Positions 1 to 64,000 of a stretch of DNA of 64,000 nucleotides are shown here, one piece after another (the first letter of the stretch is position 1; the number at the start of each line of letters is the position of its first letter). The notes under the pieces were generated by a model, which was not told the DNA's origin, did not search any database, and saw nothing but the letters and a program-made list of their open reading frames with translations. The DNA is from Thelephora terrestris. Its lineage: Eukaryota; Basidiomycota; Agaricomycetes; Thelephorales; Thelephoraceae. The translations under genes were made by a program, and so were the position numbers. The stretch spans positions 3,348,001-3,412,000 of the forward strand of contig WIUZ02000002.1 in assembly GCA_015956445.1 (NCBI GenBank), written 5' to 3'.

Positions 1-526
1 TGATGATTCTCCGCCCCTTTCCCATAGGAAAGATCAAGGCCCATCGGTCACAAGAGGCTCGGGACGAGTTCCGTCGCTTAGACGGACTCAACACCCAAAC
101 GATGGCCAAATGCGGAGATCACACAATGAGCTATGTCAGCCCATCGGCCGTTCACAGGCCACCCCACACTGGAGGTGTTTCACAAATCACAACTTTATTT
201 TCTGGGGTAAACCCTCCGGATGTTGGCAGTGCAAGCCGGCTCCTCGATCAGGTACGGGACGCTGGGGGAGACAGTGGTATGTTGCTTCTAGCCCATCTCC
301 CGATTGTCCACACATGTTCCACTAACACATGATCCGTGAAGAACCAAGACGTAACAAAAGGAAGGTCCCTCGTCCAGATTCCACCTATGAACGTGCATCC
401 AAGCGGATCAACAGTGCCTCAGGGAGTCTTGATATTTAAACACTCGCATTCGTCCAAATAACCGCTCCGTCTCTGCCACTCCCCATTGAGCCCACACCAT
501 CCCACATCTGTACCATCCCACCGTCC

Positions 527-1883
527 ATGTCTCCCCTCCCTTTTGAAGAGCGTGCCACCTCTGGCCGCTATGACGAACTTGCACTGACTTTTGATGAGAA
601 CACTGATTCCCTCGCTAGCGTCGACTATGGCACCCACTTCACCGCTGAGTCGGTTGCATGGCGTGACGGGGATGTAAAAAATTACCGAACGACTTTCATC
701 CCAATGGATCAGCCCTCTGAAGAAGGTACGAATGTGGAAGTAGTTGTAAACATCATTGGTGAGGTTGCCCGCGAGGGCTGCGAATTGGGCGCGCGAGGAA
801 ACGCGTGGTTGAAGCGTGGCCAGAAGATTGTCGACAGATCTTCCGTCAGGGATGTCCTAGTGCTAGCCTTACCGGCGATGGCAACGGAGCCCTTGGCGAT
901 CCTCTATGGGAATCAGATTTGTACCCTCAAGGACATCGAGGAAAAAACAGTGCTTCCCGTTCCCAAGGTGCGCATAATTTCATTCGCGCATCTCTCGTTA
1001 CTCATTTTAGCGCGCAGGCCGCCAAGCTCACCCGCTGTGTTCGGCCAACGGATTCTGAAGGCGACACGATTGTCATCATGTTTCCGCACAAGTACAAGGC
1101 AGGCATTCTGATGTTTTGTCATGCGGTGACGTTCTCATCTAGGATGTCAGACTCCGGATGGAGATTTCCGTGTCGCTCGTCCAAGGCTTAAGCGTTCGCT
1201 GACGGCTGCAAAGTCCAACACGAATATCATGACTCGTGAGCGCTCCAAGCCCTCGTTGTTGTTCAGTCCCATTCCGCTTACACGCCTGCTTCCAGGTCCC
1301 GAGCCCCAGCTTGGAAGTTTGTATGAGCCACGGCTCCAACCTGACTACGACCCAAGCATTTTTGACTTGAAGACGGACTTGCTCGCCCAGCAAGAGATAT
1401 ACGACATTGACAGCAAATTGGTTCCCCCGTGGGATGTTCGTTCCGCTCTCCGCCCTGGAACTCTTGTGGCCGTTGAGGCAACACTCATTGTGTATAATTT
1501 TTGTTACGAGAACCCCTCTACCGTATGCCTTTCAGTCACCGCCGCTGGCTATAGAACTGATGGATAGGCAGGTTTTTCAGGTTCAGAGCCGCCGTGTTCA
1601 AATTCTGGAACAATCTCCGTTGCCGGCTGAGCGCGTTGTCGTCGGCCGCATCCTCGCTACACCTCCACAGGCACATTCGCCCTCAAAGCTCTTCTCGCTC
1701 CTTTCTACGCCCCCTCGCCAGCCCACCAATGAGAGGCGTTCGGCAGGATCCCCCACCGAATCAAATCCCGCTTCTGCCTCTCCTGCCGCCATCCCTCATG
1801 GACCTGCTTCCGTCCCCACTGCAACCATCCCTAATGAATCCCCCCGCAAGACTTTGGGTAGACAGAAGAAGCGAGACAATTGA
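527..1883 (+). CDS. Uncharacterised multi-exon protein of an Agaricomycete type
   Basis: I recognise the style of this protein but not its function. The start at 527 opens a long acidic frame (MSPLPFEERA...). The frame then has to change more than once, as expected for short introns: one part lies around 800-1190 and another runs from about 1229. A good junction is visible near 1523-1573, where a GTATGC donor after YENPST joins an AG before VFQVQSRRVQ. The joined C-terminal half reads through LRPGTLVAVEATLIVY and ends in a Ser/Pro-rich, basic tail (LGRQKKRDN) at 1883. Proteins with an 'LPPW..LRPGTLV' segment are common in mushroom genomes and have no assigned role. The exon structure between 780 and 1250 is not settled, so it could be a degraded copy. 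Confidence 0.4.
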
Positions 1884-2028
1884 TAACCCACGTTGATCGG
1901 GTTCCCCTTTGCCTTCGTCTCTCGCCTATCGGTTTGATACTCCCCGCCACCGTTCTACTTGCTATGGAATTGATGTACGAATATTCATATGCTTACTTCT
2001 CTCTTATGCCTTTATCTCTTATGTACTG

Positions 2029-2273
2029 ATTTCGCCTCCCCCGCTCTGACTGCACCAGTGCATCTATGTTCCTCCGCTTACTGTCACTTGTAAAAAAATT
2101 TGGACCATGAGACTCTCGCTTCGCCTGCCCCACAATTTATTTGTGGATATTTTCGCCTCCCCCGCTCTAACTGTACCACTGCATGTATGTTCCTCCGCTC
2201 ACCATCACTTGTAACAATTTTTGGACCCCGATACCATTGCTTCGCCTGCCCCACAATTTACGTGCGGATATGC
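2029..2273. repeat. Tandem duplication, about 122 bp x 2
   Basis: Two adjacent units, 2029-2151 and 2152-2273, both begin with TTTCGCCTCCCCCGCTCT and run through TATGTTCCTCCGCT, CACTTGTAA and CTTCGCCTGCCCCACAATTTA. They differ at scattered positions, so the duplication is not very recent. It lies in the 3' flank of the preceding gene, and no protein explains it. Confidence 0.75.
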
Positions 2274-3187
2274 ATGTGCTTACTTGCTCCGTCGATATAT
2301 TGATCGCAACCCCCAAGAACGTCAAGTTTGTCTTGAATCTGAGACGGCCGTATATCCGGGTCACCGCGCGCTGGTTCCAAAAATACAAAAAGGAACGTGT
2401 TGTCACTGGCCCGCCCGCCGTGATTAGATCAAATGTTGGGGGCCCAGACGTCCATGTCTCATTGACTTATCATTTCGTATTGGCCCCTAATCTACATAAT
2501 ATAGGCTTGGCTCTTTCCAAAAACGTAACTAACGGGTTTGGATTAGACTGGTTCGGCACATCCGCAATAACAGGTGCCTAAGGATCTACCAAACCGGGCA
2601 TCGCGTCGTCATCTAGTATCTCATCTCCACTCATTGCGCGACTCCCAGTCTATCATACAACCAACTCAAATTACATCTAGGCAAACATGATTCGTATTGG
2701 AACGCACCATATCCGAGTTCGTTCGCCGATTTTTGAACCAATGGATATGAGCTGGGCCGCGACCTACACTTTCCACAATGATCATACAAAAGGAATCCAC
2801 ACTCGAAACCGTGGACTCTGCGGCTGCAGCTGGGGTAATGCCAACAAACGGAAGTGAGCGCTCTTGGTGCTGGAACGAATGGTAGTTAACGTACTCAGGT
2901 TAGATCCGCTATTTGCTCCGTTGCTCATGACGCTCACAGGAATAAGTTCTTTGGGGTTGGACTCTTCGTGTCAAGTATGCGACCATTTATATATGTTTAT
3001 TACTGAATCCTCTTCTCGTTTGTAAGGTGGTTTCAGTAGATCCGGCGCAGCGCATTCTTATCTAGCTGGGTTTGGGTTTGGCTCCCGTGTTCTTCTGGGG
3101 GGATATTCCCTCGTTTTCTATTTTCCACTAACCTATTTTTTCTACCTCCACAGAGTAACCTCCCCTGTCCACCTGAGGCTCTGTTCA

Positions 3188-4094
3188 ATGCGGTCACGCA
3201 TTTCGTCAGATGACGCGCCTCACGTCGAGACGTATGAGGCGAGACTGAGCTTCACTGCCTACTTCAAGCTCCCGCTTTTCCCCTGGTCAGGTCCCTACCC
3301 GTTGAGATGTCACCTGTCCACTATCTGTGTTCCCCGAGAGCATCAAACCTCACTGGTGAGTGTGGCGTGCTTACTGCAATCTGCGGGACACATTGACAAG
3401 GGTTTCCATGCAGCGCGAGTGAATGCTCTGCCTCACCACATTTGGTACGAAGCAGATGTTCATCGAATCGTAGCTGCTGAGCTACAAGCTCGAGACAAAG
3501 AGGATGTAGAAGCTCTGGTACTTCTTGGCAGATCGCTCCAGGTCCGTTTCTGTATTGAGCTCGAACAGGCGAAACATTGTGACATAGCAACAGGTCGACA
3601 AACGTCAATTTCCCCTTCATCCTCCCGGAAATTTGGCCACATCTGGATATGTTTCTTACTGGTTCTGGGATCTACGCCCCGCTTTGAGAGGAACGTCCAA
3701 GGTAGACAATACCGAACGATTCTGCGCCCACTTCTTGCTATCCCTCAACGGCGACAATCACATTCCCCTCTATACGGCCATGTTCCTCCGCGATATCAGC
3801 TCAAAAGTCCGCGAACGAACACAGTTGTCCGTCGAGCTCGACGATATCGCGTTTCGCATCGACTCCGGTCTAATCTGTGGCTACGTACAATTCCGAACTG
3901 GTTGTCTTCGTGACGTTTTGGACTGGGTCAAAGAGCATGCCTCCGTTTGGCTTATCGACTCATATGGCCCAGTTTATTTCGAAACAAACTCTTCCGTGAT
4001 TGGTCACCACACCATCAAGGCGTGGCAGGCGATCATACACGCCGCTGTTGAGTACGTTTTTCCGCATTTTTACGGTCCCAACTTCACTCAATGA
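3188..4094 (+). CDS. Uncharacterised two- or three-exon protein
   Basis: I do not recognise the family. A reading frame from about 3340 (VPREHQTSLVSVACLLQSAG) continues through HAARVNALPHHIWYEADVH to LLGRSLQ. A GTCCGT...ATAG intron at about 3542-3590 then restores a second frame (QQVDKRQFPLHPPGN). This continues without a stop through SGYVSYWFWDLRP and TQLSVELDDIAFRIDSG to the end at 4094, or splices again near 4050 at GTACGT. Composition and continuity across the junction look like real coding sequence: mixed charged and hydrophobic residues with no low complexity. The 5' end is uncertain; 3188 is simply the first ATG of the upstream frame. No transmembrane segment, zinc cluster or catalytic motif is evident. 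Confidence 0.4.
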
Positions 4095-4664
4095 CTTTTT
4101 TAAAGACAACTCACATACCCGGCTTGAGCCCGGCCATACGATCCCTTTTTGTTTTGTGCCGTTGTATTATCACAGATGTCCTACTTGAATACATGCAGAT
4201 ATATAGCCCTCGAGTGTGATCAATGTTCACCAACCGTGCGCTCGTGCTCATCAACGTCAGACTGAGAATGTGGATTGACCTCGATGTATATGACCCTCAT
4301 CCTTCTCTGCAAAGATGTTTCGGTTGATCTTCGACCAGGGTCGCCAAGGGAAGGATGGGTAAAAGATCGACCCAACCGAGGCGGTCGAAAGGCGCAGTTT
4401 TCGGAGGACGTAGCGCTTGGCCTGCGGTTATCTGCGCCCCGAACGAACGCGAACAACGTGACAGGCAGAGATCACTGGACGAGGATGGTGGTGACCTGGT
4501 ATTGATCTTCCCAAGATCATCTTGATCATGTCGGCTGTAAAAAGCCGTGTTCCGCGGCTGTCCCGCTTCCTGTTTAACAGAGAGGCTGGGTTTGGTAGTG
4601 AGCGCGAGAGCGGCGGAGGTATCCACGATACCGATGATCCAGAAGAGTTGAACTGCGGCGAGAA

Positions 4665-6221
4665 CTAGATCTTTTGGTCCGATGCGGCGGAGACGAAAGT
4701 CTGGGTGAAACTTTGAGCTCCCGCTGGCCTGAGGCTTGCGGCAGTCCAAACTCTGGAGGATACGGAAGAAAACGTTGACCAGGGTTCCTCGAGCCAGTCC
4801 ATGATCTGTTTAAGAACGTCAGATCCGCCGATAGATGCTTGGCCGTGGGTGTGTTCGGAGGTATACAACAGGCCCTCCTTAACACCGTGGGACATTGAGA
4901 TATCCGGCAACACGCTATCAGGCAATGAAGTTACATGTCCACCGGCAGAGACTAGCAAGAGATTCCACGTACGTCGGAGTTCACAATGAAATCTTGCCAC
5001 CGAGAACAAACATCGACTTTGATGGGACTTTCCCGTGCGGAATTTCTTCATACCAGAGCGACAGACCAATCGAAATGTCGGGGAAGGAAGTTTGCGATGC
5101 CTATTTCCGAACAAACGAAATAATACATGGGCATTTCAAAGCCCTGGAACGAAGTGAGCAGAATCCGGCCAATGTTGAATCCGTACTCACGGTTTTGCGG
5201 ATCTTGTAGAGAAAGTTGTAACAAATGTCGCCCTCCCGTAAACAAAACATCACTGGATCGATGAAGCACGATCGGGAAATTAAGCGGGGGAACGCCTTGA
5301 GCATCCAAGCATGCGTGAAAGAGCCACTAGGGGATAGTCAGCCGACCGAACACGATTGTCGAATGTGACCGACTAACTTTGAATGTCTGGGTACGGTCAC
5401 GCCTGTCCTCTGGTCTCCGGCCGTCACTTCACGACTTTCGTTATCCTCCGGGACAAAGCCGTACTCCCTCATGGTACCAAAGATACCTTCAGCCATAGAC
5501 CGTCTGCCGAGGGGCTGAACATACGTGGGGTGGAATATCCGGTGGCTAACGTGTGGGTGCAAGGGTATCAGCAATGGTCAGTCAGAGAACCTCTGCAGAA
5601 GCTTGATGATGAACACACTGTAGTGAATAATACCAAATCCGAGTCCATGGAGGAACCCGATCGATCGCGCCTTGGAGTCTGTGGGATCCCAGTTCTCAGG
5701 GATGCGCACCATGTACTCTATGTCCCCGGGTCGGCCAAACTCGACGCCCCAGTGGGGTTCCGAAAAATTCAACGGGCAAAACTGTGACAAACTGCGATGA
5801 AACCTTGATGGATGTTTATAAAGAGGTAGATCAATTGTATGAGCAACGCTTACCAAGTCCTCATGTGAGCGGAAATCCACAGCGCGGGAATGATCGAAGG
5901 CGAGATTCGTGATCAACTCTGTGGTAGTTCCTGGATGATTGAAATCCGGCGTCTCGGCGTCGTAAGGACCATCCTCTGGCAAACTGGCTAGGCCTGACTG
6001 CAAAACCCGGTGGAAGGCATCCTGTAATTCGATGACGCCAGGGGGTTGGATAGGGGAGGGGCCCGAAACAATTTTCGCGGTGATAGAAGCTAAAAAAACC
6101 TGGGTGTATGCGCCCTCATGTGTTATGATCAGGGCATCACATACATGAGGAGAGCGGGACCGACCTCAGCTAGGGCGAGCGCGAAGACAGCGTACTGCCT
6201 TGGGGTAAAGGCTCAGATGGG
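4665..6221 (-). pseudogene. Alpha/beta-hydrolase-fold protein, decayed
   Basis: Minus-strand exons give a recognisable fungal alpha/beta hydrolase with an N-terminal hydrophobic stretch (AVFALALAEVGPALLMY, near 6180-6130). The block YMVRIPENWDP...GFLHGLGFG holds the HG oxyanion turn. The nucleophile elbow HSNGS is rebuilt by splicing a GTTAGT...CTAG intron near 5320. A late block reads LLYTSEHTHGQASIGG, with the His expected of a catalytic triad. Three lesions are visible: an in-frame TGA (5578-5580) between FSD and PLLIPLHPHVSH where the family has Arg; a frameshift after HFDWSVAL near 5065; and a missing base after VLGGK near 4992. Unless these are sequencing errors, the gene is dead. Relatives of this family are membrane-anchored and functionally uncharacterised. 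Confidence 0.7.
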
Positions 6222-6665
6222 ACCTGTACGAAGAGATCAGACGACATAACGCCACGAGGCTGGTGTGACCGCGCAAGAAAATGACGGGGAAAGCCAAGAC
6301 GAGATGAAATGAGACGGTTAGCCGTGTGGTCGGTGGAACTGCGTCAGACCCATCTTGATTCTGGATTGCAGCCTATTATCTTCTGCGAAATGAGTAGTGG
6401 GGATTTTGGTGTAGAGAACGTGCGAGGGCGCCCTGGCAGTGCGTCAGAGTTGAGTGAAGAAGGGAAATGATCCGTCACGAACAAATGTTCCGCTTTACGG
6501 CGCACGCGGGAGGGAGGGGAGTTTCGAGGGTTCAACCGAGTGGAGCGACAGGGGGGTCGCTCAACGCTCAAGGTCGAACCCGTGGAGGTGGAGGAAGTAC
6601 TTTGGCGCTGCGCCGTTACGATTGAATTTGATTGTACGTGGGAGGTTGAGGAGAGTCGGCAAACC

Positions 6666-6696
6666 AAAACATCGACCCGTCGCGGGTCGATGTTTT
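6666..6696. repeat. Perfect 14-bp hairpin
   Basis: AAAACATCGACCCG is followed by a TCG loop and then its exact reverse complement. The stem is perfect over 14 bp, and the right arm ends in a T run (TTTTT). It sits about 450 bp upstream of the decayed hydrolase on the minus strand. It could be a regulatory palindrome, a small structured RNA or chance; nothing in the sequence decides. Confidence 0.8.
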
Positions 6697-7786
6697 TGCC
6701 GAGCGCGGCAGACGGCTCCCGCGCGCTGCCTAATTCATACGTTCGCGACCAAGGCCAGCGGGTCCCATTGAGTGTAAATTGGAAGATACATGAGACTAAA
6801 GACACGAGAGTTGAGAGTGGAACGCCATTCCCTGATTTCAGGTTGGGCTGGGCCGACCCTGGCCGACCACCGTGACGATTCGAGGTTGAAAAGTCCCGGG
6901 CTTTGCCGCTAGCCGGCCCTACCCCTTATTGAACGAGGTCCGCAGCGTTCTGGCCTTCGTCGTTTCCTTGATGCATAGGGTGAAGATATGCGGTCGGTCC
7001 TCCTTGATCAGACATGAGAGGATGAGTGCTGCTGAGCTCATCCATCCCAGCATCGTCTTCGAAGAGGTGTATATCGGGGGTGAGAAGGATAGATCGGATT
7101 AAGTCATTGCCGGCCACTACCAAGCCGAGAGTCGACGGGTGTGAGAACGAAGTGCCGCGATGGTCGTTGAAAATTAAAAATACAGAACCGGGTCCGGGTC
7201 AAGTGATCTGGGCGTCGTCGACTTGACACGATCATCTGGGAGAGGTGGTGAATCGCAACTCCGATTCAATATAGGAGAGGGGGGAGAAGTAGGATCAACC
7301 ATCGAGGGCTCTGGATTGGTGGGTCCCCCTCACGAGCACTCCTTAAATACGGAGATCGGTCCCTTTCCCACAGCCACACCCAGCCCCACTCTGGGAGAAT
7401 TGGCTCGGGAAGCGTAGCTTGGTACCCTCGCAGTCACCCGGCGAATGTGTGGCTGTATTGAACTCTGTGGGTGACGTTGATTTCTAGTTGACCCTGCACC
7501 CGCAGGACGCGAGAGAAACGGGAGCAATAGTGTGTGTGCCGCCTCGCTTGCCTGAGATGCGACTTGATCACCTGTTTGCATGCAGACGTGCCTCCGCCAC
7601 GGCCCTGGCGAGTCTGGTAACCAGTCCGGTATGTCTCCGTGCCTGGTGCTAAATTATAAATGGGCAGACACCCGTCAGTTCGGGAGACATGACGGTCGAG
7701 GACACCGAAGGTACAAGTAGAGATCATCCTGCAAATTATTAGACGGGGAAAATGCATGGATATCGCTCCCGCGCGCCGTGGCACCT

Positions 7787-7860
7787 GGCGCTAGGCTGGA
7801 ATCCAGCCTCGAACTCAGAGGCGAGGAGGACGCGATTTGGAAGGGGACGATACCTATGGG
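7787..7860. repeat. Dispersed short repeat, copy 1
   Basis: The stretch around CTAGGCTGGAATCCAGCC and GACGCGATTTGGAAGG matches, with few changes, a stretch at about 12215-12290. Both contain the self-complementary core GGCTGGAATCCAGCC or GGCTGGAACCCAGCC. A dispersed non-coding repeat is the simplest reading. Confidence 0.7.
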
Positions 7861-8593
7861 GACGGAAAGTCGACCGTGAAGATCGACCGCATGATCGACG
7901 ACTAAGAAACTCAGTGAGAAACGTTTTCCTCATGTGGCGTTTCATATCGGCCTTTCTGATGCAGGCGCACGGCTTGTCGACCCCCTTTCGAAAGGCGACG
8001 CCCAGAGTGAAGGCGAACCTTTGATCCCGACGGTACTAATTACCAGAGCCGCCGCGACGAGGTGTAGTAAGTACCTTCTCGTTACCAGTATTCCCATGCC
8101 TTCCCCCTGCTTGCGGCAGCTCAATCGTCTAGCCAGATCATCATCCGACTCTCTCAGTCAATTGGATGACGTGGACAGCGGCATAAAACGCGCGTCAAGA
8201 CCCTCAAGATGATGCTGATGCCGCCCGTCGAGTAACTGGATTAGGTGCGTCGCAAGCGGTCTTCCATATCCTTCGGAAAGCGGTCCCCCCTCCCATGGAG
8301 GCGAATTCAAGCTCGAGTTGACCGCTTCGATGACTACGGGACACGCCAAGACTGTTTGAACCCTGGCATGCTCGCCGTCTAGGAACACTCTGGCTACTGG
8401 TTCGTTTGACTCTAACGTTTGAAGGAGCAATAAATAAAAAATGGGAAGAAGGAAAAGTATCTGTAACTACAAACGTGAATACTAGCGGGTCGCGAGTGCA
8501 GAAATACACAGATGTTCGATGTTGTTTTCAACGAGAAAAGTGAGTAAAACCGATTAGCACAAGTTGAACATGTCGAAAACTCTTTACGGCCTG

Positions 8594-9919
8594 TCACAAT
8601 GGCACCTCTTCGATTACATTCTCGTCCTTAGCACTCAGCTCGCCGAGAGCTTCACCGTTCACCTCCGTCGCATTCGTGGGATCCTCGTCGGGGAAGGTCC
8701 CATCACCATCTGTCGACCCTTGGCTCCTGAAGCGCATCGACTCGAGAGACCCGGAGATTGAGTCACTCGTCACCGCCCTCCGCTCGGCGACTCGTATTAT
8801 TATCAAATATGGAGCGATGACCTGTGTGTAAACGCGATTAGAGAGCAATGTCCCAAGACAGGAGGACATCGGGGAAAGGTAAAGACAGGACAAACCTGAA
8901 CCGAGCGGAGGGCTGCGGAGAAGAGACCCACGACCGAGCTGTCGGTGGCCCAGTGTACGGTATTGGCCACAATAGCGACAGCGTAGAGGGCATAAGATTC
9001 GATAATCATTGTAGCGATCGTTTTGTAAACTCCGCTAAACACTTCCGAAGCCTTTAAAGCCCTTCTAAGCCCCCTCATATGCAGGATGACTCGTATGACG
9101 ATCATAGACGTGAGGGTGACATTGAGTCCAAGGCATATTGAATAGTATGAAGTGGAGAGGTTGACCCCTCCGGCGGAATGCCACTTCGTTCCCGAGTTTT
9201 GGTAGACGTGCGCGATACCCAACGCTGCATCAGTGGTATTGAGCAATGTGTCACCATCGGCTTGTGGAGGACTTAAGCACGTACCGACAGAGACGAGGTA
9301 CATCAGGCATGGGAAGGCCATGACCCAATGGTTCATGTAATAAATGACATAACAACGATGCAGCTGGAGGATCAACCTAGGTCAAACACCTAGGGGACCG
9401 AATTTGGGATAACGCCTACCAAAAGGCCATCAGCTAGCCACTGGTTGAAGGGGAACATGGCATTATAAACAACGGCGAGTGCTCCGGTATCAATGATGTT
9501 ATCATATCCAAAAGGTCCAGGAGGGTATTCATCGGTACCAGGAAATGCTCGGTTGTTGATGTACTCGAGGGACACCCAGTTAAAAAGTATTCCAAAGGGT
9601 ACTGTCAAAAACGAGAACATAGCCATGGTATGGATGACAAGTGACCACTTTATGACCTTCTTGATGGAATTGGTGGGACTAAACAACACGCCCATACACC
9701 AAAAAAACAAAGCGATGACAATCCCTGAAAGGTGGGTCAAATGGGCAGGGTGGACACGAGGACTGGCATATGGGCCAGCGTGCCATAGGATATTGCGTTA
9801 ATGAAGCATCCTGCAAAGAAGTCCTTCTCCGAAAGGTACACCGAAGATGGGATCTGTGGAGCGTTGGGATGGTCAGACCATGGTTGATCCGACCATGGTT
9901 GATTCGAAGAGTCAGACAT
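8594..9919 (-). CDS. Seven-transmembrane protein of an Agaricomycete-expanded family
   Basis: Exon 1 starts at 9919 (MSDSSNQPWSDQP) and carries the first helix. Exon 2 (about 9722-9417) gives IVIALFFWCMGVLF, then further helices, and ends in FNQWLADGLL. A GTAGGC...CCAG intron (about 55 nt) leads to LHRCYVIYYMNHW, a family signature of the type 'ADxLLLYRCYVIW'. Three to four more helices follow (MAFPCLMYLVSVG, YYSICLGLNVTLTSMIVI, IIESYALYAVAIVA). A last intron at about 8890-8820 leads to a cytosolic acidic tail ending EEVPL at 8594. Joining exons 1 and 2 in frame appears to need a GC-AG intron (donor GCACGC near 9785). Members are abundant in mushroom genomes with no known ligand or role. The gene appears intact. 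Confidence 0.7.
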
Positions 9920-12686
9920 GGGTCAGACGTGAAACACAACGAGGATATTTTAGTAAATGATAGGTGGAGCGAGCGATGGAAAAGGATCTTGGAATTCGAG
10001 AGGAGGAAGTGAAGGAGGTCGGCACGTTATAGACACTCGAGGATTCAATCAAAAAATCCAGATTCGTGATGCCACGGCGGACGAAAAACGGTGCTTACTT
10101 ATCTTCGATTCATGTGTAGCAACGTCTGCAGTGCTAGCAGTTTCGCCTTTACGTCACCTCACAACAATCAACATCAATACCGTGGACATGTCCGACTGAA
10201 TAGGGAAGAATGCATGTACCTGACGCTAACTCTCCTGATTTGCCTGTTTCCCTCCAGATGCAGCCCCAGTTCGTCGTTCGCCTCTGACAATTTGGCTTCG
10301 GAAGCCGACGAACCACTCGATAGATCTTTCAGATGCCCTGCATCACTCGAGTCGCGGGGCACACGGGGCCGGTAACACGTCGTCACGACCAACAGACATC
10401 AACGGCATTGAGGATGCAGGGGTATCACCCATCGTAGATCCCATCCACCGCTCGGCGAGATCAGGATTCAACGGGCGGAAATCTGATCGGATGTTAACTT
10501 TCAGCGTCTAGCTCCAGTCTGTTCCAGGTCCACATGGCAGACATCAACGAAGACATCGCAAACGAAGGCAATCTCCAGGGGCAGTCGAGTCTTCCACGCT
10601 GAAGATTCAAAACGGCATACGACTTGTGTTGTGTTGTTGACTGGGGAAGGATCATTGATATCCAGAGCCCACCGAAAGTAATTCAGTCAGTGGTGGACGA
10701 CCTGACGTGTTATGAATCCTTACGAGGTTTTGTTTCCATAAACAACGCTATAAACCCTCCGTCATCACCGTAAGAACCACCCTCGCCATGGCTGTGACTC
10801 GGTGGTTGAAGGAGAGGAAGTGCCACAGAAACAAGTTCAGGGAACCCCGCAACGGACTGAAGAATTCCGGATAACCCGTTAATTTCGACTGAGGGACAAT
10901 CGGTGTCATCATATGCGTATGTTTTCCTGTTTGCGTGGCCTGTGCTCGTAGAGTTACAAGAATGGAAAGTCTCAAGGCCCTGCTCTCACGCGCAAGGACG
11001 GCGAGAATCACATTACTCGCCTTACCCGAGCTTACCCATCTCGACGGCACCAAAACCAATGGTTTCGAAAGGCACATCACAAGCCTCGAGCAATCACGAC
11101 CCCAGAACCCGTTTCGGATACGACCGGGGAAAAGAATTTTTGCATCAACCACGCATCACTTTCGTGACTGCGCGGTTTCTGGAAAATTGGAAATGGCTTC
11201 CCTACGCAGGTAGTTATACGACAGCATCAAAAAATTCCAAAGTGGCACGTACGAGCGCAACGCAGGTGAAATGAAGCCATAAAACCTCGGAGGTGGAGTG
11301 ATTTGAAGGGGCGAAAATGGTGTGGTGTCCAAAAACAGAACCCGGAGGCCAAGGTGTTTTGAGCCGCGAGGGTTAGACGCGAAGCTTGGGAAGGAGCCTA
11401 CACTCGTCACTAGATAGTGAGCGGAGGATACTTTCAGTTCTGGCGATGGTACATGATGCACTTATGGCAGGAAGTGGACTCACCTTGATGTCCTCGTCTC
11501 CCATGGGCGTCTTGTCAGCCCTGCCTTTCTCGATGAGTGGTGATGAGCAACCTCAAAGTTGTTCACTGGAGGCCTGTTCCCTGTCGCCGTTACAAAATGC
11601 ATCAATTTCGGCTTGTACTGCCGTTTCCTCTCCTTTCGGGATCTAATTTAGAACGTACAGTCCTGCTCTCTTCGTGTCGGACTCACCCCAGTTTCTTCAG
11701 CGAAAGATAGTTTTCCCATGTACGATCGTCTTTATACATCCACTTCGCAGTGAAATTATAACGCACTAATCCCCTTGCGAGAGTTTTTCGGTTTACAGAG
11801 GCTCTGGCTCTCGGATGCTTCTCAGCACTCTAGGGACGAAAGGAGATCAAAGTCGGTTGGACAGAAAATAATGCCGGAGGTTGTGAGTAGCTACGGCAGT
11901 GAGTTTATTGTCGCAGAGAACAAAGCATAAAATTAATGCACCTTCGCGGTCTGGAATTGGCTTGAAATTCTCGTTTCATTCACCGCTCGAACCAAAGCAC
12001 CGGCCTATACTCTCTCCGTGTCCATTCGAGAGTTTCTGTTTGTCTCCCGAGGGCGGAACGCCTCAATGGGCTCTATCGTCTGCAGCTCTCAAATCTTGGC
12101 CATCAAAACGCGTCTCCTTTGTTGGAGCTCTGTTCTATCAGATGTGGGAGTGGTCGCGCAAGGCGCCAAGGTGCGGTGTAGTCGTCGTTGATCCAACGAA
12201 TTAACCTGTGTGCGACTAGGCTGGAACCCAGCCTCAAATTCAGAGGCGGGGAGGACGCGATTTGGAAGGAGACGATATGTACCTAGGGGGACGACGCCTC
12301 TGAATCCTGGCGCTATTATTTTCGGATCGGGTGGGAGGCCGCCTGGGGGCGGCTCATGACAAGAGTCAGGTGATCGCGGTGTGACGTGTGGCGGCCGCAG
12401 GCGGCCCAAGACCAGACTCCCTCCGATATCGCTATGTCGATCTCTGTCGTCGACAGCGAAAGGTACCCTGGCTGCGATTACTCTCTGTCTCAGCTCTTGC
12501 ATACCGCCAAGAAGAAACTACATGACTCTGTGTCTGGAGGAGGGTGCGCCTGAAGTTGCAGCTGTGTCGTGTTAAATCTCTAAAACACAAATACCGCAGG
12601 ATTGCTACCGCTGCGAGCCAGATCGAGGTGAATCAAACGAGAAAGTGACTGTTAGTCAATGCATGGCTCACACGTGTTGTTTTCAG
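9920..12686. other. Gene-poor stretch
   Basis: Open frames of up to about 130 codons occur on both strands, for example minus strand 10748-11152 and 11156-11461. None shows a family motif or splice-compatible neighbours. The second copy of the short dispersed repeat lies at about 12215-12290. A minus-strand donor-like GTGAGT near 11480 hints at a degraded exon, but I could not extend it. Confidence 0.4.
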
Positions 12687-14166
12687 ATGGACTCGCTCGA
12701 ACAGGACGCGTTGGAGGTGCTGAGTCTGGTTCGATCCTTGAAGAATTCGATCGCACCCATAAACCGGATTCCTCCAGAAGTTCTCTCCCTTGTCCCAGAC
12801 TACCGCAGTGGTAAACACATGGATCGAGACTTAATCGCATTAACCCACGTGTGTCGTTCCTGGCGGGAAACGTTCACCTCCCGTTCCTCGTTGTGGACCC
12901 GTCTGCCTCTCAAAGATACGGACAAGACCCGCGCCTACATTCAACGCTCAAAATGTTCTCCGTTGAAAATCTCCCTCCACGCTGACGACGGCCTCTATCG
13001 CGCTTTCAGAGATGCAATTCCACTGATAATCCCAAATATCCGGCGATTCCAAACCCTGTTCGTCAGGGGAGAGACCCCCCCGGACGCCCTTAAACATTTC
13101 TGCTGTCATACCCCTCTCCTTGAAGAATTGGACGTCTCCATTTCTGGCCCCGGAGATTTAGTCCTCGATAGTGCACTCTTTAACGGTGACCTGTCGTCCT
13201 TGCGCAAGTTAACCTTGGGTGGAGTCATTACACAATTTCCCTGGAAAAACATGGCAAGCCTCAGGGTCGTCAGCCTCAAAGGTTGTGTTGCGGGACATCC
13301 CATATCTCGACTCCGCCCCTCTCCTGCACACAATCCTGCTTGAAGACTCACTTCCCAAATCATCCGACGCTCCACCTGAGCGAACGGTACCCCTACCCCG
13401 CCTAAATGTTCTCTCTATTGACGCGGGTCCAGTACATTCCATCCTCTTGAATCATCTTCATGTTCCCGAAGTGGTTTCACTGGCTCAGGTGTTCGAGTAT
13501 GGCCAAGGAGTTCCCCCGATTCTGGACAACCTTCCCCGAACACCCGCTGATCTTGGGAATCTCGCTCATATCGCCACCGTCAATCTCTGTTTCGACTCGA
13601 CACAAAAATTCCTGCTAACCAGCGGGCCAAGTGGACGTTTTCGCGCGGTTGCCAACTTGGCAGGCCACAAGGCCATCCCCCCACATGACACAGACCCTCA
13701 ATTTCTACGGTACCTCAGCCCCGTCATTTCGACAGCCCGAGGACTAGCCGTCTCGGAGTACAGAAATTTCGACCCAGCGGGAGCCGAACAATGCCCAGCG
13801 GTTTTGCAGACCCTTTCCTCTGCGAAGGGCCTTCAGACCCTCGTCTTGGTCCAATGCAACACCCTACCCTTTATCTTCGCCCTGGACCCCACAACAGACT
13901 CGTCTGACCCTGTGGCTTGCCCTTGCCTGGGGGAACTTATCCTCTATATTGAGTCTTGGGGTCAGTTCCACGCCAAACGGGTTATCAGCATGGCAAAAAA
14001 TCGAGCCTCTAGAGGGGCGGGGCTCTCGTCGATCACGGTTTCCTGCCCGCAGCAATTAGTACCGGGGAAAGAGATGTTCAAACTCAGGAAGTACGTCGCG
14101 TGGGTGGAGTACAGGGTCGGTGATGGACTGCCTGCCTGGGATGACCCTCCTGGCGGGAGCAAGTAG
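12687..14166 (+). pseudogene. F-box / leucine-rich-repeat-like protein with an internal frameshift
   Basis: The N-terminus has the layout usual in mushroom F-box proteins: a coiled start (MDSLEQDALEVLSLVRSLK), then the F-box INRIPPEVLSLVPDY...DLIALTHVCRSWRE, then FTSRSSLWTRL. The next part contains LRR-like strands (LEELDVSISGPG, LSSLRKLTLGG). Near 13290 the frame is lost and the homologous text resumes in another frame as YLDSAPLLHTILLEDS, a typical family block. It then runs on to the stop at 14166. No GT...AG intron repairs the shift, and the residues that usually precede 'SAPLL' are missing, so a small deletion is the likely cause. F-box proteins recruit substrates to SCF ubiquitin ligases; this copy would make only the first 220 or so residues. 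Confidence 0.65.
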
Positions 14167-15071
14167 GTCGGAACAGAGTTTGTGTTTCACCCGGTCTATA
14201 AGTCCGGGGATTCCTTCCAATTACCTTTCTTTGGGGGGCCCACTTATCACCGCTATCGAGTCGCGAAACGAGAGACCAGGCAGCGGTCGGTTTGATCTGT
14301 AATTCGAGTTAAGATAACCCGAGTATATGTGGCAATGATAGTGACTGAAAAATATGCAGATCAGATCTGGTATGCGCTCGAGCACCCGACTGTGATATTT
14401 TCCAGCATCATCAGGTAGGAAGAATGGGCATGCTGGGTTCAGAACGGTCCATTTTGCTTGGGGGTCACTTTCATCAAGGCCTATCGTGCTTGACTCTGCT
14501 CTCGACTTCGCTCGCGTGACCAGGACCCTCGGATGTTCAACAATATTGAGATCCGTCACCAGTACAACGACTACCAGGAGGGTCGACTGTTGAATAGCGC
14601 AAGGGGCGGGATTTGCGGCGTTTACGTGCTGAAGATGGGCTTGATCTGTTTTGATCACCCTTCAGGATGTCGATGAATATGTTGCCTCCACCAGACTCGC
14701 GAGAACTCCCCGAGTTCGTCATATTGTCCTCGATGAATTAAGGTCGATCTGCGTTTGTGTATAATTACAAGTGAAGAAGGTAAGTCATTCTAGTGGGAGT
14801 GGTTTGAGTGCGAGAAATGGTTTGCCATGCCACGAGTTAGATGATTTGTACGTATGCGACCCGGTGTTAACGACTCAAACGAAATAAACCACATCCCTAG
14901 GGATGCTCGACGGCCAGAACCTTATGATAGCACGAGCGTGACAAATAACGTCAAAGCGACGGTAATAGCCGGAGAAACGGTCGTTGTTACGCCACCGTTG
15001 CCCTTGCCATTGGTTCCATTAACGCCATCGCTGCCGTTGCTACTCCCCTGCACGACATCGGGAACGACAAG
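14167..15071. other. Intergenic stretch
   Basis: No confident gene. A short plus-strand frame at about 14655-14760 (DVDEYVASTRLARTPRVRH) looks coding-like but has no visible continuation. Confidence 0.4.
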
Positions 15072-18000
15072 CTAGAAAGAATCCGGGATCAGAATAAGGT
15101 CATTTCCCAAACGCCCCAAACACGAGCACAGTAATAATAAAAAAACATCGAAAAGACGTACAACGGCGAAATGCCCGCCGGCGACGGTGCGGTCCACGAA
15201 CGTGGCCATCTTACCGTTCGCGCTGTTGTACCTGTCGGGAAACGGCCCGCTGTTTATCCCAGAGCTAACGTATTTCTTGACGAGGCCGATCATGGTGGTC
15301 CGAAGAGACGCGTCCGTCACGGTGGCTGCCGTCCAGAGTTGCCAATCTGCCCCACATAAACCAGTAAGCGAATCAAGACAATGAGGCCCTAGTTTGCGAA
15401 CGGAAACCGACCGGTTTTCGCATCGGAGGATCTGTCGTGGCGAATAGTCGTTAGGCTCCAGGAACGTCGCAGGAAATTCTAGGACAAATAATTTACCTGC
15501 TGTCCAACGGGATCCCGTACTGGCCGAGTTTGGTTGCATACCACTTCGTCTCTGGAATCGGGCGGTTTGGATCGAAGCGAAACCGTCTCCGTATAACAAA
15601 ACTCACGGGTCTCATACACGGATGATGGGAACATGTTGAAACCGAGTAGCCTATCCGCATACAAGTTGTACAGTAGGCCCCACCTGGTGGTTGCATTAGA
15701 ACAGTGGAACTCTGCGAATTTCCATAGTACCCACGATGGATCGTTCCTGTAGGAAAGGGTATAGTGCGACTTGTCTAACGAGAGAGCGACGTTCTGCCAT
15801 TGCGCCAGGAATGAGGTGGCAACGCTCTGCGGAAGGCACATCAACCGTATATTCGCGATAGAGGAAGACAAAGTGACGCACATCGTAATGTTGGCTCTTG
15901 TTGGTATCCCCAAGAATAAGGAAAATCTCAGACGCGGCCTTGAGCGCGACGATGGACTTTAAAGGGATAGGATCGAGATCTCAAACGAGGGTGTCCAATG
16001 GGTCGGACGCAAAACTCACCTTGACCGCGAGGTTCGTTTGATTTGGTAGCGCACCAGCGAAACTGTCAGATGAATCCTGGCTTGCCATGTACAAACCGTT
16101 TTGGGTGAGGTAAGTGCCAAATTGGTCGTATAAGGATTGCTGTCCGCGGCACATCGTATGAGCGCCGACTGGAGAGAAGGAAAGTGGCGGTCGTGCTTAC
16201 ATATTTTGTGATCAACGAGTTGTCTGACGTCTTCTGAGTGTAACTCAGGGCCATGATCAATTGGTCACCCGATGCTAGGGTACAAGTCGTGAGTCGCGAC
16301 GAGGACTCAACGGCAGAGACATGACGCAAACCTTCAACAGGGTATGTTACTGTAGGAGGTGGTTGAGTTGAGAATGGACAGCGAGTCGTGGATGAGCAAC
16401 AGGAAACTTACCACTTGATGGTCCCGTAATATTCGGATACGAGTCCCCTGTGTGGGTTATGAACATGGTGATGATACATGCCGAAATATGTGAGCCGACT
16501 CACCGATGTCATGGACGGCGTACCCATCCTGCACAGGGTTAGCGACCTGATATGCTAAGATGGGCTCCAAGAGGTATTTTCCGATGGCTGGATTGGTATA
16601 CAGGAGGGCCGGCCATGCGGAATAAATTATGTCAACTGCGCTTGCAAACTTTGGAAGCATCCATCAGTCATTTGAAAGAGGATAGAACAGTGGGTACACC
16701 GTACCCCGTCTATCGAAGAGTCAGCTTGCGATCAGAGGTTCTACCAAGACAAGCCACGAACCGTTTAAAAAAGCCATGATGTCGGTCTGGACGTAGGTAG
16801 TGCCATCCCACCCAGAGGTCAATTCGATGTTCCCAAACATCTGACGGACGGACAAAGCGAGAATGTTCGCATAGTCGTTGTCTTGCGATGTGATGGCCAT
16901 TGCATCTGAAGTCAGGTTACCGTCGAAATCTGTCGCGCGTGCCAAGGCATTTGTGTAATCGTTGAGGAACGCAGTGATCTACGGAGGGTCACATTCGCGC
17001 CAATCGCTTACAAAGGGCACACAGAACATACCATGTCAGAGATACTGTTGAAGCGAGTGAGATAGTAAGGACCGCGCAAGTTGTTGACGTTCGGGAGACC
17101 CCAGAGCTGAACGAGAGGGTCTCTGACATATCCAACGGCATAGACGATCGGGGGAGTCTTTGTAGTGAGAACGGTCCCAAGGTCATGAGCAAATGCGAGA
17201 GTCGGCCAATTGGTCTGGATCGCGCGGAATTGTGGATCCGCCGAGTTGTTGAGAGCGCCAGCCGCCTGAAATGCAGGCTTGACAACACCAGACGAGCCGA
17301 TTTGGTAAGTCAATCCGGTGACCTGGAACGTGTTGGCAAAGACCAGCAGAATTTTGTTCTAGGGGATTTACATACCTGCGGCGTGGAGTAGATGATGTTA
17401 CCATATCTCAGCCTGCCGTTTACTTCTCCGAATTGAGTCTGGTTCTGGAGCCAAAACTGATGGGTGACGACATCCCCCACCGTGGTATTCCATTGGACAA
17501 CCTGATCAGGTTGGGCAAGCCACTCCCCATCAATATCCGTGTAGAGCTGGACTTGGTGAGGATTTCCGTCGTTGGAGGCAACCTCGATGCCAAGGTATGA
17601 GAGAGGAATCGACTGGTTTACTAGATCTGTCGGCTGGGATTTCGTCAGGGCATGATCTGGGGCAGATTCAGGGCGCAAACCTCGATTGGGCTCAGAAAGG
17701 TGGCGGTCAAGTCTACGCTCCCGCAAGCCATAGTAATGATCGTTTTCGTCGAAGTGAACTTCAGATGATTCAGTTTAATCATTCCGAGTTCAGCAACGCC
17801 TGAGAGCCGGAGGTACACACAGTGAAGTCTTTTTGGACCGCCGGGGTGTAGTTTTGACGGTCTCCCAACCAATCGAACAATATACCATCTACTCTGAGAA
17901 AGCCCGTCCATGTAAGTTTCTAGCCACTCGTTAGTGTCCGGAGTCTGCTGAAGGAATTCAAGTCGATAACTCACCGAGCCATCACGGTAGGACTGCCATC

Positions 18001-18172
18001 CAGAGTTCAACGAGCCATTTGTCACTCCCTGATTCAGCCATGTTTGAAGGTAGGGACCCCTGACAGCGAGCGGCGCTGCAGGAGGAGTGAAAGGGTTGAC
18101 CGACCAGTTTTGTGCGAGGGCAAATGAAGCCGCAAGGAGGAGCTGAAGGAACGACAGCGGGTGAAGCGGCAT
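15072..18172 (-). CDS. Secreted GtaA-type glutaminase (DUF4964/DUF5127/DUF4965/DUF1793 architecture)
   Basis: The start at 18172 gives a clean signal peptide (MPLHPLSFLQLLLAASFALA), then the N-terminal block PPAAPLAVRGPYLQTWLNQG. Splicing recovers VDGILFDWLGDRQNYTP, SVDLTATFLSPIE, NQSIPLSYLGIEV, FDGNLTSDA, YANILALSVRQMFG, VDIIYSAWPALLYTNP, YAVHDIGDSYPNITG, ASGDQLIMALSYTQKT, DQFGTYLTQNGLYMASQD and ATSFLAQWQNVALS. The last part reads YNLYADRLLGFNMFP, WYATKLGQYGIPLDSR and WTAATVTDASLRTTM, ending in GGHFAVV. These are the landmarks, in order, of fungal extracellular glutaminase A, which releases ammonia from glutamine outside the cell. I count about 14 exons with mostly clean GT-AG sites. The junction near 15690-15740 (SYRNDPSW to GLLYNLYAD) is ambiguous, and the exact C-terminus is uncertain. 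The activity is inferred from family only. Confidence 0.75.
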
Positions 18173-18384
18173 ACGGACGGGAGGAAAGCAGTGGGCTGGG
18201 AGAATCTTCGGCGCTTTCCCCCCATCCACCAATAATATGAACAATTCAGCGCGTCTACGGAGTCAGCCCTGCACGGGGAACAGAAGGGATTCGTGAGACA
18301 AAGTCCGCAAAGGCGATCTTTGGGTAGGTGATTCACCAGATGGAAAAGACGCGAGGGGAACATCCTTGTAAGATTGCCATTGAT

Positions 18385-18680
18385 GAACGTCATCGACGAC
18401 ATTCAGTATTCACACCGTCCCGCGTTGTTGAATGGAGGCGCGGTTGTGTCATCAAAACATAGGGGGATCTCTAGGGTGAGTGATGGACATCAAGAGACCA
18501 TACGCGTCGTGCGGATAGACAGCCTCGGGCGACAAAAGACCCTTACGGTAGACAGCGCCAGTTGGGTTGAAGTGAAAGTCTATTTCGGGATTGAGTGGCT
18601 CAAGCGCTTAGGTCCAGGAACCGCGTGTCACTGTCACGATCCCGTTACCCTCACTTGGACTTTTTTGTTACTCTCCCTCA
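18385..18680. repeat. Diverged third copy of the tail of the kinase repeat unit
   Basis: The words CACACCGTCCCG, GTGAGTGATGGACATC, AGAGACCATACGCGTCGT, ACGGTAGACAGCG and CACGATCCC occur in the same order as in the tails of P1 (about 23590-23720) and P2 (about 50390-50600). It is clearly older than the P1-P2 duplication. It shows that the kinase-repeat array begins here, immediately upstream of the glutaminase gene's 5' end. Confidence 0.6.
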
Positions 18681-20478
18681 CTTTAAGTACGAGACGAAGC
18701 ACTGCGTGGTGGGCACTGCGCTACTGCATACGGTGAGCAAGACTCGGGTGAGGCTCAAGTGAGACCTCGCCATGACTGATGGATCACTACATTAACGACC
18801 GGCGTTAGGAAGAGTGATGGACGCGCATCGACCACGTCCCAACTCACCGAACATCAGCCTAAAACCTACAACAAGGGTCATCCCACGTTAATCATCTTCT
18901 GTTCCTCGCTTGCCCTCCATGTGGCTGGTCAATCGAACATATCTTCAACACCTCGATGTGCCGCATCTCATTGTGCCGAAGCCTACACGCAACTAGGACA
19001 TCAAGCACCTATCACTTTCGACAAGTCCCTCCAACTCGACGTACTAGCGCGTCGTATCCGGTGTCGTATGTATGGGCACCGCGTTAACAGCCTCGGCTAT
19101 TACTGACTCCTCCCTGATTCAGAACCAGACCTAGAACGATGAAACCACTAGGCTCTGCGGGAACATCATGGAGGATGCTCTCCGGATGGGGCGTTTAAGT
19201 AAAGGCCCCATCAAACTCTTTATGTACAGCGAATCAAAACCTCATTTCAGTCAATGGCCGCTGAGCGTTCACACGTCAAGCAGGGTGTTCAACCGTCGCG
19301 CCAGAAACGTATCCACAACTTACGAGTATACATCTCGTTGAATGATTCAACATCCGGGTTACTGGGGCGCGGTCCGTCCTCGCGGCAGATGCAACTCCTC
19401 GGACAAGAACGCCAGAAGGGTAGTCATGAATTCCAGCCACCGACTTGGGGCGGATGACTGCGACGTTCGCCCACTGCTGACCCCACGACCCAATTACTCA
19501 ACGAATCACCCATCTGGTAGGTCACTGCTGTAATCCCGCGATCACCTTGACCGGTCCCGCAAGAGGATGATCCAAGCCTCGTGCTGAGTTCGTAGTTTCC
19601 GTGCGCCTCCCCCTGCGCCACTTGTATATCTTTCGTTTGCGCCATTTGGGCGGCGGTGATGAACCGAGTCTTCTTGCAAACATTACCCCTATAGTGCAAT
19701 CTAATACGTCAGCCCACCGTATCAGTCAGCTGGCTTTTCAGAAGACGGATGTCCACTTTCCCAAGCGAGAACGCAATAAACGACTCCTTCGAGCCCAGCT
19801 TGCCCCCTTCCTTCCACGGCTTACGAGTCGAACTCAGTGTCACTCAGACCGCGAGCTGTTCGACGAAAAGGGTTGACCGATCGCTCATTCGTTGGAACGC
19901 CCCGGCGTTGTCGCTGACCTAACGTACTTCAGCACCGGTGATATGCGTCTTCAGTCAGTGGAGGAGCGTCGCTGGTGTGGCTGTATATGAGATCAAACCG
20001 TGACAAGCGCATCCGGTGAAAGCCCGCTTTTGTCATCCATGCATCCCATATGACCGCGACGGACAATACTCTTGTTGGCTGGATAAATCTGACCATTTTT
20101 TAGAACCCGTTATGCTTGGACGAGCCGCTCCCATTTTTGACCTTAATCGCCGATCTCAACGGAACTCGGCGGCCAGAAAGTGTATCTATACAGAAACCTT
20201 GGGCCTGTCGGGGTAATGAATGGGCTCGGTCTCACCCGCCATCCCTGTCGCAGACATAGCCTGGTCCCCCAGCCCATGTTTTCCGCCCCACTTGGGAACA
20301 AAGCTACTCCGTGGCTCTCGCAATTCGGTGTTCACAGGGACCATCGCCGTGGCGCCGGACCTCGATAAAAAAAGATGCTTGGGCCCTCGTTTGCACGACG
20401 GGTGTACGGTCACTGCGCCCTTGCCACGGCGCAGGTCCGACACTCGATTTTACACTTTGAAGCTGCGGTCCTGGACTC

Positions 20479-20486
20479 TATAAGTA
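20479..20486 (+). promoter_or_regulatory. TATA box of the P1 kinase gene
   Basis: TATAAGTA lies about 108 bp before the exon-1 ATG at 20587. The same element, TATAAATA, occurs at 48630-48637 in P2, 102 bp before its ATG, with conserved flanks (CTGCG.TCCTGGA.TCTATAA). Conservation in both copies supports a real core promoter. Confidence 0.6.
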
Positions 20487-20586
20487 CTGGGTCGAAGGGT
20501 AGAGTTTCCCTCACTTCCCAGTTCCCTTCTATCTTAACACCCCAAGCGGATCACCGTTCAGTTTAACGACAACAAAAATCTTCAGC

Positions 20587-22910
20587 ATGCCCCGACCCGA
20601 GCGAGTCAAGTCAATGCTATTGACTTGTGAAGAACATTCTTTTGCTGGGCAACAGCGGTTCTACGCCAGGGAGACTCGCCCCCAACAGTCCAACCGGTAA
20701 GGGGTCTCTCGGTGGATACGGCCGGGTGTGTGCGTTGTGGTTGGTAAGTTGTCCATCCCCATCCTCCCTTCGGTTGAGAGTAATACTCTAACGCATTCCC
20801 CCTCCCTCTATCTATTGCATCCGCATGAACAACAGTGGGCTCAAGGGTCTCATTCCAGAGCACCCTTCTAACCCGCAATCCTCCCCTCCCTCCCACCAAT
20901 CGCACCCTCATGGATAAGCAACAATTCGTGTTCTACCTCGATGGCAAGGCTGTGAAGAATCACATTCACAAGTTCGTAATCCACCGTCTCACCCACCCAA
21001 ATCATGTCCTCACCTTTATGCAACCCTCCCGGTGAACGTCTAACTCTGGCAGCCCATCAGGTGTGTGTGTAACTCTACTCCATTCCGGTCTTGTGCGAGT
21101 TTGTTGAATCGAAGAGCGAAACTGATCCGCGGGTTTCCATTCTTTATAGCCAATGCCACTTCAAGCACAACGAGGAATACATCAACCAACACGTCGGCTA
21201 CCTCAGCCAGTACGCCATCCACGTCGACCAGCACATCAACTCCGACGCGGCAACCGTCCACAACAGGGTTTAGACCAATACAACCCAAACCTGCCGAGCA
21301 GCCCAAGTACGTGCCGTTCTACGTTCTACTCCAAGAATCGCGACTCATGCGCGTAATTCTATCGCAGCCCGGCGGGAGATCCTCCAAAGTTTGTCCAGTA
21401 TGTGCCCACCACGACAACAGCGACGGGCACCCTACCCACCGACTCTCCGACCCTGACACAGGGACCGTCCACGTCGGGATTGGGACCAATCCAACCGAAC
21501 CCTGCCGAGCCAAGCCCCAAGTACGTGCTGTTCCTCGTTACACCCCAAGAATCGCAGCTGATGCGCATGATTCAATCACAGACCAGCGGGAGATCCCCCT
21601 AAGTTTATCCAGTGCGCGTCCCCTTGTTCCCTCACGGTATCTTGTTTCGACGTTTTCCTCCGACTCAAGAAGAAAGCCTGCGTGACAAGAAACCTGAAGA
21701 CTTTCGTTGTAACGCTGGTAAATGTTGTCTATGGACGTTCCGGGTTCGCTCTCATACCACTCCCATCACCGTTCTCCTCGCACTTGCATCTGTTCATCCT
21801 TGTTTTCGTTATTTGCCGTCACCTTTTCGTTCGTTTTCGCGCACCTTTGGACCCTCTTCATCACGGGCACATCGTTACCGCATCGCCACCCTCTAGTCTA
21901 GATTCACCCGTTTTCTCTCTTGCACCAGTCGTAAATCCGCCACGCATCGTCACGCGAACATTTCGTTCATTCTGTCCACGTTTGCATTGTGCAGTTACGC
22001 GGTATTTGTGGTCTGCACAATTCCCCCCCCCCCCCCCCCCCCCACAACGCTGCAGATGGAACTCTCCGACTTCTCACCTGTAGTTCCGGCGTGCCAGGGT
22101 GGCTTCGCCGACGTGTTCAAGTACAAGTACATAGACCAAAGTCTGTGACTCGCAGTCAAGGTATTGGTGTCCACTGGTGGTGTGCGAAAGAAGATTCATG
22201 TGAGTGACCTTCGAGATAATACTAACTCCATCCTACGCGTCAGTGCTGATTGTGGCTTATAGGAGTTTTACAAGGAGGCTCTTACGTGGCAGTTCCTCCG
22301 GCATCCGAATATATTGCCGCTGCGCGGAGTGTTGAAGGGCCAGCCTCATTTCGCAATGGTTTCTGAGTGGATGAAGAATGGGAACATTAGAGGCTTCGTG
22401 ATGCGCGCACGGAGGACGCGGATCGGTTTAAACTCGTACGTTTACCCGCACAGCTAGCCGTGCTCACATCTCAAATGACCCTTGTATCCATAGTTGACAG
22501 GCGTCGCTAGGGGTTTGATTTACATGCACGGTCGGGGCTTTATCCATGGTGACCTAAAGGGGGTACGTGTTCGAAAATCGGAATAGCGGCTCTCCCCCCG
22601 CTAACGATCCTCATCTGTCAGGTCAACATCCTAGTTGATAGCAAAGCCAATGCCTACATCGCCGATTTTGGTCTACCCTCCGACTCGACGACCGCGAGCT
22701 CATCCGGGCGGGAACCCAAAATTTTTGGCTTCGTGAACAGTCGTCGTGCAGAACCTTCAGATTGCGATGCCCTTCGGATGGTGATGTACGAGGTTCTGAG
22801 CGGGCTCGTACCGCTCTACCGTCAGCATGAGGACGATCATATTCGTGTAAAAATCTTACGTGGTGAACGCCCCAAGAGGCCACACCTCAACCTATCGTTA
22901 CTTTTTTGAT
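20587..22910 (+). pseudogene. Decayed protein kinase (TKL-like)
   Basis: Exon 1 (20587-20696, MPRPERVKSMLLTCEEHSF) ends at a GTAAGG donor and is conserved in P2. A later exon near 20910 gives MDKQQFVFYLDGKAVKN, followed by Thr/Ser-rich text. From 22056 a kinase domain is readable: a glycine-loop remnant GGFADVF, the VAVK-type strand LAVKVL, EFYKEALTWQFLRHPNIL, then FAMVSEWMKNGNI. Introns separate the catalytic loop IHGDLKGVNILV and DFGL. Position 1 of the kinase core carries an in-frame TGA just before LAVKVL (about 22144). The activation segment is shortened (no APE seen) and the protein stops soon after RPKRPHLN. The HGDLK variant of HRDLK is common in expanded Agaricomycete kinases. The copy is non-functional as read. 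Confidence 0.7.
22023..22043. repeat. Poly-C run of 21
   Basis: An uninterrupted run of 21 C lies just before the kinase-core exon of P1. Such tracts are unstable and prone to sequencing-length error. It precedes the start of the readable kinase frame, so it does not itself explain the in-frame stop. Confidence 0.9.
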
Positions 22911-23729
22911 CGCACGCTTTCACCCACCACTTCCCAACCCTTCCCTTCTCATGGAAACAATTCTATCGCATCGCCACCTGGTTTCGATTCTATTTAATGC
23001 TAGTGGTACTAGTTTGTGTTATAAAGCTTTGTCGTGGAACTCCCGACGACTTGCAACAAGATAACCTCTCGGCATCTAGAACCTGTGATGAGCCCACCCA
23101 ATCACACCTCGATTCCTGGGTGCATATTCAATGATGGCCGCGCCCAACGGTAATGCCTCTCCAGAACGCTCATATGTCTGTGAAGTGTCTAATTCCGTGT
23201 ATCTTCTATCCACGATTCAGGCCACTCGTGCCTGCGCCCGCCGCCGTAAGACTCGGGACTGTGATCATTCAAACGCGTGCAGCGAACGCAATCTCTCTCT
23301 GAGGTTCCAATTTCCCGCGAATTACCTCCCGGCTCATCATCACGGAAGCTGCAGGCCTTGGAAAACAATATCATCACCAGCGCTGGTGAGGGTCGTTGCA
23401 GGTAACGCCGATCGAGTGAGGATCAGCGCTCGGAGGCATACGGATTCGGCTCAGAGCCCAGGTGATTCGCATCGATGAGGTGCCCCCAATCCGAGGAGAG
23501 TCGCGACGGCGTCTGTATAGGGCTGTCGTCGATGACCGACGGAAGATGACATTGGCTGCCCACACCCTCCCGGACCGTTGGAAGAAGGCGGAAAGAAGGC
23601 GGGGTTGGGTTGACAAAAGATAGGGAGATCTGCGGGGTGAATGACGGACACATATGGGTTGTATAAACTGGCAGTTTCGAGAGGCCAAAGTCCCCTACGG
23701 TGGACAGCGGCAGTTGATGGAGATGGGGA

Positions 23730-24483
23730 CACCTCGTTCTCACACGATTGACGCCTCACTAGAGGGTGTAAAGAGACAGGTGTACACTGCCTAGAGAGGG
23801 GAAATTTTGAGCGCATCTTTCACTCCGAGTTGCCTCGCGAAAAAACCCTAATATGGCAACACTTTTTTTTGCTCTTTTGGTAAGGCCCTCACGTGGTCCC
23901 AAAAATCCCAGAGTCGAACCCCACGTGATTCGTTTGCTGGACTTTCCGTGGGAGCGAACTTCCGGGCCTTACCGGTGGTCTAGACTACTTGCTCGTCGGC
24001 CGAAACCTTGCTCGCCGGACCGATACAATCGGCCGATCACACTTGCACGTTAGTAAGCGGTATTGCGTGAAAACCTCAAACACCCCTATACGGTTTTGAT
24101 GGATAGTGTAATAGTGATGACAAGAGTACACAGGCTGCGACACACTGCAGTTCGAGTACACGAGTGTTGTAATTTTCGAATATTATATGTGTCTGAGCGT
24201 TCATTTAATCCTATCAATTAAATTCTACCTAATACCCCTCGCGGTGAGGGCGTGTAAAGGCGAGGTGGCACGGGCCTTCCTCTCCACGTGACAGGTCTAT
24301 TTGTTGGGCCTTGATATTTTCTCACGGGTGCCAGCTCACCTTATAGCCGTCTGTCAACCCCCCTCTCCTGTGTCCTCCGGTATTCGAACAGCAAGTGATC
24401 TCCCCCAACATCGCGCCTTGTGCATCGAACGGCTGCCATGCCCAAGGCAAACATTCGGAAGTCTCGGGGTGTCTCCCAATCGG
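23730..24483 (+). repeat. Left terminal inverted repeat of the KDZ element (754 bp)
   Basis: It matches the reverse complement of 37532-38285 with only a few substitutions. It contains a GGTAAGGCCC...GGGCCTTACC inverted pair (23879-23973). Near its inner end it holds the ATG (24438) of a plus-strand frame, MPKANIRKSRGVS. Similarity stops at GTCTCCCAATCGG. Confidence 0.9.
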
Positions 24484-25819
24484 AATCATCGGGATGGTTC
24501 CAGCTTTTGCAGAAGGGCGGTTTCCTCTTCTGTATCGCAGTGTTCCGGTGCCACGCCATCGACGCAAAACATCGCACCACTCTCTTTTCCACCCCCCACC
24601 ACCATCCTCTCAAAATGTGGCACTGGGTAGTATTGGGCGGTGAAGAAGCCCTCTTGTTTACGCAGAACGGAGTGTGAGTGACCAACTCAACCATGGATCT
24701 CACCTCACTAACAGCTGCCACAGCCCTCAAGTAGAGAAGAGGTTGATAGGTCGAAAATCACCGCCATTCCCAGTTCATGTGCAATGCAGCTCTCTCAACC
24801 ATGCGCGAAGCGTGGCACTTATCCAGGAGGAACTCACCCGGCTGCGTGCACGCAATCCCTCGCCCAGAGCTCTCGCCTCCACATTCTACAGGTCACCCCA
24901 CCTCCCAGCTGCTGCGACCGATACCCTCCCCTGGTTCGCCATCCTCAATGGAATTTCGTTCAAGGGTATTCTCTGTTCTGAAGAGTGAGTCTCTCTCTGT
25001 CTATTACCCTTGTTCATCGGCATCAACTGGCTTTGCAGGGACAAAGACAGTCAGCTGGATAACTACAAGTGGGCAAGCTACTGTTGCACCCTCAATCTCC
25101 GTGACGCCCTTATCCATATAATCCTCGGCGGTGACAAAGATGCATTTTCGGAAATTACTGCAGCAAGCCTTACCCTCCCTATGGACCGCCTTACCCTAAC
25201 AGCACTCTCTTACCACGCGAGCGAGAACAGAGGTACATTGTCGTCCTCTGCTCACCTTCTTCAACGTCACTTACAATTATCTTCACAGGGCAGGGGCGGA
25301 CTTACCTCAACTTATCTGGGAATGGTGCACATTCATGTATCTCCACCAGAAGTGCTAGTAAGTTATACCAACGCATCAAGGGTCAAATTCTGACCCATTC
25401 TCTGTTTCTCAGCAAGTTCTTCCACTTCTTCTCCCTCGACCCTCAAAAGCTACCACGTCCCTGAGAGGGGCCGCAGTATGACCACCAATCGTGCCAATCA
25501 CTCTCAACTTCTCCCAGGCAAACAGCAGTCCTCACCCCCCAGGGTTTACAAGTACATTTGGGGTGTGGCAGGAGTTGTCGGTTCCATCACCGACCCCACT
25601 GGCGTAAATGCGATCGACTTTACTGACACTGAAAATGTTGTTGGTGAGATGTGCGCCAAGTATCTCGAGGCACACGGGTATGGGGCCGACGTCATACGCA
25701 TCATTGTAGATGCCTATCAGGCCACTGCAAACGTGGAGGATTTTGTCTCTCGTGCGAGTGGGTGTGGAATGTCGGTCGTCGAACTTGAATGGTTCTGGGA
25801 GTTCAACTGGTTCTTTTAG
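24438..25819 (+). CDS. Uncharacterised KDZ cargo exons
   Basis: The first frame starts inside the TIR (MPKANIRKSRGVSQ) and leaves it at once. Beyond, several plus-strand frames look coding and are separated by splice-like sites: VALIQEELTRLRARNPSPRA (about 24820-24880), LPWFAILNGISFKGILCSEE to about 24985, KDSQLDNYKWASYCCTLNLR and LPMDRLTLTALSYHASENR to about 25230. A last frame from 25478 gives PRVYKYIWGVAGVVGSITDP and CAKYLEAHGYGADVIRIIVD. No TET/JBP-type HxD motif, which is sometimes carried by KDZ elements, is visible. Whether these exons belong to one gene, or run on into the HMG-like gene downstream, cannot be decided by eye. Confidence 0.4.
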
Positions 25820-27254
25820 TTACTATTAACATGTATTTCTTGTGTCCAAAAACAGGACTGGCGTACCCAAATCTTATATGCAATCTTGGTTCCTCAATTT
25901 GTGCCCAGGACGGAGTGAACAAGCTGTTGCCTGCACGACACGTTATGTTATCCTGACAGGTATGTTTTTGGAATTGCGATTTCCTCTTCAGTGCATTAAG
26001 CGTGCTCTCAGGACCGCCCTAATAATATTTATTATAGTAAAATGGGAGAGAACATCTCGTCATCCCCCATTCCTCTGTCCAACCATGCCCCCTCTCGCAC
26101 GGCAATTGCCCCCAGAGCCCACCACGATATCAAGGAGCCACACGGTTTCAAGGCGTGCGCCCAAACTTGCTGCCAACAAAACATTCACATTCTGGCGGAG
26201 GGTTCAGTCACAAAAACGGAAGCGCGTCCTCACCGTGGGCGACCATCTAGTTCAAACGAAGAAGCGCAAGCAGCACCGTCGTGAGTACCAAGACGCGTTG
26301 GAGGAGGCCCATGCCACAATACGGGAGCTTGCTGAAGGACTCAGGAACCGCTTCAGAAAGTACAGCGTTGACCACTACTACAGTGACCTGATCCACCGAG
26401 CCCACACGTCGCGGTCGGTAAGGAAAGTAAATTGCTGGAACGCGTACCAAAAGCTCGAGCTCGAGAGGATGAAATGTAAGTCATTGACCATAACTGTTGC
26501 GGACCGACTAAGACACGGCTCCTAGGTGAAGCTGGTGAAAACGCGTCTCAAATCAACCTAACTGAGGTCAACAAGCAGATTAGCGAAAGCTGGAAGGCCC
26601 TCTCACCTGCCCAACGCAAGGACGTCACCGCCGATTCAATACAACAGATCGAAGAACAACGCGAGGGTAAGAAACTTGCAGTACACAGTGTCCCTCTCAA
26701 CGCGTTCCATGATGCGAGGAGCACAATACGGTCTATCGAGACCCAGGTAGGTCACATTTGGGTCAGCAGCTTGCACATTCTCACGTTCCACAGCTAGCCC
26801 AATTACATTCGAGAACCGGCCTCGAATTTCTGTTTGTAGCCTGTCGGTCCGCTGTAGAGCACTTCATCAAGCCCTATGCATACTTCTCAAGTGACACAGT
26901 CGAAAGGTTCTTTGGCTCGACGTTGAACCGATCCGTTGAAGACTTTGCACTGCAACTTGAATCATTTGTAATGTCTGGTATTAAAGGTATGTCTCACCCA
27001 TCACTTCTGGGTGCTTTTATGCAATATTCTAACAGGTCTGTTCCAGGTGTTGTCGAAAATTCCAAAACACAGACTCTGGATCTCAAGAAACGATTAGCTG
27101 CATTGATCATGGAAAAGCTGCGTGAGTGTATTGTATTATATTGTATCCCCATTTTTTCACATGATTCGTTGTTTGTAGGGGCTACCACTGGTACCACCAA
27201 CCTGCATATGCAATACAATCGATTTGACGACCTCATCACCCTGAAGCACAGCGT

Positions 27255-30200
27255 TGTCAGGAACATGGTATTTTTAAACTTTTTATAACACGCTCTTTCT
27301 TCGAATTCTTCTTACCACTTCTTATGTTTTGAATGCTTCACACTCCTTATCCTTCGTATCAATCATTCAAAACACACACGCGCGCATACATTCATGGCAA
27401 TACGGAACAACATGGCTATACTAAGGCTTATACAACGTCCTCAAAAGTCGACTCTATCTACGACAGGCCTGAAGGTCATCAACTGTCCATCCCGGAGATC
27501 GTAGTGCTGGCCCCTCCTCGCAAGAACCTCCCCGAACATGGCGTCACCGTCTTCGGCACTCAGCTGAACGACTAGTTCAAGCCGATAGGAAGAGATGCCT
27601 TCGAGCGGACCGATCAGCCTCCCAGATGTCACCGAACTGCTGAACACCTGGTCCCACATCTCCATCACCGGGTGACTGCTCGACAGTACTGTCGACGTAG
27701 TCGGCAAGCGACCCTCCGTCTCCCTCATCGGACCCCTGGGCGGAATCCTGCCTTGCGAGTCGTAGCTGGTGGCGAAGCTGGATCTCCGACTCGACCTGTC
27801 GGTAGGGACGGTTGACTCGATAGCGGAACTCTCGTCCCCCACCTCGACCAGAGAGGTCACCATCCGACTCAACTGGTCGAGGGTAAGGATTAGCCGACGC
27901 GGTCATACGATGAGCAGGACGGCGTCGAGAGCGTTTGCAACGTTGCCCCTTAGTCACCGGACGTACCTCGGCGACCCTCGGAGCATCTTCAGCTCGGTCA
28001 ACCTCCATGACCTCATCCTCGATCTTCACCAACCGATGGATCGGCTGCAAGACGCAGCGCCCACAGTTTTCCTTGTCGGAAGCGGCCAGAGTGGAAGCCG
28101 GAGCCGGAGTCGGAACGGGAACCGCGTTCTCAATCGGAGGCGTCGCATAGGACGACGGGTTAGGCGATGGAAGTACCACCTCGTCGGCATACTCCAACTC
28201 GAACGGAACATCGGCTGTTCCTTGACCAACCAATTTGGGACCCTCCTTGCAGTTACAGGTTTTGTCCTGCAAAGACTCGACCTGCGCTGTCAACACGGCC
28301 ACCACGTTCTCGAGTTCTTCGGTCTAGAAGAAGTCTCTCAGTCATTGCATAAACCTGCAAAGGCTGAAAGAACCTTTTCATCCCTCCTGGCCAACGCCCC
28401 CTTAATGTTGTTATCCCTAACCTTCAACCCGGCGATCAACTCTTGATGGTTGGCGACCATTGCCTCCAACGCCTCGTTCGTCCCCTGCTGGAAGGCAGCC
28501 AAGGTCTCCTTCAATTGAAGACCCTCTGCTGACAGACGAAGGACGTCTGCCTTCGCCTCTTTCACCTCCCGCTCCAATCGTTCAACCTAGGCAGTCTGAT
28601 TAGTCGAGAGTCATACTCGAATATTCAGACAGAAAACCTACCCGGCTTTCTCCCTCCCAAACGAGCGACCACAAGAGACTAGTGGAAGCGGTAGCATGGC
28701 GGACAGCCCGAGGAACGGTCGCTCCGTGCTCCAACAGGTCCTGATCGTAGATCCCCCTCTGAAGGGTGTACCAGAGTTCCTTCTTGATCGGATGTTCCAG
28801 CTCTCCGAACCTACCCCTCATCTGGAAGGCCACCTTCTCGGCGATGATCGTACGGACCCAGAGCTCATCGTCCCAGGTCAATCCCTTCAAATGAGGCATC
28901 GTCTCCCTGAGACGTTCGGCGTCCACTTCCGTGACGACCTCCAAGATCTAGAAGCCGTTAGCTGGACATCAACGCCCGAAAGAACGTTCCTCTACCTAGG
29001 GGAAGGCGTTAGTGCTAGCAAACAAAAGCTCTAGGTCTCCCCCATACCTGGTCATCCGTGGTATAGGGAGTCCCAGCCGCACAGGCATAGGTCTTGCGAG
29101 CGGCGGCACGACGGTCGATGCGAGAGATAGTGGAGATACCATTGGCGACTTTGTAGGTATGGTTGTTGGGGAAGGACATGTTTTGGTAAGATGATGGGGA
29201 AGTTGCTGGTGTTGCTGATCAAGGATGGCTCCAAGAAGACGTCCTTCTTATAGCCTAGATCGGTGATCCTTCACGTGACCTACCTTGACGAACCTCATTG
29301 GTCCGGGTCACATCAACTTCCGCCCCTGTACCATCATCGTTGGCTTACTACATCAAGCTGACACCTCGGCCCGCGGGACGGCCTTGGAAGAACTTCGTTC
29401 CGGAACGCCTAGAACGCGCGCGCACTAAAAATAGGTCTCAAGACCCTGATGACCCCTGTATGACATCACGAACCCCTTTTTACGACCCCTCATGACTTTA
29501 CGATTACGATCAACCCTGGACCCTGATCACACACGTGGACAGTCACATCACAGTTTCCTAACCGGAGGAAGGAATCGCCGTTACTCGGAAGGAGTGCCTT
29601 AGACTCCTTTTGTTTAGCTCAGCGAATGTGGAAGTAGCCGTTAGCGTGAGACGCCGGCGAATCTGTAATCCCTCATGTCCCATGAGTCTAGGCCCGACCT
29701 CCTCATGTTCGGACGTACGTTGAGGTTGCCACTAGTCCGTGATGCTGTTACCGCCTACAGACAACAAGGGATGATGCATGGTCCCTTATCTCGGAGCCGC
29801 TCGAAAATTGCACGAAGCAATGAGAGGTTTCCACCTGACCCTTGGGTGTGATCCCCAGGTACGAACTTTCATGACCCCATGCCCCTTTTTCTTTTAGGAC
29901 TAGTGTTATCTTTACCCCTATGTTTCATGCGGACATTCCTTATCTTTTATGCAATCCTTCACACGCTAGTAAGGCCCTTTGTCCTTTATTCTCCCACGCG
30001 TCACCTTTGTTCGCTTCCCTTACTTAGCGTTCTCACACTCCTTATCTCCCTTTGTTTTGGACTTGATAAGGGTATATTAGGGTATTGACGTCATGGCCAC
30101 TCCTGTAGTATAAGTAGCAACTGTGGCTGTATCGTAGTACCTTAGTTTTGTTACCTCAGGAAATCCTCTGCCCTTCTCAGCCCAGTTGCAGTTAAGGACA

Positions 30201-30561
30201 AGTCAGAGTTTCTTGTTTGATCCAAGACATCCCCATCTGCTCTCCCTCCCGCTCTGCGCGTCAACTGCGCCTCGTAACTATAGACTCCCAGCAGTCATAT
30301 TAGAACACCTCGAGCATCCAGTCGATCAACTGGTGGAGTCATCAATCCTGTTGTAAGGATAAACCCTTGCTTGTTAAACCGAACGAAGTACGGTTTAGGT
30401 TGGGTTTCTCTTTAGGATTTCGACCTGACTTGTAGTGACCTCGGACAACCTACCGGAAGAATAGAGACGTGATCGTTCTCTCACAAGCTAGTTGGACTAG
30501 TGAGTACTCTGCGGAGTCGGCTCAGTGCACTGGTAGTTGTTAGGGTAGAGTGGCCCTGACA
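27255..30561 (-). mobile_element. Nested TGTCAGG...CCTGACA element with 5-bp duplication AGCGT
   Basis: AGCGT at 27250-27254 is repeated at 30562-30566. Between them the DNA starts TGTCAGGAAC and ends GGGTAGAGTGGCCCTGACA. The right end is confirmed independently: the reverse complement of 30416-30561 recurs, nearly identical, at 63855-64000. TG...CA ends and a 5-bp duplication are the habits of LTR retroelements, yet I see no reverse transcriptase, protease or integrase and no long direct terminal repeat. The only gene is a spliced coiled-coil gene on the minus strand. Either a non-autonomous LTR-type element or an undescribed DNA element would fit. Confidence 0.75.
27577..29179 (-). CDS. Spliced coiled-coil protein carried by the nested element
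   Basis: Exon 1 starts at 29179 (MSFPNNHTYKVANGIST...TPYTTDDQ). A GTATGG...CTAG intron leads to ILEVVTEVDAERLRETMPH and GLTWDDELWVRTIIAEKVAF, then RGIYDQDLLEHGATVPRAVR. A second intron (GTAGGT...CTAG near 28640-28590) leads to a heptad-rich helix (VERLEREVKEAKADVLRLS). The C-terminal exon has IHRLVKIEDEVMEVDRAED, a basic patch (KRSRRRPAHRM) and an acidic end, stopping at 27577. The join near 28345 is unclear; the apparent intron is only about 31 nt. It shares order and the '.RLV.I.DEV.E.' motif with the protein in 38760-40016. Function is unknown. It is unlike gag because its introns imply it does not pass through a spliced RNA copy. Confidence 0.55.
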
Positions 30562-31331
30562 AGCGTGATCATCAAAAACTGGCCGCTGAAGCAATTCTGC
30601 AACCCAAGTGCCGTCGCCACTCGCCTTGAGCTGGAGCTCCTCTTTAACTCGTGGGCGTTGGGGGCAACACGATTCCACAAGCTTTCCAAGGACAAAATGT
30701 CTGCCTGGAAGACCAAACATTTTTCGTCTCAAATTGCAATGATGCCATCACTGCCCTCTGCTTCCATTCCAGTTGCCCCTTTGCCAACAGCTCCCTTGGC
30801 TCCCCCCGCTCCTGATTCCCTGATTCTTTCCACCTCCGTGCAATCCCTGGAATCAGTACCCTCCGTTATCACCCCAACAGAAATGGTACTATTCTCTGAG
30901 CTTGCTGACCAGACCGCCTCACAGCCAGTACCCAATGATGTCGGCCAAGGTGCCACTTCAATCGTGCTGTCCAATACTCAACATCAACTGCCCCCACCCG
31001 ACCCCAAACTGGTTGCAGAAATCATTCGCCTCGACCCCACCTTGCAGGCGATCGACCCTGCACTCATCATGGCGGGTGTAACCCAAGGCTTTTACCATCC
31101 GGCAACCATCACCTCAGTAAACCTCAATCACCCTCCTCTCCCCGCTCCCCCCATTTCCCAGAAGAAGCGGAATCGGGGGGCATTCGAGATTGTCACGCCG
31201 CAGTCGTTCAGCGCACGTTCGACCAAGAAACCACGCAAGGAGCAGAGGGGAAAGCAGGCAAAAAAAACACGCCTGTGACGGACGGATAAAATACCCCCCC
31301 GGTTGGGGTTATGTGATTACTCGTACTTGTT

Positions 31332-31421
31332 GAATATCTTGCTCCCACCGAATATCTTGTTCCCGCCGAATATCTTGTTCCCGCCGAATATCTTGTTCCC
31401 GCCGAATATCTTGTTCCCATC
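31332..31421. repeat. 18-bp minisatellite, 5 copies
   Basis: GAATATCTTGTTCCCGCC is repeated five times. The first (GCTCCCACC) and last (TTCCCATC) units are slightly changed. It lies just downstream of the HMG-like gene's stop, inside the KDZ element. Confidence 0.9.
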
Positions 31422-33981
31422 AAATATAAATGTATTGCTCTTCTGTGATTTGAAACCTGGGTAATACAGTTTGAATTACCATATTTTCCATGACAGACGT
31501 AATTCTGCCAAAATTAGAAATTGGAAATGAGCTTATTGTGCCTGATTTTTGTCCAACCGGTGACTTAGCATCGCGACTCACCGCTCGGGTTGATAGGATG
31601 TTCCGTCTTGGGGACATGCGCATAAGTGCCTCGCACTTCTGTCCACTTGTTTGGGTACGTATTGGCATATGGGATATGTTCCTCCCGCACCGTCGCGCTC
31701 GTGTTCGCTGCCCCTGGAGATGTGCGTACCATTCTGCCTATTCTTACTTTCAAGCTCGGTGAGTTGATTTTTGCTGATCAATACTCTACTCAAATGATAT
31801 CCACGTTTTTCAGAGTTAATCCGGCTCTTAAAAACATCGTGAAGATCATCAGGCACGGCCAGGTGAACTTTGCTTTGGGATGAACAGATTTTGTTTCGGT
31901 CAACCCCAACCGTTTTGTGCTTGTGCAAGTGAGTTTGGAGGAATCTTTCTTATCTATCCTCTAACAGTTCCGTGTATTCTTGTGTGTTTTTGGTGTAAGT
32001 GCCTCGCACTTCTGTCCACTTGTATATTCATCATTCATTGAGATTTTCCACTAAAACTATCTCGCTTTCCCCCGCCTTTTCTCTTCCCTTACCCAGCTTT
32101 TTTTGTTATATTCCTGGGTGGTCCTTATGTTTTCCATGTGTCCCCAAAACTGATTGTGTAGTGGTTCAATGACCAGTGAGTTATCTTGATTTTTGTGTTT
32201 CACCCCCTGGTGAACCGATCACCAACAGAGACGAGCTGCAAATGCCGGGAGTTGTATATAGTACATGAACAAATTTTTACCATATGGGAATATTAATAAA
32301 TCTATCGACCAAGACTTAATACATTTGTACCGGCAATATTATCTATATCGGCAGGCCACCCAACCATGTATTTTGTAGTTGGATGACCAGTGACTAGTGA
32401 CTGTTCGCTGCCACAGGAGAGTTCGCGCGATCAGTGCCACATACTAGAGTTCCGGGCGCCAATGTGATCAGTCCCAGATTCGCCCTTCACTGGGGCTGCA
32501 ATACTTGACTGGTTCGGTCGTAAATGCAGGACACTACTGATATAGATGTAAATAAAGTATATGCAAATTTTTAGAATGAATAAATCAGTAGTTAAGTTGA
32601 CCTCTCAGACTATCCTTCCGTTCAGGTTCGCATCTGACAAGTTGACATTCTGGGAATGGGAGAGGGGACCACCATCGGGTTTGCTGTGACTCGAAAGGGA
32701 TATTATACGTGATGAAATCCCAGGTGTTATTACAGCATGATATGTCATATACAGTTTCCAGTGTCCAAAACTCGTCTGTTTCATGACATATCCCTTTCCC
32801 TATATACCACAATCAAAATCGCTTCATTTGCATACCCACAGTACTATAACACGTGCAATACATTGAGATAGAAGGAATATGGGCTTTTGCACAAGAATTA
32901 CAACGCTCAAAGCAATAGAACTGGCAAAAATCCGTAGGGTATTTTTCAGGTGGGGATGAAACACAAAAGTCTAAATAACTTAACGATCACAGATCCACGG
33001 TGTAAGCGATTTCAGGGATGTGTATAGGACATAGATACCACCCAGAAAAGAACCACAGCAAGCCAAAAAAAGGGATAGTAAATGCAAAAAGAGACCAAGA
33101 GGTTTAGTAGAAAATGCGAATAGAGTGAGGAGTACTTACTTTGAAGGTGCAAAAATGCGCTGAATCTCTAAACAATAAGCATTGATGTGAGTCAAAACAC
33201 CACTTGCCTCGGAGTGAAGCAATTGGTGTGGTCCAGAAGCATGCCTGAACCCCATAGAGAGAGGGGCGTACATCAACATTCTCCGAAGCACAGGCAGCTT
33301 CGTGAGAACATTATCTCACCCAAATGCTCATCGACAATGATTTGGTAATCCCAAATACCAAAAGATTGAGTCTTCCAGGTGTGAAAGTACACCTGGAGTG
33401 GGTATGCTTCCGTACTTACCAAGGTGGCAAATGTGACTGCAACAATGCAGAAAACCCGTGATTCCCTTGGGAATGTATATAAGGCTAATTGCCTCGAAGG
33501 GCAAAACAATCTACTGCAGACTTCTTGCACAAACACAGAATTGCAATCTTGACAACCATGAAGTGAGGGTATCTGAACCCGTGTCAGGTGACCCTGAAAT
33601 AGTCTGGAAACCTAGACACATATCAAGTAAGTTGGCGTATCAAAGGGCTAAGCCCTATCTTACCGGTGTGACCCACAATTGTGAGAGAAGGGTGAACCTC
33701 GGGGCAGGTATAGGGAAATGTTTCCCACGCTCGATCATCCTGGACGATATTGATGGGAAAGCACACGGAAAAAGCTGGGGACGCCTTTGGGAAGCTGCGT
33801 GATATCTGCAATTATACCGAATTTGGTGCGCGTTTGATCAATTGATCATTCCCCTGGTCAGGAGACTTACTATTTGAGACTATATTCAATTCACTCAAGT
33901 AGCACGGCTGTCATTTGTAATGAGCACGAAAAGCTTGAAAACCAGTGTATATGTGTGGGTTAATAACTAGAAGGGAGCTGG
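31422..33981. other. Non-coding core of the KDZ element between its two convergent genes
   Basis: No gene is convincing. It is AT-richer than its surroundings. A 26-bp direct repeat around GTGCCTCGCACTTCTGTCCA occurs at about 31625-31650 and 31998-32023. The region may hold a further decayed insertion, since nothing else explains 2.5 kb of spacer, but I could not find its ends. Confidence 0.45.
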
Positions 33982-36900
33982 TTACAAGCTTGCAACGTAA
34001 TTTACAAGTCCGTCAAGTTGGTCAATGTCTGCTTCGTCAATATCTTCGCCTCCACCATCCTTCAAATCATCGTTGTCATCGCCAACACCATCACCAATTG
34101 TGTACCCACAACCTGCAAGCATTCCGGTATCCACACGCAGTGGACAACTCCCCTTTCGGGAACCAGGCATCCTGCTGCCAGTGAAACCATCCAGACTGAA
34201 GGTGCGCTTGATCCGTTCCAGGAGGAAGGCGTTGACACGGCGGCGGCGTATGCAGTACTCCTTTGTCGCACTGAGAATGAAGTCGTTCTTGCTGGCCAGA
34301 TCCCCTAGGATGTCGTCAAGCCTGCGGTCTTCATCATAGATCGAGGTAAAAAGGCGGCGGACTTTGATGTTACACTGGTCAATCTCTTCATGGGCACGGC
34401 GGACACGGAGGAATTTTTTGATGGCCTCACGAACCACTGGGCTTGCCCAGGGTGCATTGCTGATGTCATGGCGGGTGTTGCGTAGTAGGTTGAATTCATC
34501 GAGAAAACTGTAGTGGGAGACCTGGGACCAATCAAGTGGAGGGCGTGGAGGATCGAGAGCGCGTGCGGCACGGTTGTACGCCTCGGTGGCATTGCGAATG
34601 GCCTTGCATCGTGTTTGAAATGACTTGGCGAGATGTGTGCGGGCCTTGTAACCTAGGGAATCATCAGAGACAAGAAGATATTTGTGCACGACACGTACCA
34701 ACTCCGCTCAGATTGAGCCTGTGGAGCTCGAAGAGCCTCTGAACAACGAGACGTTGGAGGTGGTTAAGAGCTTGATGGTACCGCCGTTCATGGATGTAGC
34801 ACGCGGTCTCTACATACTCGGGTGTGTCTGGTGTCCACCGTTTGGCTATACCCATCTGGACTTCAAGTTCCAGTACCTGGCGGAGGATTCGGTCTCGACG
34901 CTCCTGAGCGTACCGGCGCTCGGATTCGAGACGACGAGTTTTTGAGAGGTCGGAGCTGTAGGTAGGGGAGGTGGCGGCATCACCTGAAGGGAGGGAAAAG
35001 TGATAATCAGAGGGAACGGCATGGAGGAAATTGTTTGAGGAAGTTTCAGCCCGAGATCTATACATTTGTATCGTGAGATGGAGCAGGGTGCAAAAATGGA
35101 AATGTACTTACATGGCAGAGTCAAGATCTTGCAGAAGTTCAATGTACGTGACAGCATGGATGTCCCAGGATGATTCTTCACCGATCGTCGAAAAGAATTC
35201 TACTTGTTGATGGTGCCAAGCCTCCAGATCAGATCGGTCAATTCCTAACGCAAGTATTGTTTCCTCAACGGCAGAGCCCTCTACATCGATGATTGATAAA
35301 GCTTGCTTGTAGTTGTTGAGGAGCATTGAGGCCAAGTTTTGGTATTTATCGCTGTCCCACTGCTGAAGAAACATGTCAATGAAGACGCGCCGATGGTATG
35401 CTGACGAATATCTTGTGACCGCGGCGACTTGATTCGAGGAACTGAAAACCCTTTCCATGGTTTCGAGGTCTTCAAGACCCATCCCTTCAATCACATTTGG
35501 GTGGTTCCTTGTCTGGCATGCAAAATTGTGAGAGTAACCATGGAAGGTTCACACAGCACCGTGACTGTGACTCATCAAATTCCACCCCGAGCGAGCTGGT
35601 CACGATTGTTTTCTTGAAGACACAGCCAATGTTGTAGCCTTGGAGGAGACGAGGGCCAAGGGTTCGTAGCGCTCGGGCAGTGATCGCCAACGGATATTTG
35701 GACCTAAAAAGAAAATGGTTAAGCGGATTACTGTATTAGTTGGAAAGACGTACTGTTCTCCACTTCGAATCATGTCAGCGACCCACAAAATGAAGCCATG
35801 CCGGCATGCACTTGCAAAGAGGCCAGTCTCTGCAAATACTCCCCACATACGCTTTTTTGAGTCCGTTTGCGCTGCCTTCCAGTTGTTAGCACATGGCCCC
35901 TGCTCTGGGCTCTCGCCATCCGCAGGGTGTTGCTCTTCACTGCTGTCACTTGTACCGCCCTCATGGTCCTCCTCCTCGGTAGAGCGCCGGGATCTGACTT
36001 CTCCGGCCCATTGGTCTACCTCTTCAGGGAGAATATAGTAATCACTCTCTGAGAAGCATCGTGTGTCGCCTATCTCCCGAGCACCAATGCGCGCAATGCG
36101 CTTCAATGAGTCGTTGCCGTCAACAGCATACATCCGCCGGAAGATGAGCTCAGGCTCATCCTCAAGCTGCGTTGTTGCTCAGTGATGGAGGGAGGAGAGG
36201 GTGACCGCTTCATACCTTGTAAGAACAAGCGGGACACGCATTGAGAACACGCCAGTCTGGACCATCCTGACCAAGCACTGCCTTTACGCGGTTGTCAACA
36301 GTTCTGAAGACTTCTAGGTAGACATCAAATGTGTCTGCGAACACACGGCGATGCTTGGGATGATATGGAATCTGTTTTTTTGGTAAGCGCAGCAAGAATC
36401 AGTGGCGGGGAAAAGACGTACCAGATATAGGTCAGAAATGACCTTCACAAAGGCCTCAATGCTAAATGATGGCTTCCGTCGTCGCAGAACTCGGTAAAGC
36501 TCGAGTGTCTTGATGGAAATAGCAACAGAGGGTTTGAACGGCACATTTCCAATGAAGCCCTGCTCAGCGAGTGCTGACGCAGTGGTGTCTTCACCTGTAG
36601 ATGTGATCTTGATCTTGACTGATGTTGAGAGCGTATAGATGTCGATGGTGGTTATTTCCAAGAAAACGTCAGACAGAGGAGGACTGAAACCCGTGGCGCT
36701 GTCACCAGGACTGCCATGGGGATAGAGTGGAGCAGGGTTTGTGCAGGCAGCAGCAATGGGGATATCGTTTGCACGGTCATTGTTAACGGTTTGACTGGCA
36801 TCACTGATTGTTGTATTAGCAGGGGCGTCGATGATGAAGGTAGTGGTATTGGCAGAGGCGGGGGTGGTGGGAGTGGTGTCTGGAGGGGTGACGTGGTCCA

Positions 36901-37577
36901 AATCGCTGATCATGGAGTGAGTGGGGAGTGGTGATTCTGCCCCTGTAACTCCAGGCGTAGACAGGGGCGGTGGTTGAGTGGGTGTGACATCAATACTGCA
37001 GCCATACTTCCACCGCAGGTAGGCGTCTGCCATTCCGGGAATAAGTGGTCGCCAGTTCCGATGGAGGTCGGTCAAACGGTGTCTCCACGTCCGTTCATCA
37101 CGTCGAAATCTTGCGCTGGGAAGGAAAGAAAAAGGGTTAAGTGTGAGTATGGAAATGAGGGTAAATTAGTGTACACACAACGGTTGTAGAGTCTCGCGAA
37201 GTTCCTGGACAAATGCTTGGTCACCGTTTGTACGCTCTTGCAATGAGTCGAGATCCACATCGTCTGCTGTGGCACCTTCAGAAGGCATATCCACATCACC
37301 AACTGGAACGTCTTGGAGGTCGGCGATGGCCTGCCTCTCGCCTGGGTCAAGTCCTATCGCGGATTAACATAAGGGGCAAGTGGCAGGGGTATACGTGGTA
37401 GCACTCACTTGAAAATTGTTTGTAAAATTCCTTCTTGCTCTTTTCTCGTCTGACAGCCAAGGCGGACATGTTCTGAGTCGTTGGTGGTTTGCTCCGAAAA
37501 AACCTGCTCTTTGGTGGTTGTGATGAATTCACCGATCGGGAGACACCCCGAGACTTCCGAATGTTTGCCTTGGGCAT
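33982..37577 (-). pseudogene. KDZ transposase, frameshifted
   Basis: Eight or so exons on the minus strand can be joined. They are: MPKANIRKSRGVSRSVNSS (start in the right TIR); RLDPGERQAIADLQDV; HRNWRPLIPGMADAYLRW; a Thr/Pro-rich insert; FSIEAFVKVISDLYL; IPYHPKHRRVFADTF; CPACSYK; EPELIFRRMYAVDGNDSLKR; and ANNWKAAQTDSKKRMWGVF with ETGLFASACRHGFILWVADM. Next come KYPLAITARALRTLGPRLLQ, YNIGCVFKKTI, RCCVN, then HGYSHNFACQ...NVIEGMGLEDLETMERVFSSS. These are hallmark blocks of the KDZ transposase. Two defects show. The frame breaks after CCVN near 35547, where two bases seem missing. The normally invariant YDIGC reads YNIGC. The C-terminal half (coiled, then acidic DDNDDLKDGGGEDIDEAD) is otherwise open to the stop at 33982. 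This copy is probably unable to move itself. Confidence 0.8.
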
Positions 37578-38285
37578 GGCAGCCGTTCGATGCACAAGGC
37601 GCGATGTTGGGGGAGATCACTTGCTGTTCGAATACCGGAGGACACAGGAGAGGGGGGTTGACAGACGGCTATAAGGTGAGCTGGCACCCGTGAGAAAATA
37701 TCAAGGTCCAACAAATAGACCTGTCACGTGGAGAGGAAGGCCCGTGCCACCTCGCCTTTACACGCCCTCACCGCGAGGGGTATTAGGTAGAATTTAATTG
37801 ATAGTATTAAATGAACGCTCAGACACATATAATATTCAAAAATTACAACACTCGTGTACTCGAACTGCAGTGTGTCGCAGCCTGTGTACTCTTGTCATCA
37901 CTATTACACTATCCATCAAAACCGTATAGGGGTGTTTGAGGTTTTCACGCAATACCGCTTACTAACGTGCAAGTGTGATCGGCCGATTGTATCGGTCCGG
38001 CGAGCAAGGTTTCGGCCGACGAGCAAGTAGTCTAGACCACCGGTAAGGCCCGGAAGTTCGCTCCCACGGAAAGTCCAGCAAACGAATCACGTGGGGTTCG
38101 ACTCTGGGATTTTTGGGACCACGTGAGGGCCTTACCAAAAGAGCAAAAAAAAGTGTTGCCATATTAGGGTTTTTTCGCGAGGCAACTCGGAGTGAAAGAT
38201 GCGCTCAAAATTTCCCCTCTCTAGGCAGTGTACACCTGTCTCTTTACACCCTCTAGTGAGGCGTCAATCGTGTGAGAACGAGGTG
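37532..38285 (-). repeat. Right terminal inverted repeat of the KDZ element (754 bp)
   Basis: Near-perfect reverse complement of 23730-24483. It carries the ATG (37577, minus strand) of the transposase and, presumably, its promoter, identical to the one driving the opposite gene. The 95-bp inverted-pair structure lies at 38042-38136. Confidence 0.9.
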
Positions 38286-38297
38286 GATGGGGAGGTT

Positions 38298-40706
38298 TGT
38301 GATGATTTCGCCGTTTACCCCCTTTCATTTCCTTTATTTAAACGCCTCATCACCACTAAGTCAGTTGGTGCCCTGCCCTAAACATGGCGGTAAACTGTTT
38401 ATTATGCCATATGCCCTATGCCTAACGATTCAAAGTCCAATACGTGGAACGTGCTACTAGTCAAGATACCCCAGAAGACCCGAGGTATAATACGTGAACA
38501 TGTACCGGCGAACCTTCATACGAAGATTCCCCCTACCTGGCCCTCCGTTGCCCCTGGACGACTAGTAGATATTCAGGCTACCGACAACAAGGGATGTATT
38601 AATAAGTGTCGCGCGTTAACCTCTCGCAGAAGTCAACCGGCTTATTAATCTGACCCTTGGATTGGACTTACGAAAATCATTATGTTTTACGACTCATGGA
38701 TCATGCATAAAAGACAAGAAAGAAGATTAATTCCGGACACCGCAATACAAAAGAGTTATTTAATCAATATCTCTGCGAATCCTTTGTATTGCCTCCAAGG
38801 CCGTCCTCACCAACTCCTCATTCGCCCAATTCTGCTCCCTAATCTCATTCGGGTCCACGTCCGACAGGTCCTCGTAATCTGGAAGCTCGGAATCAGAGTT
38901 CGGTTCCGAATCGGGAACAAACTCGGCATACGGATCGAACTCCAGAGCCGGCCACTGGTTCCTCGGCAGAGTCGTGTCCGTAACCGTGATTAGGGGAGTT
39001 ATTCTCCTACGAGGAACAGGAGTATCCCTACGGACAACTCCGACGTTCCTGTAGAACTCTTCCTCCTGAATCTCCACGACTTCGTCATCGATAGGAACCA
39101 ACCTGTTCTCATACTGGACAACGAGACGAGCAGGCGGAGACTCGGCCTGTTCTGGAACTTCCAACTCCTCCTCTTCAACTCGGACCTCCGGCTCGTTACA
39201 CCTCCTCTGGAGATCCCGGACTTCTCCGGTCAACTCGGAGATACGACGATTAAGGCGAACCTAAAACGAATAGGGTTAGAAGACATTAAAAACCTTCAAC
39301 CCCTACCCGTTACCTTATCGTCCTCCAACTCTCCGGTCTTGGTAATCAGAGCCCGGACCAAGTCCTTCAAAGTGGTCACCTCTCCCTAAAAGGAAATGTT
39401 GGGTTAGAAAAGTCAATTATCTCCCGACCCCACATTTACCTTCAACGAATCGATATCGGCCCCCTGCCGAACAACGCTATCCTCTTGCCCATGAATAACT
39501 CCCTGCATATCTTCCTTCCAATTCTCCAAGGCTTCTATCTCTTCGCGACGAACATCAACACGTTCATTAACGTGAGCCACTTCATCCATTAACATGGACC
39601 CAATGTTCCCCGTATGGAGAACGCTGGCCTCCAACACGGAGTTGAAGGTCTCGTTGGACTCAGTCATGAACTCAACGCCCCTATTAAGAAGTTCGTTCGC
39701 ATATGGGTTGGTCTCGATGCACGCCAACTTGCGCCGAGACACCCTACGAGCAGCCTGGAGAAAGTCCCTGAAACCTAAAAAGGAGTTAGCTTGGTTTCCT
39801 AAATCGGAATGCGCAAGCAGGGCCCCCACCTAAATCAGAGAACCCCTCATTAGGGTCGGCAGTGGCGGTGTGGTCCATGATAGCTCCCAAAGTGGGATAA
39901 GGTCGGGACGGATCATGACAGGCATGGGAGAAGCGGTCAATGTTGTAGTTGCTCTCCTGAACAGGAGAGTAGGAGGAAGAACGACGAGTGGGAATACGAG
40001 TTTGAGCACGAGGCATGTTGAGTGTGTAACAAAGGTGGGTTTGTTGGAAGACCAGTCATCCAACCCCCTTTGGTTATATACCAAATACCACGCCCCTTCC
40101 ACGACTCAGGAGTTGAGTCATCCTTTCTATTGTTTACTGCGCATGACCCACATGACATCATATGCCCCTATCTTTAGTCATATGCTCCCTTTTTGCCATT
40201 GGCTGTTAGTCAGCCATACCCACATTCCTTCCGAACATTCTCAGGATACGTCATGCTTTATAACTGCTTTGTAATGCTCTCAAATTGCTATTGGCCGCCA
40301 CACTTTCGTTTATCAGCTGATAATTTGTAGCATTAGTCACCACGTAACGCACAGACCGTGCAGTGCTATGCACGGACCATGTTTGTCTGTGTTTGTATCA
40401 TTAGTATAGTTACATGTCACTGTCACGTCACAAATCTAAGTAGTATATATACTCAGAGTAGTTTAGCCTGTACTCCTTAGATTTGTTATCATCAGACTCT
40501 CCGTGACCTCTACTGCTGTGTGCTTAGAGCAAGAGTGCCTGAAGACCCTTGTCTCCTTCTTTCTCCTCTCTTTCAATCTAGTCTGTGAAGAGACTTCCGA
40601 TATCCCTGGGTTTGCAACAGGGTTATAACTGTGTGTTTGATCCCTGAAGTGATAGGTTTGGATAGCAAGAGTGCTATTGAACTGTAGAGGTCGCGTCGGC
40701 CTGACA
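38298..40706 (-). mobile_element. Second TG...CA element with 5-bp duplication AGGTT
   Basis: AGGTT at 38293-38297 is repeated at 40707-40711. The DNA between starts TGTGATGATTTCG and ends GCGTCGGCCTGACA, so its minus-strand 5' end is TGTCAGGCC, like the element at 27255-30561. Excising it and one AGGTT restores the host sequence GATGGGGAGGTTCAGCCAAAG, which matches P2 near 50535-50555. The first base of its duplication is the last base of the KDZ target duplication, so the two insertions abut. No polymerase or integrase is present, only a coiled-coil gene. Confidence 0.75.
38760..40016 (-). CDS. Spliced coiled-coil / acidic protein of the second element
   Basis: The start at 40016 (MPRAQTRIPTRRSSSYSPVQ) is followed by FRDFLQAARRVSRRKLACIE, long helical text (EALENWKEDMQGVIHGQ) and ADIDSLK. 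Two clean introns, GTAAAT...TTAG (about 55 nt) and GTAACG...TTAG (about 54 nt), join GEVTTLKDLVRALITKTGEL and VRLNRRISELTGEVRDLQRR, extending the coiled coil. The C-terminal half has ENRLVPIDDEVVEIQEE, matching the motif in the 27577-29179 protein, and an acidic stretch (SDSELPDYEDLSDVDPNE). It stops at 38760. The role is unknown. The shared plan in two independently inserted elements suggests the protein belongs to the element rather than being a captured host gene. Confidence 0.6.
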
Positions 40707-41283
40707 AGGTTCAGCCAAAGTCGATTTCCGCTTTTGGTGAGGGCTGAGTGACCGCGGTCCACAATCCTGTCATTCTCACTTGGAACCTTTTTCATCTCAA
40801 GCTGCCTACTCACCAAATTGTGCAAATGTTGATCACTGGTGTGGAGCCTCAGCAACTCAGGATTCAACACAAGGCCTCGAAAATTGACTCAACTATAGCC
40901 CATGCATCAACACATGGTTCACATATTGCAATTGTTACACCCCCTTGTATCTCATCTCCATTGCCCCTTGAGGGATACTTCTTGGTGGCTGGGGGAAGGA
41001 TTGTTACTCCTTCTCCAGGTGGGAAATGGAAGGGGTTCAAGAGTAGTTTGCTGAGAGCCCTATGGAGAGGGATACTGCAGATGGATTGAAGAGCAAAGGT
41101 ACAAGTAGTGTGACAAGAGAGAGTTATGGGAATGCCCTTCCTTCAGAGTCTGTAATGGAGAGTAAATCAGACTAACTATGACAAGGAATACTTTTATATC
41201 CATTTCTGATTTCCTCAGACTAAGAGCAGTGATACTTGGTTTGTATTGCATTAGCACTCCTTCCTATCTATTACATGTCTAGT

Positions 41284-44200
41284 CTACATCCTGTAACGCA
41301 GCCAATATATTCCAGGTTGCTCCTCAGGGTAAATGTGGCAGAAATCCAAAATCAAAACCTCCCCAGTTCTATAGCCAGCAACTAGATACTGACCATCCCA
41401 CTGTGCCACCAGAGGGTCTGCATACCTCCCAGACAGCTGGAAAACCACTTTTCCGGTGCGATTATCCTTAATCCTGGGAGGTTTATCAATAAGGCCAAGA
41501 TGACATCTCTCTGAAGGTGTGTCTGGCAATGGAGTAGGGGCAGAGCCTGAGATTCCAAAGTCCCACCCCTGAATTGAGGAGTCCTGAGGTGAACCCCAGA
41601 TTTTTGAACCATCCAAATAGTGAAGATTTCCTATTAAATTCACTTCTGACTTGGTGGTACCCTTGGGCTCCCCTGTCCACATATCCCAGGCTCGAATGGG
41701 TTCATTGGACCACAGGCCAAAAAGCTTAGACCCATCCACTGATATCTTCAGGCTGCATTGAGAATATAATTTCTCCACATTTTGCTTGCAGAGGGATTTA
41801 GCTGTCTCAGTTGCCCAGATCTGAATTTCATTATCACCGGTTTCACAAGCTGTGATCAGCTCCCCATCTATCAGTTGAACATCTCTTCGGGAGCTTCTAG
41901 CTGGGGTCTGGAAGGATGCTTTGCAGAGGCCAGTGAAAATATCCCAGGTCTTTGCCACTCCATCTTTATCACTTGAGATAACAATCCCATCTCTTGGTTG
42001 TAGAGTGATAGAGAAGATTGCAGGTGGGATGAGCGAAGTGGACTGGTGATCAGAGATGACTGGGTCTGTTGCAGAACCACCAATCTGCCAGAATCTGATT
42101 GATTTGTTCCCAGATGCCAAGATGAGAACAGAGGGTACAGAAAATGCCATGGCTACAAATGTACCTGGTAGATAAAATCGCTCCATGGGGTGAGAATTTT
42201 GGCTGGTGATGTCCCAAACATAGATTTCAGACCTAGTGGCAACTGCAACAAGCCTGCCATCAGGGGAGAAACAACATCGTTGGGCATCACCATTGGCTAT
42301 ACGGAATTCAGCCATGGTTGTTCTGGTATCAGAGTGCTGGATTGTAACGACATTTTTATTGCACAAAACACACTGAGTGCCATCTGGGGAGAAAGCAAAG
42401 CAATAACAATCCTGTGTTTGTCCAGTCTGTTGACCATTGGTATTCAATTGCCAAACTTTTAAACCAGATACAGATATGAGGCATTGGGGGTCTGCGGGGG
42501 AAAATGTAACATAGGATATTTGCTTCTGTAGCTCAATAAGACGATGGCCCTGCCAGGTCTCAATATTCCACAAGAAGATGATTCCATCAAGATCCCCTGA
42601 GACAATCATGGTAGAATCTCTTGAGATGGAAACAGACATGACAGAACATTTGTGGCCATAAAGGGTCTCAACAACTCCACCAGTCTGCACATCCCAGACC
42701 TTCACAGTCTGATCATAACTTCCAGATACAAGTAACACCCCATCTGATGAGAAGATGACAGATCTAACTGAATCGGTGTGTCCAAAAAGAACAGCTACTT
42801 GGCTGCCAATGATTGCATCTGAAATAACAACATCTCCATCCCACAGACCAACTGCAATAAAGTTGTTCCAGTTTGAGATTGCAAGTGGAATACTAGCAAA
42901 AAGAACTGGTCGGGAACTGCCCCCCCATTCAACTGGGAGCCCTTTGACTACCTTGACTTCATTTGAGAACTCTGCACGGTACTGCTGATTAATCCATGAT
43001 GAAGAAGGAGAAAACGGGAGGGCAGAATGATATATCTGGGAAGGGGAGTGGTGGATTGCATCAAAATGCTCCAACAGGAAGTATTGAGTATCATTGGCCC
43101 ACATGCACAAAACTCCTGCCTGGATATTCATTAATATGGGTCTCAGCAAAAATTTGGAAGAGAACTTACTGAATCACACCATTGCTTAACATCATTCATG
43201 GCATACACTCCAGTGTCAAGGTTCCCTGTAAGGACAAGGACTTCTATCCAATCCAACAAGCTCGTTGTACAAAATTCATTCATTGCCTTCTCTATTTCCC
43301 TGACATAGGAACTGCTTCCAATGGTCCCCAGAAGGTGCTTTGTCCAAAACTGGCATGCATATTTCAAGGCATCACCAATTTTATCTGTTTCTTGAGTAGA
43401 AAGGTCCTTGACCTCAACAAAGTCATCAAGGCCACAAATGTTCCTCTTCAGCCTCTCCTTCATCAACTCCAGGCATGAAAGCAAGATTTTTGCATGAATC
43501 TCTGGTTCCACCACAAGCCATTGGTTCCCACACCTTTTAGTGTCTGTGAGGAAGTCAGGAAATGACTTGTGGAAGGCTCGAATAGGACCATCTGTTGTTC
43601 CTGCATCTGGCACAATGAGGAGAGAATGGAGGGAACGGAGGGTGGTAAGGATTTTGGATGTTTTGAGGAGATCTGAGAGTGCCTTTGCTGTGAGAGGGTT
43701 AAACACCAGCACCACAGTCCCAAGGACAATCTTGAAAGAGGAGGATAATTCTTGGTCACTTGAATCTTCTTCATTGAGTGCTTGTTTCAGGACTTCATTG
43801 TAGAGCTGATCAATCCCTGATTTTCCTTCATGGGCAGTGTCTTGTGGGAGAGAGGTGATAAGAGTGAGCCTCTCAGTGGGAAGGTGTTTTGGGGATGCAA
43901 CAAATTTTATGACTGTGGAAGCATAGATAAACAGGCCAGCAGCCTTTTTGCAGAGAGCATCAATATCAGATGAAGCTGGCCATGCATGTGTGAGGCTACA
44001 GTCGCTTCGTGTCTTGGCAACCTTGGCTAACTCGGTCCTGAAATAAAGCTTGATATCTGTATCCACAGATGACTGTTTGACCTCATGCAGTTTGAGCACT
44101 TCTGTGATGGGGTGGAGTGACGCAAGGCGGAAGCCAGAGCGGATTCGAGGTTCAGGACGGCCAGTGATGAAGAATTTGACATTGGGTATCTGATCCGTGT

Positions 44201-45977
44201 AGCGGGAGAGGATGGAAAGGATGGCAGAGGCAGGTTCTTCATCCTTGCACTCGTCAAGGGCGTCAATGACGATGAGGGTTGAGATGGGGGAACCTGTGAA
44301 TGGGCCAATGATGAGTTTCTCCATCTGGGAGCAGAGAGACTCCCGCCCAACATCTGGGATTGCTTTCAAGACCTGCAACAACTTCCTGCGAAAAGGGGGA
44401 TACTTGTGGGCAAGCTGGAAGGCAAGAGTTGGAAAGATCTTCTCAAGGTTACTCCGGTCTGCAAAATCCCGTGAGCAGAAGAAGCTTGCCCCGAGTTTTC
44501 CATCCGCAAAGCTTGTTTCGGCAAATGTTTTGGCAAGAGTGGTCTTTCCTGTTCCGGCCAGGCCATTCAGCCAGAAAACACGTTTGTCTCGCCTGTCCAT
44601 CAACCAGCATTGGATCTCTCTGAGTACATCCTGCCTTGTTCCCTTCAGGCATCCCTGCCTGTTCCCACTGCTATAGCCGGCACCTGGAGTGTGATACATC
44701 CTGTCAAGAAGGGCAAGGTCCGCAAGTTCCTATCCATTGATCAACACACAAGCATGAGGAGCAAGGAAGTAGGCCTTACAATGAGCTGGCAACTCTTGTT
44801 GTAAATATCCTGCTGTAACAAAGTCTGAAGCAAATGTCAGAGGTGCTGAAGATGCAGGTATTGCCAAAACAAACCTGATAGTGAATCATTGCATCGCGGA
44901 TGTCCTCAACGAGTCCGCGAAGTTTATCTGCGTTGTCGACATTGGTGAAAAAGCCTTCAACCTTTCCTTGTTCCATCAATAGGTCTAGATCTCGGTGAAC
45001 GTCTAGCAATTTGCTAGAGATTTGGACATCAGAGTCATTGCCTAGGATTGGAGGGTATGAACTTACCGTTCCAAAACACCTCTCCTCGATTGTTCGTCGA
45101 TATCGCCCTGAGAAACGGGCGCGTAAAGCAACTTGGCAACTTCCTGGACCCGAGGTGCTAACGATTCTATGGATTTTTCGTTTGCCTTCGTTCGCTGGTG
45201 CAGCTGTAAGTGGTGTGGATCGCGAGTGCGGGAGAAGGGCTGTACCTCATAATTTTCCAATATGAAACAGAGACCTCCGGCAACGGACTTGAGCGGAACG
45301 AATGAATCTGCTGACTCTCTGACCCCAAGGAGTATTGTCTTGGCTGCAGAATACGCGAGGGACTTGAATTTCCCGGTAGCCTTGTCAGCATCTACCGCCG
45401 GCGATTCTGTTATGAGATCCGGGGGTCCTGTGTGTGCGCCTTGTTTTTCGCTGGAATCAGGCTGGAATTGAGTGGAAGTGGAGGGGAGATCTGGGTAGCG
45501 CAAAGAAGTATGATTAGAGGGATGCTCTGGGAAGAAAATGGCCGCATACCGTTAGAGTTCTGATCGTGAGAGGCCGAGGGCTCGACTGGTTGCAGAGTCG
45601 GGGCACCAATGTCGGGATCTGGTGCTGGACCGACAATACGTGGTGCGACCGTGTTTTGTTTTTTGCTGGAATCAGGCTGGAGTTGAATAAAAGTGGAGGG
45701 GGAATCTGCGTCGCGCAAAAAAAGCACGATTAGACGGATCTCCTTAGAAGTGAGAAGTGAATGGCTGCGTACCTTTGGTATACGGAATGCGAGAGGTTGA
45801 GGGCCCAGGAGTCGGTGGGTTCAGGTCACCGATGGAGAGATTTGGTGCTGACCCTGTGGGACGCGACGCGACGGGTTCAACTTCGCTTGGCTCCCGGACG
45901 AGGCCTGTCTCGCTCCTTGCTCTGCTTCGTTCTCGCAAACGGTCTCTTATTCGGTGGAAAAATTTTCGCAATCCCAT
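41284..45977 (-). CDS. NACHT-WD40 NLR receptor, copy 1
   Basis: A predicted protein of roughly 1,400 residues starts at 45977 (MGLRKFFHRIRDRLRER). Exons 2 and 3 each begin with a related motif (DSPSTFIQLQPDSSKKQ; DLPSTSTQFQPDSSEKQ). A helical N-terminal domain follows (ATGKFKSLAYSAAKTILLG, ADSFVPLKSVAGGLCFILEN). The NACHT part has GCLKGTRQDVL, Walker A GLAGTGKTT, Walker B LIVIDALDECKD and FFITGRPEPRI. A GTAAGT...CCAG intron after QWCDS leads into about nine WD40-like blades (GHTDSVRSVIFSSDG, VKVWDVQTGG, IRAWDMWTGE), ending at 41284. Fungal NLRs of this plan are self/non-self receptors: WD40 senses, NACHT oligomerises and the N-terminus signals. No lesion was found in the joins I checked. The WD40 half is visibly AT-richer than the 5' exons. 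Confidence 0.85.
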
Positions 45978-47125
45978 GCTGTCGTGAGTTCGGTGTTGAT
46001 GATGGGCTGATAAGAGATAGATGGCCTCGTGGCCCCATTCCGTTCTGGGAAGATACTAGACGCCGGAAAATATTCAAGTTTCTACCGTCTGCAAGAGGCT
46101 CGCATCTCATGCCGGTCAAATGACATCCTCTCTTTCGCATTTCTCTCACTCTCCGGGGTTGTCGAACGCCCAATGCCGATACTTGAGCTTGATAGCCCAC
46201 CCGATTCCGACAGACTCGTGCGATTGCCGGTCGACCCCTGGGCGCGGCCTTTGTTGACTCCGAATCTGTTACCGCCACTTTCTAACAACCAACTTTTATT
46301 CACACGTCCTCACCGACAACAACGAATATGGCTCCGTCTTCGGACTGTTCGCCGAAGCTGCATCTGACTCACGCGTGTGTCCAGCCCCCCCTCATTCTCT
46401 GTACGCAAGTCCTGGGCCATAGGGTTATTCTTCATTCCATCCATGGCTTTGTTTCACGTTATCTATTTGTCAGCAGGGAAAACCTAAAGACGTCCGAACG
46501 TTCAACGAAAGCCTCCCTCTGCCAAATGCCGGAAGCCTGCCATCCGCAAGAAACCCACGACCCCCGCCGTCTAAGCGAGCCAAGAGGCCTATCGTCTCAT
46601 TTGTTACGCCCCCCTGTGACAGATGAAAGTTTGGGCCCTCTCGAGTCAGGAGGCTTTCCTTCCCTCTCTTCTCCCAGGAATACCTCCGATTGTTTTCGAT
46701 CAGCTTGAGCTTTAAAAAGGGGACAGACTAAGCTGTATTGAGGGTTGAGTGAGATTAACTCAAAATTCGGTTGTTTCTCTATCAGCTCCGTAGCGAATCA
46801 TCATCGAGTAATCGAAGGCTTCATCTCAACACACTAAATGTTGCCAGCGTACGCGTACTGAGGGATCTCAATACCTGACGGACAGTGGGGATCAATGTCG
46901 TGCTCTCAGGGGGAAGTAGCATCCCATGAGCCCCGCATTTCACTCTCCGACGGTTTTCGTTGGGTACGAGTCTTCTTGATTGTTTCCAGCTTTGTGGCGG
47001 AGAGCCAGGGACCTTCTTGCGCATCGAGAAGCCGACCACTCGTGAGTCTTCGTAACCCGATCCTAAGAGGAACCCCGGATGAATTTACGAGATAGAGAAA
47101 CAAAGACGCGACAACTTGAGGCCCC
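45978..47125 (+). other. Shared upstream region of the NLR unit (copy 1)
   Basis: Conserved in inverted form at 52571-53735. It must hold the NLR promoter. A divergent frame reading RKPPSAKCRKPAIRKKPTTP is present in both copies (near 46510 here, near 53150 on the minus strand there). In copy 2 it continues to KRAKRPIVSFVTPPCDR and a stop, whereas copy 1 has one extra C and ends early. It may be the last exon of a small basic protein transcribed away from the NLR; I cannot identify it. Confidence 0.35.
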
Positions 47126-48629
47126 AAACGTCAAGTGGGATCTCCAACCGTCGCGCCGGAAACGTATCCACAACTTACGAGCATCTCGATGGATTGTTCA
47201 ATATCCGGGACGCGATTCGTCCTCGCGGCAGGTGCAACTCCCAGGACAAGAACTCATGCAATCCTCGTTACCGGTACCGTTTCCGCAAGAAAATTCGATT
47301 CAAATCCCATGCAAACTCTTGATTCTCGTCCGTTTCCCCCCTCCAGCATTTTCATCGCTTTCATTCGCTCCCTTGGAGGGGAGCAACGGACTGAGTCTGC
47401 TAGCGCTGGACAACGTTCTACTTATCGGGAAACGCTTCGTCGGCAAAACGCGGCAAGAACTGCACAAAAATCATCCCCAGGGTACAATCCAATACGCTGG
47501 CCAATCGTATACCGGGAGATCGATCAGCTATCTTCCCTGGAAACGTCTGTCCCCTTTCCCCGTGTGGGTCCGCCACGAATGACTCGTTCGAGTCCACCGC
47601 ATCAGATCGGAAGTCGCCCACCTCGTTCTCTCTCCCCTCCACAACTTACGAGTTGAGCTTAAAACCACTCAGGCCTGCCACCCACACTGCAAGCCGTCCC
47701 ACGAGAACGGGTGGCCAGCCGCCCGTTCGTTGGAATGCCTCGGTCTCGTCGCTGGCTTAGCGTACCGTAACGCCAGTGACATGGACGACCTTGAAATTCT
47801 CCCCAATCAGCGGAGAAGCGTTTTCGGGGGGGGGGAGGGTTATACGAGATCAAACCGTAAATAGTGGATGTGCTGAAAGCCGCTTTCATTAGCCATGCAC
47901 CCCTCGTGACCCCGACGAACAATGGATTTCGACCGTCGGTGGCACGGGTAGCCCATACCCCCTGGATGCCAGTGTGCTCGATCCTGACTCCTGGCTTTGG
48001 TGATGATCGGCGGGGCCTTCATCACGCCCGTAAGGGAGATCGGACCCGTTGTGCTTGGACAAGCCGTGCTCCAATTTTCGAGATGAATAGTCCTACTGGG
48101 ACAAAACATAACGACTGAAATTTAGTGGAACTAGATTGACTGAGTGTCAGTTCGTTTGTGTCGCCCTCTAGGTAAGTGCCCTACGTTCAGTGACCCTCAC
48201 CGACCGAAACTTCCGGATCGGTGCAGTCGGGATTCCCTTGGATCCAACACACAGGTTTTCTATTATCAATGGGATCCTTTTTTCTACACCACTTTTTGTC
48301 TCATTGGAAACGGACGGCGAGCAAGCCTGTATGTTGAGATACCTTTGACCGTGTCGGGCTGATGAATTGGGCCTGGTACCGCCCGCCATACCCATTGCAG
48401 ACCACGGCCTGGTCCCCCAGCCCACGCCTTGCTGTTCTGAACCTTGTTTTAAAGCTTGGAACAAAGCCGCCACTCCGTGGCTCTCGCAATTCGGTGTTCA
48501 CGGTGACCATCTCCGTGGCGCCGGACCTCGATAATCAATGCCTGGGCCCTTGTTTTCACGGCGAGTTTACGGTCCACTGCGCCTCCCCCCTCGGTTTTTT
48601 GGCACTTTTGAAGCTGCGCTCCTGGAATC

Positions 48630-48637
48630 TATAAATA
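48630..48637 (+). promoter_or_regulatory. TATA box of the P2 kinase remnant
   Basis: TATAAATA lies 102 bp before the ATG at 48732, matching the arrangement in P1. Confidence 0.6.
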
Positions 48638-48731
48638 CTGGGTGGGAAGGGTATGCGTTTTCCCTCACTTCCCAGTTCCCTTCTATCCTCACACACCTGT
48701 CAAATTTAACGGACAACAAACATACTCAAGC

Positions 48732-49500
48732 ATGCCCCGACCCGATCGAAGCAAGTTAGCACGCTTGACTTGTGAAGAACATTCTTTCCTGGGCGACAGT
48801 GGTTGTACGCCAGGGAGACTCTCCACCAACCGGAACCGGTAAGGGGTCTCTCGGTGGATACGGCCGGTTGTGGTACGTTGTGGTCTGTAAGTTGCCTCCA
48901 TCCCTATCCTCCCTTCCGGTCGAGAGCAATATTCTAATCCAGTCCCTCCCACCCCCTCCATCCACCGAATTCGCGTGAATGGTAGTGGGCTTTAGGTTGA
49001 TTCTCCCAAAGATCTGATGGCAAGGTCGTAAAAAAACAATATCCAAAAGTTCGTAATCTACCGTGTTACCGATCCAAACTTTGCCCCTTACCTTTGTCCC
49101 TTCCTCCCGGGTGCGCTTCGAATTCTACCAGCCCTCCAGGTATGCCTCGTTCTCTCTCCCATTCTTCGTCTTATGCGAGACGATGGGTCGAGGAGTGAAA
49201 CTGATCCGCGGGTTTCACCATTCTTCACCTAGCCAATACTACCACAACCACAACCAAAACCACGAGTACATCGGCCACTACGAGTACATCGGCCACTACC
49301 ACAAGTGCATCGACCAGCACGTCAACTTCGACGCAGCAACCATCCACGGCAGGGTTAAGACCAATTCAGCCCAAACCGGCAGAGCAGCCCAAGTACGTGC
49401 TGTTGTTCCCCGTTCTTGGTCTAAGCATCACAACTAATGCGCATAATTCCATCACAGACCGGCGGGGGAACCTCCCAGGTTAAGTCTAAGAAGAGCAAGA
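48732..49500 (+). pseudogene. Kinase-unit 5' exons without a kinase domain
   Basis: Exon 1 (MPRPDRSKLARLTCEEHSF, 48732-48838) ends at the same GTAAGG donor as in P1. The later Thr-rich stretch is present around 49220-49400. No HGDLK, DFG or other kinase motif follows, because the core is deleted. If transcribed, it would give only a short truncated product. Confidence 0.6.
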
Positions 49501-50904
49501 AACGTGAACAAGAAACTTGAAGACTTCCATAGAGACGCCAGTCACTATCGTCGTCCACGAACGTTCCCCGATCCGCTCTCTCAGGCGGCCAAGCCCTTGC
49601 ATCATGGTCATTCATCGCACGGCTTCCGCCCACAACCCTTCCCTTCTCATGGAAACAAATTTATCGCATCACCGCCTGGTTTCGATTCTATTTAATGCTG
49701 GTGCTACTAGTTTGTGTTACAAACCTTCCTCATGTCATTCCCGATGACTCGCAATAAGCTATCTTTTCGACAACTAGAACTTGTGATGAGTCTTCCCCCA
49801 ATTACACCCTCGATTTCTGGGTGCGTATTTCAATGGTGACTGCACCCAACGGTTCTGCCGTTACCGAACGCTCATGCCTCTGGGGAACTTTCAATTCCTT
49901 AACCGCGATTCAGGTTACTCGCGTCTGCGCCCGCCGCCTTAAGATTCGGGACGGTTCAAACGCGGGCAGCGAACGCAACCTTTCTCTGATGCTCCAATCG
50001 GCCGTGATGTACCTCCTGGCTCATCGCCTGGAAGCCACGTAGAACTTGGGTAACGATATCATCACCGGCGCTGGTGATTGTCGTCGCATTGCCTTATGCA
50101 GGTAGCGACTGAGTGAGAGGGTCAATACGAAACGTCGAACACAACCACGTCAACGGTTCTGCATGCAGGCACCTCAAATTTCGGTGGGTGACGTCCGTGG
50201 CTACATCGGATAACCTGTGTCGAGGAGTCGAGGCCAGCTGGAAAATTTCCCCCGCCATACGTACTCTACGCTGTTTGATGTCGCTTCTATCGTGAGATTA
50301 GCGCTCGGAGGTCTACGCATTTTCAGCTCAGCCTAGGGGATTCGCATCGGGGAGGTACTGTACGACATCCAGTTGTCCACACCGTCCCGGGCCGTTGGAA
50401 AGAACGCGGGGTTGGATCGCCAAAAATGATGAAATCTGTGAGGTGAGTGACGGACATCGAGAGAGCATACGGGTCGTATGGACGGTCAGTTTCGAGAGAG
50501 AGAAGTCTCCTACGGTAAACAGCGGCAGTTGATGGAGGTGGGGAGGTTCAGCCAAAGAGTGCTGGCCAGGACCACGCGTCACGATCCCATCATCCTAGAG
50601 CGCACGAGGCCAGCTGGGCCCGCTATGGGCCGTGTCATGCGTAATGGAGACGGCAAAGAGCCGGATCGGAAGCAAGTCGAGATCTGACAGCGGACTGTGA
50701 GTTCGTTCCAAGGGATTTTACGGCCCACGGCCTTTTTCATTTCAAGATGGAGGTACATGCATAAAGAGGTCGGTGAGAGTCGGACGTTCGGGAATTTTAG
50801 CCGCCTGGGTTGAGCGCGCGCGTAAAGCGACAAGTGGACATGGCATTGCTATCACGCGCGTTTGCTATGTAGTGGACAAGAAGAGAAGGGGGGGAGAGAT
50901 GAGT

Positions 50905-51426
50905 TTAGTTGGATTTGGGTTTTTCGCCGGTCTTCTCCTCGAGCTTGGCCTGTGTATTGCGAGAAACGTGTTAGTTCGAGTGGGGGTGTCAATGGAGGGT
51001 GGGTTGCGTACGAGTTCCTGCTGTTTGGCATCGATCTGTTAAAGAGAAAGAAGTTGGTCTTGTGGTCGAATATAAAGAGCAGTAAGAAGCACACGAACCT
51101 CCTTCCTCAATTTCGCAAGCTGTTCGAGCTCGTGTTGGCGTGTGTATTGGTCTACGTGACACGGGTATCAGTAAGCGCAACCGCAGAAGTCCCACAAGAT
51201 ATGGTACCTTCATGGGCTTTCTCCTTCTTCCTACAAAAGGCAGAGGGGTCAGAGTGCTGCGTGTAAACTATGATAGTGATCCACGAGGAACGAGGACTGA
51301 CCTGAATCCCTGAGACTGAGCGACGGAGCCCTCTGAGTAAACGTTAGAGAGACCGCGGGCGAGCATTGGAGTCGCAGTGGCGGAGAATCGACGAGCGACG
51401 GAATTTCGGATTGCGATGGAGAACAT
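50905..51426 (-). CDS. INH1: Mitochondrial ATP synthase inhibitor IF1 (IATP family)
   Basis: Five exons join without loss of frame: 51426-51302, 51230-51208, 51151-51099, 51035-51012 and 50949-50905. All introns are GT-AG, and the predicted protein is 89 residues. Residues 1-25 or so form a mitochondrial presequence (MFSIAIRNSVARRFSA). The inhibitory region reads YSEGSVAQSQGF then KKEKAHEDQYTRQHELEQLA, the IF1 signature. The C-terminal coiled-coil is LAKLRKEIDAKQQELAKL, ending EKTGEKPKSN. IF1 binds F1-ATPase when matrix pH falls and blocks ATP hydrolysis. It is transcribed away from ATP14, with 183 bp between start codons. Both are single-copy genes caught between repeat units. Length and motif order fit the family well. 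Confidence 0.9.
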
Positions 51427-51609
51427 TGGGTTTGGCTGTGAGTTTGGGAAAGCGGAGGGAATGTGGTTTTCGTCCTGTTTCCGGCCCCGTGCGTACAGAT
51501 CTCGGTTCGAACCGGGGGTTTATTCCAGTTGGCGCCTGGATTTCTCTCCGGCTTCAGCTGCTCCTCGTTGTAATTTCTCCTTCAAACTCTCTCTCTCGAT
51601 CCTTTCGTC
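51427..51609. promoter_or_regulatory. Bidirectional promoter between INH1 and ATP14
   Basis: Only 183 bp separate the two divergent ATG codons, so both 5' UTRs and promoters must lie or overlap here. No TATA box is obvious. The segment contains pyrimidine-rich text next to the ATP14 start (CTCTCTCTCGATCC). Co-regulation of an ATP synthase subunit and the enzyme's inhibitor is an inference from geometry. Confidence 0.55.
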
Positions 51610-52196
51610 ATGTCTTTTGTCGCCAGGCAAGCCCTCTCGGTTGTGCGTATCCCAACTCGAAAAGCCGAAGTTCCAGAAAATTTACCAAATTTCTCTCTCT
51701 CGGTTTTTAGACACGGACTGCTTCCAGGTCCTCTAGGCTCCTGTCATCCTCCTCCGTCCTCCGGAAAGGTCAACTCCCTCCCCCCTAGAATCTACAGACG
51801 CGGCCCAGACACTCAATTGCAACGTGTAGATTTTGTTCAGGACATGTACCTCAAGGAACTCAAGGTTTACAAGCCAGCGCCAAAGGTACATACCACACGG
51901 GTCCTTTCATCTTCTCAACACTCACTCGGGGAAACCTTTTTCACTTTCGTCGTTCGTTCTAGGCCGCAAATGACCACGTCGGTTCCGTAAAAGAGTTCTC
52001 TGCTCCCGCTCCACCTCAGGTTCCTGCCCTCCCCACCGACCTCGCTTCGGAACTCGCCCGATACGATGCCACCGAACCTGTCTCCGCTCCCTCCGTTACC
52101 TCCGCCGAGGGTGGCCACGCCACATCCGAAGCGACTGAGGCTGACGCGTTTTTGTCCTTCCTGGAAGCTGACGTTCCAAAAGAGGTTCACCACTAG
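51610..52196 (+). CDS. ATP14: Mitochondrial F1F0-ATP synthase subunit h
   Basis: Four exons join in frame: 51610-51642, 51711-51768, 51830-51885 and 51963-52196. The predicted protein is 126 residues. The presequence is MSFVARQALSV plus TRTASRSSRLLSSSSVLRK. The mature start reads DFVQDMYLKELKVYKPAPK, the family signature. It is followed by DHVGSVKEFSAPAPPQVPAL, DLASELARYDATEPV and an acidic tail ADAFLSFLEADVPKEVHH. Subunit h is a peripheral-stalk component of the fungal enzyme at the inner mitochondrial membrane. All three introns are 61-77 nt with GT-AG ends. The gene looks intact, although it is embedded in the repeat island. Confidence 0.9.
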
Positions 52197-53735
52197 ACCT
52201 TCAGGTTTCCGCCCCTGCTTGGATCCGGAGGGAGGAGTTGGTATGGCATTGTGTCGCGTAGGTTGACAGAAAATAGAAGTCGCCATTCTGCGTTTCTTCG
52301 TTCGCCAGAATTCTGGATTCGTGCCCCTCAAGGCGTTCAAGATAGCCATTTGCTCAAGATATTCCACCTTCTCTGTGGCGACTCAACGTCATGAAGCATT
52401 CGTCAATGTCACTCAGTGAGATAAGCATTAGCACCGACAAGCGGCGTGGCTCACGACCGGCTTCCGGAATCAGGACCCGAGGGCGTGACTTCTTTCAGAT
52501 GGTCAACGAACTCAAACACCGTCGATTGGGCTTTTGAGATCCCTTGGCTAAACGCCCCACGACCTCTATTGGGCCTCAAGTTGTCGCGTCTGTCTCTCTA
52601 TCTCGGAAATTCATGCGGGGTTCCTCTTAGGATCGGGTTACGAAGACTGACGAGCGGTCGGCTTCTCGATGCGCAAGAAAGTCACTGGCTCTCCGCCACA
52701 AAGCTTCCCCCTGAGAGCACAACATTGATCCTCACTGTCCGTCAGGTATTGAGATCCCTCAGTACGCTGGCAACATCTAGTGTTGAAACGAAGCCTTCCA
52801 TTACTCGACGATGATTCGCTACGGAGACGATAGAGAAACAACCGACTTTCGAGTTAATCTCACTCAACCCTCAGTACAGCTCATTCTGCCCCCTTTACAA
52901 AGCTCAAGCTGATCAAAAACAATCGGAGGGATTCCTTTGAATATCGCGAGTAGGCTGAACCCGGTACCCTCAGCACAGTGTCATGTAGCTCCCAAGGGCC
53001 AATAGAACCAGGTCATGAGGGCAAGAGAAGGAAGGAAAGCCTCCTGACTCGAGAGGGCCCGGACTTTCATCTGTCACAGGGGGGCGTAACGAATGAGACG
53101 ATAGGCCTCTTGGCTCGCTTAGACGGCGGGGTCGTGGGTTTCTTGCGGATGGCAGGCTTCCGGCATTTGGCAGAGGGAGGCTTTCGTTGAACATTCGCAC
53201 GTCTTTACGTTTTCCCTGCTGACAAATAGATAACGTGAAACAAAGCCATGGATGGAATGAAGGATAACCGTATGGCCCAGCAAATCAACGGTTCTAAGAC
53301 CTTGCGCACAGAGAATGAGGGGGGGCTGGACACACGCGTGAGTCAGATGCAGCTTCGACGAACGGTCCGAAGACTAAACCATATTCGATGTTGTCGGTGC
53401 GGACGTTTGAAGAAAAGTTGGTTGTTAGAAAGTGGCGGTGACACCAGACTCGGAGTCAACGAAGGCCGTGCCCAGGGGACCACCAGCAATCGCGCGAATC
53501 TGTCGGAATCGGGTGGGCTATCAAGCTCAAGTATTCGTATTGGGCGTTCGACGACCCCGGAGAGTGAGAGAAATGCGAAAGAGAGGATGTCATTTGACCG
53601 GCATGAGATGCAAGCCTCTTGCAGACGGTAGAAACTTGAATATTTTCCGGCGTCTAGTGTCTGCCCAGAACGGAATGGGGCCACGAGGCCATCTATCTCT
53701 TATCAGCCCATCATCGACACCGAACTCACGACAGC

Positions 53736-56700
53736 ATGGGATTGCGAAAGATTTTCCACCGAATAAGAGACCGTTTGCGAGAACGAAGGAGGGCAAGGAG
53801 CGAGACAGGCCTCATCGGGGAGCCAAGCAAAGTTGAACCCGTCGCGCCGCGTCCCACAGGGTCAGCACCAAATCTCCCCATCGGTGACCTGAACCCACCG
53901 GCTCCTGGGCCCTCGAGCTCTCGCATTCCGTATTCCAATGGTACGCACCCATTCACTTCGAAGTTCTAAGGAGATCCGTCTGATCGTGCTTTTTTTGCGC
54001 GACGCAGATTCCCCCTCCACTTTTATTCAACTCCAGCCTGATTCCAGCAAAAAACAAAACACGGTCGCACCACGTATTGTCGGTCCAGCACCAGATCCCG
54101 ACATTGGTGCCCCGACTCTGCAACCAGTCGAGCCCTCGGCCTCTCACGATCAGAACTCTAACGGTATGCGGCCATTTTCTTCCCAGAGCATCCCTCTAAT
54201 CATACTTCTTTGCGCTACCCAGATTTCCCCTACACTTCCACTCCATTCCAGCCTGATTCCAGCGAAAAACAAGGCGCACACACGGGACCTCCGGATCTCA
54301 TAACAGAGTTGCCGGCGGTAGATGCTGACAAGGCTACCGGGAAATTCAAGTCCCTCGCGTATTCTGCAGCCAAGACAATACTCCTTGGGGTCAGAGAGTC
54401 GGCAGACTCATTCGTTCCGCTCAAGTCCGTTGCCGGAGGTCTCTGTTTCATATTGGAAAATTATGAGGTACAGTCCTTCTCTCGCACTCGCGATCCACAG
54501 CACTTACAGCTGCACCAGCGAACGAAGGCAAATGAAAAATCCATAGAATCGTTAGCACCTCGGGTCCAGGAAGTTGCCAAGTTACTCTACGCGCCCGTTT
54601 CTCAGGGCGATATCGACGAACAATCGAGGAGAGGTGTTTTGGAACGGTAAGTTCATACCCTCCGATACTAGGCATCGACTCTGATTTCTAAATCTCTAGC
54701 AAATTGTTAGACGTTCATCGAGATCTAGACCTATTGATGGAACAAGGAAAGGTTGAAGGCTTTTTCACCAACGTCGACAACACCGATAAACTTCGCGGAC
54801 TCGTTGAGGGCATCCGTGATGCAATGATTCACTATCAGGTTTGTTTTGGCAATACCCACATCTTCAGCACCTCTGATGTTTGCTTCAGACTTTGTTACAG
54901 CAGGACATTTACAACAAGAGTTGCCAGCTCATTGTGAGGCCTGCTTCCTTGCTCCTCATGCTTGTGTGTTGATCAATGGATAGGATCTTGCGGATCTTGC
55001 CCTTCTTGACAGGATGTACCACACTCCGGGTGCCGGCTATAGCAGTGGGAACAGACAGGGATGCCTGAAGGGAACAAGGCAGGATGTACTGAGAGAGATC
55101 CAACGCTGGTTGATGGACAAGCGAGACAAACGTGTTTTCTGGCTCAACGGCCTGGCCGGAACGGGAAAGACCACTCTCGCTCAAACATTTGCCAAAACAA
55201 GCTTTGCGGATGGAAAACTCGGGGCAAGCTTCTTCTGCTCACGGGATTTTGCAGACCGGAGTAACCTTGAGAAGATCTTTCCAACTCTTGCCTTCCAGCT
55301 TGCCCACAAGTATCCCCCTTTTCGCAGGAAGTTGTTGCAGGTCCTGAAAGCAATCCCAGATGTTGGGCGGGAGTCTCTCTGCTCCCAGATGGAGAAACTC
55401 ATCATTGGCCCATTCACAGGTTCCCCCATCTCAACCCTCATCATCATTGACGCCCTTGACGAGTGCAAGGATGAAGAACCTGCTTCTGCCATCCTTTCCA
55501 TCCTCTCCCGCTACACACATCAGATACCCAATGTTAAATTCTTCATCACTGGCCGTCCTGAACCTCGAATCCGCTCTGGCTTCCGCCTTGCGTCACTCCA
55601 CCCCATCACAGAAGTGCTCAAACTGCATGAGGTCAAACAGTCATCTGTGGATGCAGATATCAAGCTTTACTTCAGAACCGAGTTAGCCAAGGTTGCCAAG
55701 ACACGAAGCGACTGTAACCTCACACATGCATGGCCAGCTTCATCCGATATTGATGCTCTCTGCAAGAAGGCTGCTGGCCTTTTTATCTATGCTTCCACAG
55801 TCATAAAATTTGTTGCATCCCCAAAACACCTTCCCACTGAGAGGCTCACCCTTATCACCTCTTTCCCACAAGACACTGCCCATGAAGGAAAATCAGGGAT
55901 TGATCAGCTCTACAGTGAAGTCCTGAAACAAGCACTCAATGAAGAAGATTCAAGCGACCAAGAATTATCCTCCTGTTTCAAGAGTGTCCTTGGGACTGTG
56001 GTGCTGGTGTTCAACCCTCTCACAGCAAAGGCACTCTCAGATCTCCTCAAAACATCCAAAATCCTTACCACCCTCCGTTCCCTCCATTCTCTCCTCATTG
56101 TGCCAGATACAGGAACAACAGATGGTTCTATTCGACCCTTCCACAAGTCATTTCCTGACTTCCTCACAGACACTGAAAGGTGTGGGAAGCAATGGCTTGT
56201 GGTGGAACCAGAGATTCATGCAAAAATCTTGCTTTCATGCCTGGAGTTGATGAAGGAGAGGCTGAAGAGGAACATATGTGACCTTGATGACTTTATTGAG
56301 GTCAAGGACCTTTCTACTCAAGACACAGATAAAATTGGTGATGCCTTGAAATATGCATGCCAGTTTTGGACAAAGCACCTTCTGGGGACCATTGGAAGCA
56401 GTTCCTATGTCAGGGAAATAGAGAAGGCAATGGATGAATTCTCTACAACAAGCTTGTTGGATTGGATAGAAGTCCTTGTCCTTACAGGGAACCTTGACAC
56501 TGGAGTGTATGCCATGAATGATGTTAAGCAATGGTGTGCTTCAGTAAGTTCTCTTCCAAATTTCTGCTGAGACTCATATTAATGAATATCCAGGCAGGAG
56601 TTTTGTGCATATGGGCCAATGATACTCAATGCTTCCTGTTGGAGCATTTTGATGCAATCCACCACTCCCCTTCCCAGATATATCATTCTGCCCTCCCGTT

Positions 56701-58423
56701 TTCTCCTTCTTCATCATGGATTAATCAGCAGTACCATGCAAAGTTCTCAAATGAAGTCAAGGTAGTCAAAGGGCTCCCAGTCACATGGGGGGGCAGTTTC
56801 CGACCAGTTCCCTTTGCTAGTTGTCCATGTGCAATCTCAAACTGGAACAACTTGATTGCAGTTGGTCTGTCAGGTGGAGATGTTGTTATTTCAGATGCAA
56901 TCATTGGCAGCCAAGCAGCTGTTCTTTCTGGACACACTGGTTCAGTTAGATCTGTCATCTTCTCATCAGATGGGGTGTTACTTGTATCTGGAAGTAATGA
57001 TGAGACTGTGAAGGTCTGGGATGTGCAGACTGGTGGAATTGTTAAGACCCTTCATGGCCACAAGGCTATGGTCTTGTCTGTTTCCATCTCAAGAGATTCT
57101 ACCATGATTGTTTCAGGGGATGACAATGGAATCATCTTCTTGTGGAATATTGAGACCTGGCAGGGCCATTTTGTCATTGAGCAACAGAAGCACATATCCT
57201 ATGTTACGTTTTCCCCCACCGACCCCCAATGCCTCATATCTGTATCTGATTCCAAAGTTTGGCAATTGAATACTAAGGGTCAACAGACTGGACAACCCTA
57301 TGATTGTTCTTGCTTTGCTTTCTCCCCAGACGGCACTCAGTGTGTTTTGTGCAATGAAAGTTTAGTCACAATCCAGTGCTCTGTTACCAGAAAAACTATG
57401 GCCAAATTCCATATAGCCAATAACCATGCCCAACGATGTTGTTTCTCCCCTGATGGCAGGCTTGTTGCAGTTGCCACTATGTTGCAAATCTTTGTTTGGG
57501 ACATCACCAGCCAAAATTCTCACCCCATGGGGATATTTTGTCCATCAGGTGTATTATATGGCCTGGCATTATCTGCACCCTCTGTTCTCATCTTAATATC
57601 TGAGGGCAAGTCAATCGGATTCTGGCAGATTGGTAGTTCTGCATTGGACCCAGCCATCTCTGATCAAGAGTCCACTTCATTATTCTCACCTTCAATCTTC
57701 TCTATCACTCTACAACCAAGAGATGGGATTGTTATCTCAAGTGATCAAGCTGGAGTGGTAAATATCTGGGATATTTTCACTGGCCTCTGCAAAGCATCCT
57801 TCCGGACCCCAGCTGAACACTACTCAAGAGATGTCCAACTGATAGATGGGGAGTTGATCACAGCTTGGAAGATCAGTAATGATGGAATTCAGATCTGGGC
57901 AACTGAGAGAGCCAAATCCCTCCACAAGCACAAGGTGGAGGATTTAGGGTACAACATCCTGAAGATATCAGTGGATGGGTCTAAGCTTTTTGGCCTGTGG
58001 TCCAATGAACCCATTCGAGCCTGGGATATGTGGACAGGGGAGCCCAAGGGTACCACCAAGTCAGAAGTGAATTTAATAGGAAATCTTCACTATTTGGATG
58101 GTTCAAAAATCTGGGGTTCACCTCAGGACTCCTCAATTCAGGGGTGGGACTTTGGGATCTTAGGCTCTGCCCCTAATCCATTGCCAGACACACCTTCAGA
58201 GAGATGCAATTTTGGTCTTATTGATGGACCCCCCAGGATTAAGGATAATCGCACTGGAAAAGTGGTTTTTCAACTGTCTGGGAGGTATGCAGACCCTCTG
58301 GTGGCACAGTGGGATGGTCAGTATCTAGTTGCTGGCTATAGAACTGGGGAAGTTTTGATTTTAGATTACTGTCACATTTACCCTGAGCAGCAACCCGGAG
58401 TATATTGGCTGCACAGGTGGTAG
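53736..58423 (+). CDS. NACHT-WD40 NLR receptor, copy 2
   Basis: Same exon plan as copy 1. It has MGLRKIFHRIRDRLRER, the repeated exon motif DSPSTFIQLQPDSSKKQ / DFPYTSTPFQPDSSEKQ, the helical domain, DLADLALLDRMYHTPGAGY after a GTGAGG...ATAG intron, Walker A GLAGTGKTT, LIIIDALDECKD and FFITGRPEPRI. The GTAAGT...CCAG intron after QWCAS leads into AGVLCIWANDTQ and the WD40 blades. Between copies the first 510 NACHT-exon residues differ at only about 20 sites. The WD40 part differs at many more, in clusters: VLSGHTGSVRSV here versus VLFGHTDSVRSV; SGSNDETVKVWD versus SGSYDQTVKVWD; TLHGHKAMVLSV versus TLYGHKCSVMSV. It ends at 58423 (VYWLHRW). No lesion was seen in the joins checked. Confidence 0.85.
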
Positions 58424-58714
58424 ACTAGACATGTGTTAGATAGGAAGTAGTGCTAATGCAATAAAAACTAAGCATGACTGCTCTCAGTCTGAGGAAATCG
58501 GAAATAGATATAAAAGTATTCCTTGTCATAGTTAGTCTGATTTACTCTCCATTACAGTCTCTGAAGGCAAGCATTCCCATAACCCTCTCTTGCCACACTA
58601 TTTGTACCTTTGCTCTTCATTCCATTTGCAGTATCCCTCTCTATAGGGCTCAGCAGTTTCCTCTTGAACCCCCTCCCTTTCCCAACTGGGGAGGAGTAAC
58701 AATCCTTGGAGTTG

Positions 58715-58731
58715 CCCCCCCCCCCCCCCCC
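58715..58731. repeat. Poly-C run of 17
   Basis: Uninterrupted run of C in the 3' flank of NLR copy 2. The inverted copy has only CTCCAGGTGGG-like sequence at the matching place near 41015, so the tract expanded after duplication or is a length error. Confidence 0.85.
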
Positions 58732-58948
58732 AGCCACTCTCCTTTGCTTTCTCTCCAAAAAGCATCCCTCAAGAGGCAATGGAGATGAGATATGAGGGGG
58801 TCTAACAATTACAGTGTTTGAACCATGTGTTGATGCATGGGCTATAGCTAAGCCAAGTTTTGAGGTCTCATGTTAAATCCTGAGTTGCTGAGTGTTTGCA
58901 CCAGTAATCAACATTTGCACGATTTGGTGAGTAGGCAGCTCAAGATGA

Positions 58949-59169
58949 CACTGGGAGTAAGAGCACCTGGAATCAACAATCACAGCTTGATTACATGGTG
59001 AGTTCTGGTACACTTTCCACAGATTTTAAATGCCAATTTCAGGTTGATTACATTCCAAATGTTCCCTTGACATATAATCAAACTGGAATCAGTGATTACA
59101 ATTTGTGGAAAGTGCACCTGAACTTACTGTGTAATCAAGATGTAATTCCAGGTGCCCTTGCCCCCAGTG
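58949..59169. mobile_element. 221-bp MITE with CACTGGG ends and 3-bp duplication TGA
   Basis: It starts CACTGGGAGTAAGAGCACCTGG. Its end is the near reverse complement (CACTGGGGGCAAGGGCACCTGG), with the arms matching on through CTTGATTACA and CACTTTCCACA. TGA flanks both sides (58946-58948 and 59170-59172). CACT-type ends with a 3-bp duplication fit non-autonomous CACTA/Plavaka-like elements. It is absent from the other NLR arm, so it arrived after the NLR duplication or was lost there. Confidence 0.8.
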
Positions 59170-59760
59170 TGAGGACCGCTGGTCTTTGGTTCCAATCTCA
59201 CCCAAGACGCAGCACTTTGTTGTTTTCGACCCTATCTTCGGAAAAGGCTGACTGAATGAAGTGTGGGGTAGATTGGATCAACAGATCTTTGTATGAAAAG
59301 TCCTGTCTACATCAGCAAAACCGATCGGTCGCTGTGAGGCTCTGTGCGCTCTGTGACGATCGGTCGTCACAGATACATACCACAGCGTCACAACAACTCT
59401 GATGTGCTGGTTCTCTGACCCGCTGTGGTGCTGTGCTCCTGTGCTCCTGTGTGGGGTGTCGAGTAATGGGTGGATTGTTCAGCGGGATGTTGCGGGATGG
59501 GTTGGGATGGGTTGGGACAGCGCAGGCCCGGTTTTCGTGAAAAGGTCAACATTATCTGATTTCAGAGTGGTATGATGTAAAGTAGTAAACAAATGTGCTA
59601 GATATATTGATCCTAACGCGAGAGGAGTCATCTGATTAAGCAAAGGGGCAACGGGGCAAAGGGGCAACGGAAGAAGGTTGTTTCAACAGGCAGGTTGCAT
59701 CATCAGTCATCGTCTGCTGGGGGGACCCCGAGGCCGTCGAGAACGACCTGGACAAAATCA
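59170..59760. other. Intergenic stretch
   Basis: No gene seen. It has short G/T-rich repeats (GGGATGGGTTGGGATGGGTTGGG near 59490; GGGGCAACGGGGCAAAGGGGCAACGG near 59645) and a local palindrome around GACGATCGGTCGTC (59355). Confidence 0.5.
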
Positions 59761-60357
59761 CTAGTGAATGCCGTCAGTCACCAACCCGTCAATTTGGAAG
59801 AAGGGGTGCTTGGCGCACCTTTCACACGCCCAGGAACTGAAGCGATCAGAAGCATCCCCAGAGTAAGGGTCGTTTTCGAGGCGGTCAACGATATGGTCGT
59901 GGATTTCGGTGTAGGCGGGCAAGGTCTTGAGACAGTCGAATTTCCTCTGGACGTAGTTCCCACTTTGCCACTCTTCGAGGGCAGCTTGGTACTGTGGGTG
60001 GGTTTGAGGTGTGAACTTAAGGGACTCCAAAATAATAAACGGACGTACTGCTGTTGCGGCGAAAGCAACCATTACGACGGTCACTGAAGCCAACCACTCG
60101 CTGTCTTCACTCGGGTTAGACTGTTTGAGGGCCTGTTTCCATTTCTCCTCCTCGTAGAAACTCCTGCAAAGCTTCTCAAGGATTGGATGTGCGAAGAGGT
60201 CACCCTGTAGGGGTCGTTAAGCGTTAAAGGATGGAGGGGAGTCAACACTCACGTCGACACTTGGAGGATCATTGAGGAATGCGAATTGCGCAAGGCGAGA
60301 GGCAACAGTAGCACGAACATGGTCAGGACTGTGGAGGAGTTGTTCGGACTTGGCCAT
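59761..60357 (-). CDS. DUF6532-like protein, short form
   Basis: A minus-strand start at 60357 (MAKSEQLLHSPDHVRATVAS) runs to FLNDPPSVD. A GTGAGT...ACAG intron follows. Exon 2 has GDLFAHPILEKLCRSFYEEE, KWKQALKQSNPSEDSEWLAS, VTVVMVAFAATAV, YQAALEEWQSGNYVQRKFD and a C-terminus DGLVTDGIH at 59761. The order (helical start, 'HPIL..' block, hydrophobic stretch, 'ALEEW.TG' block, helical end) is that of DUF6532 proteins. These are abundant in Agaricomycetes, often near transposons, and of unknown function. It is shorter than usual at the N-terminus, so it may be 5'-truncated. Its start lies only a few bases from the Plavaka fragment reading the other way. Confidence 0.55.
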
Positions 60358-60362
60358 GGACT

Positions 60363-61248
60363 TCTTTGGTCGCACGGGTTGCGTCAGAAGGAACTAGTAC
60401 AAGTGTTCCTCGGCCACTGTGCGCCATTGCAACTTCATGGGCTGTGTTCAACGTCAACCGCAAGCCGGACATCCCTCGAATCTCCATTGATGCCCTCGCT
60501 GAGAAGTACAAGCTACCAGACCTTCGCCCAGCCCTCCTCGACTTCTTCTCCCAGTGGTCCAACGACCCCTTGTTCCATTCCATTGGCGGTCGGCGTGGAA
60601 CTCACACAAACGCCCGACTCCCCTTCACGAACGTCATTGTGTGGTATTCAGTTCGCATACAGACATACTCCTTGGATGACAAATCTGTCACAAGCCCTCG
60701 ACGCCTCAACGCGACACCTCCCTGTGACTCATGGCCCTTTGGACGGTATGACACCGCACTGTTTGCCCACAGCAATGTGGATCCTGCACTTTCTCCGGAT
60801 GTTGGACTCGCTGGTAAGTCCGCCTGCGCTTATCCACCCTCCTGACCACCAACATCACTTTGCAGGATATGATATTTCCCAAATTCGACTGATCCTCCAC
60901 CTGATCTGGGATAGGGAGGTCCCTGATGCACCATCATACCTGGTCTACGCCCAACGATTCAACATCATCCCTCAACTCACCTCCATTCCCCCTACCCATG
61001 CCGCCATTCCCAATCCCGTCACCGGCCTATATCTTGTCAAACGTGCACTTCGTGCGGATAAATCGCGCATTGGAGACATCATCCCCCTTTCCCACTGCCG
61101 CGTACCCATTCAGCTGGTTCCTCGATTTGGCGCGAAAGCAGATGCCCGAATTACCAGTAGGAATAGTATGGAGTGGAGCAGGGAATTTTTTCTAAACACG
61201 TACTTTGACAAGGACATTTTTCAGTATTTACGAGGCTCCCGTCTGTAA
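60363..61248 (+). pseudogene. Plavaka-family transposase, C-terminal fragment
   Basis: The frame from about 60366 reads CAIATSWAVFNVNRKPDIPR, ISIDALAEKYKLPDLRPALL and NVIVWYSVRIQTYSLDD. A GTAAGT...GCAG intron at about 60813-60864 leads to YDISQIRLILHLIWDR and YLVYAQRFNIIPQL. The characteristic end follows: QLVPRFGAKADARITSRNSM then NTYFDKDIFQYLRGSRL, with a stop at 61248. This is the C-terminal region of Plavaka (CACTA-superfamily) transposases. The N-terminal catalytic half is absent, replaced by the divergently transcribed DUF6532-like gene, so this is a remnant. Confidence 0.7.
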
Positions 61249-61953
61249 TTACCGATCCATTTTTTGACTTGTAAACAACCCGAAATCCATCCAATAAAGT
61301 TTGTTCTGTGTTCCCGATAAATTTGACTTTAACTTTGAAGTGACTGACTACGTAAAGAACCTACAGAACCACAGAACAAACTACTAGTCCCACCCAGCAC
61401 GCCAGTGCTCCAGTGCCCCAGAGGCGACGCCAGTGGTACAGCCCCACAGTGGTTCTGGGATCACGTCTGGGGTCGGGAATTCGCGTCCAGTGTCACAGCC
61501 GCCAATCGGGTTTGCTGATGTATGGCAGGCATTCAGTCGGCTGTGTAGGTTGTGTCACTGTCAGCTACGCCTACATGGTCCAATGTCAAGAAGGTGCCAA
61601 GGCAGGGAAGCGCCCCTCTAATTGAGTCTGACCCCCCACACTGTGCCCATCTCTTGTGGTCAAGCGCATCAATGGGCTGACAGATAGGTGCTGTGTGGAA
61701 TCCACTAGATGCATCCAAAAATGGGTAGTACATAAAGATCTTGACGGCGGGTTAGGTCAGCGGGTAAGCCCTCTGATGAGCCCCTTCGCAAGGGTGAAAC
61801 CCAAAGTCTGAATGTCTTCTTGTTAAGATCAGTGATGACTGGCACATCAGTGACCTAGCTGAAAACCTGTTGTAGTTGGGAGCCTCAAAGAACTGAGACT
61901 CGAGAGCGAGGGCCTTCAAGCAAGCAAGAGGTGGGTACTGGTGTAGTGCCTCT
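61249..61953. other. Intergenic stretch
   Basis: No gene recognised. It contains several CCAGTG/CACTGG words (61390-61560), which resemble subterminal motifs of CACTA-like elements and may be the decayed end of the neighbouring Plavaka copy. Confidence 0.4.
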
Positions 61954-62890
61954 CACTGGGGACAAGCCCCTACTTACTGAATAGGTACTTTGTGAATACA
62001 TTGTAGTTCCATGTCCAATGTACTGACATTTTGCTGGGCAAAAACAAGCTGAGTCCTTTCAGAATGTACAGAACAGTAACTATTACTTCCCAGCTCAGTA
62101 CATTGTGGAAACATTCAAAAAGTACTGAACCATGTGACCACAATGTCCCTGATCAGTAATCGCTCAGTACTTTTTGATTGTCCCAAAGAAAGTGATCAAC
62201 AAGTGCCTGCGCTGCACGTTGTGGTTTCAATCAAAATTTACTGGGTCATGTAACTACAAAATATCAAACTGGTGAATGCTGAGTACTTCTAGAATGTCCT
62301 GGGCCCATGTGTCCAAATTTTACACGAGTGGCTCAAAGAAAATGTGATCACAAAGTACTGAGACTGGGTAAATACTGAACACTTTGAAAGAAACCAAAAT
62401 ATACTGAATTGTTTAAAAACTACTGTGCAACGATTCAGTATATTTTGGTTTCTTTCAAAGTGTTCAGTATTTACCCAGTCTCAGTACTTTGTGATCACAT
62501 TTTCTTTGAGCCACTCGTGTAAAATTTGGACACATGGGCCCAGGACATTCTAGAAGTACTCAGCATTTACCAGTTTGATACTTTGTAGTTACATGACCCA
62601 GTAAATTTTTATTGAAACCACAACATGCAGCGCAGGCACTTGTTGATCACTTTCTTTGTGACAATCAAAAAGTACTGAGCGATTACTGATCGGGGACATT
62701 GTGGTCACATGATTCAGTACTTTTTGAACGTTTCCACGATGTACTGAGCTGGGAAGTAGTAGTTACATTGTTCTGTACATTCTGAAAGAACTCAACTTGT
62801 ACTTGCCCAGCAAAGTGTTAGTACATTGGACATGGAACTACAATGTATTCACCAAGTACCTGGTCAGTAAGTAGGGGCTTGTCCCCAGTG
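61954..62890. mobile_element. 937-bp foldback element with CACTGGGG ends and 3-bp duplication TCT
   Basis: The whole element is one long inverted repeat with arms of about 455 bp around a short loop near 62410-62432. It starts CACTGGGGACAAGCCCCTAC and ends with the exact reverse complement. TCT flanks it at 61951-61953 and 62891-62893. The arms match closely but not perfectly. It codes for nothing. The ends and duplication size match the 221-bp MITE, suggesting mobilisation by the same CACTA/Plavaka-type transposase. Confidence 0.9.
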
Positions 62891-63854
62891 TCTAGTTCTG
62901 GGGATGTGGGATTCTGGTGTTTGCTGTCCTCAGTCCTCATTTTTCCTCTTTGTTTTTCCTCTCCTTTGCAACTTCCTCTTTGCCGGAACTTCCTCTTCTC
63001 CAGAATGTGTTCCTCTTTGCTTAGTTCCCCCCTTTATGATGACTTTCCCCTTTCCTCCTCTTCCACTATGACTTCACCATTGCATCATAGGTCCATATTT
63101 TGCAGTTTTCCTCCCTTCTTCTCTGGATCCTTTTCAGAGCAGACCTTAGGTATATATATTCTGTATTAGCTACTCTGGAGATCATTGTGCTCCATCCTAT
63201 TGAAGCCCAGTCAGCCATGTTTCCCCCCTCCTAGTCTGAAGCTTTGCTCTAGTCCCCTCGTCATCCTCAAGTGTCTTCTTGTCTTCCTCAGTGTCTTCCC
63301 TGTCAGGGCCACTCTTGCCCTAGCTACAGCCGAGCGACTCTATACGGTTCAGGTGTCCCCACTAGGCAACCGACAAGGCTACGAAGATAGTACTAGACTA
63401 TCTCTGCCCAAACAACCCACAAGAACTAGGAGATTGAACTCACTAGATTATCCTCAAAGAGGTATCCGGTTTGATTTGCTGGTTCAATACAGAAAATAGA
63501 TGCTGGGCTTCTCTCTGATGTTTTACAGATAGCCTCTTGCTAGGCCTAGGGGTCACTCAGGACACACTAAGGAAGAGGAGTTAACCTGCAATAATCAGCT
63601 TGTTCTGTACAGTAGGAAATACAGGTCCTTATATACTGTAGCAACGGTTTCTGCTTTAGGAGTGACTAAACATGTCCACTAATGCAAAATTTGGCTGAGC
63701 GCCTGCTACGAAAATATTTCAAAAGCGGACTTAGAGAAATATGAAAGGTAATGAATGTGTGGGAGCGTGGGGCAAGAGGGGGCATGACTAAAGGTCTGGT
63801 AACTTCCATAAACAGAACAAAGGATGAGGCAAGGATGGCATAAAATAACGAACG
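62891..63854. other. Non-coding stretch with a diverged TGTCAGG end
   Basis: Pyrimidine-rich DNA (about 62930-63170, repeated TTCCTCTTTGC words) is followed at 63301 by TGTCAGGGCCACTCTTGCCC. This resembles the TGTCAGGGCCACTCTACCC end at 63855 but diverges soon after. It may be a related element end or fragment; no partner end or target duplication was found. Confidence 0.4.
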
Positions 63855-64000
63855 TGTCAGGGCCACTCTACCCCAACAACTACCAGTGCACTGAGCCGAC
63901 TCCGCAGAGTACTCACTAGTCCAACTAGCTGTGAGAGAACGGTCACGTCTCTATTCTTCCGGTAGGTTGTCCGAGGTCACTACAAGTCAGGTCGAAATCC
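63855..64000 (+). mobile_element. Start of another TGTCAGG element, running off the window
   Basis: It is nearly identical, in reverse complement, to 30416-30561, the end of the element nested in the KDZ transposon. It begins TGTCAGGGCCACTCTACCC directly after AACG and continues to the last base of the window. It independently fixes the terminus of that element family. Confidence 0.8.

What the first reader, a model, noticed from the sequence alone, without database searches (positions are those of the whole stretch)
41284..58423. Inverted NLR pair: conserved NACHT and N-terminus, divergence focused on WD40 surface positions
Seen: two NLR genes in inverted orientation with near-identical NACHT parts. 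The WD40 parts have multiple replacements confined to short positions such as GHTDSV/GHTGSV, GSYDQT/GSNDET and LYGHKCSVM/LHGHKAMVL. Known: in HET-D/E/R-type fungal NLRs the residues on one face of the WD40 propeller are the hypervariable recognition sites. Inferred: these are paired receptors whose sensor halves are diversifying while the signalling halves are kept alike by recent duplication or gene conversion.
Basis: partly seen in the sequence, partly recalled or inferred. Interest (0 to 1): 0.75.

Follow-up and report, generated by a model that had tools for sequence, protein, structure and literature searches.

The report
Twin fungal immune receptors diversifying sensors
Two mirror-image copies of a fungal immune-type receptor gene keep the same signalling half while one face of the sensor half changes fast, in the same places as in the self/non-self receptors of the mould Podospora, and the sensor exons of their wider gene family seem to be traded between genes.

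Summary
Two open eight-exon genes (A, minus strand, 1433 aa; B, plus strand, 1431 aa) lie head-to-head in an inverted duplication. Each encodes a conserved N-terminus, NACHT and WD40. NACHT exons are 95% identical in protein, WD40 exons 82%. Silent divergence is similar (dS 0.073 and 0.106), so the likeness of the NACHT halves needs only purifying selection. In the WD40 exon dN equals dS, but on the top-face loops of the modelled propellers dN is 0.26 against 0.04 on the bottom face. Variable sites peak at the repeat positions reported under selection in Podospora HET-D/E (7, 9, 25, 27).

Most likely these are cytosolic NLR receptors whose double propeller reads a variable ligand. Ligand, effector and species are unknown.

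The parts
40792..47124 (-). arm A of the inverted duplication, holding gene A
   Evidence: self-comparison
52571..58948 (+). arm B of the inverted duplication, holding gene B
   Evidence: self-comparison
47125..52570 (.). spacer between the arms; its part 47125-50544 resembles 19270-23729 at 67-80%
   Evidence: no Pfam match for the three spacer frames scanned
41284..43119 (-). gene A exon 8: WD40 double propeller (sensor), ends at the stop codon
43170..44729 (-). gene A exon 7: NPHP3_N/NACHT
44780..45977 (-). gene A exons 1-6 (45773-45977, 45550-45705, 45246-45490, 45067-45194, 44875-45013, 44780-44812): N-terminus
53736..54933 (+). gene B exons 1-6 (53736-53940, 54008-54163, 54223-54467, 54519-54646, 54700-54838, 54901-54933): N-terminus with basic start and a duplicated Pro-rich piece
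54984..56543 (+). gene B exon 7: NPHP3_N/NACHT
56594..58423 (+). gene B exon 8: WD40 double propeller (sensor), ends at the stop codon
56813..57958 (+). stretch of gene B exon 8 (residues 74-455) that holds every top-face A/B difference listed
53983..54224 (+). 242 bp identical in A and B, possible conversion tract

Best explanation
A and B are inverted duplicates of a fungal NACHT-WD40 receptor gene (a STAND/NLR protein). Shown: both genes are open; N-terminus and NACHT are under purifying selection; replacements in the WD40 exon gather on the top-face loops of a modelled double beta-propeller, at positions matching those under selection in Podospora HET-D/E; the same positions vary in the in-genome family and in 49 outside relatives; WD40 and NACHT exons of the family have different histories. 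Inferred: the top faces bind a variable ligand (a protein of another strain, a virus or another microbe); binding opens the NACHT switch, the protein oligomerises and the N-terminus starts a defence or cell-death output. New specificities arise by point changes kept by diversifying selection and, in the wider family, by exchange of modules between loci, so that similar signalling halves carry many different sensors.
For: Open gene models in both copies. dN/dS 0.31 in exons 1-6, 0.28 in NACHT, 1.00 in WD40. Top face dN 0.260, bottom 0.041; top pN above gene-wide pS, p=1e-10; single-hit codons on the top face 35 nonsynonymous to 3 synonymous, rate ratio 3.3, p=0.017. 0 of 457 mask shifts match. 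Entropy of 49 outside relatives peaks at the HET-E codons (HET-E codons from PMC1805685 passages). Eight disjoint other pairs: top pN 0.159, bottom 0.036, exon pS 0.098. WD40 and NACHT distances uncorrelated in 14 genes, each tree rejected by the other exon. Fold: WD40 structures, and Apaf-1 over both propellers.
Against: Tested against the silent rate of the same zone instead of the exon, the first propeller of A/B alone is not significant (p=0.18), nor are the 36 HET-E-type codons (p=0.13). In the eight other pairs the single-hit top ratio is 0.78. Second propeller modelled with moderate confidence, pTM 0.51. No alleles, no expression data, no effector domain recognised, no ligand. The mask was made after I had seen the A/B differences.
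Confidence: 0.75

Rival explanations
1. Relaxed constraint: after duplication the WD40 halves became partly dispensable and exposed loops drift neutrally.
For: Whole-exon dN/dS is exactly 1.00; some own-zone tests do not exceed 1; single-hit top ratio in eight other pairs is 0.78.
Against: Strands and bottom face stay constrained (dN 0.067 and 0.041); frames are open in A, B and, over the stretches read, in 20 of 20 relatives; single-hit excess in A/B; multi-hit codons 139 of 1175 on top against 26 of 2279 in bottom/strand; the bottom face, also exposed, does not vary.
Confidence: 0.15
2. Import from diverged donors: the divergent part of one WD40 exon came by ectopic conversion from another family member, so the A/B contrast is borrowed, not accumulated in place.
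For: Recombination between modules is clear in the family; top-face pS of the first propeller is raised (0.163 against exon 0.099).
Against: A and B group together in both exon trees; silent WD40 divergence is not significantly above NACHT; no donor among the 20 relatives read is closer to A or B than they are to each other.
Confidence: 0.15
3. A and B are a co-working head-to-head receptor pair of the plant kind (sensor and helper).
For: Divergent orientation; other close family neighbours seen lie in the same direction as each other.
Against: Same architecture, no extra domain, 7.76 kb between start codons, many unpaired relatives.
Confidence: 0.07
4. Assembly artefact: two haplotypes joined as an inverted repeat.
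For: The locus is 49-67 kb from the end of its contig; many such fungi carry two nuclear types (recalled).
Against: A 5.4-kb spacer unlike the arms separates them and the similarity fades on both outer sides; related copies of comparable or greater divergence lie on other contigs. Reads were not available.
Confidence: 0.05

Closest known systems
HET-D/HET-E/HET-R (HNWD/NWD) family of Podospora anserina
   Same: NACHT followed by WD40 propeller; variation at repeat positions 7, 9, 25 and 27 on the top face; WD40 sequences that mix across NACHT lineages (PMC1805685 passages; PMC2873952 passages).
   Different: No HET domain match at the N-terminus; blades 20% alike, no WD40-length tandem array; exchange seen at exon scale, not between repeats of a gene; codons 6 and 26 also vary here.
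NACHT-WD40 NLRs of basidiomycetes as surveyed by Dyrka et al. 2014 and Wojciechowski-type follow-up PMC9815663
   Same: Domain order; WD40 prevails in basidiomycota; N-termini mostly unannotated (PMC4986451 and PMC9815663 passages).
   Different: The passages I read describe repertoire and repeats, not this contrast between exons or the top-face pattern in non-identical repeats.
Apaf-1
   Different: NACHT-type rather than NB-ARC-type NTPase by Pfam score; diversifying sensor. Likeness of fold only.
Head-to-head NLR pairs of plants (recalled)
   Same: Divergent neighbouring NLR genes.
   Different: Here both are near-twins of one duplication, without an integrated domain and without shown joint function.

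Membership tests
Fungal NACHT-WD40 NLR (STAND) | NACHT-type NTPase | tested here: met
   NACHT 42 bits over cut-off 26.7 and NPHP3_N 106 bits in B; 39 and 103 bits in A
Fungal NACHT-WD40 NLR (STAND) | C-terminal WD40 propeller in the same gene | tested here: met
   Pfam WD40 83 and 99.5 bits; spliced models (no transcripts); model and structure match
Fungal NACHT-WD40 NLR (STAND) | N-terminal effector domain | tested here: inconclusive
   No Pfam family at E<=10 for the spliced N-terminus; conserved in relatives
HET-D/E/R (HNWD) family | N-terminal HET domain | tested here: not met
   No Pfam match at E<=10
HET-D/E/R (HNWD) family | highly conserved internal WD40 repeats (over 85% in PMC4986451) | tested here: not met
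   mean 20%, maximum 31% between eight blades of B; no WD40-length tandem array
HET-D/E/R (HNWD) family | diversification at codons 7, 9, 25, 27 of the repeat, top face | tested here: met
   entropy and A/B differences by position; pN 0.342 at 36 such sites against exon pS 0.099, p=5e-8, but p=0.13 against their own pS; blades placed by hand
HET-D/E/R (HNWD) family | concerted evolution of WD40 across NACHT lineages | tested here: inconclusive
   WD40 distances independent of NACHT lineage in 14 genes, but replacement of NACHT parts would look alike
HET-D/E/R (HNWD) family | incompatibility with a partner locus | not testable with these tools
   needs crosses or expression
Plant-type head-to-head NLR pair | unlike partners, one with an integrated sensor domain | tested here: not met
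   same exons and domains in A and B
Plant-type head-to-head NLR pair | joint function | not testable with these tools
   needs deletions

The most novel reading that the evidence does not exclude
The WD40 exon is an interchangeable sensor cassette of the genome: ectopic recombination with breakpoints in the last part of the NACHT exon keeps at least 14 sensors in one pool while three diverged NACHT lineages carry them; blades recombine in register and selection acts on top-face residues. This would be a repertoire generator that works without the unstable near-identical repeats of Podospora.
Probability: 0.4. Interest if true: 0.7.

Novelty: new variant of a known kind. Interest (0 to 1): 0.52.

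Why it matters
The best-understood fungal self/non-self receptors diversify through near-identical WD40 repeats that recombine within and between genes. Here the same surface positions diversify in propellers whose repeats are too different for that, and sensor exons are decoupled from NACHT exons across a family of more than twenty genes. If strain data confirm it, diversifying recognition would not depend on repeat instability, and a little-studied class of fungal NLRs would become a testable recognition repertoire.

Tried and rejected
Subtelomeric exchange: several family members lie near contig ends, but none of the 45 exact four-unit TTAGGG matches lies at an end of a contig whose length I saw, and contigs C6, C34, C25, C10 and C18 have none; lengths of C2, C3, C8, C13, C56 and C58 were not seen. 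I do not claim it.

A GLTP target as for HET-D/E: two GLTP matches in the genome, on C1 and C13 and not on the window's contig; not informative.

Naming the N-terminus: Pfam to E<=10 gave nothing, PDB sequences only rows at E 0.075 or worse. A MLKL/HeLo-like bundle is a lead from the abundance of such domains in basidiomycetes (PMC9815663 passages), untested.

NACHT exon against PDB sequences: no match at E<=0.1.

Polarising A/B changes with L039-L041: 45 of 57 top-face differences are ambiguous because the outgroups vary too, so rates for each copy were not possible.

Prior work: searches (open-access library) listed Podospora work and surveys of fungal NLRs; in the titles, abstract starts and passages I saw, none describes this pattern in a basidiomycete. 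Seen: PMC4986451 (outline with abstract, passages), PMC1805685, PMC2873952, PMC9815663 (passages); all others in listings only. The species is not known, so 'basidiomycete' is my guess from gene content (recalled).

Full report
What is there. The window is bases 3348001-3412000 of contig C12 (3.46 Mb) in an unnamed 40.6-Mb genome of 60 contigs. No tool named the organism; short introns and the NACHT-WD40 expansion suggest an agaricomycete (recalled, not tested). The span of the finding, 41284-58423, runs from stop codon to stop codon of two genes that point away from each other inside an inverted duplication with arms 40792-47124 and 52571-58948. One gene model of eight exons and seven GT-AG introns fits both copies with identical intron lengths: A 1433 aa, B 1431 aa; no transcript was available. 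Exon 7 carries NPHP3_N/NACHT, exon 8 WD40. Exons 1-6 give a basic start, a Pro-rich piece whose DNA is repeated at a 215-bp spacing, and a part without a Pfam name. In 18 of 18 close NACHT loci (L011-L028) a match to that unnamed part is found, and in 12 of 18 also to the first exon at 42% identity or more.

Divergence between the copies (NG86). Exons 1-6: dS 0.082, dN 0.025. NACHT exon: dS 0.073, dN 0.020. WD40 exon: dS 0.106, dN 0.106. Synonymous proportions of exons 1-7 and of the WD40 exon do not differ significantly (7.3% and 9.9%, p=0.16); nonsynonymous ones do (2.2% and 9.9%, p=4e-22). Introns differ at 22 of 392 sites. So the contrast lies in replacements, not in age. One stretch of 242 identical bp in the 5' part is longer than expected (p=0.0014, 5000 permutations).

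Match to Podospora. Paoletti et al. 2007 report codons 7, 9, 25 and 27 of the HET-D/E WD40 unit under positive selection, on the top of the propeller (PMC1805685 passages). With nine or ten blades set on the same numbering by hand, outside entropy is 2.62, 3.04, 1.53, 2.40 at codons 6-9 and 2.66, 1.86, 2.20 at codons 25-27, against 0.42-1.78 at the other 17 positions tabulated. A/B differ in 6, 7, 2 and 5 of 10 blades at codons 6-9 and in 8, 8 and 5 of 9 blades at codons 25-27. So codons 6 and 26 vary here too, whereas codon 26 is under purifying selection in Podospora; some of this may be my placement. Unlike Podospora, the blades are 20% alike on average and no WD40-length tandem array was found.

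The family. Searches of the same genome gave 82 NACHT-exon and 70 WD40-exon matches, both lower bounds. I read the WD40 exons of 20 relatives (the 20 best matches after A and B), 18 of them with a NACHT exon. Over the stretches read, 20 of 20 WD40 exons have stops only in the preceding intron or at the end, and 18 of 18 NACHT exons have none in the aligned part. WD40 dN/dS exceeds NACHT dN/dS in 190 of 190 pairs, which are not independent. In eight disjoint pairs, top pN is 0.159, bottom 0.036, strands 0.037 and exon pS 0.098; pN against own top pS (0.134) is only slightly higher. Codons with two or three changes fill 139 of 1175 top sites against 26 of 2279 bottom and strand sites, but the single-hit top ratio is 0.78. 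So dN above dS is less firm for the family than for A/B, while the contrast between faces is firm. The 22 copies have 22 distinct top faces, the closest two 27 of 150 residues apart.

Sensor and engine are decoupled. In 14 genes (L042-L051, L053-L055, L057; L052 left out as an outlier, L056 and L058 for want of a NACHT exon, the A/B group as another clade), NACHT silent proportions have median 0.27 (0.008-0.405), WD40 0.115 (0.056-0.172); NACHT is significantly larger in 68 of 91 pairs, smaller in 3; their rank correlation is 0.035. With genes grouped by NACHT lineage (three groups drawn after I saw the NACHT tree), between-lineage pS falls from 0.50 at the start of the NACHT exon to the within-lineage level near codon 421 and stays equal through the WD40 exon (0.116 and 0.117 overall). 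Each exon's tree is rejected by the other exon's data, 20 genes (AU p=4e-53 and 1e-5), though support inside the WD40 clade is low. Neighbouring sites are more compatible than permuted ones in both exons, 0 of 1000 permutations, a sign of recombination. An extreme case is L047/L049: 2 NACHT and 81 WD40 residue differences. Whether sensors moved or NACHT parts were replaced is not resolved; either is module exchange. A and B group together in both trees, so they show duplication followed by diversification rather than exchange.

How it most likely works. Shown: a conserved NTPase half, a diversifying propeller top, modular histories in the family. Inferred from fungal NLR biology: binding at the propeller faces releases the NACHT switch and the N-terminus starts a defence or death output. 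The main rival is relaxed constraint; against it stand the constrained bottom face and strands, the open frames and the single-hit excess in A/B.

Verdict. Observation confirmed; interpretation partly supported (diversifying sensor yes, conversion-kept signalling half and paired function not shown); new variant of a known kind.

Noticed in passing
23730-38285: A 14,556-bp element with 754-bp inverted ends 99.5% alike and an apparent 8-bp target duplication (GATGGGGA); the related spacer copy near 50544 has the unfilled site. Looks like a young DNA transposon, perhaps of the KDZ kind (recalled); four of its frames had no Pfam match.
   Followed up: partly
19270-23729 and 47125-50544: Old direct duplication at 67-80%; the second copy is most of the spacer between the two receptor genes.
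   Followed up: partly
61954-62890: About 940 bp that match their own reverse complement at 94%.
   Followed up: no
59761-60216 and 60312-60845: Frames matching DUF6532 and DUF6830 beside gene B.
   Followed up: no
G000: C1, C2, C3, C12, C13, C23, C56, C58, C59, C60: TTAGGG arrays lie inside contigs, often as pairs facing outward 0.9-9 kb apart, as if they bound a short element.
   Followed up: no
L026/L022 (WD40 exons L049/L047): Two receptor genes on different contigs whose NACHT exons differ by 2 residues while the WD40 exons differ by 81: a sharper case of the same contrast than A and B.
   Followed up: partly
G000:C12:2727888-2734502 and G000:C29:21431-28033: Two NACHT matches with equal scores and nearly equal spacing on two contigs, in opposite orientation: a recent large duplication or an uncollapsed haplotype.
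   Followed up: no
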